The notes below the pieces were generated by a model that was not told the origin of the DNA, did no database searches, and saw only the letters and a program-made list of their open reading frames with translations. A DNA stretch of 64,000 nucleotides from Paraglaciecola sp. L1A13 (GTDB taxonomy: Bacteria > Pseudomonadota > Gammaproteobacteria > Enterobacterales > Alteromonadaceae). Shown one piece after another: positions 1 through 64,000 of this stretch (position 1 is its first letter; every line of letters starts with the position of its first letter). The stretch spans positions 4,030,001 through 4,094,000 of the forward strand of contig NZ_CP047024.1 of the NCBI RefSeq assembly GCF_009796745.1, read 5' to 3'. The position numbers and the translations under genes are program-made.

Positions 1-473
1 TCCCCCCAGAACATACTATAATGGCGTCGAATTCGCGGTTGTGATTATGCAAGCATAAAAGTAATCGATTTTCGTTCAAAACATGCTCAACAATGTGCAT
101 GTACTATGTCTCCTGGGATGTTTGCCAGTTCAGTAATGTCCCTGGCCGATGCTTTTTACCTAGGAAGTTGATTCCATCGCTATTGCGCAAGCTCGGCTCG
201 TATCGAGACGCCTACGGCAATGATGATACTTCCGCCCTGAACTTTCGGTTCACGGGCGTACACCGAACAGCGGCATTTCGGGAGACACCAATCTTACATA
301 TACCCAAGTGACTTCGAAATAACGGATTAAGAGTTGCTTGTACGGCCACTCACGACTGGTTTAAAGTTATTTGGGTATATGATATCGATGAAATTTTTAT
401 TTTTATCGTCCTACTGCATTTATACTTCAAGGATGAAAAATATGCACTTCAAGCACATTTACAAGTGGCCTAA
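1..473. other. Left-edge stretch with no supportable gene
   Basis: I see no convincing gene here. One 72-codon plus-strand frame (93-311) is open, but it has no recognisable motif, no ribosome binding site and a composition unlike a conserved protein. The minus strand is interrupted by stops. The only structure noted is an imperfect inverted repeat near 298-380, listed separately. The stretch could hold the promoter of the gene at 474, or the remnant of a gene beginning left of the window. Confidence 0.5.
298..380. repeat. Short inverted repeat, possible small intergenic element
   Basis: ATATACCCAA at 298-307 is mirrored by TTGGGTATAT at 371-380. Just inside each arm the similarity continues imperfectly (GACTTCGAAATAAC on the left, GTTTAAAGTTAT on the right). 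Arms of the type TATACCCAA-n-ACTT are, from memory, common in small dispersed palindromic elements of gammaproteobacteria. That assignment is inference: a single copy in this window cannot prove a repeat family. Confidence 0.3.
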
Positions 474-884
474 ATGAATCAAGAAACAATAATACGCCAA
501 CGCGGCGCCATTATCGTAGATGCACTTAATGACGTGGTGAAATGGAAATACGATGATTTTAATCGTGCATTATTAGCTGAATTTTCGGCTGATAAAGCTC
601 AGCAGGTCAATGCGATTGTGCGTCAACATTTTACTGTCGAGTGGGACGTGACTAACGTCAAGCAAGCTCCAAATTTAATGAAACACTTAGCCGGGAAATA
701 CGCCCGTCTAAGCAAAAAACAGAAACTATATTACCCTCAGCAAGATGAGCGCCCTGACGTTATGCTTGCTTGGTGGCCTTGGGGCCACGGGGCAACCGTC
801 TCGATCAGATTATTTATTGTCAATCAAGAACCATTTGTTTCAAAAAAACCTCTACTGAAACGAATTTTTCCTTTTCTGAATTGA
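474..884 (+). CDS. Conserved-looking hypothetical protein, 136 aa
   Basis: I do not recognise this protein. It is soluble-looking and basic, with no signal peptide or membrane segment. It starts at an ATG with only a weak upstream purine stretch. The N-terminal half is charged and looks helical. The middle carries a Trp-rich segment (AWWPWGHG, about residues 99-106), and the C-terminus is Lys/Phe-rich (LLKRIFPFLN). About 94 bp separate it from the ribokinase gene on the same strand, so co-transcription is possible but not shown. Its uninterrupted frame and ordinary codon use support a real gene; no function can be assigned. Confidence 0.6.
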   Translation: MNQETIIRQRGAIIVDALNDVVKWKYDDFNRALLAEFSADKAQQVNAIVRQHFTVEWDVTNVKQAPNLMKHLAGKYARLSKKQKLYYPQQDERPDVMLAWWPWGHGATVSIRLFIVNQEPFVSKKPLLKRIFPFLN

Positions 885-977
885 AAAGAGCTAAATCTTG
901 TTACTTATATGGGACATATATACAGTTTCTCGGTTAGAATAATGCCAAAATGATATAAACTTTCGGAATTACTCTAT

Positions 978-1874
978 ATGGCCGTTATTAATTTTGGTTC
1001 TATCAATGTGGACCATGTTTATCAGGTTGAGCACTTCGTTCAACCTGGTGAGACCTTAGCCTCGACTCATTATCAATGTTTATTGGGTGGTAAAGGCGCG
1101 AACCAATCTATCGCGCTTGCTAAAGCCGGGGCTGATGTACGCCACGTTGGTCGTATCAATGAATCTGACGCCAACTTCAAACAGATCATGATAAAACACA
1201 ATATTAATTGTAAATTTGTAGCTTGCACCGAAAGCCCTTCTGGCCATGCCATTATACAAGTCACGCCATCTGGCGAAAATGCTATTGTGTTATTTGGTGG
1301 CGCTAACCATGAAATTACGTCCAAAGAAGTAATGGCGGCTCTGGATGACGTAAAATCCAGTGATTGGGTATTAACGCAGAATGAGACTAGCGCCATTGAT
1401 GAAGTACTCAAACAAGCTAAAGAAAAAGGTCTCAAAGTCGCGTTCAACCCTGCCCCGATGACAGAGTCAGTTAAGCAACTGCCATTTGAGTGTATTGACC
1501 TTTTGATCGTTAACGAAGTTGAAGCACAAGAAATTTCCGGCCATAGCGACTTAGATAGCATGGCGCAATACTTTAGTGCTAACTGGCCAAAGAGCGAAAT
1601 CATTATCACGCTAGGTAAGGCTGGGGTGTGCATGCTCAAAAACGATCGCAGAATTGAAGTTGATGCATTTGTAGTGGATGCGGTTGATACCACAGCGGCC
1701 GGTGATACCTTTATTGGTTTCTTCTTATCGGCTTACAGCCAGCACACGGATGCAAAAACAGCGCTTACCCGCGCTTGTGCTGCATCTGCACTTGCGGTTA
1801 CTCAAGTGGGCGCAGCCCAATCTATTCCAGATGAAGAACAAGTAAATCGTTTTCTTGCTAAACATAATTGCTAA
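978..1874 (+). CDS. rbsK: Ribokinase (PfkB family)
   Basis: Phosphorylates D-ribose to ribose 5-phosphate with ATP in the cytoplasm. The 298-aa length is typical of RbsK. The first PfkB signature is visible as GGKGANQS at residues 37-44. The second is DTTAAGDTF at 237-245, with the catalytic base expected at Asp243; the TAAGD form is the one usual in ribokinases. The nucleoside hydrolase gene begins 21 bp downstream on the same strand, so the pair would release ribose from nucleosides and then phosphorylate it. No ribose transporter genes are adjacent, which suggests salvage of internal or imported nucleosides rather than free ribose uptake. Adenosine kinase or another sugar kinase of the family is a less likely alternative. 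Confidence 0.88.
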   Translation: MAVINFGSINVDHVYQVEHFVQPGETLASTHYQCLLGGKGANQSIALAKAGADVRHVGRINESDANFKQIMIKHNINCKFVACTESPSGHAIIQVTPSGENAIVLFGGANHEITSKEVMAALDDVKSSDWVLTQNETSAIDEVLKQAKEKGLKVAFNPAPMTESVKQLPFECIDLLIVNEVEAQEISGHSDLDSMAQYFSANWPKSEIIITLGKAGVCMLKNDRRIEVDAFVVDAVDTTAAGDTFIGFFLSAYSQHTDAKTALTRACAASALAVTQVGAAQSIPDEEQVNRFLAKHNC

Positions 1875-1895
1875 CCCACATTCAACGAGGACCCT

Positions 1896-2831
1896 ATGAG
1901 CCATAAAATTATTCTTGATACCGATCCGGGAATCGACGATGCAATGGCGATTTTTTTCGCTTTTCAATCTCCAGATATTGACGTACTCGGCCTAACCACT
2001 GTGTACGGAAACGTGCCCGTTGAAATGGCGGCACAAAATGCTCTTACCTTATGTGAGATGGCAGGTGTAGATATTCCCGTATGCAAAGGTGTCGGTATGC
2101 CTTGGGTCGGGCCGCAGTCTAAATACGCGCACTTTGTGCATGGTGAGGATGGTTTCGGTAATATTTGCCCTGAGCCTTCAAAACGTAAATTAGATCCTCG
2201 CTCATCAGCACAATATATTGTTGATATGGCTCGTCAGTATCCTGGTGAAATTACCGTAGTTGCGATTGGTCCTCTTGGTAACCTTGCGTTAGCACTGCGT
2301 CTTGAACCCGAGTTGCCTAAGTTACTAAAAGGTGTCTCAATAATGGGCGGTGCAGCATTTGTGCCGGGGAATGTAACCCCGGTTGCAGAGGCAAATATTT
2401 GGAACGATGCTTATGCAGCTGAGATTGTTTTCGGGGCAGACTGGAACCTAACTATGTTTGGTCTAGATGTGACAATGACGGTCCCGTTTGAACCAACGTT
2501 TTTAGAAGCTTTACGCAAAAACAACGCAAAATTAGGTGGGTTTGTTCACGATGCTGCTCAGTTCTATATGGACTTTTACTCACAAAATCGTGAAGATCGA
2601 GTGTGTTTCTTCCATGACGCGATGCCTATTGCTCATCTTGTTGATCCAAGTTTGTTTGAAATTGTCCGAGGTCACGCACGGGTATCAACGGATCCACTAA
2701 ACATTGGCCAAACGTCAATCGCGCCAAAAAATACTACAGCCAGCCCCGATTGGCTCGAAGCACAACAGGTTGACGTTGCTGTTAAAGTTGACAAGGAAAG
2801 ACTCACCCAATTATATATTGATACCTACTAA
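1896..2831 (+). CDS. Inosine-uridine preferring nucleoside hydrolase
   Basis: Hydrolyses the N-glycosidic bond of ribonucleosides to give ribose and a free base. The hallmark calcium-binding motif DTDPGIDDA lies at residues 8-16, and the C-terminal His-Asp pair of the family is present near 240-241 (HDAMPIAHLVDP). The 311-aa length fits the RihA/RihB/RihC class. A start ATG follows a GAGGACC ribosome binding site. It directly follows ribokinase, so the two look like a two-gene salvage operon. The sequence alone does not tell whether pyrimidine or purine nucleosides are preferred, so I give no gene symbol. Confidence 0.88.
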   Translation: MSHKIILDTDPGIDDAMAIFFAFQSPDIDVLGLTTVYGNVPVEMAAQNALTLCEMAGVDIPVCKGVGMPWVGPQSKYAHFVHGEDGFGNICPEPSKRKLDPRSSAQYIVDMARQYPGEITVVAIGPLGNLALALRLEPELPKLLKGVSIMGGAAFVPGNVTPVAEANIWNDAYAAEIVFGADWNLTMFGLDVTMTVPFEPTFLEALRKNNAKLGGFVHDAAQFYMDFYSQNREDRVCFFHDAMPIAHLVDPSLFEIVRGHARVSTDPLNIGQTSIAPKNTTASPDWLEAQQVDVAVKVDKERLTQLYIDTY

Positions 2832-2844
2832 ATTAATGTAGATA

Positions 2845-2939
2845 TGCCGATATCACGACAAATTACTCGTTTGATATCGGCAGAATATTGAAAAGTTAAA
2901 AGCATTCGAGTGCGCAGTGAAAAAGCACTTGAGTGCTTT
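2845..2939. terminator. Two tandem hairpins after the nucleoside hydrolase gene
   Basis: TGCCGATATCA at 2845-2855 pairs with TGATATCGGCA at 2872-2882, a perfect 11-bp stem. A second stem of 15 bp, counting two G-U pairs, forms between 2899-2913 and 2925-2939. Neither is followed by a clear T tract, so termination is plausible but the pair could instead protect a 3' end. Confidence 0.4.
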
Positions 2940-2989
2940 ACGACACTAACATCTAAAATCCATGCCCCCTATCGCGTTAATCAGTATTT

Positions 2990-3017
2990 TTGATAAAAAT
3001 AAACGCGTAGCTATACT
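2990..3017 (+). promoter_or_regulatory. Putative sigma70 promoter of the fau gene
   Basis: TTGATA at 2990-2995 and TATACT at 3012-3017 are separated by 16 bp. Predicted transcription start is near 3024, about 30 bp before the chosen ATG at 3057, which argues against the in-frame TTG at 3027 as the start. Confidence 0.5.
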
Positions 3018-3056
3018 GAACCGTTATTGTCCGCCCAATTGAAAAACATATTGAAA

Positions 3057-3659
3057 ATGACTATGCATACAAATTATACACGGCAAACTCTGCGTCAACA
3101 TTTTCGTCAAAAGCGCAACTGCCTGTCAGAGAAGCAACAAACGCACGCAAGCAATCTTCTACTGGAACACTGCCAAGCTATTGAGCAATATCAGGCGGCG
3201 AAATATATTACCTGTTATTTGGCTCAAGATGGTGAGATTTCAATGAAGCCAGTGATCGAAGATGCATGGATGCAAGGAAAAATAGTCTGTTTGCCTGTGC
3301 TACATCCATTTGCCAAAGGCCAACTGTTATTCTTGCGCTACCACAAAGACAGCCAAATGGAAGCAAATAGATTTGGTATTCCTGAACCGGCTCTGCGGGT
3401 TACGGACATCGTCCCGCTGCCCTTAATAGATGTAATTTTTGCGCCTCTAGTTGCCTTTGACGCCCAAGCCAACCGTTTAGGTATGGGCGGAGGATTTTAT
3501 GACCGTACTTTGGCACCTGTTGCGCACAATACGTTTGCCACTGAGATATACGGCGTGGCTCATGATTGTCAGAAAGTGCCAAGTGGGATAAAAAGTGACA
3601 AATGGGATATCCCTATGCAAAAAATTATTACTCCCTCAAAAATATATATAGCCCCTTGA
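3057..3659 (+). CDS. fau: 5-formyltetrahydrofolate cyclo-ligase
   Basis: Converts 5-formyl-THF to 5,10-methenyl-THF with ATP, returning a storage or inhibitory folate to one-carbon metabolism. The family signature [11 protein letters not shown], the phosphate/folate loop, lies in the C-terminal third. An N-terminal basic helix ([13 protein letters not shown]) is also typical. I chose the ATG at 3057 (200 aa); another ATG lies two codons later, and an upstream TTG at 3027 would put the start on the predicted transcription start. In many gammaproteobacteria this gene follows zapA and 6S RNA. Neither is seen here, but rpiA does follow, as is usual for the fau-rpiA neighbourhood. Also called ygfA. 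Confidence 0.85.
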
Positions 3660-3744
3660 AACAAATATAATTTTTACACTGAACATATATTTTGCATTTT
3701 CCTTGGGTATACTTTGCTTTTCACCAGACTTACTGAAGAAAACC

Positions 3745-4401
3745 ATGAACCAAGATGACAAAAAGAAAGCCGCAGCTCTAGCCGCTATCAGATATGTAGA
3801 GCAAGACTCAATCGTTGGCGTAGGCACGGGTTCCACGGTTAATTACTTTATAGAAGCATTAGCGTCGGTTAAAAACACTATCCAAGGGGCAGTTTCAAGC
3901 TCAGAGGCTTCAACTAAACGATTAGAAGCATTAGGTATTGAGGTATTCGATCTGAACTCCGTAGATCAATTATCGGTATACGTAGATGGCGCCGACGAAA
4001 TCACCGAACATCGCCACATGATTAAAGGCGGCGGCGCGGCATTGACCCGTGAAAAAGTCGTCGCTGCTGTGGCTAAAAAGTTTGTTTGTATCATTGATGA
4101 TACTAAAAATGTCCCTATTTTAGGGGCATTTCCGCTACCTGTAGAAGTGATACCAATGGCACGTTCATACGTCGCTCGAGAAATCGTTAAGCTTGGCGGA
4201 GATCCGGTTTATCGCCAAGGGGTTGTAACTGACAACGGTAATGTGCTGCTAGATGTATTCAATCTCAAAATATTAAACCCAGTGGAATTAGAACGGCAAC
4301 TCAATAATATAGTTGGCGTTGTCACCAATGGCCTTTTCGCTATGCGCTCAGCTGACGTAGTGTTAACAGGTACTGAATCTGGCGTTCAAGTAAGCGAATA
4401 A
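3745..4401 (+). CDS. rpiA: Ribose-5-phosphate isomerase A
   Basis: Interconverts ribose 5-phosphate and ribulose 5-phosphate in the non-oxidative pentose phosphate pathway. Visible motifs are the phosphate loop [11 protein letters not shown] near the N-terminus, DGADEI with the catalytic Asp pair, and [11 protein letters not shown] with the catalytic Glu and Lys. With the ATG at 3745 (GAAGAA just upstream) the protein is 218 aa, matching the family norm of about 219. An in-frame TTG at 3703 would add a hydrophobic leader without conservation and is rejected. It would take ribose 5-phosphate made by the ribokinase encoded about 1.9 kb upstream. A strong terminator follows. Confidence 0.93.
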
Positions 4402-4436
4402 ACAAACTAACCTATTCGAATAATATTATTTATATA

Positions 4437-4460
4437 AACCGCCTCCAATGGCGGTTTTTT
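4437..4460 (+). terminator. Rho-independent terminator of rpiA
   Basis: AACCGCC at 4437-4443 pairs with GGCGGTT at 4450-4456 around a TCCAAT loop, followed by T's to 4460. Confidence 0.85.
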
Positions 4461-4548
4461 CGTCTTTTAATATGCCATCTTAGACACTAAACCGTCATAA
4501 AACAGTGCCACACTGTCTGACTAGACTCATTATTTGTAGTGCTTAGTC

Positions 4549-5634
4549 GTGTTGATCCATTTAGATTCTATTAAAACTCGCCTGCTATTAATTATAACGG
4601 TCTGTGTATTGGGCATGCTGTTACTTGTGGGCAGTCAAATTTACTACACCCAAAAGTTGGTAGATTTGAATGAAAAAAACAAATCACTGTTACGCTTAGG
4701 CCAAGATTTTTTGCAACTTCGCCGCCATGAGAAAGATTTTTTATTACGCTTGGATCTTAAATACACTGATAAATTTACCCATCAAGCCAAGCGGTTTTTA
4801 ACCCAGTTAACAGCGGTTCAAGCACTCGATAAACAGTCCCAACAGAATCAACAGATATTCGATGAGCTATTCAACAGCTTTCCCTTATACCAGCAGCAAT
4901 TTGTCAGCCTAGTAGAAACAAGAATTGCCATGGGATTAGATGAAAATAGAGGCTATCAGGGTGGTTTTCGCCAAGCAGCCCATGCACTGGAAGCAAAATT
5001 ATCTGAAGCTGAGTTTTTAAATATGTATCAATTGTTGTTGCAAATTCGTCGGGCCGAAAAAGATTTTTTATTACGCAAAGATCTGAAATACGTCAATAAA
5101 GAGCGTGCTTTATATTCCACACTTATTCAGCGTATTGAAGCTCAATCGCCCTTTCAATACTCGCAGCTCATGCCGTTATTGAGCAAATACCAGCATGAAT
5201 TTATGCAGTTAGTCGATGCTTACCGTTATGTCGGCTTAAATCATAATACGGGTTTACAGGGAAATTTTCGTGATCAGGCGCATTTGGTTGAACAAAACTT
5301 CGTAAATCTGGATCATCACCTACAGCAGCAAGTTACAGCCGCCCAGCGTCGGGTGGAAATCACCAGTGTTATGATAATGCTAAGCACAACGGCTACCTTA
5401 ATCGTACTTTTGGTTCGTAGTTTTCTAACTCTACAACGTGCTTTTAATAACTTTGGAATGTTTTTTTATCGCTGTAAGCGCGAATATAAGCACATGGATG
5501 AAAAAAGCGTGGGCTTTTCGGAATTTAAATACCTAGCCACTATTGCCAACGAGATGATTGACTCACGTCGTAAAATAGAACAAGAGCTTCGCGCGGCACA
5601 GGACGAAATTACCCGACTGAGATTAGGCATGTAA
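4549..5634 (+). CDS. Orphan membrane sensor with duplicated helical module, no output domain
   Basis: 361 aa. TM helices lie at about residues 11-30 and 270-290, bracketing a roughly 240-residue periplasmic region. That region is an internal duplication. RRHEKDFLLRLDLKY (58-72) matches RRAEKDFLLRKDLKY (167-181), and GLDENRGYQGGFRQAAH (129-145) matches GLNHNTGLQGNFRDQAH (229-245). The pattern resembles helical bimodular (HBM-type) sensor domains of chemoreceptors and kinases, where the two bundles bind small acids. After TM2 there is only about 70 residues of linker and coiled coil, with no kinase, methyl-accepting or cyclase domain. The start is GTG (4549) or TTG (4552); no ATG lies nearby upstream. 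It is convergent with mutT. The partner, if any, is not adjacent. Confidence 0.6.
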   Translation: MLIHLDSIKTRLLLIITVCVLGMLLLVGSQIYYTQKLVDLNEKNKSLLRLGQDFLQLRRHEKDFLLRLDLKYTDKFTHQAKRFLTQLTAVQALDKQSQQNQQIFDELFNSFPLYQQQFVSLVETRIAMGLDENRGYQGGFRQAAHALEAKLSEAEFLNMYQLLLQIRRAEKDFLLRKDLKYVNKERALYSTLIQRIEAQSPFQYSQLMPLLSKYQHEFMQLVDAYRYVGLNHNTGLQGNFRDQAHLVEQNFVNLDHHLQQQVTAAQRRVEITSVMIMLSTTATLIVLLVRSFLTLQRAFNNFGMFFYRCKREYKHMDEKSVGFSEFKYLATIANEMIDSRRKIEQELRAAQDEITRLRLGM

Positions 5635-5659
5635 CCTAATACAATTCAACGTATATGAA

Positions 5660-6055
5660 TTAACCTAAGCTGTCAGTTTGCAATTTACTGACAATATCCG
5701 CATTAGCGGCGGGGAAATCGTAATCACTTAACTGGGGAATACTAACCCAGCAGCTAATTTGCCCCTCTTGATGCTGTGGTTCGCCTCTAAAGCCCTCAAC
5801 TAGTTGAATATGTAAGCGAACACGCTTGTCACCATAATCGTGCTCAATCAGCATATAATCCCGTAACGCGATGACCTCAATACCAACTTCCTCTTGTAAC
5901 TCTCGCGTTAATGCTTGAGCTGGCGTTTCACCGAGTTCGAGCTTACCTCCAGGAAATTCCCATTTGCCTCCTTGGTGTAAATCGTCTGAACGTTTACTGA
6001 TATAAATGGCTTGTTCTCTTTTGATAACGCCTACTGCTACGTCGACCACTTTCAT
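5660..6055 (-). CDS. mutT: 8-oxo-dGTP diphosphatase (Nudix)
   Basis: Removes oxidised dGTP from the nucleotide pool, preventing A:T to C:G transversions. The 131-aa protein has a complete Nudix box: GGKLELGETPAQALTREL then QEEVGIE, matching Gx5Ex7REUxEExGU with all catalytic Glu residues. It also has the MutT-like N-terminus with VAVGVIKR and a C-terminal half of normal length. It lies downstream of secA in the same orientation, the same order as in Escherichia coli. A probable terminator stands between the two genes, so mutT may have its own promoter. Confidence 0.9.
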   Translation of the reverse strand: MKVVDVAVGVIKREQAIYISKRSDDLHQGGKWEFPGGKLELGETPAQALTRELQEEVGIEVIALRDYMLIEHDYGDKRVRLHIQLVEGFRGEPQHQEGQISCWVSIPQLSDYDFPAANADIVSKLQTDSLG

Positions 6056-6077
6056 TGAAGCACCTTATATTTCACCC

Positions 6078-6113
6078 AAAAAAAACGGGCTAATTCTATT
6101 CGAAATAACCCGC
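6078..6113 (-). terminator. Terminator after secA
   Basis: On the minus strand CGGGTTATTTC pairs, with two mismatches, with GAATTAGCCCG and is followed by a run of eight T's (plus-strand A run ending at 6085). It sits between secA and mutT. Confidence 0.7.
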
Positions 6114-6151
6114 CTTTATTAACACCTGGCACGAATGCCCTAAGCGTTTTG

Positions 6152-8881
6152 TTAGTTTAGTTTACCGTGACATTGCTTATACTTTTGACCTGAACCACAA
6201 GGACAAGGATCGTTACGACCCACCTTAGGACCTTCACGCAATGCATTACCCGAACGTGCAGGCGCTGATTGCTCTGGCGCTTGTTCAGGTTCTTGTGTGA
6301 CACTAGCAGTTTCATGTTCATACTGTTTGGGTTGCTCATCAGCTTGTCGACGTTGCTCTTCAACTGCCTCAACGTCAGACTCGGCCTTCACTTGCACTTT
6401 ACTTAGCACAGTCACCACTTCTACTTTTAATGCTTCAAGCATTTCAGTGAATAATTCAAATGACTCACGCTTATATTCTTGCTTAGGATTCTTTTGTGCA
6501 TAGCCACGAAGATGAATACCTTGACGAAGGTGATCCATCGCCGCCAAGTGTTCTTTCCAGTGACTATCTAAGTTTTGTAGCATAACCGCTTTTTCGAATT
6601 GACGAAGTACGTCAGCACCAACCACTTCTTCTTTAGCCTTATAGCTGGCGCTTACTTCATCTAAAATGCGTTCACGAATTTTTTCTTCAAATAATTTGTC
6701 ATCTTCGTCAATCCATTTTTGTAGAGGTATATCTAACAAAAACTCACTTTTGAAATGGCCTTCAAGACCACTTACGTCCCACATTTCACTAAGTGATTGA
6801 GGCGGAATATATTGATCGATAATACTGTTAACCACGTCCACACGAATGGCATCAATAGTGGCGCTAATCTCACCTTCATCAAGTAGCTCGTTACGCTGTT
6901 CGTAAATAACTTTACGCTGATCGTTAGCAACATCATCAAATTCTAGTAGTTGCTTACGCATATCGAAGTTACGGCCTTCAACTTTACGCTGGGCATTTTC
7001 GATAGCTCGGGTAACCCAAGGGTGCTCAATCGCTTCGCCACGCTCCATACCTAAACGCTTCATCATATTGCCCATTTTTTCAGAGGCAAAGATACGCATT
7101 AACGCGTCATCGAGTGACAAGTAGAAGCGTGAAGAACCTGCGTCCCCCTGACGACCAGAACGGCCTCGTAATTGGTTATCAATACGACGAGATTCATGAC
7201 GTTCCGTGCCAATGATATGCAAACCACCTGATTCGATGACAGCATCGTGATCTTTCTGCCACTGCTCTTTAATTTTTTCAATGGTACCCGGCTTAGGATC
7301 GTTAATACCTTCAACGGCAACTTGCCAGTTTCCGCCAAGTACAATATCTGTACCACGACCGGCCATATTGGTGGCGATAGTCACCGCACCAGGTTTACCT
7401 GCTTGAGCAACAATATCAGCTTCTTGCTCATGGAATTTAGCGTTAAGAACCTTATGCGGGATTTTGGCTTTTTTCAGAATATCTGATATCAACTCCGAAT
7501 TTTCAATTGAAACTGTACCCACAAGTGTCGGTTGACCACGTTTCACACAGTCCTTGATGTCTTCAACAATCGCTTCGTATTTTTCTTGGGCGGTGAGGTA
7601 AATCAAATCCGCCTTATCTTTACGCACCATTGGTTTGTTAGTAGGAATAACAACCGTATCTAAGCCGTAAATACTTTGGAACTCAAACGCCTCAGTATCA
7701 GCAGTACCTGTCATACCGGCTAATTTGTCGTATAAACGGAAGTAATTTTGAAATGTGATCGAAGCGAGTGTTTGGTTCTCGTTCTGGATATTCACTTCTT
7801 CTTTTGCTTCAACCGCTTGATGCAAACCCTCAGACCAACGACGACCTTCCATTGTGCGGCCAGTATGCTCATCAACGATAACCACATCCTCGCCTTTGAC
7901 GATATAATCTACATCTCGGCTGAATAACTTGTGCGCACGTAGAGCGGCATTAACATGATGCAGCAATGAAATATTTGCCGCGGCAAAAAGTGACTCATTT
8001 TCGTCTAAAATACCACTGGACTTTAAAATTTCTTCGACGTGAATTTGACCTTTTTCGGTCAAATGGACCTGCTTACCTTTTTCATCAATAGTGTAGTCGC
8101 CGTCACCGTTATTACCTTCCTCATCTTCTTTATCTTGTAGTTCAAGCTGAGGAATAATGGTGTTTATCTTACGGTATAGCTCAGAACTATCTTCTGCTTG
8201 GCCAGATATAATAAGGGGGGTTCTAGCTTCATCAATTAAGATTGAATCGACTTCATCGATAATTGCATAATGAAGTTCACGCTGTACTCGATCATTCGGA
8301 CTAAACGCCATATTGTCGCGCAGGTAATCGAAGCCAAATTCATTGTTAGTACCGTAGGTAATATCAGCTGCGTAGGCTTCTTTCTTCTGAGCGTGGTTCA
8401 TGCCGGGAATATTACAACCAACCGTTAAGCCCAAAAATTCAAACAAAGGACGGCTGCCTTCCGCATCACGACTCGCCAAATAGTCATTGACGGTAATAAT
8501 GTGTACGCCTTTTCCGCTTAATGCATTTAAGTAAGCAGGTAACGTCGAAGTCAGCGTTTTACCTTCACCGGTTCGCATTTCAGCGATTTGACCAGTGTGT
8601 AACACCTGGCCGCCCAGCATCTGAACATCAAAGTGACGCATGGAAAAAACACGTTTACTGGCTTCACGAACAACGGCAAAGGCTTCAGGCAACAAATTAT
8701 CAGTGCTTTCACCGTCTTGCAAACGTTTTTGGAATTCACCTGTTTTAGCTTTAAGTTGCTCATCGCTGAGCGCTTCAAACTCGGTTTCTACCTGGTTAAC
8801 TTGCTCAGTAATTTTATTTAATTTTTTTAAAGTTCGGTCATTACGGCTACCAAAAACCTTGGTCAGAATACTCGAAAACAT
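6152..8881 (-). CDS. secA: Preprotein translocase ATPase SecA
   Basis: The motor that drives unfolded preproteins through SecYEG. 909 aa, as in E. coli (901). The N-terminus begins with the amphipathic helix [12 protein letters not shown]. Walker A is MRTGEGKT near residues 102-109, and the DEAD-type motif appears as [19 protein letters not shown]. The second NBD contains GTVSIENSE and the [10 protein letters not shown] finger. The C-terminal zinc-binding SecB-docking tail is complete (Cys893, Cys895, Cys904, His905) behind a Glu/Gln/Pro-rich linker. The gene follows an M23 peptidase gene rather than secM, so SecM-type secretion-responsive arrest is not evident here. Confidence 0.97.
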
Positions 8882-9053
8882 GGATTTACAGCTTCCAATC
8901 TAATAAATGAATGATATTACTGCCGGCGATGGCGTAAAAATCATAACTAAAATAAAACAAACTGCTCCAATGAGCTGATTGCCAATAATTAACGAAAAAT
9001 TTCGTTGGACGACATCAAACAGACTGTCCCTGCGTTAGCTAGTGATCGAATAG

Positions 9054-9953
9054 CTAATCACGATATACAAATGGCAACGGATCTTGCGGTTGCCCTTTAT
9101 TAATGACTTCATAATGTACATGAGGACCCGTCGATCGACCAGTATTCCCCATTAATGCAATTGATTGACCTTTGGTTACTACATCACCCATTTTTACATT
9201 GAGCGTTTTATTATGCCCGAACCGTGTGACCAATCCATTACCATGGTCAATTTCTACCAAATTACCGTAGCCATATCGCGATGCAGCCCATGTCACTATG
9301 CCAGCACCCGTGGCTAGAACAGGCTCACCTTCTGCACCAGCGAAGTCTAATCCTTTATGCATAGTTGGCTTACCCGTAAACGGGTCGGTACGAATACCGT
9401 AATAAGACGATAACCAACCTGCTTCGATGGGTCGCCCCGCTAAAGCACTTTCTTCAGTAATATGGTGACTCATTAGGATAGATTCAAGCGCACCGAGCTG
9501 TTGCTCTTTATTTTCGAGCTCATCTAGCATGATTTCTATGCGCGATACCACATTATATTGACCTAAATCGGTAGATGTTTCAGGCAGTGCAGCGGCTTCT
9601 TCATCAATTACAGAGAAACTGAATTCTTCAGGATTTAATTGTGCTTGTTCAACCAATCTAGCTCCTAATGCATTCACTTTAACCAGTCGGCTTTGTGCTT
9701 CTGCTAATTTTTGCAGCACGATGGCAAGGCGTTGTTCAGTGGTATTTTTTAAATCATCTATTTGAGCTTGCTGCTGATGTAATCCAGATTGTGCCAATGC
9801 CAATCGCGCGAGATTTTCATCTGGGGAGTCAGTAGAGCGGCTAGATATGAGAAAGAGCCCACATATAACGATAAAGCACGTCAATATCTGACGCTTAGTC
9901 GGCCGATATACGTAACGTGATTTTTTACTGCGATACAGTAATGTCAAACTCAT
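9054..9953 (-). CDS. Membrane-anchored M23 (LytM) family peptidase
   Basis: A bitopic periplasmic protein likely to cut peptidoglycan cross-bridges. From the ATG at 9953 (GGGGAA upstream) it is 299 aa. It has a short basic cytoplasmic tail, one TM segment (ILTCFIVICGLFLI), a coiled coil of about 110 residues, then a C-terminal LytM domain. Zinc ligands are visible: MHKGLDFA gives His and Asp, and GPHVHYEV gives the HxH pair. The active-site His lies in RFGHNKT. All catalytic residues are present, so it is more likely an enzyme than an EnvC-type activator. An in-frame extension to 10049 would run into the lpxC terminator, which decides for the shorter start. It occupies the lpxC-secA interval where E. 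coli has secM. Confidence 0.85.
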   Translation of the reverse strand: MSLTLLYRSKKSRYVYRPTKRQILTCFIVICGLFLISSRSTDSPDENLARLALAQSGLHQQQAQIDDLKNTTEQRLAIVLQKLAEAQSRLVKVNALGARLVEQAQLNPEEFSFSVIDEEAAALPETSTDLGQYNVVSRIEIMLDELENKEQQLGALESILMSHHITEESALAGRPIEAGWLSSYYGIRTDPFTGKPTMHKGLDFAGAEGEPVLATGAGIVTWAASRYGYGNLVEIDHGNGLVTRFGHNKTLNVKMGDVVTKGQSIALMGNTGRSTGPHVHYEVINKGQPQDPLPFVYRD

Positions 9954-10047
9954 TATTGAACTATTCCCCAAGGTTGGGCGCCTTACACCTCTTATAAGAT
10001 GCAGTTTAACAAAGGGCTGTGGATAAACAAAATCAATTCGACTTAAC

Positions 10048-10073
10048 AAAAAATGCCGCTATAAGCGGCATTT
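10048..10073 (-). terminator. Terminator after lpxC
   Basis: AAATGCCGCT at 10051-10060 pairs with AGCGGCATTT at 10064-10073 around a three-base loop. On the minus strand the stem runs into six T's (plus-strand A's 10048-10053). Confidence 0.8.
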
Positions 10074-10088
10074 TAATAATAATTCAAT

Positions 10089-11003
10089 TTAGTTCGTTAA
10101 GATAGGTGATGCGAATCTAATGGGTAACTCTTCACTATTATCGTAACTAACGAATTCCCAACATGCTTGATTTTGTAACATAGCGTTAAGTAATTTATTA
10201 TTAAGTCCGTGGCCAGTCTTATAGGCGACAAGTTCACCAATAATACTGTGACCGCATAAATATAAATCGCCGATTGCATCCAAAATCTTATGTTTAAGGA
10301 ATTCATCGCTATAACGTAGCCCTTCAGGATTAAGCACGCGGTAATCATCTAATGCCACTGCATTTGCCATGCTGCCACCTAATGCTAGGTTGTTGGCATT
10401 CATATATTCTAAATCTTTCATAAAACCGAATGTGCGAGCACGACTGACTTCATCCACATATGACGATGAATCAAAGTCCAACACCATATGTTGACGAGTC
10501 TGACTGATCGCCGGATGATCGAAATCGATTCTAAAATCAACACGAAAGCCATCATGGGGTCTTAACTCTGCCCATTTATCGCCGTCTTTCACTTTGATCG
10601 GCTTCTTGATCTTTATAAATTGCTTAGGCGCATTTAACTCTTCGATGCCCACAGATTGCAATAAGAAAATAAACGGGCTTGCGCTACCGTCCATTATCGG
10701 CAATTCATCGCTATCGACTTCGACAATAATATTGTCAATACCTAAACCAGCTAAAGCTGAAGCCAAGTGCTCTACGGTGGAGATAGTCACACCGTCAGCG
10801 TTGGTTATACACGTACACAACATCGTGTCGCCTACTGCTTCGGCGCGAGCTGGAATATCCGCATGAGGCTCAAGGTCAACGCGGCGAAATACAATACCCG
10901 TATTTGCCGGCGCAGGCCGGAGAGTCATAGTGACCTTGTCACCTTTGTGCAGACCAATCCCTGTCTCTTGAACAGATTGTTTGATGGTACGTTGTTTAAT
11001 CAT
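10089..11003 (-). CDS. lpxC: UDP-3-O-acyl-N-acetylglucosamine deacetylase
   Basis: Zinc-dependent committed step of lipid A synthesis in the cytoplasm. 304 aa, matching the family (305 in E. coli). Zinc ligands are visible as [14 protein letters not shown] (His about 79) and [15 protein letters not shown] (the His/Asp pair near 238-242, and the catalytic His about 265). The N-terminus [19 protein letters not shown] is typical. The gene stands apart from ftsZ by about 175 bp and has its own consensus promoter and its own terminator, so it can be expressed independently of the dcw operon. Confidence 0.96.
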
Positions 11004-11045
11004 TTTATTTCTTGGCTCTAGTTAACCTAATAAAAAGCGGCACGT

Positions 11046-11074
11046 ATTATATAAAATAAAGTGTATATTGTCAA
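11046..11074 (-). promoter_or_regulatory. Fully consensus sigma70 promoter of lpxC
   Basis: Read on the minus strand, TTGACA (11074-11069), a 17-bp spacer and TATAAT (11051-11046) form a perfect sigma70 promoter. The start point is predicted near 11040, about 37 bp before the lpxC ATG. Confidence 0.85.
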
Positions 11075-11179
11075 AATAGTGTCACATTCACTCTTTTCAA
11101 GCCATATTTACAATATATTCTGTTATATGGCGTAAAGTGATAAGACTACACATTAGTCTAATAATTCATTGACCGGTTT

Positions 11180-12352
11180 TTAGTCAGCTTGCTTACGTAA
11201 AAACGCAGGAATATCTAAATATTCAAGATCATTACCTGTGTCAGTTCGTTCTTCACTCGCTACTGAACGGCTACTTTCAGTTGTCACACTCGCTTGCATA
11301 TTGTCTGTACCGTTGGCCTGAATGCGCACTTCTTGCTGCTCATTCGACACACGTGCTGAACTACGATTTGATACCAATGAGATATCAGGCTTACGTTCTG
11401 CACCAATACCGGTAGCAACAACTGTTACACGCAGTTCATCAGACATATCCATATCAATTACGGTGCCCACAACTACGGTAGCGTTTTCAGATGCAAAGGC
11501 TTTAACGGCATTACCTACCGTTTCAAACTCATCAATTGAGAAATCAGGACCAGCAGTAATGTTGACCAAAATCCCGCGAGCGCCAGATAAGTCGATGTCT
11601 TCCAACAACGGACAGGCAATTGCGCCTTCTGATGCTTCCTCAGCGCGGTCTTCACCAGATGCCGAACCACTACCCATCATTGCAGTGCCCATCTCAGACA
11701 TAACGGTTTTCACATCGGCGAAATCCACGTTAATTAAGCCAGGACGGGTTATCAATTCTGCAATACCTTGTACAGCACCCCGTAAAATATCGTTTGCGGC
11801 ACTAAAGGCTTGCAATAAAGGCGTGCCTTTTCCCATCACTTTAAGCAATTTTTCATTAGGGATGGTGATGAGTGAGTCAACGTATTTTGACAACTCTTCA
11901 ATACCTTGTTCAGCAAAATCTGTGCGTTTACGGCCTTCAAAAGGAAACGGTTTAGTGACCACGGCAACGGTCAAAATACCTAACTCTTTGGCTATTTTTG
12001 CTACTTCAGGAGCCGCACCAGTACCTGTGCCGCCACCCATACCTGCAGTGATAAACACCATATCCGCGCCTTCTAAAGCTTGGCGAATAGTTTCACGGTC
12101 TTCTTCTGCAGCTTGGCGCCCCACATTCGGGTTGGCACCTGCACCTAAGCCTTTGGTCACACCTGAACCAATCTGTAACGTCACGTTAGCTGCTGAGCTA
12201 CGTAAAACTTGTGCATCAGTATTAATCGCGATGAATTCAACGCCTTCAATACAGTGCGCAACCATGTGTTCGATAGCGTTTCCGCCACCACCACCGACAC
12301 CAATAACTTTGATGACGGCTTCTTCACTATGACTATCCATTAATTCAAACAT
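11180..12352 (-). CDS. ftsZ: Cell division GTPase FtsZ
   Basis: Tubulin homologue that forms the Z ring. From the ATG at 12352, preceded by GGAGAG, the protein is 390 aa. An in-frame start at 12391 would add 13 non-conserved residues and is not favoured. The tubulin signature GGGTGTG lies at residues 106-112, the N-terminal nucleotide loop is GVGGGGGNA, and the T7 loop contains NVDFADVK. The conserved C-terminal peptide that binds FtsA and ZipA is present as LDIPAFLRKQAD at the extreme end, after a linker of about 55 residues rich in Ser, Gln and Glu. It follows ftsA by 84 bp. Confidence 0.97.
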   Translation of the reverse strand: MFELMDSHSEEAVIKVIGVGGGGGNAIEHMVAHCIEGVEFIAINTDAQVLRSSAANVTLQIGSGVTKGLGAGANPNVGRQAAEEDRETIRQALEGADMVFITAGMGGGTGTGAAPEVAKIAKELGILTVAVVTKPFPFEGRKRTDFAEQGIEELSKYVDSLITIPNEKLLKVMGKGTPLLQAFSAANDILRGAVQGIAELITRPGLINVDFADVKTVMSEMGTAMMGSGSASGEDRAEEASEGAIACPLLEDIDLSGARGILVNITAGPDFSIDEFETVGNAVKAFASENATVVVGTVIDMDMSDELRVTVVATGIGAERKPDISLVSNRSSARVSNEQQEVRIQANGTDNMQASVTTESSRSVASEERTDTGNDLEYLDIPAFLRKQAD

Positions 12353-12436
12353 ATTTACTCTCCGGTTTTTTGCGCTAAGACTTGCAAGCAAAATAACTTG
12401 CGGCCTATAGTTTTTTAAGTTTATTTAAAAGCAGGT

Positions 12437-13666
12437 TTAAAACTCGCCCTTAAACCAACTTTGAATTCGTTCCCAAACGCCTTCAGACGTTTTGCTCTTG
12501 GCCGCAGTTTTGGCCTTAATGTGTTCTTTACCATATTGTAATAACCCTATCGCCGTAGCGAAGGTTGGATCTTCTACGTACTCAGATAACCCTTTGATAG
12601 AGAGAGGCTCACCGACACGTACAGGCATTTGAAAAATTTCTTCGGCGAATTCAATCGCCCCTTCCATTTTGGCGGTGCCACCTGTCAACACGATGCCCGC
12701 AGCAATTTGTTCTTCAAAACCACTGTTACGTATTTCTTTTTGTACTAATTCGAACAACTCTTGGTATCTTGGTTCAATTACTTCTGCCAGTGTATGACGA
12801 GACATAGCTCGAGACGGTCGCCCGCCGACACTGTGGACTTCAATGTTCTCTTCCATGCTGACCATGTCTTTCATCGCACAGGCATAATTAATCTTTATAT
12901 CTTCCGCGTGGCTGATAGGTGTACGGAATATTTTGGCAATATCACTGGTAATTTGATTACCCGCTGCTGGTACCACAGCAGTGTGGCGAATAGCGCCATC
13001 GGTGTATATAACGATATCGATTGTACCGCCGCCTATATCCACAACGCAGACGCCCAATTCTTTTTCATCATCGGTTAATACCGCATAACTAGATGCTAAA
13101 GATGAGAAAATAAGTTGATCAGCGGTTAAATCACAGCGTTCAACACATTTGACTAAATTCTTCGCCATATCATCAGCACAGGTAATGATGTGTGCTTGGG
13201 CTTCCATACGAACCCCTGACATGCCAATTGGGTTTTTAATACCCTCTTGTACATCAATGGTAAATTCTTGAGGTAACACATGCAGCAATCTTCGCTCAGC
13301 GGCAATAGGCACTGAGCGCGCAGCGTGGATCACGTTATCAACGTCTTCTTGTGTCACTTCTTTATTATTGATGGGCACCATGCCACTTTCATTTTGGCAT
13401 TGAACGTGGCGTCCTGAAATCGACATAAAAACTGACGATACTCGACAATCTGCCATCAACTCCATTTCGCTCATGGCACGCTGAACCGATTGAACAACCA
13501 TGTTCAAATCGTTCACTCCACCTTTGTCCATTCCTTTCGAAGGATGACTACCGACACCAATAACGCTGATCCCACCATCGTCGAGTAACTCGCCGACTAC
13601 GGCTTTTACCATACTGGTACCAATGTCTAAGCCTACAATTAGCTTTCTATCTGCAACTTTAGACAT
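12437..13666 (-). CDS. ftsA: Cell division protein FtsA
   Basis: Actin-like membrane tether of the Z ring. 409 aa. The phosphate-1 motif VGLDIGTS is at the N-terminus, followed by the SHS2/1C domain, the phosphate-2 motif VVDIGGGTIDI and the adenosine motif GIVLTGGTAKM. The C-terminal amphipathic membrane-targeting helix is visible as VWERIQSWFKGEF. It lies 21 bp after ftsQ and 84 bp before ftsZ in the usual ddl-ftsQ-ftsA-ftsZ order. Confidence 0.96.
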   Translation of the reverse strand: MSKVADRKLIVGLDIGTSMVKAVVGELLDDGGISVIGVGSHPSKGMDKGGVNDLNMVVQSVQRAMSEMELMADCRVSSVFMSISGRHVQCQNESGMVPINNKEVTQEDVDNVIHAARSVPIAAERRLLHVLPQEFTIDVQEGIKNPIGMSGVRMEAQAHIITCADDMAKNLVKCVERCDLTADQLIFSSLASSYAVLTDDEKELGVCVVDIGGGTIDIVIYTDGAIRHTAVVPAAGNQITSDIAKIFRTPISHAEDIKINYACAMKDMVSMEENIEVHSVGGRPSRAMSRHTLAEVIEPRYQELFELVQKEIRNSGFEEQIAAGIVLTGGTAKMEGAIEFAEEIFQMPVRVGEPLSIKGLSEYVEDPTFATAIGLLQYGKEHIKAKTAAKSKTSEGVWERIQSWFKGEF

Positions 13667-13687
13667 ATTGTGCTGCTCTCACTTTCA

Positions 13688-14449
13688 TTAGCTCTCTTGT
13701 GAAGGTTGTGCTGGGGATTTCCATCCCACAGCCAAGCCTGTGTCATAGCGTAAATCAACATAATCTACGGCTTTTTCGTTCTTTTGTAACAACGGATACA
13801 AATCAATAAATCGTTGCAACCGGTTAATATATTCCTTTCGCCCTAAATTAAGGCTGACCCCATTTACCAGCTTTACATGCCAAGCAAAACGGTCACTTAA
13901 GCGCACTTCATCAATGCTCATCCCTGCACTGGCTAACAAAGATTGCATCGCAGTGTAACCTTCAAGTGCAGTATGCTCATTGCCTTGTGGCCCAAACAAA
14001 TTAGGCAGCTCCGGTGGAGCCTGATCTGTACTAATTGCACCTGCAAACGCATCCCCGTATTGATTTAAAATTAAATCACTGTTCCAACGGGCTGCTGGCG
14101 TTTGCTCCAACACATAAATTTTCAGACTGTTGGGCCATCTTTTACGAATTGATGCTCGATATACCCAAGGCATACTTTCAATATCTTGATGCGCTTGCTC
14201 AACATCCAACTCAAAAAAACTGCCTGGTTGAGTACGACGAATCAACCCTTCTATCTGGTCATGGCTGACAAAGCGCAACTCACCTGATAGTGCTATGTCT
14301 CGTACGGGCGCCTTTTGCTCGTCTTCGGCCCATTCTTTGATAGACCAAGCTCCGTAGACAATACCTATCAGTAACAGCAGTAAAAACCCCATCCCGCCGA
14401 TGAATCGGAAGTTTGGTTGATCGGTTGCTGTTAGCGCCTTATCAGTCAT
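13688..14449 (-). CDS. ftsQ: Cell division protein FtsQ
   Basis: Bitopic divisome scaffold that binds FtsB and FtsL. 253 aa: a short cytoplasmic tail, one TM helix at about residues 17-36 (GGMGFLLLLLIGIVYGAWSI), then a periplasmic POTRA domain (SHDQIEGLIRRTQPGSFFELDVEQ) and the FtsQ beta domain with the conserved PWVYRASIRKRWPNSLKIYV stretch. The C-terminus contains VDYVDLRYDTGLAVGWK, the strand region used for partner binding. It starts 5 bp after ddl ends, consistent with coupled expression. Confidence 0.94.
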   Translation of the reverse strand: MTDKALTATDQPNFRFIGGMGFLLLLLIGIVYGAWSIKEWAEDEQKAPVRDIALSGELRFVSHDQIEGLIRRTQPGSFFELDVEQAHQDIESMPWVYRASIRKRWPNSLKIYVLEQTPAARWNSDLILNQYGDAFAGAISTDQAPPELPNLFGPQGNEHTALEGYTAMQSLLASAGMSIDEVRLSDRFAWHVKLVNGVSLNLGRKEYINRLQRFIDLYPLLQKNEKAVDYVDLRYDTGLAVGWKSPAQPSQES

Positions 14450-14454
14450 CAGTA

Positions 14455-15405
14455 TTAGCCAGCTGTCGCCAATACAGCTAACGACAACTGCGCAAAACTT
14501 AATCCTGCTTGCTTAGCCGCCAAGGGTACTAAGCTTTTTTCTGTCATACCCGGTACCGTATTCGCTTCAAGCAAATAAAATTTACCTAGCATGTCCTGCA
14601 TAAAATCTATTCTTCCCCACCCAGCCCCTGCAACTGCGTCAAAGGCATCTAAAGCAAGCCTAGCTAACGTGGTTTCTTGCTCTTGTGACAAGCCACTGGG
14701 GCAAAAATATTCAGTACTATTAGACTGATACTTTGCCTCGTAATCGTAAAAATCTCGTGGTGTCGACATGCTGATCGAGGGTAAGGCTGAACCATTGAGT
14801 AGACTAACGGTATACTCTGAACCTTGGATGAATTGTTCCAACAGCACTTTATCGTCATATTCGAAAGCATGCTGGACCGCAGCGGCGAGTTGTTGCGCAT
14901 TTGAAACTTTGGCCATACCGATGCTCGAACCTTCTTGCGCAGGCTTAACCATAACCAGATTCCCTAAGCGGTCCATTATAGCCTCGCAACTTGTCGCATC
15001 AAAGTCTCTTTTATCGGCTATTTCATAATTGGCGGTTGGCAATCCCAAGCTCTGCCAAACTTGCTTACTACGGATCTTATCCATACATAATGCTGAGCCC
15101 AATACACCTGTTCCTGTATAGGGAATGTTCAACTGCTGGAGTGCGCCTTGCAATGCGCCATCTTCACCGCCCCGACCATGTAGCATAATCAGAACGCGGT
15201 CAAATTTTTGCTCTACCAAATTATGCAAGTTGCGCTCAGCAGGATCAAATCCATGAGCATTAACGCCTGCTCCAACCAGAGCATCAAGCACAGCTTGGCC
15301 AGAACGTAAAGACACTTCACGTTCAGCTGAGCGACCGCCAAACATCACGGCTACTTTGCCAAAATCTACTACGGGAATATTGGTTATTAGGTTATCTAAG
15401 TTCAT
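14455..15405 (-). CDS. ddl: D-alanine--D-alanine ligase
   Basis: ATP-grasp enzyme making the D-Ala-D-Ala dipeptide for peptidoglycan. 316 aa. Visible motifs are the N-terminal [19 protein letters not shown], the loop [16 protein letters not shown], the ATP-grasp segment [13 protein letters not shown] and the metal-binding C-terminal [17 protein letters not shown]. Its ATG overlaps the murC stop in an ATGA arrangement. In E. coli the copy at this position is ddlB, and this is probably its orthologue. Confidence 0.95.
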
Positions 15406-16856
15406 TTAGACCACCCTTTACTTAACACATCTTTGTTCAGCTTTAAGGCTTGTAACTGCTTGGCAATTTGACCGATATTGCCAGCGCCTTGTGTCATCAA
15501 CACATCTTGATCGGCTAGATTGTCCGCTAGCAACCGCGGCAACTCGTCTTTATCTGCTACATAAATAGGCTCGAGTTGACCACGCTGACGGATAGAGCGA
15601 CAAAGAGATTTACTATCTGCCCCATCGATTTTTTCTTCACCCGCAGAATACACATCAAGCAACAACAACACGTCCACTTGAGACAACACACGCACAAAAT
15701 CTTCATATAAATCATGTGTACGCGAGTAACGATGAGGCTGATACGCCATAACCAAACGTCTGTCTGGCCAATTATTGCGTGCAACTGCGATAGTGGCTTC
15801 CACTTCAGTAGGGTGATGACCGTAATCATCTACCAGCAGCACATCCCCGTCGCCAGTGGCAAAATCACCCAGTATTTCAAAACGACGACCAATACCTGAA
15901 AAGCTCCCTAAAGCATCTTTGATAGCACTATCGTCAATTCCTTCATCGCTAGCCACTGCAATGGCAGCAAGCGAATTAAGCACATTATGCTTACCTGGCA
16001 CATTAACAGTGATTTGAACATCATCATGACCACTGCGTATTAAAGTAAATTCACTTTGGTTAAAAGTATGTTTAACGTTAGTAGCACGCACATCTGCTTG
16101 TTCGTTGTATCCGTAGGTGAGGTATTTACGTTTGATACGCGGCAGTAATTTTTCAATTACAGGATCATCGATACACAGCACGGCTAATCCGTAGAACGGT
16201 AAATTGTGTAAAAAATCGATGTAGGTGTCTTGCATCTTCTGAAAGTCGCCTTGATAGGTTTCCATGTGGTCAGGTTCAATGTTCGTCACAACCGACACCA
16301 TAGGCTGCAAGTGCACAAAAGATGCATCACTTTCATCAGCTTCCGCAATAAGATACTGACTTGATCCCAAACGAGCGTTAGTACCAGCACTATTTAACAA
16401 GCCACCTATCACAAAAGTAGGATCGAGTTTAGCTTGCGCAAAGATTGTCGCAATCAAACTGGTGGTCGTTGTTTTACCGTGGGTTCCCGCTATGGCAATA
16501 CCATGTCTAAAGCGCATGAGTTCAGCTAGCATTTCCGCTCGGCGAATAACCGGAATGCGCTTTTCATTTGCCGCATTAACTTCAGGATTAGTTGGGTCAA
16601 TAGCACTTGATACCACCACAACATTGGCTTTCTCGACATTACTCGCTTGGTGGCCAAAGAAAATCGTTGCCCCGAGGCCCGCTAAACGATCTGTCATGCC
16701 ATTCGCTTGGCGATCAGAGCCTGATACTTGATACCCTTCATTGAGTAATACTTCTGCGATCCCTCCCATTCCGGCACCGCCAATACCCACAAAATGGATA
16801 TTTTTAATTCGGCGCATTTCTGGCACATGGTAATGAACTTTATCGGGTGCGATCAT
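15402..16856 (-). CDS. murC: UDP-N-acetylmuramate--L-alanine ligase
   Basis: Adds L-Ala to UDP-MurNAc. 484 aa from the ATG at 16856, which has a GGAGAAAG ribosome binding site and overlaps the murG stop as ATGA. The in-frame ATG at 16886 would extend the gene well into murG and is disfavoured. Rossmann motif [17 protein letters not shown] is near the N-terminus, and the Mur ligase P-loop [11 protein letters not shown] follows. [12 protein letters not shown] and the C-terminal [14 protein letters not shown] are also visible. The length matches the family (about 490). Confidence 0.95.
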
Positions 16857-18007
16857 TGCGCTTTCTCCGCTAACAACTGGCAGCAATGAGTGACTCGTTG
16901 TACTGCATCTAATTTGGCTAATGATCGGGCTTTAAGGCCCACATCAATTAGCATGTTTGGTTTTGCAAGGCAGGCTTTCAACAAAGGCGTTAACCCGCCG
17001 TTAACTAATTCGGTTTGCGGGAGCAAATAAGCCGCCCCTTTTTCGACTAATGTTTGGGCATTTTTAGTCTGATGATCATCAACAGCATGGGGCAGCGGCA
17101 CGAAAATCGCTGCTACGCCTGACGCTGCGACTTCAGCCACGGTTAATGCGCCTGCGCGACAAATAACTAAATCTGCCCATTGGTAGGCCTTGGGCATATC
17201 GTCTACAAATTCATCAACTGTCCAGTTAACGCTTTGACCTAACTGTGATTGATACAAGTCAGTTACAGATACAAAGTGCCCTTTACCGCACTGGTGGCGT
17301 ACATTGATATTTGTTTGTTTCGCCAACGCTAAAGGTACATTTTCATTTAATGCTTTTGCGCCTAGACTGCCACCTAGTATTAATATATTAAGTACTTGCT
17401 GTGGCTCATAAATCATGGCTTGCTCAACGGACCCACTGCGTTTTATTTCGACGAAACCGGCACGCACAGGATTACCTACCCATTGATACTTTTCTTGCTG
17501 ACTACCTTCCTGGTTTGCTGGCTGGCGAATACCTTTTTGAGCTTCAAAAGTAGCATCAAACCCCGTTAGTACTTTGCTCGCTATCCGAGAAAGCAGTTTA
17601 TTGGTCATGCCTGGCACTGCATTTTGTTCGTGCAAGACTAATGGCTTGCCCATTAGCCAAGCCGCAACTCCGCCGGGGCCGCTAGCGAAGCCGCCCATAC
17701 CAATAACTACATCAGGATTAACCTGCTTAATCACGCGCCTAGCTTGTAATACAGCTTTGATAATTTTAAATGGGGCTGCGAGTAAACGCAGTAATCCGTT
17801 GCCGCGCACGCCTGCGATATCAATAAAACTAATCTCAAAACCGGCTTTGGGTACAAGATCAGCTTCCATACGCTCGGCTGTGCCTAACCAATGAATATGC
17901 CAATTCTGTTCTTTAAGAGCCTGTGCTACAGCTAATCCTGGAAAAACATGTCCACCTGTGCCACCGGCCATAACAAGCAGCGTTTTAGACATAGCGGAAT
18001 CAGACAT
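16853..18007 (-). CDS. murG: Lipid II-forming GlcNAc transferase MurG
   Basis: Transfers GlcNAc from UDP-GlcNAc to lipid I at the inner membrane face. I chose the ATG at 18007 because a strong AGGAGG lies just upstream; this gives 384 aa and an 8-bp overlap with ftsW. The ATG at 17992 is a possible second start, and the open frame to 18112 lies inside ftsW and is unlikely. The glycine-rich loop [17 protein letters not shown] is at the N-terminus. [30 protein letters not shown] and the nucleotide-sugar site [16 protein letters not shown] follow. It is slightly longer than E. coli MurG (355). Confidence 0.94.
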
Positions 18008-19409
18008 TGTCGTCCTCCTGCTTAGCTTTCTTAGCGCGCGCTTTTTTGATATTTGTTTGGGTATCATCTTCGTCAAACATGTCATCAATATCGTCTTCGT
18101 CGACAACCGCATATGCTACGTCATCTAAAACGCTCGACACGTTTTTCTTCCCTGCGCTACTAGCAGATTTAGTCTGGGCTTTTGTTCTAGTGGGTTTACT
18201 TGGTTTAGGTTTTCCCTTGCCACCACGATCAAGAGCCTGAATACCCTCTACGCGCATTTCAAAATCAATTCGTACTAACAGGCCAACTGCAGCAGCCATA
18301 ATAATTAAACTCGAGCCTCCATAACTCAACAACGGAAATGTTAAGCCTTTGGTAGGCAAAATCCCGGCGCTGGCGCCCACGTTAACTGCAGTCTGAAAAC
18401 TAAACCAAATGCCTATTGAGTACGCTAAATATGCATCAAACGGCCGTTCATTTTGCAATGCCTTGTGGCCCATTTTCATCGCTTTTAATACGATGCACAG
18501 CATTAACGCTAATACCGTTGCTACTCCGGCAAAGCCAAGCTCTTCAGCCAAAATAGCCATAATAAAATCGGTATGAGCTTCAGGAAGATATTCCAATTTT
18601 TGTAAGCTATTACCTAAGCCCTGTCCAAACACGTTACCGCGACCATAAGCCATAAGCGATTGCGTTAGTTGGTAACCACTGCCGAAAGGATCTGCCCATG
18701 GGTCTAAAAATGAAGTAATACGTTTCATACGATATTCTTCAAACATAATCAAAAATGTCACGGCTAAACCGCCAGTGAGTGCTAACCCGAAGAACTGCCA
18801 TAACTTAGCACCTGCTAAAAATAGCAAGCCAATGGTGGTGCACAACATCACGACCACGGTGCCTAAATCAGGTTGCATCAATAGCAGTACTGCAAAGGCG
18901 AAGAAAACAATTAAAGGTTTTATAAACCCTTTGATATTCTCTGTCACCTCTTCGTATCGCCTTACCAGATAACCAGCCAAGTAACAGAAGAAAAATAACT
19001 TAGCAGGCTCTGCGGCTTGTATGGTGATAGGCCCAATGACTAACCAACGGGTACTGCCATTTACGCTGCGGCCGATTAACAAAACGGCGATCAATAAGGC
19101 TAAAGCAACCAATAACAACCAGGCGTTACTCACCCGCCACCATTGCATAGGAATTTGCATCACCGTAAGCGCCGTCCCAATTGCCAGCACAATATAAATA
19201 CCGTGGCGAATAGCAAAATAAAAAGGGTTATCAAATAAACGTGCGGCAACAGGCATTGAAGCAGAGGTGACAATAATCAGGCCAATAGAAAGCAGCGACA
19301 GCGCTAAAAGGATTAGGCTAACATCGTAGGGCCGCACGACAGCAGGAGCTGCATCATGCCGCTGGGCAAACATTGCGCGTAGCGGCATTGAAAAAGTAGA
19401 CACATTCAT
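18000..19409 (-). CDS. ftsW: Peptidoglycan glycosyltransferase FtsW with long C-terminal tail
   Basis: SEDS-family septal glycan polymerase, partner of FtsI. 469 aa with about ten predicted TM helices between residues 28 and 385. Conserved SEDS stretches are visible: [41 protein letters not shown] and LPFLSYGGSS in the form [10 protein letters not shown]. The last 75 residues (about 395-469) form an unusual cytoplasmic tail, first Lys/Pro/Ser-rich, then strongly acidic ([13 protein letters not shown]), then basic. E. coli FtsW (414 aa) lacks such a tail. The ATG overlaps the murD stop as ATGA. Later ATGs at codons 8 and 13 are possible starts. Confidence 0.94.
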
Positions 19410-20734
19410 GACTGTGCCCCTTTTTTATTCTGCGCTAGCCCATTGATTGCGACAACAAATAGCTCACCGCGCTGCTGATAATTTTTAAACATATCTAAAC
19501 TGGCACAAGCTGGAGACAACATAACGGTTGCGTTTTTGTCCGCCAATTTATCGGCCAATTTCACCGCTTCATTTAAGCTTGATACCTGATGACTATTATT
19601 TTTTAACTTAGCCAGCGCCGGACCATCTTTGCCGAGAGTAATCAATTCGCTAACTTGCTGCTCAAAGTGCTCACGAAGCGGTTCAAAGTCAGCGCCTTTG
19701 CCGTCACCGCCCGCAATAAGAATAAGCTTACCTTTGCAAGATGGCGCTAAACCATCGATGGCTGCAATTGTGGCACCCACGTTGGTCGCTTTTGAATCAT
19801 TGATCCAGCGTACGCTGTCAATTTTTGCCACTGTCTGACAACGATGCTCTAAACCAGCAAACGTTTTAGCGGCTTGTTTAACGGCATCCAGAGGAATACC
19901 CGCCAACATAGTCATAGCAGTAGCGGCTTGAATATTAAGCATATTATGCTCACCCACTAGCATGCAATCTTGACTATTAAGAAATGCTTTGCCGTCGAGC
20001 AGAATTTCGGTATTTTGTTTGTCCCAGCTCAAGCCTCGTTCACTGCTGCTTAAGCCAAACATAACATCAGGGTTGATAGTCATTGGCCAAGTTGACGCAT
20101 CGTCACGATTACATACACTAAAGCGCGCATCGCGATAAACCCGCAGCTTGGCACGTTGATAACTCAACATATCGCCATGGCGATCTAAATGGTCGTCACT
20201 TAAGTTCAACATGCACGCTACGTGCGGGCGCAATGTATAAGTCGTTTCCAGTTGAAAGCTAGACAGTTCAAGCACGATAATCTCGCTGTCTTTATCTAAT
20301 AGCTCAAGAGCAGGAATACCTATATTGCCCCCAAGCAGCGCTTTTTTGCCTGCAGCTAGGCACATTTCATAAGCTAAGGTCGCTACGGTAGATTTACCGT
20401 TTGAACCAGTCACAGCCAATACTGGTTTAGTGTTGAACATGGCAAATAATTCGATGTCGCCAATGACTTTAACACCCGCATCAATGGCAGTTTTGATTGC
20501 CGGCGTTTTTAAGCTTAGTCCAGGACTAACCACCAACATATCAGCTGCGCATAACCGTTTAACATCAAGTTCACCTAAAAACACCGGCACTTTTAAGGTT
20601 ACACTCAAGTCAGCACGGGTATCCATGGCGCTCACATTTGCTCCTTTGGCAGACAAAAACGTCACGCAGGACAAGCCGGTCAAACCGAGTCCGACAACTA
20701 TGATGTTTTTATTTACCAACGGAGTTGATGCCAT
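19406..20734 (-). CDS. murD: UDP-N-acetylmuramoyl-L-alanine--D-glutamate ligase
   Basis: Adds D-Glu to the growing stem peptide in the cytoplasm. 442 aa, close to the family norm (438 in E. coli). Visible are the N-terminal Rossmann motif IIVVGLGLTGLS, the P-loop VTGSNGKSTVATL, the central LSDDHLDRHG and the C-terminal substrate loop WINDSKATNVGA. LSPACASLDMFKNYQQRG near the C-terminus is the usual MurD signature. It lies 15 bp after mraY and overlaps ftsW by 4 bp. Confidence 0.96.
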   Translation of the reverse strand: MASTPLVNKNIIVVGLGLTGLSCVTFLSAKGANVSAMDTRADLSVTLKVPVFLGELDVKRLCAADMLVVSPGLSLKTPAIKTAIDAGVKVIGDIELFAMFNTKPVLAVTGSNGKSTVATLAYEMCLAAGKKALLGGNIGIPALELLDKDSEIIVLELSSFQLETTYTLRPHVACMLNLSDDHLDRHGDMLSYQRAKLRVYRDARFSVCNRDDASTWPMTINPDVMFGLSSSERGLSWDKQNTEILLDGKAFLNSQDCMLVGEHNMLNIQAATAMTMLAGIPLDAVKQAAKTFAGLEHRCQTVAKIDSVRWINDSKATNVGATIAAIDGLAPSCKGKLILIAGGDGKGADFEPLREHFEQQVSELITLGKDGPALAKLKNNSHQVSSLNEAVKLADKLADKNATVMLSPACASLDMFKNYQQRGELFVVAINGLAQNKKGAQS

Positions 20735-20749
20735 TTACGTCGCTACCCT

Positions 20750-21832
20750 TTAACGTAATTTCAAGGTGGCTAAGCCAACCAAGACTAAAATGAGTGAAAT
20801 GATCCAAAAGCGCACAATAACGCGCGGCTCAGGCCAACCTTTCAACTCGTAATGATGGTGAATGGGGGCCATACGGAATATTCTTTGACCACGCAATTTA
20901 AACGAACCGACTTGTAAAATAACGGACAAGGTTTCAGCCACGAATACACCGCCCATGATCACCAATACAATTTCTTGACGAACCAACACCGCAATAATGC
21001 CCAAGGTGCCGCCGAGCGCGAGAGAACCAACATCTCCCATAAACACCATGGCAGGATACGTGTTGAACCATAAAAATCCGAGACCGGCTCCTACAATCGC
21101 AGTACATACAATCACAAGTTCACTGGTTAACGGTAAATATGGAATATTGAGATAGGCTGAAAAGTTAATATTACCTGTGGTGTAGGCAAAAATAGCAAAC
21201 GCGCCAGCGACTAAAACAGTTGGCACTATCGCTAGGCCATCAAGTCCATCGGTAAGGTTCACTGCGTTACTGGTGCCAACAATGACAAAGTACGTCATAA
21301 CGATAAAAAACAAGCCCATTTGCGGCATTACGTCTTTAAAGAATGGCACTAACAATGCAGTTTCAGCAGGGTCTTGTTGACTGGCATACAAATATAAAGC
21401 GACTGCGATAGCGATCACTGACTGCCAAAAGTATTTCCAGCGTGCAATCAATCCTTTGGGATCCTTGCGCACAACTTTTCGATAGTCATCTACAAAGCCA
21501 ATAATGCCATAACCCACAACAACGCTTAACGTTACCCAAACATATCGATTTGAGAGATCGGCCCACAATAAAACACTAATGACGATAGCAGCTAAAATTA
21601 ATAGCCCACCCATGGTCGGCGTGCCAGATTTAGCCAAATGTGACTGGGGACCATCATCTCGAACAGTCTGACCGATTTGCATGGTTTGCAACCAGCGGAT
21701 CATCCGTGGACCAATTAAGACCGCAATGAGTAAAGCCGTCAGCGTACTCAAAATGGCACGTAATGTTAGATACGAGAAGACTCGGAAGCTAGGTTCGTAT
21801 TGTTGAAGCCAATCGGCCAATAACATTAGCAT
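20750..21832 (-). CDS. mraY: Phospho-MurNAc-pentapeptide translocase MraY
   Basis: Makes lipid I by moving phospho-MurNAc-pentapeptide to undecaprenyl phosphate. 360 aa, identical in length to the E. coli enzyme, with about ten TM helices. Conserved loops are visible: [47 protein letters not shown] with the catalytic Asp residues, [22 protein letters not shown], and [19 protein letters not shown] near the C-terminus. It overlaps the end of murF by 7 bp. An ATG two codons in is a second possible start. Confidence 0.96.
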
Positions 21833-23241
21833 GCTATAAGCTCCCTAAACCGTTCAAACTTTCCCACGGGGGATACCTCCAAGGCTTCAACGACTAACTC
21901 CATGCGGGCACTACGAGAGCCCTTCACTAAAATACTAATGTCACGTTTCTCCGATGCTAATTTTTCGGCCAGCGCCGCTACTAATTCATTTTTATCACTA
22001 AAATGATGACCATTATTTTTGTATACATCACTAGCGCTTTGACTTAACACACCAAGACTGTATAAATCGTCAATGCCTTTTTCTTTGGCATACTCCCCCA
22101 CTTGCTGGTGATAGAAGCGCGCTCGTTCGCCAAGCTCTGCCATATCTCCAAGTATGAGTACTTTGCGACCAGCAAAGCTGCCCAGCAAATCGATTGCGGC
22201 ATTTACTGAGGCCACATTGGCGTTATAGGTGTCGTCTAATACTTTAACTTGTCCAGTTAGCTGTTTAACCTGCAAACGCCCACTCACTTGGGCCATGTAC
22301 TGTAACCCGTCTTTAATATCTTGTAAGTTAGCGCCTACTTCAATCGCAAGACCCGCTGAAACAAGTGCATTACTCACATTATGTAGTCCTGGTAGAGGTA
22401 AAGAAATGGATACTTTACCTATTGGGGTCACCATCAAAAAGTCCGCACAACCGTTGAGTCCCATGACCACATCCTGAGCATAAAAATCTGCTTCATTTTG
22501 CGTTGAAAAGCACTGATTACGCAGGTGTTCGTATTTACCATGCCAAAACGAATAAAACTGACTGTCAGCGTTAAATATTGCGAGTCCGCTTTTGTCCAAC
22601 CCTTTAAATATTTCACTCTTGGCTCGGGCAACACCTAATAGGCTGCCAAACCCTTCTAAATGAGCTGCTGCAGCATTGACTATGGTCGCCACGTCAGGCT
22701 TAACCAAATCAGTGGTGTAGGCGATCTCACCTAGATGATTTGCACCTAGTTCTACCACAGCAAATTCGTGATCGGCTTCAAGGCGCAGTAGGGTTAATGG
22801 TACACCGATGTCGTTATTAAAATTGCCATTGGTGGCTAACACCTTGCCCCTTCGCGCTAATATTGCGGCAACCATTTCTTTCACAGTTGTTTTTCCGCTA
22901 CTGCCGGTAATCGCGACCGTTTTCGGTGCCACTTCAGCTTTTACGGCTTTACCCAGTAAACCAAGCGCAATTTTAGTGTCTTGAACCACTATTTGCGCCA
23001 AAGACGTATCAATTTTGTGACTAACAATTACCGCTGTCGCACCACTTAATCGGGCTTGTTCAACAAACTTATGACCATCAAAATTCGGTCCTCGCAAGGC
23101 AATGAATAAATCGTTGCTGTGGATATGGCGAGTGTCTGTAGTCACGCCCTGGATAATTGCGTTTTCAGCGATACTTTGCTCATTGCAAATAAGTTCGCCC
23201 TGCACCTGCTGCGCAATCCATACCAGTGAAACGGGGATCAT
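21826..23241 (-). CDS. murF: UDP-MurNAc-tripeptide--D-alanyl-D-alanine ligase
   Basis: Adds D-Ala-D-Ala to complete the UDP-MurNAc-pentapeptide. 471 aa. The Mur-ligase P-loop appears as [14 protein letters not shown]. Other signatures are [31 protein letters not shown] and [16 protein letters not shown], and the C-terminal domain carries LGDMAELGE and [10 protein letters not shown]. It overlaps murE by 4 bp (ATGA) and mraY by 7 bp, indicating translational coupling inside the dcw operon. Confidence 0.95.
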
Positions 23242-24785
23242 GTGATGTTCCTCTCAAACAATTGTTGAACGTATTCTCTTTCATCGTAAGCAACCGTTTC
23301 GTTGCCAATAATTTGGTAATTTTCGTGACCTTTACCTGCCAGCAAAATAATGTCTTTTGGTGCAGCTAAAGAAAGTGCCTTGCTAATGGCGTCCTTACGC
23401 TCAAGTACCACGTGAATCTGTTCTGGGTGAATACAACCCGTTAAGATATCCTTGGCAATAGCTAAGGGGTCTTCAGAGCGACTATTATCATTCGTAATGA
23501 TCGCGATATCCGCATAGGTTTCAGCTACTTCGCCCATTAGCGAACGCTTCCCTTTGTCACGATCCCCACCGCAACCAAATATTGCTATTAGACGGCCTTC
23601 ACTATGGTGGCGTAATGCTAAAAGCGCTTGTTTAAGCGCGTCTGGCGTATGAGCATAATCAACCACAACAACGGGAGTATTTTCAGCGCTAAAGCACTCC
23701 ATGCGTCCTGCTACAGGAACCAACTTATGGGCGACTTTAGCGATATCGGTCAGTGATTCACCCAAGCACAGTTGACTGGTAATCGCAGCTAGCACATTGA
23801 AAATATTAAACCGTCCCAGCAAGGCTAGCTGTATTTCACACTTGCCCCATGAACTCACCAGATTAAAGCGACAGCCCTGGTTAAAATATTCAATGTTCTG
23901 AGCCAAACACATATGCTCGGTCGTGGGTAAAATCAGACTGTCGTCATCGATACCATAAATGACTGGTATAACCTGCGACGGCATATGCTCAAGCCAATGT
24001 TTACTTTCATTTTCATTGGCATTTAATAAGGCAAATTTAAGCTCTGGTTGATTCAAAATCTCACGTTTTGCCTGAGCATAAGCTTGCATGGTACCGTGAT
24101 AATCTAAATGATCGCGCGTCAAATTTGTCAGCACAGCCACGTCCATTTTCAACGCAGCAACACGTTGTTGTTCCAATGCATGAGACGACACCTCAAGAGC
24201 GACCTGCTTAACACCGTCGTGGGAAAATTGCGCTATAAGCTTATGCATGGTTATTGCATCGGGCGTGGTATTAAGGGTTTCAGTAAACGATGAACATCTC
24301 CCCTGATGATCAATCACGCCCGAACCTAATGTTCCAATTGAGGCTGACGACTTATTTAATAGCGCAGCCAACTGGCTGGTCAATTGAACCGTAGAGGTTT
24401 TACCGTTGGTACCTGTTACGCCTATCACTTGCAATTGCTTAGCAGGGTGACCATAAAACGCAGCAGCTAGCGCTGACAAATTCTGCGAAAGTGCGTAAAA
24501 ATGCACAATCAAGGACTGCTCGCGCATACTCGTTTGACCGTGCTCTTGGGGTAAGTCACATTCGGCAATAATCACTTTTGCCCCAAGGCTAATCGCCTGA
24601 GGAATAAAATCACGCCCATCACGGACATGGCCTTTTAAGGCAATAAAAGCACTATGAATAGCCACGTCACGACTATCTAAAACCAAAGACTCAATCGTAA
24701 TATCTGCGGTAGTAATGCCGAATTGGGCTAAAAGCGGTTGAATGCTCTGAGCCTTACTTATTTCATTCTGTGTGTTATCCAGCAT
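23238..24785 (-). CDS. murE: UDP-MurNAc-dipeptide--meso-diaminopimelate ligase
   Basis: Adds the third stem-peptide residue, expected to be meso-DAP in this lineage. 515 aa. The P-loop is VTGTNGKTSTVQ, followed by LEVSSHALEQQRV and LTRDHLDYHG. The loop that reads the third amino acid appears as NDNSRSEDP; E. coli carries DNPR there, and the DNxR frame with Arg is retained, so DAP specificity is still most likely. The end AGKGHENYQ is typical. The start overlaps the end of ftsI by 11 bp. Confidence 0.94.
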   Translation of the reverse strand: MLDNTQNEISKAQSIQPLLAQFGITTADITIESLVLDSRDVAIHSAFIALKGHVRDGRDFIPQAISLGAKVIIAECDLPQEHGQTSMREQSLIVHFYALSQNLSALAAAFYGHPAKQLQVIGVTGTNGKTSTVQLTSQLAALLNKSSASIGTLGSGVIDHQGRCSSFTETLNTTPDAITMHKLIAQFSHDGVKQVALEVSSHALEQQRVAALKMDVAVLTNLTRDHLDYHGTMQAYAQAKREILNQPELKFALLNANENESKHWLEHMPSQVIPVIYGIDDDSLILPTTEHMCLAQNIEYFNQGCRFNLVSSWGKCEIQLALLGRFNIFNVLAAITSQLCLGESLTDIAKVAHKLVPVAGRMECFSAENTPVVVVDYAHTPDALKQALLALRHHSEGRLIAIFGCGGDRDKGKRSLMGEVAETYADIAIITNDNSRSEDPLAIAKDILTGCIHPEQIHVVLERKDAISKALSLAAPKDIILLAGKGHENYQIIGNETVAYDEREYVQQLFERNIT

Positions 24786-26535
24786 CAGGCGTCCTCGTAA
24801 TCGAGGCTAACGATGAAACCGTTTTATCATCAGGAGGCACGTTAAGTAACTGCAAGCTGTTCGACATAATTTTTGAGAATACAGGTGCTGCCGTATCCCC
24901 GGCGTAATATACGTCACCTCGAGGTTCATTAATCAACACGACGACGGCTAACTGAGGGTCAGATACCGGTGCTACGCCCGCAAAAATACTCACGTATTCT
25001 TCGCCATATCCTCCAGCTACCGCTTTACGACTGGTACCCGTTTTACCAGCAACACGATAACCAGGCACACTGGCCTTAGTACCTGAACCACCTTCGTTCA
25101 CCACGCTTTCCATCATGGTGAGCACCTCTTTGGCGATATTTTCGCTAAGCACCCGCTCTTCAGGCACTTTTTGGTCGCTTTTTATCATGCTAAGTGGGCG
25201 CTTGATCCCGCCGCTACCTAATATGCTGTACATTCTGGCTATCTGCGCGGTAGTAACCGATAAACCATAACCAAACGATAACGTGGATAATTCAAACTCA
25301 GACCAGCGACTACGCTCATGGAATATCCCACTACTTTCACCAATTAAATTTGAACCTGTATCGCTCATCAAGCCCATGTTGTAATACTGATCAATTAAGA
25401 ATTGCTTGGGAACGGATAGGGCCAGCTTTGACGTGCCCATATTACTGGACTTACGAATAATGCCAGTTAAGTCTAGTTTTCCGTAATTATGTGAATCGCG
25501 AACCATACTGCCGCCCACACGCATCCAACCTGGCGAAGTATCGATAACGGTATTCATCTCGACTGAACCAAATTCAAGGGCGCTTAAGACCGCAATCGGT
25601 TTGATAGATGAACCAGGTTCGAATGCATCAGTAATGGCACGATTACGAATTCTGTGGCCAGATACCCCACTGCGATTGTTAGGGTTGTATGACGGGTTAT
25701 TAACCATTGCTAAAATTTCGCCGGTCTGTACATCTACCACCACAGCTGAAGCTGACGTTGCTTTGTAATATTGCACCGCTTTCTTTAATTCTTTATAGGC
25801 AAAAGCTTGAATCCGCTGATCGATAGTCAGTTGAATATTTTTAGGTTCTTCGCCGGCTTCTTGCTCTAAAATTTCTACCTGACGCCCTTTCCCGTCACGA
25901 CGAATTTTACGACTACCAGGTGAGCCTTTTAACCAGGCATTATAGAGCTTCTCAACCCCTTCAATGCCCTGATCGTCCACATTGGTAAAGCCAATCAGTT
26001 GAGCGGATACTTCACCCGTGGGGTAATAGCGGCGAGATTCATCACGCAGATACACACCGCTTATCGACAACTGGTCAACATAATCAGCCATGGCAGGCGA
26101 CACTTGTCGTTGAATATAGACGAAACGTTTTTTAGGATTTTTTACTCTAGAAATCAGCTTCTGATAATCTTGCCCTAACACATCTGCTAGTGCTTGCCAG
26201 CGACGCGTGTCTTGCAAAGAACCGTTTTCAACGATGGTTTTTGGGTCTGCCCAAATAGCCCTAACGGGTACGCTGACAGCCAATTTCTGGCCATTTCGGT
26301 CGGTAATCAAACCTCTATGCACGGGCATATTTTGCGTACGCATCGTACGATTATCACCCTGCTGAATAAGTAAGTCAGGATCAATTACCTGAATATAAAC
26401 CGCCCGAGCAGAGAGTCCAACGAACACCAACATAATGACGCAAACCACGACCAAATAACGCCACTGGAGTCCAGTAGGCGCGATATTTTGCTTCGCTTGT
26501 TGGTTACGTTTTTTGTTAGTGTTCACGCGGCTCAT
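24775..26535 (-). CDS. ftsI: Septal peptidoglycan transpeptidase FtsI (PBP3)
   Basis: Class B penicillin-binding protein that crosslinks septal peptidoglycan with FtsW. 586 aa, one TM segment at about residues 27-47, then the pedestal/dimerisation domain (PVHRGLITDRNGQKLA) and the transpeptidase domain. The nucleophile motif SSIK is at 309-312 (FEPGSSIKP), the second motif is SSN (KSSNMGTSKLAL) and the third is KTGT (VAGKTGTSRK). All catalytic motifs are intact. It overlaps ftsL by 4 bp and murE by 11 bp. Confidence 0.96.
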   Translation of the reverse strand: MSRVNTNKKRNQQAKQNIAPTGLQWRYLVVVCVIMLVFVGLSARAVYIQVIDPDLLIQQGDNRTMRTQNMPVHRGLITDRNGQKLAVSVPVRAIWADPKTIVENGSLQDTRRWQALADVLGQDYQKLISRVKNPKKRFVYIQRQVSPAMADYVDQLSISGVYLRDESRRYYPTGEVSAQLIGFTNVDDQGIEGVEKLYNAWLKGSPGSRKIRRDGKGRQVEILEQEAGEEPKNIQLTIDQRIQAFAYKELKKAVQYYKATSASAVVVDVQTGEILAMVNNPSYNPNNRSGVSGHRIRNRAITDAFEPGSSIKPIAVLSALEFGSVEMNTVIDTSPGWMRVGGSMVRDSHNYGKLDLTGIIRKSSNMGTSKLALSVPKQFLIDQYYNMGLMSDTGSNLIGESSGIFHERSRWSEFELSTLSFGYGLSVTTAQIARMYSILGSGGIKRPLSMIKSDQKVPEERVLSENIAKEVLTMMESVVNEGGSGTKASVPGYRVAGKTGTSRKAVAGGYGEEYVSIFAGVAPVSDPQLAVVVLINEPRGDVYYAGDTAAPVFSKIMSNSLQLLNVPPDDKTVSSLASITRTPDAG

Positions 26536-26852
26536 TTAATTCTCACCACCACTTCTTCATCCGCATCAGGACGTCGCATACCCAACTGCTTGGATACCAA
26601 AGTTTCAATGCGGTTATGTTCGGTCAAGGCGCTTTGCTCAAGTATTAAGTTTCGCCACTCGACGTCGAGCAAATCTTTCTTCTGCATCAGGCGTTCAAGG
26701 GCAATAGACGCTTGGCGATTATGGTGTGACCCGAGGATCACGGCGCCGGCACTGACCAACAGTGATAAAAACAACAAAACCCGCACTGGATGGCGGGCTA
26801 GGTCAGTAAATAAAAAACCGACGAGTTGGAAGTTTGTATCTTGTGTACTCAT
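26532..26852 (-). CDS. ftsL: Cell division protein FtsL
   Basis: Small bitopic divisome protein that joins FtsB and FtsQ and activates FtsWI. 106 aa: a short cytoplasmic N-terminus, one TM helix (about 24-42, [17 protein letters not shown]), then a periplasmic coiled coil (about 45-95) with heptad-spaced Leu ([22 protein letters not shown]). The sequence is poorly conserved in general, so the call leans on size, topology and position between rsmH and ftsI. It overlaps both neighbours as ATGA. Confidence 0.9.
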
Positions 26853-27784
26853 AACTTTTCAGCAACCCTGAGAACTGAGCTACGGGCGCGCACGTTACGC
26901 GATAACTCATCGCTTGACGGTTTAGTCGCTTTGCCAATGGCCTTCATGGCTTTATGTGAATCTATTTCCTGTTGCATGATTGGCATATTATGCGGCACCT
27001 GCAAGCCACGGCTTTGTTCACGTATAAAACGTTTCACCAAACGATCTTCCAATGAATGGAAACTGATCACTGACAAACGTCCTCCTGAAACTAAGCTGTT
27101 GAGGGCCGCTTTCAATCCTGTACGAATTTCATCTAATTCACTGTTGATATAGATGCGAATAGCCTGAAAACTGCGGGTTGCAGGGTGCTTAAATTTATCT
27201 TTTACCGGCACGGCTAAATCGATTATGTGTGCCAACTGGGCAGTGGTCGTTATCGGTGCTTCTTGACGTGCATTCACAATACCGTGAGCAATACGTTTAC
27301 CGAATTTTTCTTCACCAAACTCTTTTATTACTTGTGTAATATCTTGTTCTTCCGCATGCGCTAACCACTGCGCTGCACTTAGCCCTTTAGTAGGGTTCAT
27401 ACGCATATCCAATGGCCCTTCGCGCATAAAACTGAAACCGCGTTCAGCTTCATCTAACTGAGGAGATGACACGCCTAAATCCATCAAAATTCCATCAATT
27501 TTGCCATGTAAATTAAGTGATGTTAGTACGTCTTCCATCTCCGAAAAGTTACAATGATGAATGCTAAAGCGCGAGTCGTCGGCTAGTACTTTAGCTGACT
27601 CAATGGCTGCGGGATCACGGTCAAATGCAATAACCCGGCCTTCAGCTGAAAGCTGAGACAATATTTGCTTAGTGTGACCGCCGCGTCCAAAGGTAGCATC
27701 GAGATAAATGCCATCCGGTTTTATGGCTAAACCGTCAATGGATTCTTGTAAGAGTACGGATAAATGTGATGATTTAGTTGTCAT
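26849..27784 (-). CDS. rsmH: 16S rRNA (cytosine-1402-N4)-methyltransferase
   Basis: SAM-dependent methylation of C1402 in 16S rRNA at the ribosomal P site. 311 aa (313 in E. coli). SAM motif [14 protein letters not shown] lies near the N-terminus. [20 protein letters not shown] and LDMRMNP follow, with the inserted helical domain in between. [13 protein letters not shown] is near the C-terminus. It overlaps mraZ by one base (TAATG) and ftsL by 4 bp. Older name mraW. Confidence 0.96.
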
Positions 27785-28242
27785 TAGAGTGAGAAGTCCT
27801 GCAAGCGTTCTGTTAATTCGAAAGCTGCTTCTTGCTCAGTCGCAACATCTTGTTGTATTTGTTGTTGCCAGACACTGTGATCCCAAATTTCGAATTTGTT
27901 CAACTGGCCAACCAACATAATCTGTTTGTCTAAATGGGCATGTTCGCGCAAAGGCGCGGTTAATAGAAAGCGACCGCTTTTATCCATTTCACCTTCGGTT
28001 GCATAACCCAACAGCAAACGTTGTAATCGACGTTCGTGAGGATTCATACTCGACAATCGTGATAACTTAAGCTCAATTTCTTCCCATTCAGCAAGTGGGT
28101 AAAGCAACAAACAAGGTTGTTGGGTATCAATGGTGCACACCAGCTGCCCCTGACAATCATCCAGCAGAGACTGACGATACTTAGTTGGTATCGTTACCCG
28201 TCCTTTAATATCAAGATTGATTGCATTAGCGCCGCGGAACAT
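27784..28242 (-). CDS. mraZ: Transcriptional regulator MraZ
   Basis: First gene of the dcw cluster. DNA-binding protein of the AbrB-like fold that represses its own operon in E. coli. 152 aa, the family length, with two SpoVT/AbrB-like repeats: [15 protein letters not shown] near the N-terminus and [18 protein letters not shown] in the second half. Three 10-bp repeats matching the expected MraZ operator lie 62-91 bp upstream of its ATG, so autoregulation is likely here. Confidence 0.95.
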
Positions 28243-28303
28243 TTCCCTAGCCTCTCATTAGTCTGTTACTTAATTTGAATCATTTTTTATAAAATATGAG
28301 CTT

Positions 28304-28333
28304 TAAGATCCACTTTTCGCCACTTTTACCCAC
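28304..28333 (-). promoter_or_regulatory. MraZ operator: three 10-bp direct repeats
   Basis: On the minus strand GTGGGTAAAA (28333-28324), GTGGCGAAAA (28323-28314) and GTGGATCTTA (28313-28304) form three exact 10-bp steps sharing GTGG. Known MraZ sites are direct TGGG-type repeats with 10-bp periodicity. They lie in the leader between the predicted promoter and the mraZ ATG. Confidence 0.8.
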
Positions 28334-28340
28334 GATGCAC

Positions 28341-28370
28341 AGTTTAGGTACCTCATGTCTATCATGTCAA
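28341..28370 (-). promoter_or_regulatory. Putative dcw operon promoter
   Basis: On the minus strand a consensus TTGACA (28370-28365) is followed after 18 bp by TAAACT (28346-28341), four of six matches to a -10 box. Transcription would begin close to or inside the MraZ repeats. Confidence 0.55.
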
Positions 28371-28639
28371 GGGATAAAGTTGGCAAATTAAGATTGCCCT
28401 AAGCCAGAGAATTCAAGGGTTAGACTAAAGTCACTGATAACTGAAAGGAATTCCAAAAAGTGACGCTTTTTAGCATCACCAGAGACTAAAATGACACGCA
28501 AGGATATCGTCAAAGCAAGCAATGCCGACTATTTTTCAATCACAAAAGGGAGAATAAGATCAAATATGTAAATAAAATGAGTTAAATTTGATAATTAATA
28601 ATATTATAATATATATACACATATGAACTGATGCCGCAT

Positions 28640-28669
28640 TTGGGATTGGTTCACCAGTTTGCTTATAAT
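28640..28669 (+). promoter_or_regulatory. Promoter of sugar operon with embedded GntR-type operator
   Basis: TTGGGA (28640-28645), an 18-bp spacer and TATAAT (28664-28669) form a likely sigma70 promoter, about 30 bp before the SDR start codon at 28700. Inside the spacer TGGTTCACCA (28647-28656) is a palindrome of TGGTnnACCA form, which is the core bound by several FadR-subfamily GntR regulators such as UxuR and ExuR. The regulator encoded in this operon (31397-32131) is the obvious candidate. Confidence 0.55.
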
Positions 28670-28699
28670 GGCTGTTCAAATAATACCAATGAGTTAGTT

Positions 28700-29467
28700 A
28701 TGCACAATTACGCAACCTACCCAAGCCTTGCAGGCAAAGTTATTCTTATTACCGGTGGCGCTACGGGTATCGGCGCGGTCATGGTTGAAGCTTTTATAAA
28801 GCAAAAAGCGTCGGTTATTTTTGTAGATATACAAAAAGAAAAAGGCGATGCGTTATGTGAAAGACTAGTCCAGGAGTTGGGCGCGGCACCTGTATTTAAA
28901 CATTTAGACACTACAGACATAGACGCATTGCAAAGCTTTATCGCGACCATAAGTCAATCTCACCAGCGACTTGACGTGTTGATAAACAATGTCGCAAATG
29001 ACACACGCCACTCCCCTTTAGATATCGACCAGCAAGGCTGGCGAGACTGTATGGCGGTTAATTTAGATTCCACATTCTTTGCCTGTCAAAGTGCGATTCG
29101 CCTAATGCGCGAAAACCGTAGCGGCAATATTATTAATATGAGTTCAATTAACGTATTGATTGGCCCAAAACAAATGCCTGGTTATGTTGCAGCGAAAGCT
29201 GCACTAAACGGCTTAAGTAAATCATTGGCAAATCAATATGGGGAATACGGAATTCGGGTAAACACTATTTTACCTGGCTGGGTTGCCACAGATCGCCAGC
29301 TTGCCTTGTGGCTGACCGCTGAAGCAGATAAAGAATGGCAAAAATCGGTGGCACTTCGTGGGCGTTTAGAACCCATTCATGTAGCGAATATGGCGCTGTT
29401 TTTAGCAGCAGAGGATAGTGCCATGATTACGGGCCAACAATTTGTGATTGATGCAGGACGTACCTGA
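28700..29467 (+). CDS. SDR-family dehydrogenase, probable sugar 1-dehydrogenase
   Basis: Classical short-chain dehydrogenase, 255 aa from the ATG at 28700. An upstream ATG at 28631 lies before the predicted promoter and would add a non-conserved leader. The cofactor loop TGGATGIG is near residue 20, the NNVAND motif is in the middle, and the active site has Ser (MSSIN) and Tyr-Lys (YVAAK). All catalytic residues are present. It is first in an operon with DgoK and an SMP-30 lactonase, which suggests it oxidises an aldose such as D-galactose to the lactone. L-fucose/L-arabinose dehydrogenase or a gluconate 5-dehydrogenase type are alternatives. The stop overlaps the dgoK start (TGATG). Confidence 0.8.
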   Translation: MHNYATYPSLAGKVILITGGATGIGAVMVEAFIKQKASVIFVDIQKEKGDALCERLVQELGAAPVFKHLDTTDIDALQSFIATISQSHQRLDVLINNVANDTRHSPLDIDQQGWRDCMAVNLDSTFFACQSAIRLMRENRSGNIINMSSINVLIGPKQMPGYVAAKAALNGLSKSLANQYGEYGIRVNTILPGWVATDRQLALWLTAEADKEWQKSVALRGRLEPIHVANMALFLAAEDSAMITGQQFVIDAGRT

Positions 29468-30417
29468 TGAATAAACAATCAGATATCATTATTCTCGGTG
29501 ATTGGGGGACCAGTGTGTGTCGTCTCTATTTATGTCGCTTTCATGAACAACAATTAACGGTTCTGGCCCGTACTCAGGGTATGGGAATTAAATACATTAG
29601 CAATCCAGAAACCCGTTTTTTCGAGTTATGTCAGCCTTGGATTGACCAATACGGCAATATCCCAGTATTTTTAATTGGCGCGGTGGGCTCTGACACAGGT
29701 TGGCAGCCAACTAATTATGTTTCGTGTCCAACAGATAAAAACAATCTTTTAGCGATGAGCAAAAAGTTCGCTGCTCGTGGCTTGAATATCACCATACTAC
29801 CCGGTGTTTCATGCGAAAACCGCCATCACTTACCCGACATAATGCGCGGCGAAGAAACACAGATTTTCGGCTTTTTATTTCAGCTGTCAGATAGAGCTGA
29901 AAAACGACTGATTTGTTTACCTGGTACGCACACAAAGTGGGCGCTTTGCGACGAAGAAACCATTACGTCTTTTGTTACCAGTCCCGTAGGTGAACTTTAT
30001 GAAGTGCTCAGTCAACATAGCGTATTGCTTAGCCCCGCAGCAGTGCAAAGTTGGTGTAAAAGTAGCTTTACAAATGGTTTACGTATCGGCATGCATCAAT
30101 CGAGTAATTTGCTACACACCTTGTTCGCTACTCGAGCCTGTCAAGTTATAGAAAAACGCACGAATACCGAAGCTGCGGGGTATTTATCGGGCTTATTAAT
30201 TGGCTCCGATGTAAAGGCCGCGGTACAAGATTTTGACGTCTATTCCCATGTGGTCGTTATCGGTTCTGATCACATTTGTAGCTTATATATTGAAGCACTA
30301 GAGTATATCGGGATCAGCACTGAACATTTCAGTAGTGAAGACGCCACCTTATTAGGGTTGCAGACATTAGCCTCCGCAAACTGGGGTGACATGGCAACTA
30401 ACCTCACTAATGAGTAA
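29467..30417 (+). CDS. dgoK: 2-dehydro-3-deoxygalactonokinase
   Basis: Phosphorylates 2-keto-3-deoxygalactonate to KDPGal in the De Ley-Doudoroff pathway. 316 aa. Family features are the N-terminal GDWGTS (residues 11-16), the central MRGEETQIFGFL and LPGTHTKWALC, and the C-terminal ATP-site region VVIGSDHICSLY. It overlaps the SDR stop by one base and is followed by the lactonase with a short overlap. The KDPGal aldolase (dgoA) and galactonate dehydratase (dgoD) expected alongside it are not in this window and may lie elsewhere. Confidence 0.88.
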   Translation: MNKQSDIIILGDWGTSVCRLYLCRFHEQQLTVLARTQGMGIKYISNPETRFFELCQPWIDQYGNIPVFLIGAVGSDTGWQPTNYVSCPTDKNNLLAMSKKFAARGLNITILPGVSCENRHHLPDIMRGEETQIFGFLFQLSDRAEKRLICLPGTHTKWALCDEETITSFVTSPVGELYEVLSQHSVLLSPAAVQSWCKSSFTNGLRIGMHQSSNLLHTLFATRACQVIEKRTNTEAAGYLSGLLIGSDVKAAVQDFDVYSHVVVIGSDHICSLYIEALEYIGISTEHFSSEDATLLGLQTLASANWGDMATNLTNE

Positions 30418-31336
30418 CCTTAATATGCTCGACAAGATCACGTTAGTTGACACTCTGTCCATAGCCAATCGTCTTGGTGAAGGGATTATATGGGACGTTC
30501 GTCAGCAATGTGTTTTTTGGACTGACATAGTGGGAAAACATTTTTACCGTTGGGACTTTAGCGGCACATTAGTGGCATTTGCATGCCCTGAACGCTTATG
30601 TGCATTTGGCTTAACAGACGAGCAAGATTGGTTCATTGCTGCTTTCGAGTCGGGATTCGCTTTTTTTAATCCCGCAAGTCAACAGATTCAATGGCTAAGT
30701 AAAGTCGAAGCTGACTTGCCCTACACTCGTATGAACGATGGTAAGGTTGACCGCCAAGGACGTTTTTGGGCCGGTTCAATGATCGAAGATGAAACCATCG
30801 ATGCGAGCACCTTGCCATTAAATAAACAAGCGAGCCTATATCGTTTACAAGCCAATGGCGAAGCTCAGACTATTTTTGACGGTATATCTATCTCCAACGG
30901 TTTATGTTTTAGTCCAGATAGTAAAACCATGTACTTTGCCGACTCAGCCAAGCAACGTGTTTGGCGCAGTGACTATAATGTAATAGACGCTGAACCAGGC
31001 CCCAGAGAACCATTGTTCAATACCTATAACAACGCGTTTCCAGATGGTTCTTGCATTGACAACGAAGGCTACCTTTGGAATGCTCAGTGGGGAAGCGCTT
31101 GTGTTAAACGATACTCCCCTTCTGGAAAGCTGAATTTCACTTTACCTATTCAATGCCAACAACCTTCATGCGTCAGCTTTGGAGGTCCGAATCTTAATCA
31201 CTTATTTGTTACCTCTGCAGCTGATGGCTTGCAATCAAATGATGGTGAGTTACACAAAAACGATGGTGCAGTGTTTATTTATCACACACCGTTTCAAGGA
31301 TTAGCTGAGCCCTTATGCACGTCACCAAAACGATAA
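30410..31336 (+). CDS. SMP-30/gluconolactonase family sugar lactonase
   Basis: Six-bladed propeller lactonase expected to open the sugar lactone made by the SDR enzyme. About 308 aa. Metal ligands of the family are visible: GEGIIWD (Glu), RMNDGKVDRQGRFWAGSM (Asn and Asp), NGLCFSPD (Asn) and YFADSAKQRVW (Asp). PDGSCIDNEGYLWNAQW is the typical last blade motif. The start is uncertain: ATG at 30410 overlaps the dgoK stop, another ATG lies at 30425 and a GTG at 30386. The context suggests a galactonolactone substrate; xylono- or gluconolactone cannot be excluded. Confidence 0.83.
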   Translation: MSNLNMLDKITLVDTLSIANRLGEGIIWDVRQQCVFWTDIVGKHFYRWDFSGTLVAFACPERLCAFGLTDEQDWFIAAFESGFAFFNPASQQIQWLSKVEADLPYTRMNDGKVDRQGRFWAGSMIEDETIDASTLPLNKQASLYRLQANGEAQTIFDGISISNGLCFSPDSKTMYFADSAKQRVWRSDYNVIDAEPGPREPLFNTYNNAFPDGSCIDNEGYLWNAQWGSACVKRYSPSGKLNFTLPIQCQQPSCVSFGGPNLNHLFVTSAADGLQSNDGELHKNDGAVFIYHTPFQGLAEPLCTSPKR

Positions 31337-31396
31337 TGATGCGAATCGACCAAGTGGGCTCAAAAATTAAAATAACAACGCAAAGCGGGAATTAAC

Positions 31397-32131
31397 ATGG
31401 CAAGTAGAATGTTTAGCGGGAACTTTACCCGTCACATAGTCCAATCTTTAGGCAAAGCAATCGCCTTAGGTGAATACCCTCAGGGGCAACCATTATTGGC
31501 TGAAGCAGCACTTTGCGAGTCGTTTGATGCTAGTCGCACAGTTTTGCGCGAGGCAGTAAAAATGCTAACAGCAAAAGGCATGCTAGATGCACGGCCTAGG
31601 CGCGGCACCATTGTGCTGCCCGAGTCTCAATGGAATTTGTCTGATCCTGATATTTTAAATTGGTTATTAGACCGCAAGGGATCATTACCTATTATCTCTG
31701 AGTTCGCCGATATGCGTTTGGCAATAGAGCCAGCTGCCGCAGGGCTAGCGGCGACCAATCTAACGGAAGATAATCGTAAAACCTTGTTAGCGGCAATAGA
31801 GCGGATGAAAGCAGCGGCAAGAGGCGAGGATGATCACTTGGATGCTGATATTGCTTTTCACGTCGGTATTTTAGAGGCAAGCGACAATCGATTCTTCTGG
31901 AATATGCGTCACACAATTGAAGTAGCCCTGCGTTTCAGTATTCGAATAACCAACCGGTTCAAAGGCGTTGATCGTGCTAGCGTGGCAGATCACCAAGAAA
32001 TTCTTGACTATATCTTGGCCGGCGACCATCAGTCAGCCGAAAACCAAATGCGCAGTCTTTTACTAGAAGCTAAGACTCTTTTAAACAAAGCGCTCGATGA
32101 AGAAAAAATTAAAAAACCACTACAAAGTTAA
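31397..32131 (+). CDS. FadR-subfamily GntR transcriptional regulator
   Basis: 244 aa with a winged HTH at about residues 10-75 ([20 protein letters not shown], then [12 protein letters not shown] with the wing) and an FCD effector domain at about 95-230 carrying the metal/ligand His residues ([19 protein letters not shown]). The motif [13 protein letters not shown] is shared with DgoR-like regulators of galactonate genes. It sits in the middle of the operon, so it probably controls it and itself. A matching palindrome overlaps the operon promoter at 28647-28656. Confidence 0.85.
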
Positions 32132-32154
32132 CCTGTAAAAGGACCGGAATTGCG

Positions 32155-33648
32155 ATGCGGATCAAAGATTGTATTTTAGCTATTGACCAGGGCACCACTT
32201 CGACTCGAGCGATTATATTCGCTCCGGACTCCAGTATTATTGCCGTAGCCCAACAGGAGTTTACCCAGCTTTATCCTAACGATGGCTGGGTAGAACATAA
32301 TCCTGAGGACATATGGTCCTCAACCATAGTCGTATGTCGACAAGCTATCTCAGAGGCGATAGCTAAGGGTGCACGAATTGCCGCTATAGGGGTGACCAAT
32401 CAGAGAGAGACCACTGTCGTCTGGGATAGAAATACCGGCCAACCTATTTACAACGCGATTGTTTGGCAAGATAGGCGCACCGCTAAAACCTGTCGTGAGA
32501 TGCAAGACAAAGGTTTATTTGAAATCGTTAATTCACGCACAGGCTTATTGTTAGACCCATATTTTTCAGCCTCTAAAGTGGCGTGGATTTTAGATAATGT
32601 TGAGGGCGCGCGCCAAAAAGCCGAAGCAGGCGACTTGGCGTTTGGCACCATTGACTCTTTTCTTATTTGGCGCCTAACCGACGGTCAAATGCATGCCACA
32701 GATGTCACTAATGCTAGCCGGACCAACCTCTTTAATATTCATGATATGGCTTGGGACGAGAAGCTTCTTGAAGTCTTTGATGTGCCTAAATCGGTACTAC
32801 CTGAAGTCAAAGAATGTGCCGACGATTACGGTCATACCACAGAGGATTTATTCGGCTTTTCATTACCCATACTTGGGGTAGCCGGCGATCAACAAGCAGC
32901 GATCATCGGTCAATGCTGTTTCAAAGAAGGCGCTATTAAAAGCACTTATGGCACTGGCTGTTTTGTTATGCTCAACACAGGTAAGAAAGCTTTTAATTCA
33001 AAAAACAGATTACTGACTACAGTGGCCTACACCATTAAAGGCGAAACTCATTACGCCTTGGAAGGCTCAATTTTTATTGCTGGTGCAGCCATTCAATGGT
33101 TGCGTGACGGTCTAGGTGTTATTAAAAGCGCATCAGAGACCGAGGATTTAGCCAAGTCATTGGATTATGAACACGGTGTATATATGGTTCCAGCATTTGC
33201 CGGATTAGGCGCACCGCATTGGTCGCCAGATGCTCGGGGGGCTGTATTTGGTCTGACCCGAGGCACGACTAACGCCCATTTTGTGCGCGCGGCCCTTGAA
33301 TCGGTGTGCTACCAAACCTCAGATCTACTGCACGCCATGGCCGAGGACGGAGTATCGCTAAGTAAAATTCGCGTTGACGGTGGTATGGTTGGTAATAATT
33401 GGTTGTGCCAGTTCTTAGCTGACACATTAGATGTCACCGTTGAGCGACCTAAAATTATGGAAACTACCGCATTAGGTGCTGCTTATCTTGCGGGTTTACA
33501 GGCAGGAATATACGATTCTTGTGAGCATTTAGCCAGTATGAATGAAGTTGATAATAGCTTTACAGCACAAATGCCATCGTCCCAACGCCGGAAACTTATA
33601 GCAGGTTGGGAAAACGCCGTTCAAAGCACCTTGGGGTATTCCAAATGA
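32155..33648 (+). CDS. glpK: Glycerol kinase
   Basis: Phosphorylates glycerol to sn-glycerol 3-phosphate. 497 aa, FGGY family. Glycerol-contact residues of GlpK are in place: Arg-Glu in [11 protein letters not shown], Trp in [10 protein letters not shown], Tyr in [11 protein letters not shown] and Asp in [10 protein letters not shown]. The ADP-binding STYGTGCF and the C-terminal [12 protein letters not shown] with [12 protein letters not shown] are typical. Glycerol kinase inside a galactose-type operon is unusual; no glpF or glpD is adjacent. The gene ends in an ATGA overlap with galM, so co-expression with the epimerase is certain at the sequence level. Confidence 0.92.
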
Positions 33649-34709
33649 TAAGTAAACGGCTCTTTGGAACGCTTCCTGATGGGAAAAAAGTCACTGAATA
33701 TACCTTGGTAAACGCGGTAGGTATGCAAATCGACATTCTCGATTTAGGCGGCATTATTCGCCGTTGGTTAGTACCAACTAAAGACGACAAACAACCCCAT
33801 ATCGATATTGTATTAGGCTTTGACTCGCTCGATGATTATGTAGCCGATCAGGCCTACTTAGGGGCAATAGTTGGCCGTTATGCTAATCGCATCGCTAAAG
33901 GTCAGTTTTCGTTGAATAACAACCAATATCAGGTTGATGTGAATCAAGCCGGTAATTGCTTACACGGAGGGCGTGATGGCTTTAATAGCCGTGTTTGGCA
34001 AGCCCAAATGATCGATAGCGAAAGCGAACCAACTTTGATATTGAGCTTAGTCAGTGACGACGGTGACCAAGGTTTCCCTGGCACGCTGAATGTAAGTGTG
34101 ACATATACTTTGACTGCCTCTGGCCTAAAGATCACTTACCGAGGTAAAAGCGATCAAGATACCGTTTTTAACCCGACCCAACATAGCTATTTCAATCTAG
34201 CGGGGCACAGCAGCGGTTCAATTGAAGATCATCAGGTACAGATCCTCGCTGGAACGTATACCCCGACGAATAAAAACGCGATTCCTAGCGGCGAGATGGC
34301 TGATGTGACAAACACACCATTTGATTTGCGCTCGCTAACCACCTTGAAAGGGCCTTTGCAATCAAACCACCCACAGATAAAGTTGGGTAACGGTTTTGAT
34401 CACAACTGGTGTCTAGATGCCTATCAGCCCAATATGACCCAACCCGCTTTAGTCGCCAAAGCATACGATCCTGAAAGTGGTCGAACACTTGCTGTGTATA
34501 CCACCATGGCGGGTATACAGTTATATACAGCAAACTATATTGGCCCTGAGCCGATCGGTAAGGGTGGCACTGAATATCAAGGCAAGCATGCTTATTGCTT
34601 CGAAACTCAATGTTATCCTGATTCGCCTAATCACCCACAATTTCCAAGCGCGACGCTAAACGCCAACGAAGATTATTATTCAGTTACCGAATACCAACTG
34701 TCGTTTTAG
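33645..34709 (+). CDS. galM: Aldose 1-epimerase (galactose mutarotase)
   Basis: Interconverts alpha and beta anomers of galactose or glucose. 354 aa from the ATG at 33645, which overlaps the glpK stop. An in-frame start at 33606 lies inside glpK and is not favoured. Catalytic His residues appear in [14 protein letters not shown] and [12 protein letters not shown], and the catalytic Glu in [18 protein letters not shown]. No signal peptide, so cytoplasmic. It would supply the beta anomer to the sugar dehydrogenase at the head of the operon. A terminator follows. Confidence 0.92.
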
Positions 34710-34767
34710 TCATTCTTATATATTGCTATACGATCGCTAAAGCAAAGCGTCAAATGTGTTAAAGCAA

Positions 34768-34795
34768 AAAAACGCTGCTCTTAAGCAGCGTTTTT
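34768..34795. terminator. Bidirectional terminator between galM and the DUF2167 gene
   Basis: A-rich AACGCTGCT arm (34768-34779) pairs with AGCAGCGTT-T arm (34784-34795) around loop CTTA. T's follow on the plus strand and A's precede, so it can serve both convergent transcripts. Confidence 0.85.
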
Positions 34796-34826
34796 TATCA
34801 TTAATAACAAAAAATTAGTGAGGATT

Positions 34827-35753
34827 TTAATCACTATCGATATTGTTTGCGTGTGCTTTTCTGCCCTTGTAGAGTTTTCTAGCAAAGGCTCCTAACGCAA
34901 GTACAATAATCACACCAAACTTCTTCAAAAAAATCAGTGCCGCTGCAATTAGACCTGTTTTGACGAGCACTTTACCTGCGACCAACGCACCAATACCATA
35001 GGCCGCCACATCGTCGATATCAGGGTCGAAATCAGCATACTTCGCGCCTTCTTTAAAGTCAGCTATGTTTAAAACACTATCGAGGTTTTGATCAATCAGT
35101 GTCAGCTGCTCCATCCCTGCAATGAAATTCAGGACCAATACGCCTTTACGTCCTAAAACGCGAATATTGTAATTGAGAGTATTAGTCGGCGAATCGCCAA
35201 ATCTAATCTCTTTCGCCCAATGCAGTTTGTTTGAGGATTTATCATAATAGGGTGCTGCGGCCCAACCTACGAGCGAAATTGCGTCATAACCTTGGGCAAC
35301 TCTATCTGCGCTAATTTGGGCTGTGTCTTCTTGCATTTGCGTGAGTAACGCATCGTAATCAATTTCATCTGCATCTTCGTCGGTTACGTAGCCGTCTTGC
35401 TCATATTCAATTGTTACGCCCCAGGTGTCGCTCTCGAACGGCGTAGAACCGACGGGAAAGAGCATGCCAAGCATAGACCCAGCGCTGCCAGGAGGGTTGC
35501 CCCAAATATCTTCTAACACCTTGTGTGCGTCAGCCGCATTTAAGAAATAAAAATTATCTGGCACATTTAATTCAGCCACCTCACCGGGCAGTTGAATATT
35601 GCCGGTTTGTGGATCCATTGAATCCCAAAGTTCACTGGCCCACTGTATATATTGTTGCTGCTGTTGTGCTTCTATTTCAGTGACTTCTTGTGCGCTGACT
35701 TGAATAGCGCAAAAAAGCACCAAGCTGCAAAAAAGACGTCCTAGTATTTGCAT
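34827..35753 (-). CDS. DUF2167 family membrane protein
   Basis: 308 aa. A cleavable signal peptide (about 1-21, ending VSAQ) leads into a periplasmic domain. A C-terminal hydrophobic segment (about 262-290, VKTGLIAAALIFLKKFGVIIVLALGAF) and a basic tail complete the protein. The domain carries features I associate with DUF2167: GTWGVTIEY-like (here TWGVTIEYEQDGYVTDEDADEIDYDALL), LVGWAAAPYYD, LHWAKEIRF, LNYNIRVLGRKGVLVLNFIA and the last conserved block FKEGAKYADFDPDIDDVAAYGIGALVAG. The function of the family is unknown. It is convergent with galM and shares its terminator. Confidence 0.78.
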   Translation of the reverse strand: MQILGRLFCSLVLFCAIQVSAQEVTEIEAQQQQQYIQWASELWDSMDPQTGNIQLPGEVAELNVPDNFYFLNAADAHKVLEDIWGNPPGSAGSMLGMLFPVGSTPFESDTWGVTIEYEQDGYVTDEDADEIDYDALLTQMQEDTAQISADRVAQGYDAISLVGWAAAPYYDKSSNKLHWAKEIRFGDSPTNTLNYNIRVLGRKGVLVLNFIAGMEQLTLIDQNLDSVLNIADFKEGAKYADFDPDIDDVAAYGIGALVAGKVLVKTGLIAAALIFLKKFGVIIVLALGAFARKLYKGRKAHANNIDSD

Positions 35754-35959
35754 AATTTCCCTATTTAATATTGATGTCTAATGAAAGCTGATCTACCCAT
35801 TGCAGAGCCCTAGCTCATTGACGCATAGCGTTTTATATCAGAGGCAAAATCTGTAGTCCAATATGTGTAAGGAATAGTTTAGCGCAAATAAAAAGCTACG
35901 GTTCAGTAAAGCAACCGAACCATGGCCATTAAAACGTCATAAAATTAAGATATTAGTCT

Positions 35960-37192
35960 TTATAATGTTTCTTCAGATGAGTAAAAAACGCTCCAGTTGC
36001 TCGATAATTCAAGATTAAAATTATCAATGTTCAGGTTAAAACGTCCAGTGGTGCCAATAAAGCGCGTATTGTCCCACTGTTTTTTGGATAGCAAAACAAT
36101 AACATTGTCTCCCGAACGAAAAATACCACTGGGTACTTGTATTTTTATTGGGTTGCGTTGCCACTGCGTGGCATCCAATGCCTGCCCGTTAATATAAATC
36201 TGTTGAATCTGGTTGGTTTGACCAACACTCAAGCTAACGACTTGGGGATCAATAGCAAAATGCACGTGTTTTCGCGCTATCAAGGTTTCACTCTTAGGTA
36301 TATCTTGCAACGAGGTCAAATTAGCCAGCGGCCAAGAAGAATCATCAAATTGCTGTAGAAAGAATTCGTCTTTAATTTGATTAGGCACACGCTTCGGTTT
36401 TTCAGATATTGCCGGCTTGGGCTCACTGCTGGCCTTAACTACGTTGTTAATAGTCGCTTTCTTTTTGACAGTTTTTTCGCTGATGATGGGCGCTTTCTTG
36501 ATATCCGCTCGCCCTATAATGATCCCATTGACCCTTTCACTGTGTGTGCCATCGGTAACATCTAATTGAAATGGACCACCCGCATTTTGAGCAGCCATGG
36601 TCACTCGCCATTGCCCGTCACGCCCAGCTTGGACTCTAGCCATGGTGAAGGTTTCTTGATCCTTAATAAGCTTTATATCTATCGAGCGTCCAGGCTCTGC
36701 AAGCCCGCTCACATTAATGGTTTCTCCAGGCTGCAGGAGCATGTCATCATGTAAATGGGTCGTCAGAATAATGCCTCCTTTGGGATTGCGAGCCCTGTAA
36801 TCATCTTGACCAATGAAAATGTCATTTATGACTTTGGTGCGCTCATCATCTGAGATTTTTAGCTGGTAAGGTCCACTGGGGGCTTGCTCATTCAGCGATA
36901 TATTCCAATCACCGTCACTATTTACCGTCACTCTAGCCATCGTGACCGTTACGTTATCTTTTACCAACTTTACATCTAAGGTTCGCCCCATAGGAGCCTG
37001 CCCACTAATCACTAGCATTTTATAAGCGGGTAAAGTCATTCCATCTACAAAGCCTTCAGATAGGACAATATCACTGGTATCTGCCCCATGAGCCTGACGC
37101 ATAACGCCGAAAATACATCCTAGTAGAATAGGAACTATAAAAGCCCTTACCCAGCCTAATCCATTACTGTGTATTGCCTTGTGGCTCCACAT
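35960..37192 (-). CDS. Secreted beta-sandwich protein resembling non-catalytic parts of sialate O-acetylesterase
   Basis: 410 aa with a signal peptide (cleavage near AHG-AD, residue 37) and a GAGG ribosome binding site. Two repeats of about 95 residues follow. MLVISGQAPMGRTLDVKLVKD...GPYQLKISD...INDIFIGQDD aligns with INVSGLAEPGRSIDIKLIKD...GPFQLDVTD...VNGIIIGRAD. These resemble the N-terminal beta domain of SASA/CE-type acetylesterases, where the stretch normally continues into VWLCSGQSNM; here that catalytic Ser motif is absent. A Lys/Pro linker (about 230-270) joins a C-terminal jelly-roll like the beta-galactosidase-type insert of the same enzymes (FDDSSWP, IYINGQALD, VPSGIFRSGDNVIVL). 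Probably carbohydrate-binding or scaffold; this is inference. Confidence 0.55.
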   Translation of the reverse strand: MWSHKAIHSNGLGWVRAFIVPILLGCIFGVMRQAHGADTSDIVLSEGFVDGMTLPAYKMLVISGQAPMGRTLDVKLVKDNVTVTMARVTVNSDGDWNISLNEQAPSGPYQLKISDDERTKVINDIFIGQDDYRARNPKGGIILTTHLHDDMLLQPGETINVSGLAEPGRSIDIKLIKDQETFTMARVQAGRDGQWRVTMAAQNAGGPFQLDVTDGTHSERVNGIIIGRADIKKAPIISEKTVKKKATINNVVKASSEPKPAISEKPKRVPNQIKDEFFLQQFDDSSWPLANLTSLQDIPKSETLIARKHVHFAIDPQVVSLSVGQTNQIQQIYINGQALDATQWQRNPIKIQVPSGIFRSGDNVIVLLSKKQWDNTRFIGTTGRFNLNIDNFNLELSSNWSVFYSSEETL

Positions 37193-37590
37193 TCGATTTA
37201 TTTCCTCTTAAGCATGTCGCCAAGTCGATACGTTCGACGATTTTTTGAAATTTGTTAAGTAGAAAAACTGAAATCACTATTTGAATAAATAATGAAACAA
37301 CATTAATGTGAAAATAAGCTTAGACAACTGCCATTTCGCCTTTAACAGTGGATACACACTAACTTATCCAACCTTCACCCTACCGTCGTTATTCGCTAAT
37401 CAGGCATACCTATAAACAATCTATGAGTATACCTTAAGCAAACTTCGCGCCGAAAATAAAGTTTATTATTTTTACAACTTTTACGCGTCGTATAATTTGT
37501 GATAAAAGGGCTTCACGACGGGTGATGCCATATCGAATAATCGATCACGTCAACAGTCGCATTGTAATAAAGCCCCCCAAGCGTTCAAGT
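37193..37590. other. Intergenic region between the SASA-like gene and the sigma54 regulator
   Basis: AT-rich DNA upstream of the gene starting at 37192, so it should hold that gene's promoter on the minus strand. I see no ORF, RNA gene or convincing paired promoter boxes. Confidence 0.5.
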
Positions 37591-37633
37591 AAAAAGTAGT
37601 TAAACCAGCCGACACTCTTTCGCATCTACTTTT
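37591..37633 (-). terminator. Terminator of the sensor operon
   Basis: On the minus strand AAAAGTAG pairs with CTACTTTT (37633-37626 and 37599-37592), followed by T's. It begins 10 bp after the stop of the out-of-frame HTH segment (37643), which suggests that segment is part of the gene. Confidence 0.55.
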
Positions 37634-37642
37634 AAGGTAAAT

Positions 37643-37723
37643 TTACAGCGATTCTTGAGTTTGCTGAATGATTTTTCGTAATGTTGGTTGCGTTACATCG
37701 AGTAACTTTGCTTTATGTTTTTT
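37643..37723 (-). pseudogene. Out-of-frame C-terminal Fis-type HTH of the sigma54 activator
   Basis: Immediately past the activator's stop, the next frame encodes KHKAKLLDVTQPTLRKII then QQTQESL and a stop at 37643. This resembles the recognition HTH of Fis-family regulators (AA-LL-G-n-TLRKKL pattern). The two frames join if the A6 run at 37718-37723 (six T's on the plus strand) is read as five: QLNVSQ-KHKAKLLDVTQPT. I list it separately because the frame break is real in this sequence. It may be a mutation, a sequencing error, transcriptional slippage or a phase-variable tract. Confidence 0.6.
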
Positions 37724-40679
37724 GGCTAACATTCAACTGCAGCACGATTGAGTGCAATGACGTTTCAATGACTGGCCAGAGCTTACTGTGCTTATCGCTT
37801 TCAAGTATTGAGGCCAAAAGATGATTACACTGCGAAGTAAAATCGACCATCTCTATTTGTTCAAAAGGGGTAGCATTTAGCTTGGCGTACCGACGTCTTA
37901 TCGTCGACTCAGATTGATTAAGTTGCTGAGCAACTTGATATAAACTCCCCCACTTAACAACACACTGACCTAACCATAGTTTTTCTAACCAACCACTTAC
38001 CGAGAACATATCAACATGCTGACTTGCCAATTCGACCACCTGGGTCAACAGTGCGTTAATTTGCATTACATCATCGTTGCTCACATGGCCCAAAGCGCCT
38101 GATGACACTTTTGATGAACTCAATACCGACGGCACTGTAGATTTCCCCCCCTGCTCTTCGTGCTGCATAATAAGATGCTCAGGCTCTACGTAGCGACCCG
38201 AGCAGAGTATAACCGCTCGCATCATACAATTTCTTAACTCTCTGACATTACCCGGCCATGTATAAGCGCGAAGTTTTTCTTGAGCCGCCTCAGAAAAATC
38301 GTTGATATCCTTTTTATACTGCCGACTGAATTTGCGCAGAAAATGACGTGACAACAATATAGGATCATCACCGCGCTGATTCAACGTGGGTAAATTCAAG
38401 GTAAAAACGTTTATTCGGTAGTACAAGTCAGCCCGAAAACGTCCTTGAGCCACTTCATCTGGTAAATTACGGTTTGTCGCTAACACTAACCGCACATCGA
38501 CTTTTCGTACTCGCTGGTCACCCACGGCTACAAAGGTCTTTTCCTGTACAAAACGCAATAATTTAGACTGAATATCTAGGGGCAATTCGCCCACCTCATC
38601 TAAAAATAAAGTGCCGCCATCAGCCTGTAATATTTTGCCCGGCTGATCGCTGGTCGCCCCCGTGAAGGCCCCTTTACGGTGCCCAAACAGCTCACTTTCA
38701 ATAAGGTGCTCGACGATTGTGGAGCAATCTACGGTGATAAATGGTTTATCTGGATGTAAACTATGGTTATGGAGTTGTTGAGCAATCACCTCTTTACCTG
38801 TGCCAGATTCACCAATAATGAGCACAGAAGCATCGGTCGGTGCAACAAGTTGCATCTGCTGCATCAAGGTACGCATGGCAGCCGATTCGAATAATAATTC
38901 ATGCCCGCCAGATTGCTCTTTTTCAGTGATAACACGTCTGTTTTCATCTTGCTCAAGTAATATGATGCGATCAATTGCTGCGGCCAAATTTGGCGCGACT
39001 TGCTCAAGTTGGTGAGTACATTTGAGTACGCTGTCTTTGGCTTGGGGTTGCCAGCAAACAACTAATACACCTAAACATTGATCCCGTGTCACAAGTGGAA
39101 TAACAGCACTACCAAAAGACGGGTGTTGAGCAACTTTATCAATTACACAACTTCCACGAGGTTTAAATTTAATCTTGTTTTTAGCCCATTGATGAATAGC
39201 CTGTGAATCAAAGTCTGCTTTAGCAGCAGTGCATGCTAAGTTGACCGGGTTACCGGCCTGTATCGTGTACAAGCCTGCAAATTCACTTTGTAAACCCGTA
39301 TTCAATAATTGACACACCTCAGAAGAAAATGTCTGCAATGAATGGGTGCTGCCAATCAAACGAATAACGTCCCATTGTAAGGTCATTAACCTGAAATCAT
39401 CATTGGGCGCTTGAGAGAACTTACCGCTCATGCGATCCAAATTCGCTAAAATATTGGCATCAAATTGAGGTTGCCAACTCACTAGCTTTCCACCGCCTAT
39501 GCTTCGAGCTGCTTGCATAGCGGCGTTTGCTCGGCGAAATAATTCTAGCGGTGATTGTTCACCTAGCTGCTCTTCAGCATCTAAAGAGGCGAGTCCAAAA
39601 CTGAATTCTAGCTTTAGCTTCTTTTTCGAAAAATATGTGTTGCGCAAGACTTGCAACATCCGAGCGGCTAGAACTTGCCCTTGCTGTTCGTTTGTTTCAG
39701 GCAAATGCGCAGCAAACACTGCCCCACTGTAACGACTGGCAAAATCATTTTCACGCAAAACCTCAGATACGCTGTGCATAATCTCGCTAAGGACTTGATC
39801 GCCAATCTCGCGCCCATGAAGTCGATTAACCTCTGAGAAGTCGTCTGGGTTAATCAGCAGTAAGGTAACAGGGGTCGTCTGCTCGCTAAGTTGTTCAGCC
39901 CATTCATGACTTTGCCAACGGGCCACTTGGCGTAAAATCAGCAAGGTCTCATCATTAGGTAACGGCCCTACAAATCCATCAACCATCATAACAACCTTGT
40001 CCAACTGAATTGGAAAAGGCGGTAATCTGGTCATAGAGTGGGTATGGCTCAAGTCAGACAAAATATTCTGCATCCGACTTTTTGCGGTACTCGATGGAAT
40101 ATGTAAGCTAGTCAACCAATGTCGTCCCAATGCTGACAAGCCTTTAGTACCCATCAAAGACATTAGCTCTAGATTAATATCAATTATATTACCCTGTGCA
40201 CTTAGGGTAAGTGATAGATCTCCTAAACAATCAGACAACAAGGCCAGCTTATGTTCTATGTGTTGTTTATCTTGGCTAATATTAGTCTGTTGTTTTAACA
40301 GGTTTAACATCACCGTTAATACCCCACAGGCTCGCCAATCAACAAATAGGTGCCCCGGTATAAGCTGGCTGTCTTGCAACCCTCCGGTATCAGCAGATAG
40401 CCAATAGACTTGTCGTTCTAACAGCCCGTAATCTTCAGTCAGTGCAATAGCATGTTCAGGACTGTCACAAGCAACAAGTAGCGTGGGCGACGCGCTCAGG
40501 TTTGTCGATGCAGTCTCTGGTCCCATTAACGCTAGCTGTACGACATCAAGCTGAAACTCTGTGTTTATAACTTGCTTTTGGAGTTCTGTTATCAGCGGGT
40601 TTTCGGCTGTCTGTGCATACAACAATATATGTTCGAAGTCGTCAGCAACATGCGAAATAACAGGAGATATTTTAATCAT
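37713..40679 (-). CDS. Sigma54-dependent activator with degenerate GGDEF and GAF domains
   Basis: 988 aa to the first stop. In order: an unassigned N-terminus, a PAS-like segment (about 140-200), a degenerate GGDEF domain (about 265-402) whose active-site loop reads RYSGAVF (316-322), a GAF-like domain (about 430-575), an AAA+ domain (595-830) and an HTH (about 912-934, VAQQLNQSESTIRRRYAKL). In the AAA+ domain Walker A is GESGTGKE (623-630), the sigma54-contact loop GAFTGA is intact (670-675), Walker B is TLFLDEVGEL and WPGNVREL follows. So it should activate sigma54 promoters, while the cyclase-like domain can only be a sensor or interaction module. Its ATG overlaps the REC-GGDEF-EAL stop (ATGA). 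A second Fis-type HTH lies out of frame just downstream. Confidence 0.82.
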   Translation of the reverse strand: MIKISPVISHVADDFEHILLYAQTAENPLITELQKQVINTEFQLDVVQLALMGPETASTNLSASPTLLVACDSPEHAIALTEDYGLLERQVYWLSADTGGLQDSQLIPGHLFVDWRACGVLTVMLNLLKQQTNISQDKQHIEHKLALLSDCLGDLSLTLSAQGNIIDINLELMSLMGTKGLSALGRHWLTSLHIPSSTAKSRMQNILSDLSHTHSMTRLPPFPIQLDKVVMMVDGFVGPLPNDETLLILRQVARWQSHEWAEQLSEQTTPVTLLLINPDDFSEVNRLHGREIGDQVLSEIMHSVSEVLRENDFASRYSGAVFAAHLPETNEQQGQVLAARMLQVLRNTYFSKKKLKLEFSFGLASLDAEEQLGEQSPLELFRRANAAMQAARSIGGGKLVSWQPQFDANILANLDRMSGKFSQAPNDDFRLMTLQWDVIRLIGSTHSLQTFSSEVCQLLNTGLQSEFAGLYTIQAGNPVNLACTAAKADFDSQAIHQWAKNKIKFKPRGSCVIDKVAQHPSFGSAVIPLVTRDQCLGVLVVCWQPQAKDSVLKCTHQLEQVAPNLAAAIDRIILLEQDENRRVITEKEQSGGHELLFESAAMRTLMQQMQLVAPTDASVLIIGESGTGKEVIAQQLHNHSLHPDKPFITVDCSTIVEHLIESELFGHRKGAFTGATSDQPGKILQADGGTLFLDEVGELPLDIQSKLLRFVQEKTFVAVGDQRVRKVDVRLVLATNRNLPDEVAQGRFRADLYYRINVFTLNLPTLNQRGDDPILLSRHFLRKFSRQYKKDINDFSEAAQEKLRAYTWPGNVRELRNCMMRAVILCSGRYVEPEHLIMQHEEQGGKSTVPSVLSSSKVSSGALGHVSNDDVMQINALLTQVVELASQHVDMFSVSGWLEKLWLGQCVVKWGSLYQVAQQLNQSESTIRRRYAKLNATPFEQIEMVDFTSQCNHLLASILESDKHSKLWPVIETSLHSIVLQLNVSQKT

Positions 40680-42448
40680 AATTCTGGCATCAAATGGTTA
40701 AAATTCTGCTGTAGTAACGGAGCGATATACTCTGCCGCAACGGGTCGCGAGAAGAGATATCCTTGTAGCAGTAATTTTTCGGTATTTTGTAGGATCTTTA
40801 TTTGGCTAGTATATTCGATACCTTCCGCTATCACCCCAAGCTTCAAGCTTGTGGCCAAAGCCAATATAGCCTCAACAATTGCCTTATCATCCGGTGCTGA
40901 ATTCACATCACACATAAAGGAACGATCTATCTTGAGAATATCAATAGGGAAACGTTTTAGGTAACTTAACGAAGAGTAACCTGTGCCAAAATCATCAACA
41001 GCAAGAGATATACCGAGGTTTTTCAATTCAATCAATCGAGCAATATTCTCTTGTGCATCACTCATGATCACCGATTCAGTCAATTCCAATTCGAGTAGCG
41101 ACGGAGGTAACTCACTCTGTGCTAAAACGTTCGCTACGATTTGCGTAAAATCGGGTTGTCGAAACTGGTGTGCTGACACGTTAATCGCAATGCGCACCGG
41201 AGTCCCCATATCGACCCATTTTTTAGCCTGATGACATCCCTGCTCTAATACCTGACGTCCCAGTTCATTTATCAGCCCTGTTTCTTCTGCGATAGGGATA
41301 AACTCATCAGGAGGAATAATACCGCCTTGAACGGGAAGCCAACGAACCAACGCCTCAACCCCAACAATTTTACCCGATTGAGCGCATATCTGTGGCTGAT
41401 AAAATGGCACAATTTCATCATTTTTCAGTGCACGGCGTAGGTCCTGCTCAAGCTGCAAACGAGCGGCTGCTTTGGCATTCATGGAATCTTGATAAAATTT
41501 GTAGCAACAACGACCTGATTGCTTTGCAAAGTACATCGCAGTATCGGCATTCTTAAGCAGCATTTCTGCGTTTTCACCATCGTTAGGAAACATAGAAATA
41601 CCGATACTAGGGGTAATGACCACCTCGTATTGCTCTAACTGAAATGGCTTACTAAAACTGCGGATCACTCGTTCGGCCACCAGCGTCGCTTCATTAGGGT
41701 CGTTTAAATGACTTAAGAAAATGGTAAACTCGTCACCACCAAAACTCGCTAATTGCGGCTCATCGGCTTCGAGAAAGCTCCCCGTGCGAGCGAACATATC
41801 GCTGTCTCGTAGATTGGCTTGTAAACGATGTGCAACCTTTCGTAGTAACTTGTCGCCGTAACTGTGGCCCATGGTATCGTTGATCCGTTTAAAGCGGTCA
41901 AGATCGATAAATAACATGGCAGCTTGATATTCATTTCGCTTAGCCATCGCTAAAAAACGATGTAAGTCTTTCATCAAGTACTGTCGGTTGGGTAAACCTG
42001 TTAGGGTGTCGTAAAATGCTAGTTTATGCAGTGCTTGTTGCTGGATAACCAAATCAGCGAAGGCCTGACTGGCGCGAAGAATGTATTTGACCCGTTCACC
42101 CAAAATAGGCCATTTAATGGGTTTTGCAATAAAGTCAGTCGCACCTACGGCGTATGACTTGTGAATCGATTCTAAGTCATCTGAGCCTGTCACCATAATA
42201 ATGGGAATATGCTTGCCCTTTTCATGTGCACGAATATATTCACACACTTCAAAACCATTCATTTCGGGCATAGATACGTCCAACAGCAGCAACGCCGGGC
42301 TATGTTTTTCAAACTGTTCGATGGCCCGTTTACCATTTTCAGCTTCAAGCACTTCAATGGTGTCGCTGGCGAGAGTTTCTTTCATTAGGATACGAGCAGT
42401 GAGATCGTCATCACTGACTAAAATCTTAACTTTTCCTTCAATCGACAT
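40676..42448 (-). CDS. Response regulator with GGDEF and EAL domains
   Basis: 590 aa. Receiver (about 8-125) with acidic pair DDD (13-15), phosphoacceptor Asp57 (LLLLDVSMPEMNG) and Lys109. The GGDEF domain (about 140-315) has intact GGDEF at 237-241, but about 12 residues (SFLEADEPQLAS) are inserted just before it; an RDSD I-site precedes the insert. The EAL domain (about 330-580) has EAL at 365-367, DDFGTGYSS (495-503) and AEGIE near 541-545, all needed for phosphodiesterase activity. It should make and/or degrade c-di-GMP under phosphorylation control. The gene overlaps the hybrid kinase by 11 bp, so that kinase is the probable phosphodonor. Confidence 0.9.
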   Translation of the reverse strand: MSIEGKVKILVSDDDLTARILMKETLASDTIEVLEAENGKRAIEQFEKHSPALLLLDVSMPEMNGFEVCEYIRAHEKGKHIPIIMVTGSDDLESIHKSYAVGATDFIAKPIKWPILGERVKYILRASQAFADLVIQQQALHKLAFYDTLTGLPNRQYLMKDLHRFLAMAKRNEYQAAMLFIDLDRFKRINDTMGHSYGDKLLRKVAHRLQANLRDSDMFARTGSFLEADEPQLASFGGDEFTIFLSHLNDPNEATLVAERVIRSFSKPFQLEQYEVVITPSIGISMFPNDGENAEMLLKNADTAMYFAKQSGRCCYKFYQDSMNAKAAARLQLEQDLRRALKNDEIVPFYQPQICAQSGKIVGVEALVRWLPVQGGIIPPDEFIPIAEETGLINELGRQVLEQGCHQAKKWVDMGTPVRIAINVSAHQFRQPDFTQIVANVLAQSELPPSLLELELTESVIMSDAQENIARLIELKNLGISLAVDDFGTGYSSLSYLKRFPIDILKIDRSFMCDVNSAPDDKAIVEAILALATSLKLGVIAEGIEYTSQIKILQNTEKLLLQGYLFSRPVAAEYIAPLLQQNFNHLMPEL

Positions 42449-45400
42449 GTCTAAATGCTTCCAATTTCTCGCAACTGATATTAAATATCGACTGAATGCG
42501 CTGAGCTAACGGGTGTATATCACTCCCTTGAGTATTCTTCATTTTGCCTTCTAATTCCTTACACAATTCGTATAAGGCTTTGGCGCCTGAGTTTCCAGCC
42601 ATAGATTTAAGCGCATGAGCAATTTCGCCAATAGTCGTGAAATCAGGCTCATCAAGGTTAACTTGCTCATTCAGTTGGTCGACTAATTTTTCGGCTTCTT
42701 GTGTAAATGCATCAAGAACTCGGTCAAATACAGGATTGCCAGTATCCCGTGAAATTTTTAGTAAGGTGTCAATGGTTCCCATATCTAATAAGCTCGATGG
42801 CCCTGTATCATCAGGCTCAGACTCATGTTCAATATCGCGTTCTGTTGTTTTGCCTGCGCTGGTACTTTTAGGGCCATTCGGAACGGGCAAATAACGCAGT
42901 AACATTTGCTCTAATTCTTGCAAAGAGAAAGGTTTAGACATGACTTCATTCATGCCTGAATCTAAGCATTGCTGGCGCAAGTTATCGCCCATACCGGCCG
43001 TAAGGGCAACAATGGGTATATTAGGCCAATTATTCCGGATCGCTCTAGTTGCGGCGTAACCGTCCATCACTGGCATTTGGCAGTCCATTAAAACTAAATC
43101 AGGTTGCTGTAAATTCACTTGTTCAACGGCTTCTGCACCGTTATCAGCTAACCAAGCTTCACAACCTAATAGTCCCAACATACTCTTGGCGACTTCTTGA
43201 TTCGTTAAGCTATCTTCTGCCACCAGAATATTGGCATTAAATTTTTGATGATTACGATGATCTTCATCTAGGCGTTTTTGGTTTTCATTTTCAATGCCCA
43301 AAGCGCGGCATAGACTCTGATGCAAACCTCTAAAATGAACGGGCAGAGGTAATATATTGCGCTGATCATTTTCTTGCCATTGAGACGTCGGCAGTAAACA
43401 AATCCAATTTTTCAGGTTAATCCCTGATTCTTCAAGAGCTGTTTGATACTCCGATTGGCTTACCCATAAACCATTTTTAGCCGATGCCAACTCAGATTTT
43501 ATCCGTTGAACATGCACTACTTTGATGTCTAACTTACCCAACATCGTTTCAATAGATTTACCAAGGCCCACGGTTAGATTAACCAAATGCACAGTAGGGC
43601 AGTTATAAATCGGCTCAAGTTGCGGCAAGATATTTTCAGTTAATGGTAAATCAACCTCCAAACTAAATCGACTGCCCTCCCCTATATTTGATTGCAGGGC
43701 CAAATTGCCCCCCATCAATGCAGTTAATTGCTTACAAATAGCTAAGCCTAAGCCGGTACCGCCATATTTACGTGTGGTAGAAGCATCCGCCTGCGTGAAC
43801 ATTTCAAACACTTTTTGCTGACGATCTGGCGCCATACCAATACCTGTATCTTGCACACAAAACACAAAACCACTGTACTGTGCATCACTCAATTTCCGCT
43901 TAGCTGCAACATCGTGACAGGGTACTCGTCTAATGCTGACATTCACCTCACCGCGCTCGGTAAACTTAATAGCGTTACTGGTTAGGTTAGCGATGATTTG
44001 GCGTAATCGTGCTGGGTCGGCATAAACCTGAGGCAATACTTCATCTGACAAAATAGCATTGATGTGCAGACCTTTGTTGTAAGCCGCTTCGCTAAACAAG
44101 TCGCACACTTCTTCAAGCAAGGCTTCTAAATCAACTGGCACCGATTCCAATGCTGCTTTGCCTGCTTCTAATTTTGAAAAGTCTAAAATATTATTCAACA
44201 GATCAAGTAACAACCGACCAGATCGATATACTAATTGCGCAAAATGCTGTTGTTTGGGTTTCAAATCGGAACTTAGCAGAACCTCCGTCATGCCAAGCAC
44301 ACCATTCATGGGGGTACGAATTTCATGGCTCATGATCGCAAGAAAGTCACTCTTCTCTTTACTTGCTTGCTCAGCAAGTCGTCGGGCCTTTTCAGTTTCT
44401 TCCATGGCGTGTTCGAGTTGTGTATTGGCATAGCGCAACTCTTTGGTACGCTCTTCTACTTTGTCTTCCAATTCGATCAAGCGCTGCATTTCACGTAAAC
44501 GTTTTTGGCGGTATCGCCACACAACATTCAACATAATCAGCAATATAATTAATACGTAAAGACCATAGGCCCACAGAGTTTTCCAAGGGGGCGGTAACAC
44601 CGTTAATGGTAATGCTACACCTTGCGTGTTCCACAAGCCTTGATTGTTACTGGCTTGCACTTTGAGTACGTAATCGCCGGCGGGTAAATTAGTAAAGGTT
44701 GCTAAGCGTCGATGCTCTAACTCAATCCAATTTGGATCTAACCCTTCGAGTTTGTAACGGTATTCATTTAAACCTGGCGCATTAAAATCTAGCGCAGCAA
44801 ATTCAAAGGATATAAAATAGTCTTTATAATCCAGCTCTAGCTCTTGCAAGCGCTGGTAAGGCACATCAAACCACACCTGTTCATTGAGCTTTTTGATACG
44901 CACTAAGACGACAGGTGGAATAATATCACTGTCTTTGATGTCATCCGGATGGAAGCGGATCATGCCTTCATTACCACCGAAGTACATAAACCCTTGGCTA
45001 TCTTTAAACCCCGCCCCGAAATTAAATTCACTTTCTTTCAAACCCTGTGACGTATCGAAATGACGTACTTTGCCGCTATCAGGATCTAGCCGTGTTAAGC
45101 CGGCAGTGCTGCTAAGCCATAGATGGCCTTTGTCATCATTTAATATCGTATAAATATGACTACTGGGCAGGCCACTAAAACTGTCATAGTGTGTGAAGTT
45201 ATTACTCAAGGCCGCGATATCTCGAGCGGACCATCTATTCAACCCTCCTCCTTGCGTTCCGACCCATAATTGCGCTTTTTCGTCTTGATAAAAAGCCCAC
45301 GCCATTGATGCAGATAAACTATCAAAGTTTTCTGGTTGGTGCTCAATGTGCTCAAAGTCCAACGTTACAGGGTCGAGTAAATTTATGCCCGAAACGGTAC

Positions 45401-46946
45401 CAACAACCATAGTTCCGTCAAGAAGTTGATAAACCGCTAACACACGATCATTATTAAGGCTTCTTGGGTTATTTTCATCAAAGCGATAATGCACAAAATC
45501 TTTACTTCCGGCTGGTAGATAGTTCACCCCACCACCAAATGTCCCCACCCAAACATTACCTGCATTGTCCGGGAATACACTCGTTACGCCATTAAAACTC
45601 AAACTCTTAGGGTTTTCTGGCTCATGCACGAAGTATTCTATTTGCTGGGTATCTACATTAAGTCGACCCAGACCACCGCCTCGGGTGCCAAACCACAGTA
45701 TATTATTATCACCTCGCACGGTCATTACTCGTGCATCGTGTAGCGCTGGTACACTGTCTTTATTAATGACTTCCTGTACTTCCCCGTTGCTGTTTAGCCG
45801 GGTTAGTCCGCCATAAGTTGCCACCCAAATAGCGCGCTCTCCAATGGACGATTCAGTTTCAGCGAAACCGAGAACAACCTTACTAGCCAACCCTTTTTCA
45901 ATGTATTCAAAGGGCACTTCGATACTTTTGGTAATACCATTGTAGGTACCAAACCACAGCAAGCCTGATGAGTCCTGTAAAATCGACAATATTTTATTGT
46001 CACTTAATCCATCGTCGATATTAAAGTTGGTAAATTTATCTCTTCCATCCCAAAGACTTGCTCCAGCTTCAGTTCCAAGCCAAATACGTTGGTGCTGATC
46101 TTGATAAACGGTGTGCACTAAATTCGCGGCTAAACTATTGGGCTGATCGGCATGGTGTTGCCAATTAGTAAAATTCATTCGCTGGGGATCAAACACACTA
46201 ACGCCAGCATCATGGCTGGTCACCCATAACCGCTGTTGAACGTCGACGAATAACTGCGTTAACCGATCACTAAATAGCGGCACGCTAGCGCCAGTATGCA
46301 GTCGTGTTAGTTCTTTCGTTTTCTTATTTAACTTGAGTAAGCCATTACCGTCGGTCGCAAACCAGATATTATGCAAATCTTCAACGATGGACATAATGGC
46401 CGCATCTTTATCTAATTCAGGTAACAAGACTCGCGTATCGAAGTGTTCAAATTGCATATCGAGCGGGTTGAATCGGCTGAAATTGCCATCATTGTAGCCT
46501 AACCAGATAGAGCCACTTGTTTCGCGTATCATGCTTCTAACTTGATTGGACATGGGTGATGCTAAAAATGTAGCCCCCTCTTTTAGGCTCGAAAACGTTT
46601 GCTTAGCAGCGTTAAATAAATTGAGCCCACCGCCGTCAGTGGCAATCCATAAACGTTTCTCGTTATCCTCTAATACCGCCCTTACATTGTCAGAGCTAAG
46701 CGAATCAGGTTTGCGCGGATCATGCACAAAACTAAGCAGTTGATAACCGTCATAGCGGTTCACGCCTTCTTGGGTCACTATCCACAAGTAACCGGTGCTG
46801 TCTTGGTATATTTGACGAACGGTTTTTTGTGACAATTGCTGGCTTAATTCAGCTGGCGTAAAGCTAAAGTTTGGGGTATCAGCAGCGTGAATACCTGAGC
46901 TGAAAGAGAGGAAGCATATGAACCAAAAAATACCGTTTCTAAACAT
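42438..46946 (-). CDS. Beta-propeller hybrid histidine kinase with receiver and Hpt domains
   Basis: 1502 aa. Signal peptide (1-21), a large periplasmic region of two-component-regulator propeller repeats (about 30-690, many LWxGTxGGGLN-type blades), Y_Y_Y domain (about 705-785; EYRYKLEGLDPNW), TM helix (about 792-810) and coiled coil. HisKA follows with His874 (MSHEIRTP), then HATPase (N-box around 987-991, DTGIGM 1033-1038, GTGLGLAI 1063-1070). A receiver-like domain without the phosphorylation residues (about 1115-1215), a full receiver with Asp1288 and Hpt with His1444 (HALKSMAGNSG) complete it. The sensing half is a close paralog of the diguanylate cyclase at 50003-53218. It overlaps the downstream REC-GGDEF-EAL gene. 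Confidence 0.92.
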   Translation of the reverse strand: MFRNGIFWFICFLSFSSGIHAADTPNFSFTPAELSQQLSQKTVRQIYQDSTGYLWIVTQEGVNRYDGYQLLSFVHDPRKPDSLSSDNVRAVLEDNEKRLWIATDGGGLNLFNAAKQTFSSLKEGATFLASPMSNQVRSMIRETSGSIWLGYNDGNFSRFNPLDMQFEHFDTRVLLPELDKDAAIMSIVEDLHNIWFATDGNGLLKLNKKTKELTRLHTGASVPLFSDRLTQLFVDVQQRLWVTSHDAGVSVFDPQRMNFTNWQHHADQPNSLAANLVHTVYQDQHQRIWLGTEAGASLWDGRDKFTNFNIDDGLSDNKILSILQDSSGLLWFGTYNGITKSIEVPFEYIEKGLASKVVLGFAETESSIGERAIWVATYGGLTRLNSNGEVQEVINKDSVPALHDARVMTVRGDNNILWFGTRGGGLGRLNVDTQQIEYFVHEPENPKSLSFNGVTSVFPDNAGNVWVGTFGGGVNYLPAGSKDFVHYRFDENNPRSLNNDRVLAVYQLLDGTMVVGTVSGINLLDPVTLDFEHIEHQPENFDSLSASMAWAFYQDEKAQLWVGTQGGGLNRWSARDIAALSNNFTHYDSFSGLPSSHIYTILNDDKGHLWLSSTAGLTRLDPDSGKVRHFDTSQGLKESEFNFGAGFKDSQGFMYFGGNEGMIRFHPDDIKDSDIIPPVVLVRIKKLNEQVWFDVPYQRLQELELDYKDYFISFEFAALDFNAPGLNEYRYKLEGLDPNWIELEHRRLATFTNLPAGDYVLKVQASNNQGLWNTQGVALPLTVLPPPWKTLWAYGLYVLIILLIMLNVVWRYRQKRLREMQRLIELEDKVEERTKELRYANTQLEHAMEETEKARRLAEQASKEKSDFLAIMSHEIRTPMNGVLGMTEVLLSSDLKPKQQHFAQLVYRSGRLLLDLLNNILDFSKLEAGKAALESVPVDLEALLEEVCDLFSEAAYNKGLHINAILSDEVLPQVYADPARLRQIIANLTSNAIKFTERGEVNVSIRRVPCHDVAAKRKLSDAQYSGFVFCVQDTGIGMAPDRQQKVFEMFTQADASTTRKYGGTGLGLAICKQLTALMGGNLALQSNIGEGSRFSLEVDLPLTENILPQLEPIYNCPTVHLVNLTVGLGKSIETMLGKLDIKVVHVQRIKSELASAKNGLWVSQSEYQTALEESGINLKNWICLLPTSQWQENDQRNILPLPVHFRGLHQSLCRALGIENENQKRLDEDHRNHQKFNANILVAEDSLTNQEVAKSMLGLLGCEAWLADNGAEAVEQVNLQQPDLVLMDCQMPVMDGYAATRAIRNNWPNIPIVALTAGMGDNLRQQCLDSGMNEVMSKPFSLQELEQMLLRYLPVPNGPKSTSAGKTTERDIEHESEPDDTGPSSLLDMGTIDTLLKISRDTGNPVFDRVLDAFTQEAEKLVDQLNEQVNLDEPDFTTIGEIAHALKSMAGNSGAKALYELCKELEGKMKNTQGSDIHPLAQRIQSIFNISCEKLEAFRHVD

Positions 46947-47170
46947 ACCTGAATTACATCTTATTCTTCTTTTAAAAATAGACTACCGCAAAGCCCACCT
47001 TATGCCAACAAATAGCCTCTAATACAAACACTTGCCTTACACACCTAAATGCATAGGTGTTAGATATAATGTGTTTTAAATTAGAACGTTCAGTTGAGAT
47101 ACAACGAGGAATAAATGCTTATTAATAAAAGTGCGAGGAAATAGATAAGAGGAATTAGAGGACTAATAAA

Positions 47171-47220
47171 AGCGCCCCTTACTCTTATGAAACAACGTTC
47201 ATAGAAATAAAGGGCACCGC
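47171..47220 (-). terminator. Terminator after the first repeat-tailed subtilase
   Basis: On the minus strand GCGGTGCCCTTTATTTC and AGTAAGGGGCGC form an imperfect stem around a TATGAACGTTGTTTCATA inner hairpin, followed by TTTTATT. It starts 14 bp after the protease stop, separating the protease from the hybrid kinase gene. Confidence 0.7.
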
Positions 47221-47233
47221 TAAATATGTAAGG

Positions 47234-49372
47234 TTACTCTTGCAACATGAAGTTTTCCTGATTCATATATGCTTCGTCCCACATAAAGGCTTCGTCCCAC
47301 ATAAAGGCTTCATCCCACATAAAGGCTTCATCCCACATAAAGGCTTCATCCCACATAAAGGCTTCATCCCACATGAAGGCTTCATCCCACATAAAGGCTT
47401 CATCCCACATAAAGGCTTCATCCCACATGAAGGCTTCTTCCCAAACTTCGAACTCAAAACCTTCGATATAATAATTACCGTTGTCATCTTTACGGGCTGC
47501 ACCCATATAATGCTGTTCGCCACTTAAGTCAGCTGCGATATCCATACCGTTATTAGCGCAATTAGAACGTGTTGACTGTACTGCCATAAGTGCATTAACA
47601 CTGCCCGATCCTTGTTGGAAAGGGCTATAGGCTAATTTACCATTTGCCTGCGCCATTGTAGTACTGCTCATTAAACGACACTTTATATCGTTCGCACTTA
47701 AGCTTGGGTCGTTTTGCAACATTAATGCAACCACACCGCTGACCACACCAGAAGCCTGAGAGGTCCCAGACATGATAAAACGGTCATCGCCTACCATATA
47801 TTGAGGAAATTTGTTTGGCACATACATATCTTCATTGGCCAAACTAAACATATGGCCACCGGGCGCCACCATATCAGGCTTGATAAAAGCCTCATGCGTT
47901 GGGCCTTGCGATGAAAACGATAGTAAGGTGTCATCATTTGGATTGTCTTGGGTATAGTTGTCGCTTATCGCACCAACGCTAATAACATAAGGTACGTTAG
48001 CTGGAACGCCTATCGTCATTGCTGAGGGCCCTGTATTACCAGCAGAAGTGACAACAACAATGTCTTTTTCCCACAATGCCATAACCGCTTGGTTAATCGG
48101 ATCATCCCAGTAGTTTGAGCGCGGCGGCGCACCGAACGAAAGATTCACAACACGAATATTTAACGCCTCATAATTATCAGCAATATACTGTAACCCGCGT
48201 AATGCATCTAAATAAGTACTGTGACCATCTTCATGAAATGCCTTCACCACCACTAGATTAGCGTCTGGGGCGACACCTTGATAAAAGCTGCGCATTTGGC
48301 CGTCAACAATTGCACGGTCACTGTTAGCAATAATACCGGTGATGTGAGTACCATGACTATTTTCGTCAGTCATGTTATCCGCTGTCACATCAATATTTTC
48401 AATCGCATCATAAGCTGCTGTTATTCTTGCTCGGTTTTCAGTGTTTTTACTAAGAGCGCTTTTGCTGGCCCAAAGTCCGCTATCTATCACCGCAACGGTT
48501 ACATCTTTACCGGTAATACCTTGGTCGTGAAGTTCATCTGCCCCTATATTGTTTACATAGTAGCTATTGCTATCTTCATCGCTCGCTTGTGTGTCGTAAC
48601 CTTTGACTAAGCTACGATCACAATCTTCTGCAAACTCGACGTCCATTGAAAAATCACGTTGGTCGTAACTATCTGTGCCATAGCGTGAAAACGACACTTC
48701 AACCGTGGCACTTTCAAATGAATCTAAATTGGCATAGCGACTTAAGCTACTATTATCCAAGGTTAATTCACCATTTTGGCGACTAAATAAACTCCAATAG
48801 ACAGTTTTACCATTAAATTTAACTGACCGTACTTGGCCTAGTTGCTCTGGCCAAGAAAATGTCATTTTTTTAGCGTTCGCTTGCATATCTTTAGCGTTAT
48901 ATAAATTCCAACGGATCTTATTTGCCGTTAAATCAACAACATGACTACCGTACACCAAGCAATGATCCAACGCGCCCGATGTGAAAACAGCTTCATTTTC
49001 AGTAATTTTAATCAAACCAAGTGGTAAATTTCTCAAAATGGTAAGTTGTAAATCACTCACTCGCACGCCAATACCACCGACTAATGGTAATTCATGGGTT
49101 ACAAGCCCACCAACGGTATCTATAAGCTGACGCAGCACAGCAATATCGCCACCTTGAATCAGTATTTCGTTATCCATACTCAAAAGGCTGTTAACAATAG
49201 GGACTTCTGGTAAACCTAAAGACGTTGTCAATTCGTTTACATCAAGTGTGGTCACAATTTCGTCTAAGTTTAAACCTAGTAACCCACTCGCTGATGCGGA
49301 CAGAGGCAAAACAGAAAAGCCCATTAACCCCGCAAGTAATACCGCACTTTTTTTATTAAATTTTAGTTTCAT
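47234..49372 (-). CDS. Secreted S8 subtilase with C-terminal WDEAFM hexapeptide repeats (copy 1)
   Basis: 712 aa from the ATG at 49372 (AGGAAT upstream); a 15-codon extension to 49417 is not favoured because it would precede the clear signal peptide (KKSAVLLAGLMGFSVLPLSASA). An N-terminal region of about 260 residues, unlike standard I9 inhibitors, precedes the catalytic domain. The triad is Asp297 (VIDSGLW), His340 (SHGTHITG) and Ser538 (SGTSQASG), with oxyanion Asn in TSAGNTGPS. After the protease fold the segment ENY-type linker (GNYYIEGFEFEV) leads into ten hexapeptides, WEEAFM, eight WDEAFM and WDEAYM, then NQENFM and LQE. No C-terminal TM or sorting signal is present. The 706-aa paralog at 53548 has the same triad numbering. 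Confidence 0.88.
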   Translation of the reverse strand: MKLKFNKKSAVLLAGLMGFSVLPLSASASGLLGLNLDEIVTTLDVNELTTSLGLPEVPIVNSLLSMDNEILIQGGDIAVLRQLIDTVGGLVTHELPLVGGIGVRVSDLQLTILRNLPLGLIKITENEAVFTSGALDHCLVYGSHVVDLTANKIRWNLYNAKDMQANAKKMTFSWPEQLGQVRSVKFNGKTVYWSLFSRQNGELTLDNSSLSRYANLDSFESATVEVSFSRYGTDSYDQRDFSMDVEFAEDCDRSLVKGYDTQASDEDSNSYYVNNIGADELHDQGITGKDVTVAVIDSGLWASKSALSKNTENRARITAAYDAIENIDVTADNMTDENSHGTHITGIIANSDRAIVDGQMRSFYQGVAPDANLVVVKAFHEDGHSTYLDALRGLQYIADNYEALNIRVVNLSFGAPPRSNYWDDPINQAVMALWEKDIVVVTSAGNTGPSAMTIGVPANVPYVISVGAISDNYTQDNPNDDTLLSFSSQGPTHEAFIKPDMVAPGGHMFSLANEDMYVPNKFPQYMVGDDRFIMSGTSQASGVVSGVVALMLQNDPSLSANDIKCRLMSSTTMAQANGKLAYSPFQQGSGSVNALMAVQSTRSNCANNGMDIAADLSGEQHYMGAARKDDNGNYYIEGFEFEVWEEAFMWDEAFMWDEAFMWDEAFMWDEAFMWDEAFMWDEAFMWDEAFMWDEAFMWDEAYMNQENFMLQE
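47246..47443 (-). repeat. 18-bp tandem repeat encoding WDEAFM, copy 1
   Basis: Eleven 18-bp units encode WEEAFM, 8 x WDEAFM, WDEAYM and a diverged NQENFM. The core units are almost identical at the nucleotide level, differing mainly by synonymous changes (for example GAC or GAT, TTT or TTC), which points to recent expansion or homogenisation. Confidence 0.95.
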
Positions 49373-50002
49373 GTGTAATTCCTGTTTAAATGAGTCGCCC
49401 GATATAAGTGGTAGCAAACTTATACCGATACCTCCGTTACTTCACTTATGATAGCAATACACATGCCAATAAATAAGCACTTGATTTTATTGAGTTTAAT
49501 TAAATAAATGAAAATTATGGATGTTTACATTGAAATTACTGAATGATATTTTTGATTGCTTTAATACTTTGGTTGCACCCATTTTTTACACACTTAAATA
49601 TTTAAGTGAAGAAAAAATGGTAAACGGTTAACTTGGGACAGAAATCTACCTTGCGATTAATAAGCTATCTGCACCGCGTTAAGACCCATAGGTGTTTGCC
49701 CAAGACTGAGAGAGCTTATCCGTAGCATCTGCATTAAGTTAGACAATGTATTCGCTGATCTCATTTGAGCTGACGATAAAAAAGTTGAGCGCTCATTTCG
49801 TTAATGTACGTCGCGCTGTTATTACGTGGATAACGCACACGTGCGCAGCCAGTGGGTATAAGTTGATTGAAACTTGCAATAACGGATGCTTATTGTTTTA
49901 AGCTTTGATAAATCATCTGGCTTTCAACTGTTTGACAGCCATACAATCCGCACAATTTAGCGCGATCTTCTGATGCGGTAAGGTTATATCTTTACTAAAC
50001 TA
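49373..50002. other. Intergenic region with shared upstream motif of the subtilase genes
   Basis: About 630 bp without a supportable gene, upstream of subtilase copy 1 and downstream of the propeller cyclase. Near 49564-49577 it holds ATACTTTGGTTGCA (TGCAACCAAAGTAT on the coding strand), which is repeated exactly 194 bp upstream of subtilase copy 2. The flanking AT-rich segment (TGAAATTACTGAATGATA against TGAAATTATTAAATGATA) is also alike. Confidence 0.6.
49564..49577 (-). promoter_or_regulatory. Shared 14-bp motif upstream of subtilase copy 1
   Basis: TGCAACCAAAGTAT on the minus strand, 192 bp before the ATG. The identical 14-mer occurs at 55875-55862 before the paralog. Conservation within otherwise diverged intergenic DNA suggests a regulatory site; the factor is unknown. 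Confidence 0.5.
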
Positions 50003-53000
50003 CTAACGCCATAAAATCTTGTCAGTATCGGTAATAGAACTGGCTAAACGAAGTTGCCCTAACTGAATTAATTGTTCCGTTTTTTCAACAATCGCTAGAA
50101 AAGTGTCTTCTTCATTACATGTTGAATCAAGTAGCCCTACCCAAGCATTTCGTCCTGATTTTTTAGCCGCATATAAGCACAAGTCGGCAATATCGATGGT
50201 TCGTTCCCAATTTAATGCGGTAGGTTGATGGGACAAAAGCGGAAATACCGAAAAACCAATAGAACACGTAATATTAAGCACATTGCCTTGATCAATTTTA
50301 AATTCATATTCTTCAACAACATTTCGCAGTCGTTCAGCTAATCGCGGTGCATTTTCTCTGTCGACAAATCGCGCAACAACTAAAAACTCCTCCCCTCCCC
50401 AGCGCAATAAATATTCAGTCTCTCGAAAAACGCGTTCTAGAATAGACTTAACGTGAATTAACACCGCATCACCGGCACTGTGACCGTATTTATCATTAAT
50501 GTGTTTGAAATGATCCAAGTCCATTAAAAAGAAAATGAGATCTGTGTCTTCGGCTGACACTAAGGCACTTCTGTCTTTACTGCTTTTATAACGATTGAGC
50601 ACTAAATCAACATCTTTACTTAAGTTCTGCGCCAAATAACGGCGATTTTTTAAACCTGTTAAAGGATCTGTGAAACTGATTTGTTCAAGTTTTTCGTTTG
50701 CTCTAATTAGGTCGATGGTTCTTTCATCTACTTTCATCTCTAATTCTATTAGGTGCCGCTTCTCCCGCAAGCGCTTATGTTGATATCGTCTGATGCCGTC
50801 CAGTACAACTAATACCGAGAATATTGTGTACAAAATATAAGCCCAACTTGTCTGCCATGGAGGAGGCAGTACATGCAATTTTAAGGATTTCCCTTCTGTA
50901 TTCCATAGGCCCTGATTGTTGCTTGCTTGAACTCTAAGCACATAATCGCCAGCTGGTAAGTTAGTAAATGACGCCGATCGAGTATGTCCTAGCTCGACCC
51001 AGTTAGGGTCGAGCCCCTCTAGTTTATAGCGATATTCGTTTAGTTCAGGTGCATTGAAATCTAACGCAGCAAATTCAAAAGAAATATAATAATCTTGATA
51101 ATCCAAAACAATTTCAGGCTGATCTTGATAAAGCAAATCAACGCCCACTTTATCATTGAGTTTTTTGGTGCGCACTAAAACGACTGGTGGCACCTTCTGG
51201 CTATCGGTGATTTCATTAGGATGAAAACGAACGAACCCTGAGTTCCCTCCAAAATACATATAACCTTCACTGTCGGTAAATCCCGCACCAAAGTTAAACT
51301 CTTTGTCCTGTAATCCATTAGAGGAATCAAAATGGCGAACTTTGTTATTCACGGGATTAAAGCGTGTCAAACCAGCAGTGCTGCTAAGCCATAAATTAGC
51401 CTCCTCATCAGATTGAATCGAATATATGTGACTACTGGGTAAACCATTAAGGCCATTATAGTGGCTGAAGTGATTATTCAGCGCATCTATATCTGATGAA
51501 GACCATTTATTTAACCCTCCTCCTTGAGTACCCACCCAAAGGTTCATATCTGAATCTTGATGAAGGGCCCACGCCATTGGGGCAGATAAACCGTCAATTT
51601 TATCTGTCTGATATTCAATGCGGTCGAAATCTAAAGTTATCGGGTTGAATAAATTGATCCCCGAAACCGTTCCAATAACTAAAGTGCCATCTTCGAGTCG
51701 TTCAAGTGCTAAAACACGATCGCTACTAATACTTCTTGGATGGTTTATTTGGTACCTATAATGCACGAAATCATTGCTTCCTTTGGGCAGAAAATCTAAT
51801 CCTCCGCCAAAAGTACCGATCCAAAGATTACCTTCACGGTCAGGTAGAATTGCCGATACCCCGTCGAAACTTAAACTTTGTGGATTTTTAGGATCATGTT
51901 CTAGGTAGTTGATTTTCTGTGAATCAACGTTTAAGCGTCCCAAACCGCCACCTCTTGTGCCAAACCATAAAATATTTTGCTCACCGCGGACTGTCATAAC
52001 CCGATCGTCGGCGAGCGCCGGGCTACTCTGCTTGTTTATGACCTGTTGCACTTCTCCATCGCTATTCAGTTTTGTTAGTCCTCCGTAACTGGCAACCCAA
52101 ATAGACCGGTCCCCGTCAGACGAAAGGGTTTCTGCAAATCCCAAAACAACATTGCTTGCTAAGCCTGAATCAATTTGCTCAAAAGGTATTTCAATACTCT
52201 TGGTAATACCGCTATAGGTTCCAAGCCACATTAAGCCAGACGCGTCCTGCAAAACAGACAGAATTATATTGTCACTCAGTCCATCTTTAACTGTGAAATT
52301 TGTAAAACCTTTACTACCATCCCACAGACTTACGCCCGCCTCCGTTCCCAGCCAAATCCGCTTTTGCTGATCTTGATAAATAGTGTGGACGAAATTTGCT
52401 GCTAAACTATCGGCTTTATCTTGGTACGCTCGTAATTGAATAAACTTATTGCTTTTCGGAAGCAAAACACCTGCACCAGCGTCATAACTTGTTAACCACA
52501 TACGCTTTTGAACATCAATGAACACCTTGGTAAGACGATCACTAAAGAGTGGAGTTGCACTTTTTGTAGAAAGCCGGGAAAGTTGATTATCCATTTTGCT
52601 TAACTTCAGTAGCCCATTGCCATTAGTAGTTAAAAATAAGTATTGTTCATCCTCTAAGATTGAAGTGATGCCTGCATCATGATCCAGTTCTGGTAATAGC
52701 TCACGTGTATTAAAATGCTTGAACGTCATATCTTTAGAATTAAAGCGACTGAAATTACCATTGCGATATCCAATCCAAATGAAACCTTCGGTATCCAAAT
52801 ACAGTGCTTGTTGTCTATCGGAAGTAGGTTTGGTGACTGAGTTTTCTTCTGCAGCTAACTCAATAAAGTGATGCATCTCAGCATCAAACAAATTTAATCC
52901 TCCTCCGTCGGTCGCAATCCATAATCTATTGCGCTTGTCTTCAACTACAGCACGAACGTTATCACTGCTAATAGAATTTGCATCTCGAGGATCGTGTACA

Positions 53001-53218
53001 AAATTCAGCAGTTGATAGCCATCATAGCGACTTAGCCCTTCTTGAGTGACGAACCACAAATATCCGGTACTATCTTGATATACTTGGCGCACAGTTTTCT
53101 GTGAGAGCTGTTTGCTAAAGTCTGCGGCTATAAAACTAAAGAAAGGTCTTTCACTTGCGTTAAGTGTAATACTGAAAAAGACGGATAGTACGATCCAGAT
53201 CATTCCGTTTTTGAACAT
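50003..53218 (-). CDS. Beta-propeller diguanylate cyclase
   Basis: 1071 aa. Signal peptide (1-21), periplasmic propeller repeats (about 30-690), Y_Y_Y domain (about 705-785; EYRYKLEGLDPNWVELGH), TM helix (about 790-810), coiled coil, then a GGDEF domain (about 850-1020) with GGEEF at 941-945 and the metal-site DLDHFKHINDKYGH. The inhibitory I-site is altered: RETE stands where RxxD is expected, so product feedback may be weak. The first 810 residues align without obvious gaps with the hybrid kinase at 42438-46946, for example TVRQ-YQDSTGYLW and NVRAV-ED. After the coiled coil the two proteins differ completely. It lies directly downstream of subtilase copy 2. Confidence 0.92.
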   Translation of the reverse strand: MFKNGMIWIVLSVFFSITLNASERPFFSFIAADFSKQLSQKTVRQVYQDSTGYLWFVTQEGLSRYDGYQLLNFVHDPRDANSISSDNVRAVVEDKRNRLWIATDGGGLNLFDAEMHHFIELAAEENSVTKPTSDRQQALYLDTEGFIWIGYRNGNFSRFNSKDMTFKHFNTRELLPELDHDAGITSILEDEQYLFLTTNGNGLLKLSKMDNQLSRLSTKSATPLFSDRLTKVFIDVQKRMWLTSYDAGAGVLLPKSNKFIQLRAYQDKADSLAANFVHTIYQDQQKRIWLGTEAGVSLWDGSKGFTNFTVKDGLSDNIILSVLQDASGLMWLGTYSGITKSIEIPFEQIDSGLASNVVLGFAETLSSDGDRSIWVASYGGLTKLNSDGEVQQVINKQSSPALADDRVMTVRGEQNILWFGTRGGGLGRLNVDSQKINYLEHDPKNPQSLSFDGVSAILPDREGNLWIGTFGGGLDFLPKGSNDFVHYRYQINHPRSISSDRVLALERLEDGTLVIGTVSGINLFNPITLDFDRIEYQTDKIDGLSAPMAWALHQDSDMNLWVGTQGGGLNKWSSSDIDALNNHFSHYNGLNGLPSSHIYSIQSDEEANLWLSSTAGLTRFNPVNNKVRHFDSSNGLQDKEFNFGAGFTDSEGYMYFGGNSGFVRFHPNEITDSQKVPPVVLVRTKKLNDKVGVDLLYQDQPEIVLDYQDYYISFEFAALDFNAPELNEYRYKLEGLDPNWVELGHTRSASFTNLPAGDYVLRVQASNNQGLWNTEGKSLKLHVLPPPWQTSWAYILYTIFSVLVVLDGIRRYQHKRLREKRHLIELEMKVDERTIDLIRANEKLEQISFTDPLTGLKNRRYLAQNLSKDVDLVLNRYKSSKDRSALVSAEDTDLIFFLMDLDHFKHINDKYGHSAGDAVLIHVKSILERVFRETEYLLRWGGEEFLVVARFVDRENAPRLAERLRNVVEEYEFKIDQGNVLNITCSIGFSVFPLLSHQPTALNWERTIDIADLCLYAAKKSGRNAWVGLLDSTCNEEDTFLAIVEKTEQLIQLGQLRLASSITDTDKILWR

Positions 53219-53487
53219 AAATCCATCAATAATATTATTCTTATAAAAATATCGTAACCCAAAGCCTTTCCTATTCCCACATATTCTTAAGTAACAATAA
53301 CTTGAACAAAAAAACAGCGAAAAAAATTATTCAGCAGCCATTGTTAATTACCGCTTCAGCTAAAAGAGCATTAATGTGTTTGAGCAGGCGATCACGGTAT
53401 GTAGCAATGAATGAAAGTAAAGTCCGGCTTAGCCAGCGAGAATACATTCGCTTGAATGTGCGATAGAGGTAAATAATTGAAACAAAA

Positions 53488-53531
53488 ATGCCCCTTTATC
53501 AACGAATAGTATTCATCGATAAAAGGGGCAT
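53488..53531 (-). terminator. Terminator after the second repeat-tailed subtilase
   Basis: On the minus strand ATGCCCCTTTTATC pairs with GATAAAGGGGCAT around an inner loop, then TTTTTG. It starts 17 bp after the stop and mirrors the terminator after copy 1 in position and architecture. Confidence 0.8.
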
Positions 53532-53547
53532 GATATTCAGAAACGTA

Positions 53548-55668
53548 TTATTCTTGGAGCATGAAATTTTCTTGGTTCATATGGGCTTCATCCCACATAA
53601 AGGCTTCATCCCACATAAAGGCTTCATCCCACATAAAGGCTTCATCCCACATAAAGGCTTCATCCCACATGAAGGCTTCATCCCACATAAAGGCTTCATC
53701 CCACATAAAAGCTTCATCCCACATGAAAGCTTCTTCCCATACCTCAAATTCGAAGCCTTTAATGTAGTAGTTGCCGTTTTCGTCTTTACGAGCCGCGCCC
53801 ATATAATGCTGTTCACCGCTTAAGTCTGCCGCGATATCCATGCCATTATTGGCACAACCTGCCTCGTTAGACTCAACCGCTTTAACCGCATTAACACTAC
53901 CAGAGCCTTGTTGAAATGGGCTATAAGCCAATTTGCCATTTACCTGCGCCATTGTGGTGCTGCTCATTAAGCGGCATTTCACATCGTTCGCACTCAGACT
54001 TGGGTCGTTTTGCAGCATTAGCGCAACCACACCACTAACCACGCCCGACGCTTGTGACGTACCCGACATAATGAAACGGTCATCGCCAACCATATATTGT
54101 GGAAATTTACTCGGCACATACATATTTTCGTTGGCTAAACTGAACATGTGTCCGCCCGGTGCCACCATATCTGGCTTGATAAAGGCTTCGTGAGTTGGCC
54201 CCTGAGACGAAAACGATAGCATAGTGTCATCATTTGGATTGTCTTGGGTGTAGTTATCGCTGATGGCCCCAACGCTAATAACATAAGGTACGTTAGCCGG
54301 AACGCCAATGGTCATCGCGCTAGGACCGGTATTACCTGCCGACGTCACCACCACAATATCTTTTTCCCACAATGCCATTACTGCTTGGTTTATCGGATCA
54401 TCCCAGTAGTTCGAGCGAGGCGGCGCACCAAACGACAGGTTAACTACCCGTATATTCAAAGCCTCATGGTTATCAGCAATGTACTGCAATGCGCGAAGTG
54501 CATCTAAATAGGTGCTGTGCCCATCTTCGTAAAAGGCCTTGATAACAACTAAATTAGCATCTGGCGCAACACCTTGATAATAGCTGCGCATTTGACCGTC
54601 AACAACAGCATGATCACTGTTAGCAATAATGCCCGTAATATGGGTACCATGGCTGTTCTCGTCCGTTACACTAAGTGCGTCAACGTCTTCGTCATTAAGC
54701 GCATTATAAGCCGCTTTGATTCGGGTCTTGTCAGTAGTGTCATTACTTAAGGCGCTATGGGCTGACCAAAGGCCACTGTCAATAACGGCAACGGTAACAT
54801 CTTTACCAGTAATACCCTTATCATGCAGTTCATCAGCCCCAATATTATTAACATAGTAGCTGTTGCTATCCCCTTCGTTCGCTTGAGTGTCATAGCCTTT
54901 AACTAAACTGCGATCACAATTTTCTTTAAACTGCACATCTAATGAGAAATCGCGTTGAGTATAATCTTGCGTACCTTGCCGAGCAAAATTCAGTTCAATG
55001 GTCGCACTTTCGAACGCATTTAACTTAGCGAAGCGTTTTAAGCGTTTGATATTAATCGATAACTCACCCGTTTTACGGCTGAATAAACGCCAGTAAACAG
55101 TACTTCCATTCACTTTTACAGAGCGCACATGTCCCAGCTCTTCAGGCCATGTAAATGACATACTCTCCATATTGGCTTGCTTGTCGCGGGCGTTGTATAA
55201 ATTCCAACGAATTTTATTCTCTGTAAGCTCTACAACGTGGCTACCATAAACTAAACAGTTGTCTAACGAACCTGAAGTAAAAACGGCTTCGTTTTTAGAA
55301 ACCTTTATCAAGGGGGCTAATTGGGTAAGTATAACCAGTTGCGTGTCACTAACACGGGCACCTATTCCGTCTACTAACGGGAGTTTATGTGTTACAACAC
55401 CGCCAATGCTTTCAACTACGTCTTTTAAAATACTGACCTCAGCACCTTGAATTAAGACTTCGTTATCTAGCCCGACAAGGCTATTAACGACCTTGGTAAT
55501 ATTTGAGGCGCCAAGAGAACCTTTCATCTCGCTTACGTTAGCGCTATCTACCACCTCGTAAACAGTGCTTCCTACCAAACCATTATTTGCTGCAACGGCT
55601 GGTAAAGACAGAGCTCCCATCAACCCTATGAGCAGTAGTGTATTGCGTTTTTTAAATTTTGGTTTCAT
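53548..55668 (-). CDS. Secreted S8 subtilase with C-terminal WDEAFM hexapeptide repeats (copy 2)
   Basis: 706 aa with a signal peptide (NTLLLIGLMGALSLPAVAA, cleavage near residue 27). Catalytic triad Asp297, His340, Ser538, identical in numbering to copy 1, with long stretches of identity across the protease domain (for example NLSFGAPPRSNYWDDPINQA). The N-terminal region (30-250) is more diverged, though VFTSGSLDNCLVYGSHVV and NKIRWNLYNARDKQAN remain recognisable. The tail begins at residue 644: WEEAFM, seven WDEAFM, WDEAHM, NQENFM and LQE. It is followed by a terminator and then the propeller diguanylate cyclase gene. Substrate and role of the tail are unknown. Confidence 0.88.
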   Translation of the reverse strand: MKPKFKKRNTLLLIGLMGALSLPAVAANNGLVGSTVYEVVDSANVSEMKGSLGASNITKVVNSLVGLDNEVLIQGAEVSILKDVVESIGGVVTHKLPLVDGIGARVSDTQLVILTQLAPLIKVSKNEAVFTSGSLDNCLVYGSHVVELTENKIRWNLYNARDKQANMESMSFTWPEELGHVRSVKVNGSTVYWRLFSRKTGELSINIKRLKRFAKLNAFESATIELNFARQGTQDYTQRDFSLDVQFKENCDRSLVKGYDTQANEGDSNSYYVNNIGADELHDKGITGKDVTVAVIDSGLWSAHSALSNDTTDKTRIKAAYNALNDEDVDALSVTDENSHGTHITGIIANSDHAVVDGQMRSYYQGVAPDANLVVIKAFYEDGHSTYLDALRALQYIADNHEALNIRVVNLSFGAPPRSNYWDDPINQAVMALWEKDIVVVTSAGNTGPSAMTIGVPANVPYVISVGAISDNYTQDNPNDDTMLSFSSQGPTHEAFIKPDMVAPGGHMFSLANENMYVPSKFPQYMVGDDRFIMSGTSQASGVVSGVVALMLQNDPSLSANDVKCRLMSSTTMAQVNGKLAYSPFQQGSGSVNAVKAVESNEAGCANNGMDIAADLSGEQHYMGAARKDENGNYYIKGFEFEVWEEAFMWDEAFMWDEAFMWDEAFMWDEAFMWDEAFMWDEAFMWDEAFMWDEAHMNQENFMLQE
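53560..53739 (-). repeat. 18-bp tandem repeat encoding WDEAFM, copy 2
   Basis: Ten 18-bp units encode WEEAFM, 7 x WDEAFM, WDEAHM and NQENFM. There is one unit fewer than in copy 1, and the same nucleotide phase and codons are used. Confidence 0.95.
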
Positions 55669-56017
55669 AAGTATTTATCCGGTAAATTTGTCGCGATATG
55701 AAAGCGAGTTAGCCACTTGCTATATTTCGGCGATAACTATCCTCGTCAAAGCAATTAACAGGCCAATAAATAACCAGTTGTTTTATATAGGTAAAATTTA
55801 AAAATGATAAAAATGACACCTTTGGGATGAAATTATTAAATGATAATTTTGAATGAGGGTGATACTTTGGTTGCAGTCACTATTTTCAATAGTTAAACGC
55901 TTTTAGTTCATCCAGCAGCACTAAGCTACGAGAAGGTTGGATAGAATTTAGCTTTTTTTAGAGCGGTGGGCTTTTCATCGTAAGCTCGTATACATGTGTA
56001 TCAATCGGTCGACTGAG
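55669..56017. other. Intergenic region upstream of subtilase copy 2
   Basis: About 350 bp, AT-rich, no gene seen. It contains the shared 14-bp motif at 55862-55875 and should include the promoter of subtilase copy 2 and the 3' end of the REC-GGDEF-EAL transcript. Confidence 0.5.
55862..55875 (-). promoter_or_regulatory. Shared 14-bp motif upstream of subtilase copy 2
   Basis: TGCAACCAAAGTAT on the minus strand, 194 bp before the ATG of subtilase copy 2. It is identical to the copy 192 bp before subtilase copy 1. Confidence 0.5.
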
Positions 56018-57727
56018 TTAGATATGATAAATTCCCTGTAACAATGATTCACTTTTCGCATCGTCCATCGGTATACCTAATAAATAACCTTGCAGTCGGT
56101 CTAAATTAAATTCTTGGCATAGGCGTAACTGATGTTCTGTTTCTATTCCCTCGGCGACAACAATAAATTCAAGTTTCTTTAGCATCAAAGCAAGTGCCTC
56201 AAATACACGTATGCGTTTGTCCGCAAGATTTCCAGTGGCTTGCATGCTTTTGTCTAATTTCACGATATCAATTGGGTAATCCATCAGGTGGGCAACGGAT
56301 GAAAAACCCATACCGAAATCATCGAGTGCAATTTTATAACCCTGTTGTGACAATAGACACAGTGTATCAGTGACTTTGATATTGTCTTTAATAAGTGCTG
56401 TTTCGGTTATCTCTAACACTATCTTGCCTGGCGACACTAAATATTCTTCCGTTGCTTGGTTCAATTCTGTCGGTAAATCAATATCTTGTAGTTGAACTGG
56501 TGATATATTGATAGACATAGTCAGCTGTGGATCGAATTGTTGATGCCATTTTGATAGCTGGCAAATAGCAGTTTTGATTACCCATTGTCCGATGGGATTA
56601 ATCAGTTTGCTTTGTTCTGCGATAGGAATAAATTCATCGGGCGTATAAATAGGATCGGTGTTTGGCCAACGAATAAGTGCTTCGAAACCGAGTAACGTAT
56701 TCTTTTTGGCACAAAATAGCGGTTGATAAAAAAGTCGGAACAACGTGTTTTCTAGGTGACGATTTAATTCATTTTGAATCAAAAAACGTAGATTAAACTC
56801 GGTTTGAAAATGGGGTTGGTAAAAACTAATGCTATTTTTACCGTTTTGCTTCGCGCGATACATGGCAATATCCGCGCATTTTAATAACGCTTGGGCGTCT
56901 GCTGAATCATCAGGACAAAGCGCTACGCCAATACTGACACCGCATGCGACTTCTTTACCGTTTAAATCAAACGGTGTTTTAAAAGAATCTAGAATACGGC
57001 TGGCTATTCGATTAACCTCCCCCGGAGACGAAATACTGCCAATAATAATGGCGAATTCATCTCCGCCGAGCCGAGCAAACCCTTCATTGCAGCGTAAACA
57101 GGCACGTATTCTATCGACTGACTGTTTAAGTACGTCATCTCCCGCATCATGTCCCATAGTGTCGTTAACATGCTTGAAGTTATCTAAGTCTAACGCCAAC
57201 AGTGCGACCTTATGCTGAGTACGCTTGTTGTTGGTAATCATGATTTTCAGTGTTTCTTCAAAATGATACCGATTGGACAACCCCGTAAGCGTGTCTTTTT
57301 CCGCCATCTTCTTTACAGCCAAGTAGCTGTAATGCATACGCTGTTCAATTTCAAAGCGTTTGTTTGCATGCAGTATTGCTTTTTCAAGTTTACTTAAGGA
57401 AATTTCATTTTTTGACAGGAAATCTTGGGCCCCGGCCTCAATGCAATCTAATGCTAAAGAGGTTTCTTCCGAGGCACTTATCATAATAATAGCGGTATTA
57501 CCCATGTCTGGTTTAGCACGCAGATCAATCAGCATCTCAATGCCATCTACTTCAGGCATCTTACAATCGAGTAAAACAACATCAAAATGGCGTTCATTAA
57601 GCAGTTTCAGTCCTTGTGCAACAGATGTGGCCTCTTCAATTTCATGGAACGAATCACTTGATGCATTAAGCGTTCTTTTAACGAGTCGTCTGTCAACGAC
57701 GTCATCATCTACAATCAACACTTTCAT
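56018..57727 (-). CDS. Response regulator with GGDEF and EAL domains
   Basis: 569 aa. Receiver (1-120) with phosphoacceptor Asp54 (VVLLDCKMPEVDG), GGDEF domain (about 140-300) with intact GGDEF at 221-225, and EAL domain (about 320-565) with EAL at 349-351, DDFGMGFSS (469-477) and AEGIE near 525-529. The I-site position reads RCNE, not RxxD. Both catalytic domains look complete, so net synthesis or breakdown of c-di-GMP cannot be read from the sequence. It is last in a minus-strand signalling operon behind two kinases and a receiver, which probably feed it. Same domain order as the protein at 40676-42448 but only distantly similar. Confidence 0.9.
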   Translation of the reverse strand: MKVLIVDDDVVDRRLVKRTLNASSDSFHEIEEATSVAQGLKLLNERHFDVVLLDCKMPEVDGIEMLIDLRAKPDMGNTAIIMISASEETSLALDCIEAGAQDFLSKNEISLSKLEKAILHANKRFEIEQRMHYSYLAVKKMAEKDTLTGLSNRYHFEETLKIMITNNKRTQHKVALLALDLDNFKHVNDTMGHDAGDDVLKQSVDRIRACLRCNEGFARLGGDEFAIIIGSISSPGEVNRIASRILDSFKTPFDLNGKEVACGVSIGVALCPDDSADAQALLKCADIAMYRAKQNGKNSISFYQPHFQTEFNLRFLIQNELNRHLENTLFRLFYQPLFCAKKNTLLGFEALIRWPNTDPIYTPDEFIPIAEQSKLINPIGQWVIKTAICQLSKWHQQFDPQLTMSINISPVQLQDIDLPTELNQATEEYLVSPGKIVLEITETALIKDNIKVTDTLCLLSQQGYKIALDDFGMGFSSVAHLMDYPIDIVKLDKSMQATGNLADKRIRVFEALALMLKKLEFIVVAEGIETEHQLRLCQEFNLDRLQGYLLGIPMDDAKSESLLQGIYHI

Positions 57728-57782
57728 CTCGCAACCTCAACTTAATTTAACAACCTTGATAATAGCCAAGTCCTAAGGCTAG

Positions 57783-57803
57783 GGCGTTTTTTATTAAAAC
57801 GCC
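57783..57803. terminator. Hairpin between kinase and REC-GGDEF-EAL genes
   Basis: GGCGTTTT (57783-57790) pairs with AAAACGCC (57796-57803) around TTATT. There is no T tract beyond the stem, so this may be a weak or attenuating terminator within the operon. Confidence 0.35.
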
Positions 57804-57810
57804 TCCCTGT

Positions 57811-59340
57811 TCACTGTTTGGGTTTCGGCCAAAATACTTTAAACGTCGTGCCTTCAATACCATCTGAATCTATTTCAATTTTGCCACCGAATTGATTTAA
57901 GTGCTTCATCACAACAGCCAGCCCAACACCACTTCCTTCTAGTTCATCTCTAGATTTGAGCGTTTGAAAAAGCTGAAAAACACGCTCAAAATATTTAGGC
58001 GCAATCCCTGGGCCATTATCTGTAATATGGATCTCGTAATAATGTTGGCTAGTCTGGCAACTAACTTTCACAAGGCCTTTTTCTTTGTCGTTATGTTTAA
58101 TGGCATTGCCGACTAAATTTAAAATAATTGTTTTAAACGGAACTGAGGGCACAACTAATTCTGCCGGTTCAACTGTAATGGTAAATTGCTCGGGCACATC
58201 GAGTAATGGCGTGATGTCTTCCACAAGCTTTGAAAGTTCAAGGCTCACTGCAGGTGTATCTACTCTGCCAATCCTGGCAAATGAAAGTAAATCTTCGAGT
58301 AAGGAATGCATTCTATCCGCTCTATTGACTACCAGATGCAGATTTTCAAGCGACTCTGACGGTAAAATATCTTGGCAGTCTTCTGCTATCCAGCCCAATA
58401 AACGACGAATAGCGATCAAAGGGGATTTAAGATCGTGAGACGCGATATTGGTGAAATCATCAAGGTCGCTATTGGCTACTTTTAATTGCCGAATAAGGTT
58501 TTCACGTTCCGTTACATCTCGGCGAATACACAAAATATACGGCTTACCATTTTCATCTTCAAATCGACGCTTAATCGTTTCGAAAACCATTCTGCTTCCG
58601 TCAGAATTGTAGATGTCTTCAGTAACAACGCACTCCCCTTTTTCAAACGCGATTTTATCTTGCTCAAAAAATTGATTAGCTTCGCCTTCGTCAAACTCCT
58701 CAGTAGCGGTGAATCCAATTATCTTGTTGCGCAAGCCCTTAGGGAAAATCGACATAAACGGTTCGTTGGCGTAGACCATTTTGAAATCGGTATCTTTAAC
58801 AAAGATCCAGTCATGGTTGTGTTTCGAAATAAGAAGATGTAGCTCACGAGATTTAGCCGCTTGCAAGATATATTTATGTTGCACAATATGGTTTGTTACA
58901 TCACGCTGAAGCACCGTCATAACGGCCTGTTCTTTTGCCGTTAACTGGCCCCCTTTAGAACGAAAAAACTCTAGGTAACCAAAGCTCAAACCTGATGGCA
59001 ACATAACTGGAGATACCACGCGACTTATCCCAGTGCCTAATAGTGATTGCCCTCTGGTCACACTGCTAATTAAATCAGATGACTCCCCATTATCTCGTTG
59101 TAAATCAAGTAACGAAATTTGCGCTGCTAGTGCTGTATTCAATTCGCCATTTTGTGCCACTAAAACCTGCATATCTGCGTATTGACAAAAAATACGGCAA
59201 AACTGCGCGTCGAAAATAGTTAATGTTAATTCACAAATATTTTCGAGATTGAGCGCTATTCCAGGGTCTAAGTCTAATTCCCACGCATCGGTGCTCTTAT
59301 TTAACGAAGGACGTCCAACATAATTTTCGATATTGAGCAT
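57811..59340 (-). CDS. Cytoplasmic GAF-PAS sensor histidine kinase
   Basis: 509 aa, no TM segment. N-terminal GAF-like domain (about 25-150), PAS domain with PAC (about 170-275; DWIFVKDTDFKMVYANEPF, then RRDVTERENL), HisKA (about 285-355) with His302 (ASHDLKSPLIAI) and HATPase (about 400-505; N-box ILNLVGNAIKHND, DNGPGIAP, GSGVGLAVV). This HDLKSPL type is the bacteriophytochrome-like HisKA group. It follows the single receiver by 28 bp and precedes the REC-GGDEF-EAL protein by about 80 bp, so it could phosphorylate either. Confidence 0.88.
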   Translation of the reverse strand: MLNIENYVGRPSLNKSTDAWELDLDPGIALNLENICELTLTIFDAQFCRIFCQYADMQVLVAQNGELNTALAAQISLLDLQRDNGESSDLISSVTRGQSLLGTGISRVVSPVMLPSGLSFGYLEFFRSKGGQLTAKEQAVMTVLQRDVTNHIVQHKYILQAAKSRELHLLISKHNHDWIFVKDTDFKMVYANEPFMSIFPKGLRNKIIGFTATEEFDEGEANQFFEQDKIAFEKGECVVTEDIYNSDGSRMVFETIKRRFEDENGKPYILCIRRDVTERENLIRQLKVANSDLDDFTNIASHDLKSPLIAIRRLLGWIAEDCQDILPSESLENLHLVVNRADRMHSLLEDLLSFARIGRVDTPAVSLELSKLVEDITPLLDVPEQFTITVEPAELVVPSVPFKTIILNLVGNAIKHNDKEKGLVKVSCQTSQHYYEIHITDNGPGIAPKYFERVFQLFQTLKSRDELEGSGVGLAVVMKHLNQFGGKIEIDSDGIEGTTFKVFWPKPKQ

Positions 59341-59368
59341 GGGGTTTCCTTTTAGCTAAACATCTGCA

Positions 59369-59785
59369 TTAACGAAGCGCTTCAATTGTTTCTTTAAGAA
59401 AATCAATCGTTAATTCACCTTTTACTAAAAATCCCCTAACAAAATCGTATTTAAATGCGCGCGCCTTATCTTCAGCTCTTTCAGACGAAGAGTACATAGT
59501 GACCACACAAGCTGACAATTCTAAGTGCGTTCTGATCTTAGAAAACTCTTCCAGAAAATCAAACCCATTAACAATCGGCATATTGATATCCAAAAAGATA
59601 ATCACAGGAGGGAAGTCATCGGGATAGCGTTTTCTATTATTTTCGTAATCTTGCAAAAAAACCAATGCCGTCGCGCCATCGTCTTTTTCAAAAATGCTCT
59701 CGACGCCTAACGTTTTTAATTGGCGCTTAAGAATATATCTATCTAATTCGCTATCATCAACGATAAGAACATTAACTCGTTTCAT
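59369..59785 (-). CDS. Single-domain response regulator (Rcp1-like)
   Basis: 138 aa, receiver domain only. The acidic pocket is VDDSE (10-14), phosphoacceptor Asp66 (IIFLDINMPIVNGFDFL), the conserved Thr/Ser position is in VVTMYSSS, and Lys follows in FLVKGE. Such receivers commonly act with the HDLKxPL class of kinases as phosphate shuttles. Its ATG overlaps the stop of the upstream kinase by one base (TAATG), so it is translationally coupled to it. Confidence 0.9.
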   Translation of the reverse strand: MKRVNVLIVDDSELDRYILKRQLKTLGVESIFEKDDGATALVFLQDYENNRKRYPDDFPPVIIFLDINMPIVNGFDFLEEFSKIRTHLELSACVVTMYSSSERAEDKARAFKYDFVRGFLVKGELTIDFLKETIEALR

Positions 59786-61236
59786 TAACTTACCTGCTTA
59801 GGAATATTGATTTTAAAGTGGGTGCCCAGTTCAGACGTTTGCATAAGTATGGTTCCATTTAAATAATCCACATGCTTTTTAACAATCGCTAACCCTAAGC
59901 CTGAACCGAAACTAATCTTTGGATGAAACCGTTTAAACATTTGAAAAACCTCATTATGGCGGTTCATTGGAATGCCAATTCCGTTATCTTGCACACTTAA
60001 CTGGTAACTATCGGTTTTTTCTGAGAGAGACACCTTAACGTATGGCTTTTCTACTTTATCTTCATCACGGTATTTAAAGGCGTTAGATATCAAATTTTCT
60101 AATATCTGAACGACCCTGACTTTATCGCTAATAAAAGGGTGTTCAAGGCAGACATGGCAATTAATTGCATCTTTATGTAATTCGATGACACTTGATAAAC
60201 GTTGCTGAATGTCATCAATTACCGGTATAAGCTCAATCTCAGTCACATTGCCATCCAAGCTGTCAATTTCCGTTAGAGACAAAATACTGACCACCAAGTC
60301 CTCTAACTTTTCCATTTGCCCATGGATTTTCTGCGCATCTTCAATGGCACTGGTAAGTAGACCACTTTGAATATCTTCAACGATAAATCGGGTCAACAGC
60401 TTTGACGAACTAAGAGGGGCTTTTAAATCATGAGAGGCACGATACGCAAATTGAGCTAGCTCGGCATTGGCCTGCGTCAGACTCTCGGTTCGTTGATCAA
60501 CTAACTTTTCAAGTTTTTGATTAACTTCTGCTACTAACATTTCATTGGCCAAGCGCTCTCTGGCTGCCAGTAACAAAGTTTGTAATTCCCCGCTAACATG
60601 TTTATCAATGTCTTCAGATAAATTTTTATCATCCGAGTTTCTTTCGAGTAAGTTGATCGCTTTACGAATGGAGCTTGATATGCTTTTCGACATATAGCCG
60701 ATAGAGATAATATTGAACATTGAAATGATAATGATGATAGGGATCATGGTGCGCATTAAAAACGAAACCGTATCCGAAACAGGTTTTTCAAATTGCTGTG
60801 AATGCAGAATGAATATGTTTTCAAATTCTTTAAGCTGACTCAGTAACTGTTCGCGTGTTATTTGCTGGTTTTCAAAGCTAGCGACAGCTAGCAAAGCGCG
60901 ATTAGCCTGTTTTATATCCTCATGGCAAATATCAATGGCAGAATAAGTACCGATTTGACGCATAATAAATACATTGATGAAATTTATTTTTTTAATACAA
61001 TCAATAGGTTGTTGCCGAATATCGGTAATTACTCTTTTAGTCTCAAGCACATCAAGCTGTATTTTATTTTCAAGCGCTAAAATATTGTCGCTAAACTGAC
61101 TAATATATTTCAAGTGCAGCAAATTTAATTGATGAAACTGCGCGCCTTTAGATATTTCAAATACCGACAAAAGCGTGATAGATATTTCGAAGACGGTTAA
61201 TACGACTATGAGCTTTAGCTTACTGGAGATGTTCAT
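59785..61236 (-). CDS. Membrane sensor histidine kinase
   Basis: 483 aa. TM helices at about 9-26 and 163-182 enclose a helical periplasmic sensor of about 135 residues that contains two Cys (80 and 104). A linker and coiled coil (about 215-262) lead to HisKA with His269 (RASHDLKAPLSS) and HATPase (N-box ILENLISNAFKYRDED, DNGIGIP, GSGLGLAIV). The kinase core is intact and of the same HDLKxPL class as the second kinase in the operon. The receiver gene follows with a one-base overlap. The ligand is unknown. Confidence 0.88.
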   Translation of the reverse strand: MNISSKLKLIVVLTVFEISITLLSVFEISKGAQFHQLNLLHLKYISQFSDNILALENKIQLDVLETKRVITDIRQQPIDCIKKINFINVFIMRQIGTYSAIDICHEDIKQANRALLAVASFENQQITREQLLSQLKEFENIFILHSQQFEKPVSDTVSFLMRTMIPIIIIISMFNIISIGYMSKSISSSIRKAINLLERNSDDKNLSEDIDKHVSGELQTLLLAARERLANEMLVAEVNQKLEKLVDQRTESLTQANAELAQFAYRASHDLKAPLSSSKLLTRFIVEDIQSGLLTSAIEDAQKIHGQMEKLEDLVVSILSLTEIDSLDGNVTEIELIPVIDDIQQRLSSVIELHKDAINCHVCLEHPFISDKVRVVQILENLISNAFKYRDEDKVEKPYVKVSLSEKTDSYQLSVQDNGIGIPMNRHNEVFQMFKRFHPKISFGSGLGLAIVKKHVDYLNGTILMQTSELGTHFKINIPKQVS

Positions 61237-61456
61237 TTTTATCTCAACTCGTATTATTTAAGGTGAGGCTAATACATTAAGTATCAACGATTTATAAGCA
61301 ATAACCTTTGTACTTTAGTCGAGTATTCTAGAATTTCTCGTTTCATGTAAATTAATCAAATATTGGGTACTTAACCGTTTTATTGGAGAAGTGGATATTA
61401 ACCTATGCAAACTTCCTGTGCATAGCGACAACAGTAAGTCTACGAATGCTAAATAG

Positions 61457-62425
61457 TCAGTTTGGTGTATGAGTCGAAAATTGTCGTTTGTTGAATTCGG
61501 CTCCGGCAATAAGAAACAGGCAAATTGATATGGCTATCATATAAATCTGATTTTCCACCGTTGGTCCTTGGGTCAATAACGCGACCATATAAGTCATTGC
61601 ACACACAAAAAACACGCTACACATCGCGCCGATCACTCCATACTTGAAGGTATAAAACACTGCCGGAAGAAGCGCCACTAATTTTACATATTGGTCATAT
61701 CCATCATGAAAAATGGTTAAGAAAAAATATCCACTGAGCAAAAATAGCCAAACAACAGTGCACTGCCCGGCAGCAGCCACTGATTGTTCATCAAAATGAA
61801 ATAATAATTTTTGTGTGAGTAACACCAGTGGAAATATAAAGAAAATACCAACTAAATCACCTAAAGCCATATTGGTGATGTTTTGTATTAAATTTATTGC
61901 CACATGTGGATCATCCAACGCCCTTCTTCCAACAAACAACGTTGCATTAGTGATACTCGTCACAATAAAAAGCACGAGCAACGCACAGGCGTTGTTGATG
62001 GAAGTAAGCACGTGGGTGCCAAAACGCTTTCGATATTGCCATATCAAAAAGATAAAACTAAATGGATAGAGTACAAAGTGTGTGACATACCAGATTAAAG
62101 ACTCAGGATAAAATACAGGAGATGACAGCCATCCACCGCTGTGAAAAAACAGCAAAAACGCGATGCGATCGATAACGAATAGGTAGGGCCAACTGCGAAT
62201 GGGAGAAAATAAGAAAACACAAATACGTAAACCGGCAGGTAAATACCAGCTAACAACATTCGGTATCAACTCCAATTGGGCACTGACTACCCACAAGCAA
62301 TTAAACGCTACGGCATAAAGCACACCTAAAAAACTATACTTTATCCAAGGTTGGTCCATTAACATAAATACCAAATCACTATTTCCACTGTCTCTATATA
62401 TACGTTTAATTCGATAACAATTCAT
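61457..62425 (-). CDS. Stand-alone MASE1-like integral membrane sensor protein
   Basis: 322 aa, about eight hydrophobic segments and nothing else. Features recall the MASE1 sensory domain: an N-terminal WYLPAGLRICVFLF helix, the YPESLIWYVTHFVLYP region, and MALGDLVGIFFIFPLVLL with the polar residues typical of the last third. MASE1 is normally fused to a GGDEF or kinase module; here the protein ends soon after the last helix (FNKRQFSTHTPN). It lies about 220 bp upstream of the membrane kinase in the same orientation. The start is uncertain: ATG at 62425 is used, but Met21 or Met23 would also leave the helices intact. Confidence 0.65.
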   Translation of the reverse strand: MNCYRIKRIYRDSGNSDLVFMLMDQPWIKYSFLGVLYAVAFNCLWVVSAQLELIPNVVSWYLPAGLRICVFLFSPIRSWPYLFVIDRIAFLLFFHSGGWLSSPVFYPESLIWYVTHFVLYPFSFIFLIWQYRKRFGTHVLTSINNACALLVLFIVTSITNATLFVGRRALDDPHVAINLIQNITNMALGDLVGIFFIFPLVLLTQKLLFHFDEQSVAAAGQCTVVWLFLLSGYFFLTIFHDGYDQYVKLVALLPAVFYTFKYGVIGAMCSVFFVCAMTYMVALLTQGPTVENQIYMIAISICLFLIAGAEFNKRQFSTHTPN

Positions 62426-63039
62426 TCTAAGAATATCAGCTTAATAATGCTAAAAGATGAATAAATACCGGCCAAGCAGTTTTAAAAAAGCTTTGCCGTT
62501 ATAGCTAAATGGCTAAATCGCTTTCCAACTAACGTGAAGCACGCCCCTTCCCGAGCATTCCTTGTGGTAATCCGTATTAAACAAACCAATAAATAAAATT
62601 GGTAAACCATAATTGACTAACCACTGCCAAATTGGTTACATTATTGTTAATGAATTTACGCATTTATGTTGACACAGAAATCTGAAATACACTTACTTGA
62701 TGGGTAATAACACTCATTTAACGGTTTGCGCGATAGGCTTGGTGGCGTATTCAGTGTGACACTGGCTCGCTGCTTATTCTGTTAGATATGTCATCAATGA
62801 TTAATTGAATTACGTGGTTATCAGTAACGATGAAATATTTGCTACAAGGTTGATATGCAGATTAACGCTCTCGTTTACTGTTTGCATCACACTTAGCTTT
62901 TAGTTGAAAAATTCAGCGTGTTTTCTAACAAAAATAGCTTTCGCTTTCATCGTAACGCTTTGTAATTAGGCGTTATATCTTCATTTAATTATGCAAAAGA
63001 GCAACATTTAAAAATAATACCTTAATCAAGGGGAGTGAA
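62426..63039. other. Intergenic region upstream of the alginate lyase gene
   Basis: About 610 bp between divergent genes, so it should carry two promoters. I see no open frame with coding character, no RNA gene and no clear -35/-10 pair. A six-base inverted repeat TAACGC/GCGTTA lies near 62952-62975, but nothing further supports a specific role. Confidence 0.5.
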
Positions 63040-64000
63040 ATGAAATCAATAACTAAAACAGTTGCTTGCACATTTTTACTGACCAGTACTTTTTGTTCAA
63101 TGGGATCAAAAAGTGCAATCGTGGATGATATTACCCCAATGCCAGTTTCACACAGTGCTTTAGCGCAAGGTGTGTTACTCGGTAAAATTACACTGCTTGA
63201 TCCTAGTAAACCTCCCAGTGGAAATTTTGATTTACTAGATTGGAGTTTAACGCTTCCCACTGATCTCAATAAAGACCTAAAAGCTGACATTATTTACGAA
63301 AAACCCTTAAGTAATAATTTTGAATTGAAGCCTCTTTTTTATACGGCTATTGATGGTGGAATGGTATTCGCGTGTCCTAATGTGGGGGCAAAAACATCTA
63401 AAAATACTAAGTATGTGCGCACTGAACTTCGGGAAATGCTCAGGCGTGGTAATAGTCGGGTAAAAGCGCAGGGCATTACGGGAAATAATTGGGTTTTTGC
63501 TGACGCTCATGGTTCAGTTAAACGAAAAGCAGGGGCAGTTGAAGGTAGTTTAGAAGCGACCTTAGCCGTCAATCGCGTATCAACAACCGGTGAAGAGAAA
63601 ATGGTAGGCCGAGTGATAATAGGTCAAATTCATGGTACCGATGACGAACCGATTAAACTTTATTATCGAAAATTGCCCAACAATGAATATGGTTCAATCT
63701 ACTTTGCTCACGAAATTAATGGTGGTGATGACAGTTGGATAAACCTCATTGGTTCACGTTCCCATACCTTAGCCGATCCTAGGGAAGGCATTAAATTAAA
63801 TGAAAAATTTAGCTATAAAATTTCCGTAGAAAATAGCGTGTTGTTTGTCACTCTTATAAGAGAGGGCAAATCCAATATAAATAAACAGTTTGATATGAGT
63901 GCGAGCGGCTACGGTAAGAGTAATCAATATATGTATTTTAAAGCGGGGGTTTATAATCAGAATAATGGCGGCGATCCCAAAGATTACGTACAAGCTACTT
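63040..64000 (+). CDS. Secreted PL7 alginate lyase (partial, cut by window end)
   Basis: The reading frame opens at an ATG behind GGGGAG and stays open to the window end (320 codons seen). A signal peptide of about 26 residues ends at SKSA. The alginate_lyase2 (PL7) beta-jelly-roll follows with all three active-site strands: RTELRE at 127-132, QIH at 196-198 and YFKAGVYNQ at 299-307, supplying the expected Arg, Gln, His and Tyr. The enzyme should cleave alginate by beta-elimination outside the cytoplasm. The last motif is usually close to the C-terminus, so little of the domain is missing. Whether it is endo- or exolytic, or prefers M or G blocks (QIH is often linked to G or MG), cannot be fixed here. 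Confidence 0.9.
   Translation, partial: MKSITKTVACTFLLTSTFCSMGSKSAIVDDITPMPVSHSALAQGVLLGKITLLDPSKPPSGNFDLLDWSLTLPTDLNKDLKADIIYEKPLSNNFELKPLFYTAIDGGMVFACPNVGAKTSKNTKYVRTELREMLRRGNSRVKAQGITGNNWVFADAHGSVKRKAGAVEGSLEATLAVNRVSTTGEEKMVGRVIIGQIHGTDDEPIKLYYRKLPNNEYGSIYFAHEINGGDDSWINLIGSRSHTLADPREGIKLNEKFSYKISVENSVLFVTLIREGKSNINKQFDMSASGYGKSNQYMYFKAGVYNQNNGGDPKDYVQAT

Follow-up and report, generated by a model that had tools for sequence, protein, structure and literature searches.

Tandem tailed subtilases and their propeller sensors in Paraglaciecola sp. L1A13: a candidate sensor-regulated secreted-protease module

In a 64,000-nt stretch of DNA from Paraglaciecola sp. L1A13 (the window), a subtilase with a tryptophan-repeat tail and a membrane sensor with a β-propeller ectodomain stand side by side twice, which raises the question of whether protease and sensor form one functional unit and, if so, what the sensor reads. 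The first part of this question can be answered with some firmness, as the functional unit proposed by the sequence-only reading of the window is strongly supported by adjacency, by a dedicated propeller clade and by congruent trees. The second part is answered here by a graded set of models. A literature search, with limited coverage of subscription papers, found no paper on a tailed-subtilase/propeller module.

The locus and its duplication

All features of the locus lie on the minus strand, and the gene order subtilase, propeller-cyclase, subtilase, propeller-kinase, together with strand and coordinates, is as the sequence-only reading had it from the ORF list, with the domains now assigned by Pfam. 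Subtilase copy 1 (53548..55668; S8 family, 706 aa) has a prodomain, a signal that by eye is of the Sec type and a W-hexapeptide tail with an array of WDEAFM units at 53584..53739, and is followed on its 3' side by a terminator-like hairpin of 17 pairs (53491..53527). Next come a 1071-aa propeller/Y_Y_Y sensor with a GGDEF output domain bearing GGEEF (50003..53218) and subtilase copy 2 (47234..49417), whose WDEAFM array lies at 47271..47443 and for which the ATG at codon 16 (~49372) is a likelier start than the listed TTG. The second propeller/Y_Y_Y sensor (42438..46946; 1502 aa) carries a HisKA-HATPase-REC-Hpt output, and its gene overlaps by 11 bp that of a REC-GGDEF-EAL response regulator (40676..42448), which in turn overlaps by 4 bp the gene of a sigma-54 activator whose GGDEF-like domain lacks the GGDEF motif (37713..40679). 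An exopolysaccharide cluster upstream of the locus was ruled out, the 10 ORFs scanned at 6-36 kb being mostly cell-wall/division genes plus secA.

Both proteases match Pfam Peptidase_S8 (E 2e-47 and 5e-48). As had been claimed, alignments give them the same numbering for D297, H340 and S538, which we take from standard subtilase knowledge to be the catalytic triad, copy 2 being counted from the codon-16 ATG; the three residues are invariant in alignments of 24 and of 82 members. The S8 catalytic domain is shared with AprX/mycosin-like subtilases, from which the window proteases differ in falling below the cut-off of the T7SS mycosin model TIGR03921 (134.9 and 132.2 bits vs 278.75) and in carrying a tail that matches no Pfam or NCBIfam model. 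A phage origin was also rejected, the PHROGs matches to the catalytic domain being generic. The tail is matched by phrog_7964 (unknown function) in three of the seven tailed proteins scanned (E 1e-4 to 5e-7) and by phrog_5070 in two of these three; since a protein with WEEAFM units (L030) matches neither, these hits are read as composition. No phage/plasmid record covers 80% of the subtilase, partial matches being present in 38 and 293 records, and PADLOC returned subtilase and IetS models only.

The proposed tandem duplication of a two-gene module is plausible, with the amendment that the copies are old paralogues showing differential retention across the genus; the subtilase/sensor duplication is an old, genus-level event. 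The two subtilases are 79% identical, and over residues 385-584 their protein identity reaches 96-98% with third codon positions at 0.54-0.58; because the protein is near-identical while third codon positions have diverged, the subtilase duplication is considered to be old and under purifying selection. The other likenesses that had been pointed out between the copies hold to varying extents. The tail motif is common to both proteases, whose W arrays number 9 and 10 units, and the periplasmic halves of the sensors are alike over the first 850 residues (42-78% identity in 50-residue windows, mostly 54-78%). The upstream DNA of the sensors is alike over 52 bp only, at 73% (E 1e-4); that of the proteases matches over a longer 140 bp at 72% (E 1e-14), in blocks at 55750..55888 and 49453..49590, a likeness beyond those listed in the sequence-only reading. 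As for the claim of a common terminator position, the hairpin after copy 1 (53527-53491) is present and that after copy 2 is seen by eye only, in a region where a scan found 13 terminator-like sites against a shuffle mean of 12.9, i.e. no excess.

A partnership between distant bacteria

The same subtilase-sensor partnership occurs in Acidobacteria, one deltaproteobacterium and other Gammaproteobacteria, in a locus set built from 80 of 365 confirmed relatives; tailed subtilases passed over by the ORF picker in L052, L064, L067, L084 and L104 were located afterwards. Across 14 genomes, a Y_Y_Y sensor lies within 10 kb of 18/24 family members, defined by a sequence match at E<=1e-30 rather than by an inspected tail, vs 1/47 other S8 peptidases (Fisher 7e-11; six S8 matches split in two were each counted as one gene, bringing 77 rows to 71 genes), and that sole other peptidase sits beside a family member. 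Within five genes, in 73 stretches, the neighbours cluster as propeller (32 stretches), EAL (23) and sigma-54 activator (17). The remaining 41 of the 73 stretches with a picked subtilase have no propeller, many stretches being cut by contig ends. The pairing is not obligate: the situation named beforehand as adverse, tail-bearing subtilases regularly found without propellers, is partly the case, with no adjacent propeller at 11 of the 33 loci flanked by 8 kb or more to either side. For 26 of the 41 propeller-less loci, the genomes (22 in number) were queried for a propeller elsewhere; 15 have a match at E<=1e-100, 12 of the 22 carry a dedicated-clade propeller, some of them along with paired loci, and 7, Chloroflexi among them, have no propeller at that threshold. 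One Acidobacteriota genome has 39 propeller/Y_Y_Y sensor matches.

All 48 of the 48 partner propellers fall into a single clade with a support of 0.998, which rises to 1.0 with more sequences added. The first tree was built without L202 and without the duplicate entries for L141, L052 and L067; the larger one took in 29 extra propellers (30 loci), four of which (L081, L094, L193, L194) were already in the tree, and included the non-partner L202, which lies in the clade. Seven of 53 propellers labelled as non-partners, eight with L202, are inside the clade; one of these (L203) is in fact adjacent to a subtilase, three (L188-L190) stop at or near contig ends, and the real exceptions are L191, L194, L141 and L202. 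The partner propellers of Alteromonadales cluster with those of Acidobacteria and with other partner propellers, apart from most propellers of their own genomes. The proposed check of co-evolution came out in its favour, as the protease and propeller trees are congruent, with a Mantel r of 0.86 (31 pairs) and, after removal of close relatives, of 0.54 (23 pairs), each with 0/5000 permutations, in a test that cannot tell co-function from common species history. At three loci (L051, L065 and, by Pfam, L057) a propeller fused to a sigma-54 AAA domain lies beside a tailed subtilase.

Predicted promoters and the tryptophan-repeat tail

Both window subtilase copies are preceded by a predicted sigma-54 type promoter within two mismatches of the consensus, TTGGCCTGTTAATTGCT at 55750..55766 for copy 1 and TTGGCATGTGTATTGCT at 49453..49469 for copy 2. 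The -24/-12 consensus and its weights were set from general knowledge, and the -24(GG)/-12(GC) pattern is confirmed by PMC1569441. Predicted sites with at most one mismatch precede 19/85 tailed subtilases vs 5/689 other genes (Fisher 2e-15; shuffle mean 0.45), and 55 of the 85 subtilases have none within two mismatches. The site is aligned in 12/12 Alteromonadales upstream regions compared. In the genome, which carries one sigma-54 gene, the exact pattern of the two window sites has no further occurrence, and at one or two mismatches the window promoter has 48 matches vs 16 for a reversed control. Placement of the sensors under the same site is unsupported (0/40 at no more than one mismatch, 5/40 at two). 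At the level of sequence, pairing and predicted sigma-54 promoters of the tailed subtilases are well supported. The sequence-only reading had mentioned neither these sites nor the activator gene nor the broad occurrence of the partnership.

W-repeat tails are present in 87 of the 89 subtilase ORFs picked from related loci. Between tail units the synonymous fraction is 0.83 vs 0.17 expected, so that the amino acids are under strong constraint at the protein level, yet differ between lineages. The tail is mostly at or near the C-terminus; further segments follow it in L063, L076, L077 and L097, which disfavours a strictly C-terminal sorting signal. A folded solenoid is likewise unsupported, the AlphaFold model of the tail having a pLDDT of ~26 and no fold. 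W arrays do not appear to be a general feature either: the TGG(N15) matches listed for 14 genomes are family subtilases or simple, collagen-like or antisense repeats. The exception among them is a reading frame of 92 aa that spans an 18-bp repeat on contig 17 of G017.

With fragments and duplicates dropped, the tails of locus-mates are more alike than catalytic similarity predicts (mean quantile <0.5 in 15/18 loci). Most one-propeller loci keep a single tail type although the catalytic domains of locus-mates are only 40-63% identical; in L255, the two subtilases on either side of one propeller have the same tail, their catalytic domains being 40% identical. Given the catalytic domain, a partial Mantel test of tail against propeller yields r 0.24 (79/5000 permutations) on 30 hand-chosen nearest-neighbour pairs, the fragment L022 being dropped. 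Two clearly different tail types (similarity <0.3) occur at three independent loci (L041, L094 and L083 with its relative G033), each of which has two propellers, vs 2/12 one-type loci that have a propeller and more than one subtilase. This comparison is post hoc (hand-computed p 0.02), tallies propellers only inside the DNA stretches examined, places the intermediate L060 (similarity 0.59) among the one-type loci and leaves out L095 and G033b, which have no propeller. A strict one-to-one rule of tail type to propeller fails, as two propellers accompany a single tail type both in the window and in L100. Because the tails are matched in L095, from a genome without a propeller hit, and are not matched in L041, L094 and G033b, tail homogeneity may stem from gene conversion.

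What the receptor may read

The model that we favour, at a probability of roughly 0.6, is that of a sensor-regulated secreted-protease module. In this model, transcription from a sigma-54 promoter would yield an exported subtilase whose Trp-repeat tail is multivalent, and a dedicated double-propeller receptor of the inner membrane would detect, on the periplasmic side, the protease itself, its tail or the peptides that it produces. The output of the receptor, apparently interchangeable between a phosphorelay, c-di-GMP synthesis or breakdown and a fused sigma-54 activator, would control a sigma-54 activator, and the neighbouring activator would drive the subtilase promoters, so setting protease transcription and closing a feedback loop. 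Partnership, receptor clade, promoter sites and tail constraint are direct results of the computation; as to what the receptor binds, the tail would be the leading candidate and protease-released peptides the next. The earlier suggestion that the sensor responds to a product or to the tail is in keeping with what was seen of the tails; its alternative, gating of the sensor by proteolysis, is a putative mechanism. A narrower version, in which the tail itself is the signal, acting as a polyvalent ligand, intact or cut by the protease into short peptides, with propeller specificity co-evolving with tail type and the cell or population monitoring its own secreted protease, is doubtful; it has on its side the two-type loci with their two propellers and the common tail in L255, and is made slightly less likely by the matched tails of L095 in a genome without a propeller match.

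A nutrient logic resembling that of polysaccharide utilization loci (PULs) is possible, if on the low side. Here the propeller would sense oligopeptides, or another molecule of the same substrate, that the subtilase sets free, and would turn on the protease regulon in response; the tail would do no more than hold the enzyme on cells, on the matrix or on the substrate. This reading draws on the resemblance of the window sensors to the hybrid two-component systems (HTCS) of Bacteroidetes. In HTCS the DNA-binding output part lies in the same polypeptide as kinase and receiver. The window sensors have the Reg_prop double propeller and Y_Y_Y ectodomain of that type (BT4663, BT3049), BT4663 (4a2m/4a2l) is their best structural match, the enzyme gene adjoins the sensor and the kinase form holds a phosphorelay in one polypeptide; according to PMC3243724, the Bacteroides members that have been characterised respond to oligosaccharides and regulate enzymes encoded in the locus next to them. 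They differ in that the partner is a subtilase rather than a glycan enzyme and that outputs include GGDEF, EAL or sigma-54 AAA domains. The 42438 copy has no DNA-binding match and the 50003 copy ends in GGDEF, and the window sensors work like HTCS but are not classed as such. Several paralogous subtilases per locus would suit degradation, whereas pure anchoring does not require one tail type per one-propeller locus at such catalytic divergence, and a transporter is absent from the eight neighbour clusters seen in at least three loci at the set thresholds, within five genes.

Among those same eight clusters there is no processing enzyme, which, with the segments following some tails and, by eye, no obvious membrane helix, makes improbable a PEP-CTERM-like arrangement in which the W tail directs sorting or assembly at the surface, the sensor reports the envelope state and the sigma-54 promoter is a common regulon mark. 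Its appeal lies in the mostly terminal position of the tail and in the PEP-CTERM/PrsK-PrsR regulon, where, according to PMC1569441, the genes of tail-bearing exported proteins have long upstream regions containing sigma-54 sites, and a corresponding activator and membrane kinase are present; here the tail lacks a Pro-Glu-Pro motif, the sensor is a propeller and the window activator scores 310 bits against the PrsR-equivalog cut-off of 502.6. A double-propeller protein involved in the handling of cargo with C-terminal tags (PMC5121618, PMC8545088) is a further likeness (Foldseek rank 16), but it is a secretion component with no signalling output domain and 12% identity. Chance vicinity of common gene types, or shared operon descent without a functional link, is very improbable: adjacency alone may last in close relatives, but other S8 peptidases keep away from Y_Y_Y genes in the same genomes, bar the one noted above, and the Alteromonadales partner propellers group with distant partners.

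Many propeller/Y_Y_Y sensors lie outside Bacteroidetes, and to our knowledge the ligand has been established for few of them. A clade of sensors tied to one secreted protein across distant bacteria supplies a candidate ligand and a promoter and makes the question directly testable. The subtilase/propeller signalling unit seems to be undescribed, and, if the tail is the signal, the propeller would be an HTCS-fold receptor for a protein or peptide that its own locus produces.

Gene order and history of the duplicated pairs

Open reading frames and domain searches place the paired genes on the minus strand of the window: subtilase copy 1 (55668-53548) is followed by a sensor with propeller, Y_Y_Y and GGDEF domains (53218-50003), then by subtilase copy 2 (49417-47234) and by a hybrid kinase of propeller/Y_Y_Y type with Hpt (46946-42438). 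This matches the order of subtilase, propeller cyclase, subtilase and propeller hybrid kinase claimed by the sequence-only reading. Next comes a REC-GGDEF-EAL gene that shares 11 bp with the hybrid kinase gene and 4 bp with the sigma-54 activator gene after it; the run of subtilase, hybrid kinase, REC-GGDEF-EAL and activator also occurs in relatives (e.g., homologous loci L030, L032, L036, L037 and L038). The host genome is a single 4.97 Mb contig, and the closest named proteins are from Paraglaciecola. Ten ORFs searched with NCBIfam at window positions 6152-33648 (6-36 kb) are mostly cell-wall and division genes (ftsI, murF, murD, murC, ftsQ, rsmH), with secA and glycerol kinase also among them, and this region is ordinary.

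Of the tandem module duplication proposed in that reading, the two paralogous pairs stand, while a recent local event fits less well than old lineages with differential retention. The protease copies share 79% protein identity, and across residues 385-584 the proteins are 96-98% identical with an identity of only 0.54-0.58 at third codon positions; the copies are therefore old. In the genus tree, copy 1 falls in a group (support 1.00) with proteins from Paraglaciecola sp. 20A4, P. mesophila and MB-3u-78, copy 2 in one (0.85) with P. chathamensis and a different 20A4 protein, and the cyclase-type propellers form a separate group (0.97). Two differentially retained paralogous lineages account for this better than a recent duplication in place.

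Pairing of tailed subtilases with a propeller clade

A propeller gene was present in the stretch examined for 46/87 tailed subtilases, and within two genes for 32/87. Of the 37 flanked by 8 kb or more on each side, a propeller lay within 8 kb for 26 and a signalling gene of some kind for 30; counted by locus, a propeller was present in 22/33, the other loci having none within that distance. In 14 genomes, a Y_Y_Y domain was no more than 10 kb away for 18/24 family subtilases versus 1/47 other S8 peptidases (Fisher 7e-11), the single exception adjoining a family member, and 15/24 versus 0/47 within 5 kb; 18/68 Y_Y_Y matches lay near a family subtilase. Prevalence is low and patchy (4/274 sampled Gammaproteobacteria, including L1A13 itself, at E<=1e-110). 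The tailed subtilases of Chloroflexi L080 and L095 lack a propeller and sit beside giant AAA and TPR proteins, at L095 also with a cyclase-like domain and HK/RR genes, perhaps a signalling partner of another kind. On contig 132 of genome G017 (1793-2654), a stop codon interrupts a tailed subtilase gene, either a pseudogene or an assembly error, alongside an intact propeller.

A tree of 101 propeller ectodomains, including non-adjacent ones from Alteromonadales, Acidobacteria, one deltaproteobacterium and other Gammaproteobacteria, united 48/48 partner propellers in a single clade with 55 members (support 0.998), together with 7/53 of those labelled non-partner. One of the seven (L203) has an adjoining subtilase with a sparse W tail, three (L188, L189, L190) sit where a contig ends or on a short contig, leaving L191, L194 and L141 as genuine exceptions. 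An enlarged tree of 131 sequences recovered the clade (support 1.0) with 79 members: the 48 partners, eight labelled non-partner (L202 now included) and 23 of 29 additional propellers, taken from genomes in which the subtilase locus queried had none, 4/29 being already in the tree. In four loci behind these additions, a W-array ORF lies within 1.5 kb of the propeller (L081 and L193, already counted as partners, and L241 and L242, which are new). Output domains within the clade are kinase, GGDEF, EAL, sigma-54 AAA, or none found. The clade propellers L141/L197, L202, L191 and L194, with no subtilase in the stretch examined (for L202, by ORF search only), are possible orphans or may have partners in trans. 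The W-array subtilases at L241 (15-1403) and L255 (2206-7765), only ~33% identical to the window copies in the catalytic domain, adjoin a clade-type propeller (821-875 aa frame) that none of the Y_Y_Y or output-domain queries matched. G348, the Acidobacteriota genome of L048, holds 39 propeller matches at E<=1e-100.

Protease and propeller trees proved congruent (Mantel r 0.86, 31 pairs), also with close relatives removed (r 0.54, 23 pairs; 0/5000 permutations in both), a congruence that by itself cannot tell co-function from shared descent.

Sigma-54-type promoters

Both window proteases share 140 bp of upstream DNA with an aligned -24/-12 site, which is found in 12/12 Alteromonadales upstream regions compared; a TGCAA element ~100 bp upstream in 9/12 could be an activator-binding site. 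Across all loci, a site with no more than one mismatch precedes 19/85 tailed subtilases versus 5/689 other genes (Fisher 2e-15) and 0/40 propeller genes (shuffles average 0.45); with at most two mismatches, the counts are 30/85 versus 60/689. Besides the two window sites from which it was derived, the pattern TTGGCMTGTNNATTGCT has no exact copy in the genome; one or two mismatches give 48 further places, versus 16 for the reversed control. The genome encodes one sigma-54. In 17/73 stretches the neighbours include a sigma-54 activator of ~1000 residues that often carries a GGDEF-like region. At L051, L057 and L065 a sigma-54 AAA domain is part of the propeller protein itself, a tie between receptor and promoter type. 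At L050, L052, L086 and L105 the activator is preceded by a gene of 722-726 aa, malate synthase G in L050, the copies of L050, L086 and L105 falling in one cluster.

The W tail as a candidate ligand

The tail characterises the whole family: homologues from distant bacteria carry C-terminal W-x5 arrays, commonly closing in an INxWVxQE-like sequence, and 87/89 picked subtilase ORFs (77 loci and the window) have at least three regularly spaced W. Single-base codon differences between units of the same array were 3333 synonymous and 706 nonsynonymous (79 arrays), a synonymous fraction of 0.83 versus 0.17 expected, exceeding expectation in 76/77 arrays with at least 10 differences; therefore, selection acts on the hexapeptide itself. 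AlphaFold gave no confident fold for the tail. In Chloroflexi L063, L076 and L077, residues ending in LYLPIV-like sequences follow the tail, possibly a separate anchoring signal, and homologue P0111 has a second array of YLWDDEKPTE-like repeats ahead of its prodomain. The phage families phrog_7964 and phrog_5070, both of unknown function, weakly match WxEAF-type tails, including the window copies (E 7e-4 to 5e-7), probably a composition effect.

Locus-mates were set against pairs from different loci matched for catalytic identity. For tail similarity, the mean quantile was below 0.5 in 15/18 loci and below 0.05 in 8/18 (Wilcoxon 0.003). The sharpest case is L255, where two subtilases with catalytic domains 40% identical and a tail similarity of 0.89 flank one propeller. 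In a comparison made post hoc, loci with clearly different tail types (L041, L094 and the related pair L083/G033) have two propellers, the exceptions being the window and L100 (one tail type, two propellers); L060 combines intermediate tail similarity with one propeller. Partial Mantel tests relating tail to propeller while controlling for the catalytic domain returned r 0.24 (30 pairs; 79/5000) and, with all 38 pairs, r 0.26 (0/5000). Counting against tail reading, tails matched at L095 in a genome that gave no propeller match, and within-locus gene conversion could contribute to the matching. Together, the comparisons favour, without proof, the tail as the thing recognised by the receptor.

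The window ectodomain is of the same type as Bacteroides HTCS sensors (4a2l, E 9e-87; Foldseek 4a2m, 2e-52), the studied members of which sense oligosaccharides (PMC3243724). The arrangement of tailed subtilases, sigma-54 sites, activator and membrane sensor resembles PEP-CTERM/PrsK-PrsR, in which exported proteins with a tail are governed by sigma-54 together with an activator and a membrane-bound kinase (PMC1569441), but the window activator scores far under the PrsR cut-off. A literature search found no paper on a tailed-subtilase/propeller module. The protease-receptor module is real and conserved across distant bacteria, with predicted sigma-54-type promoters in front of many of its proteases.
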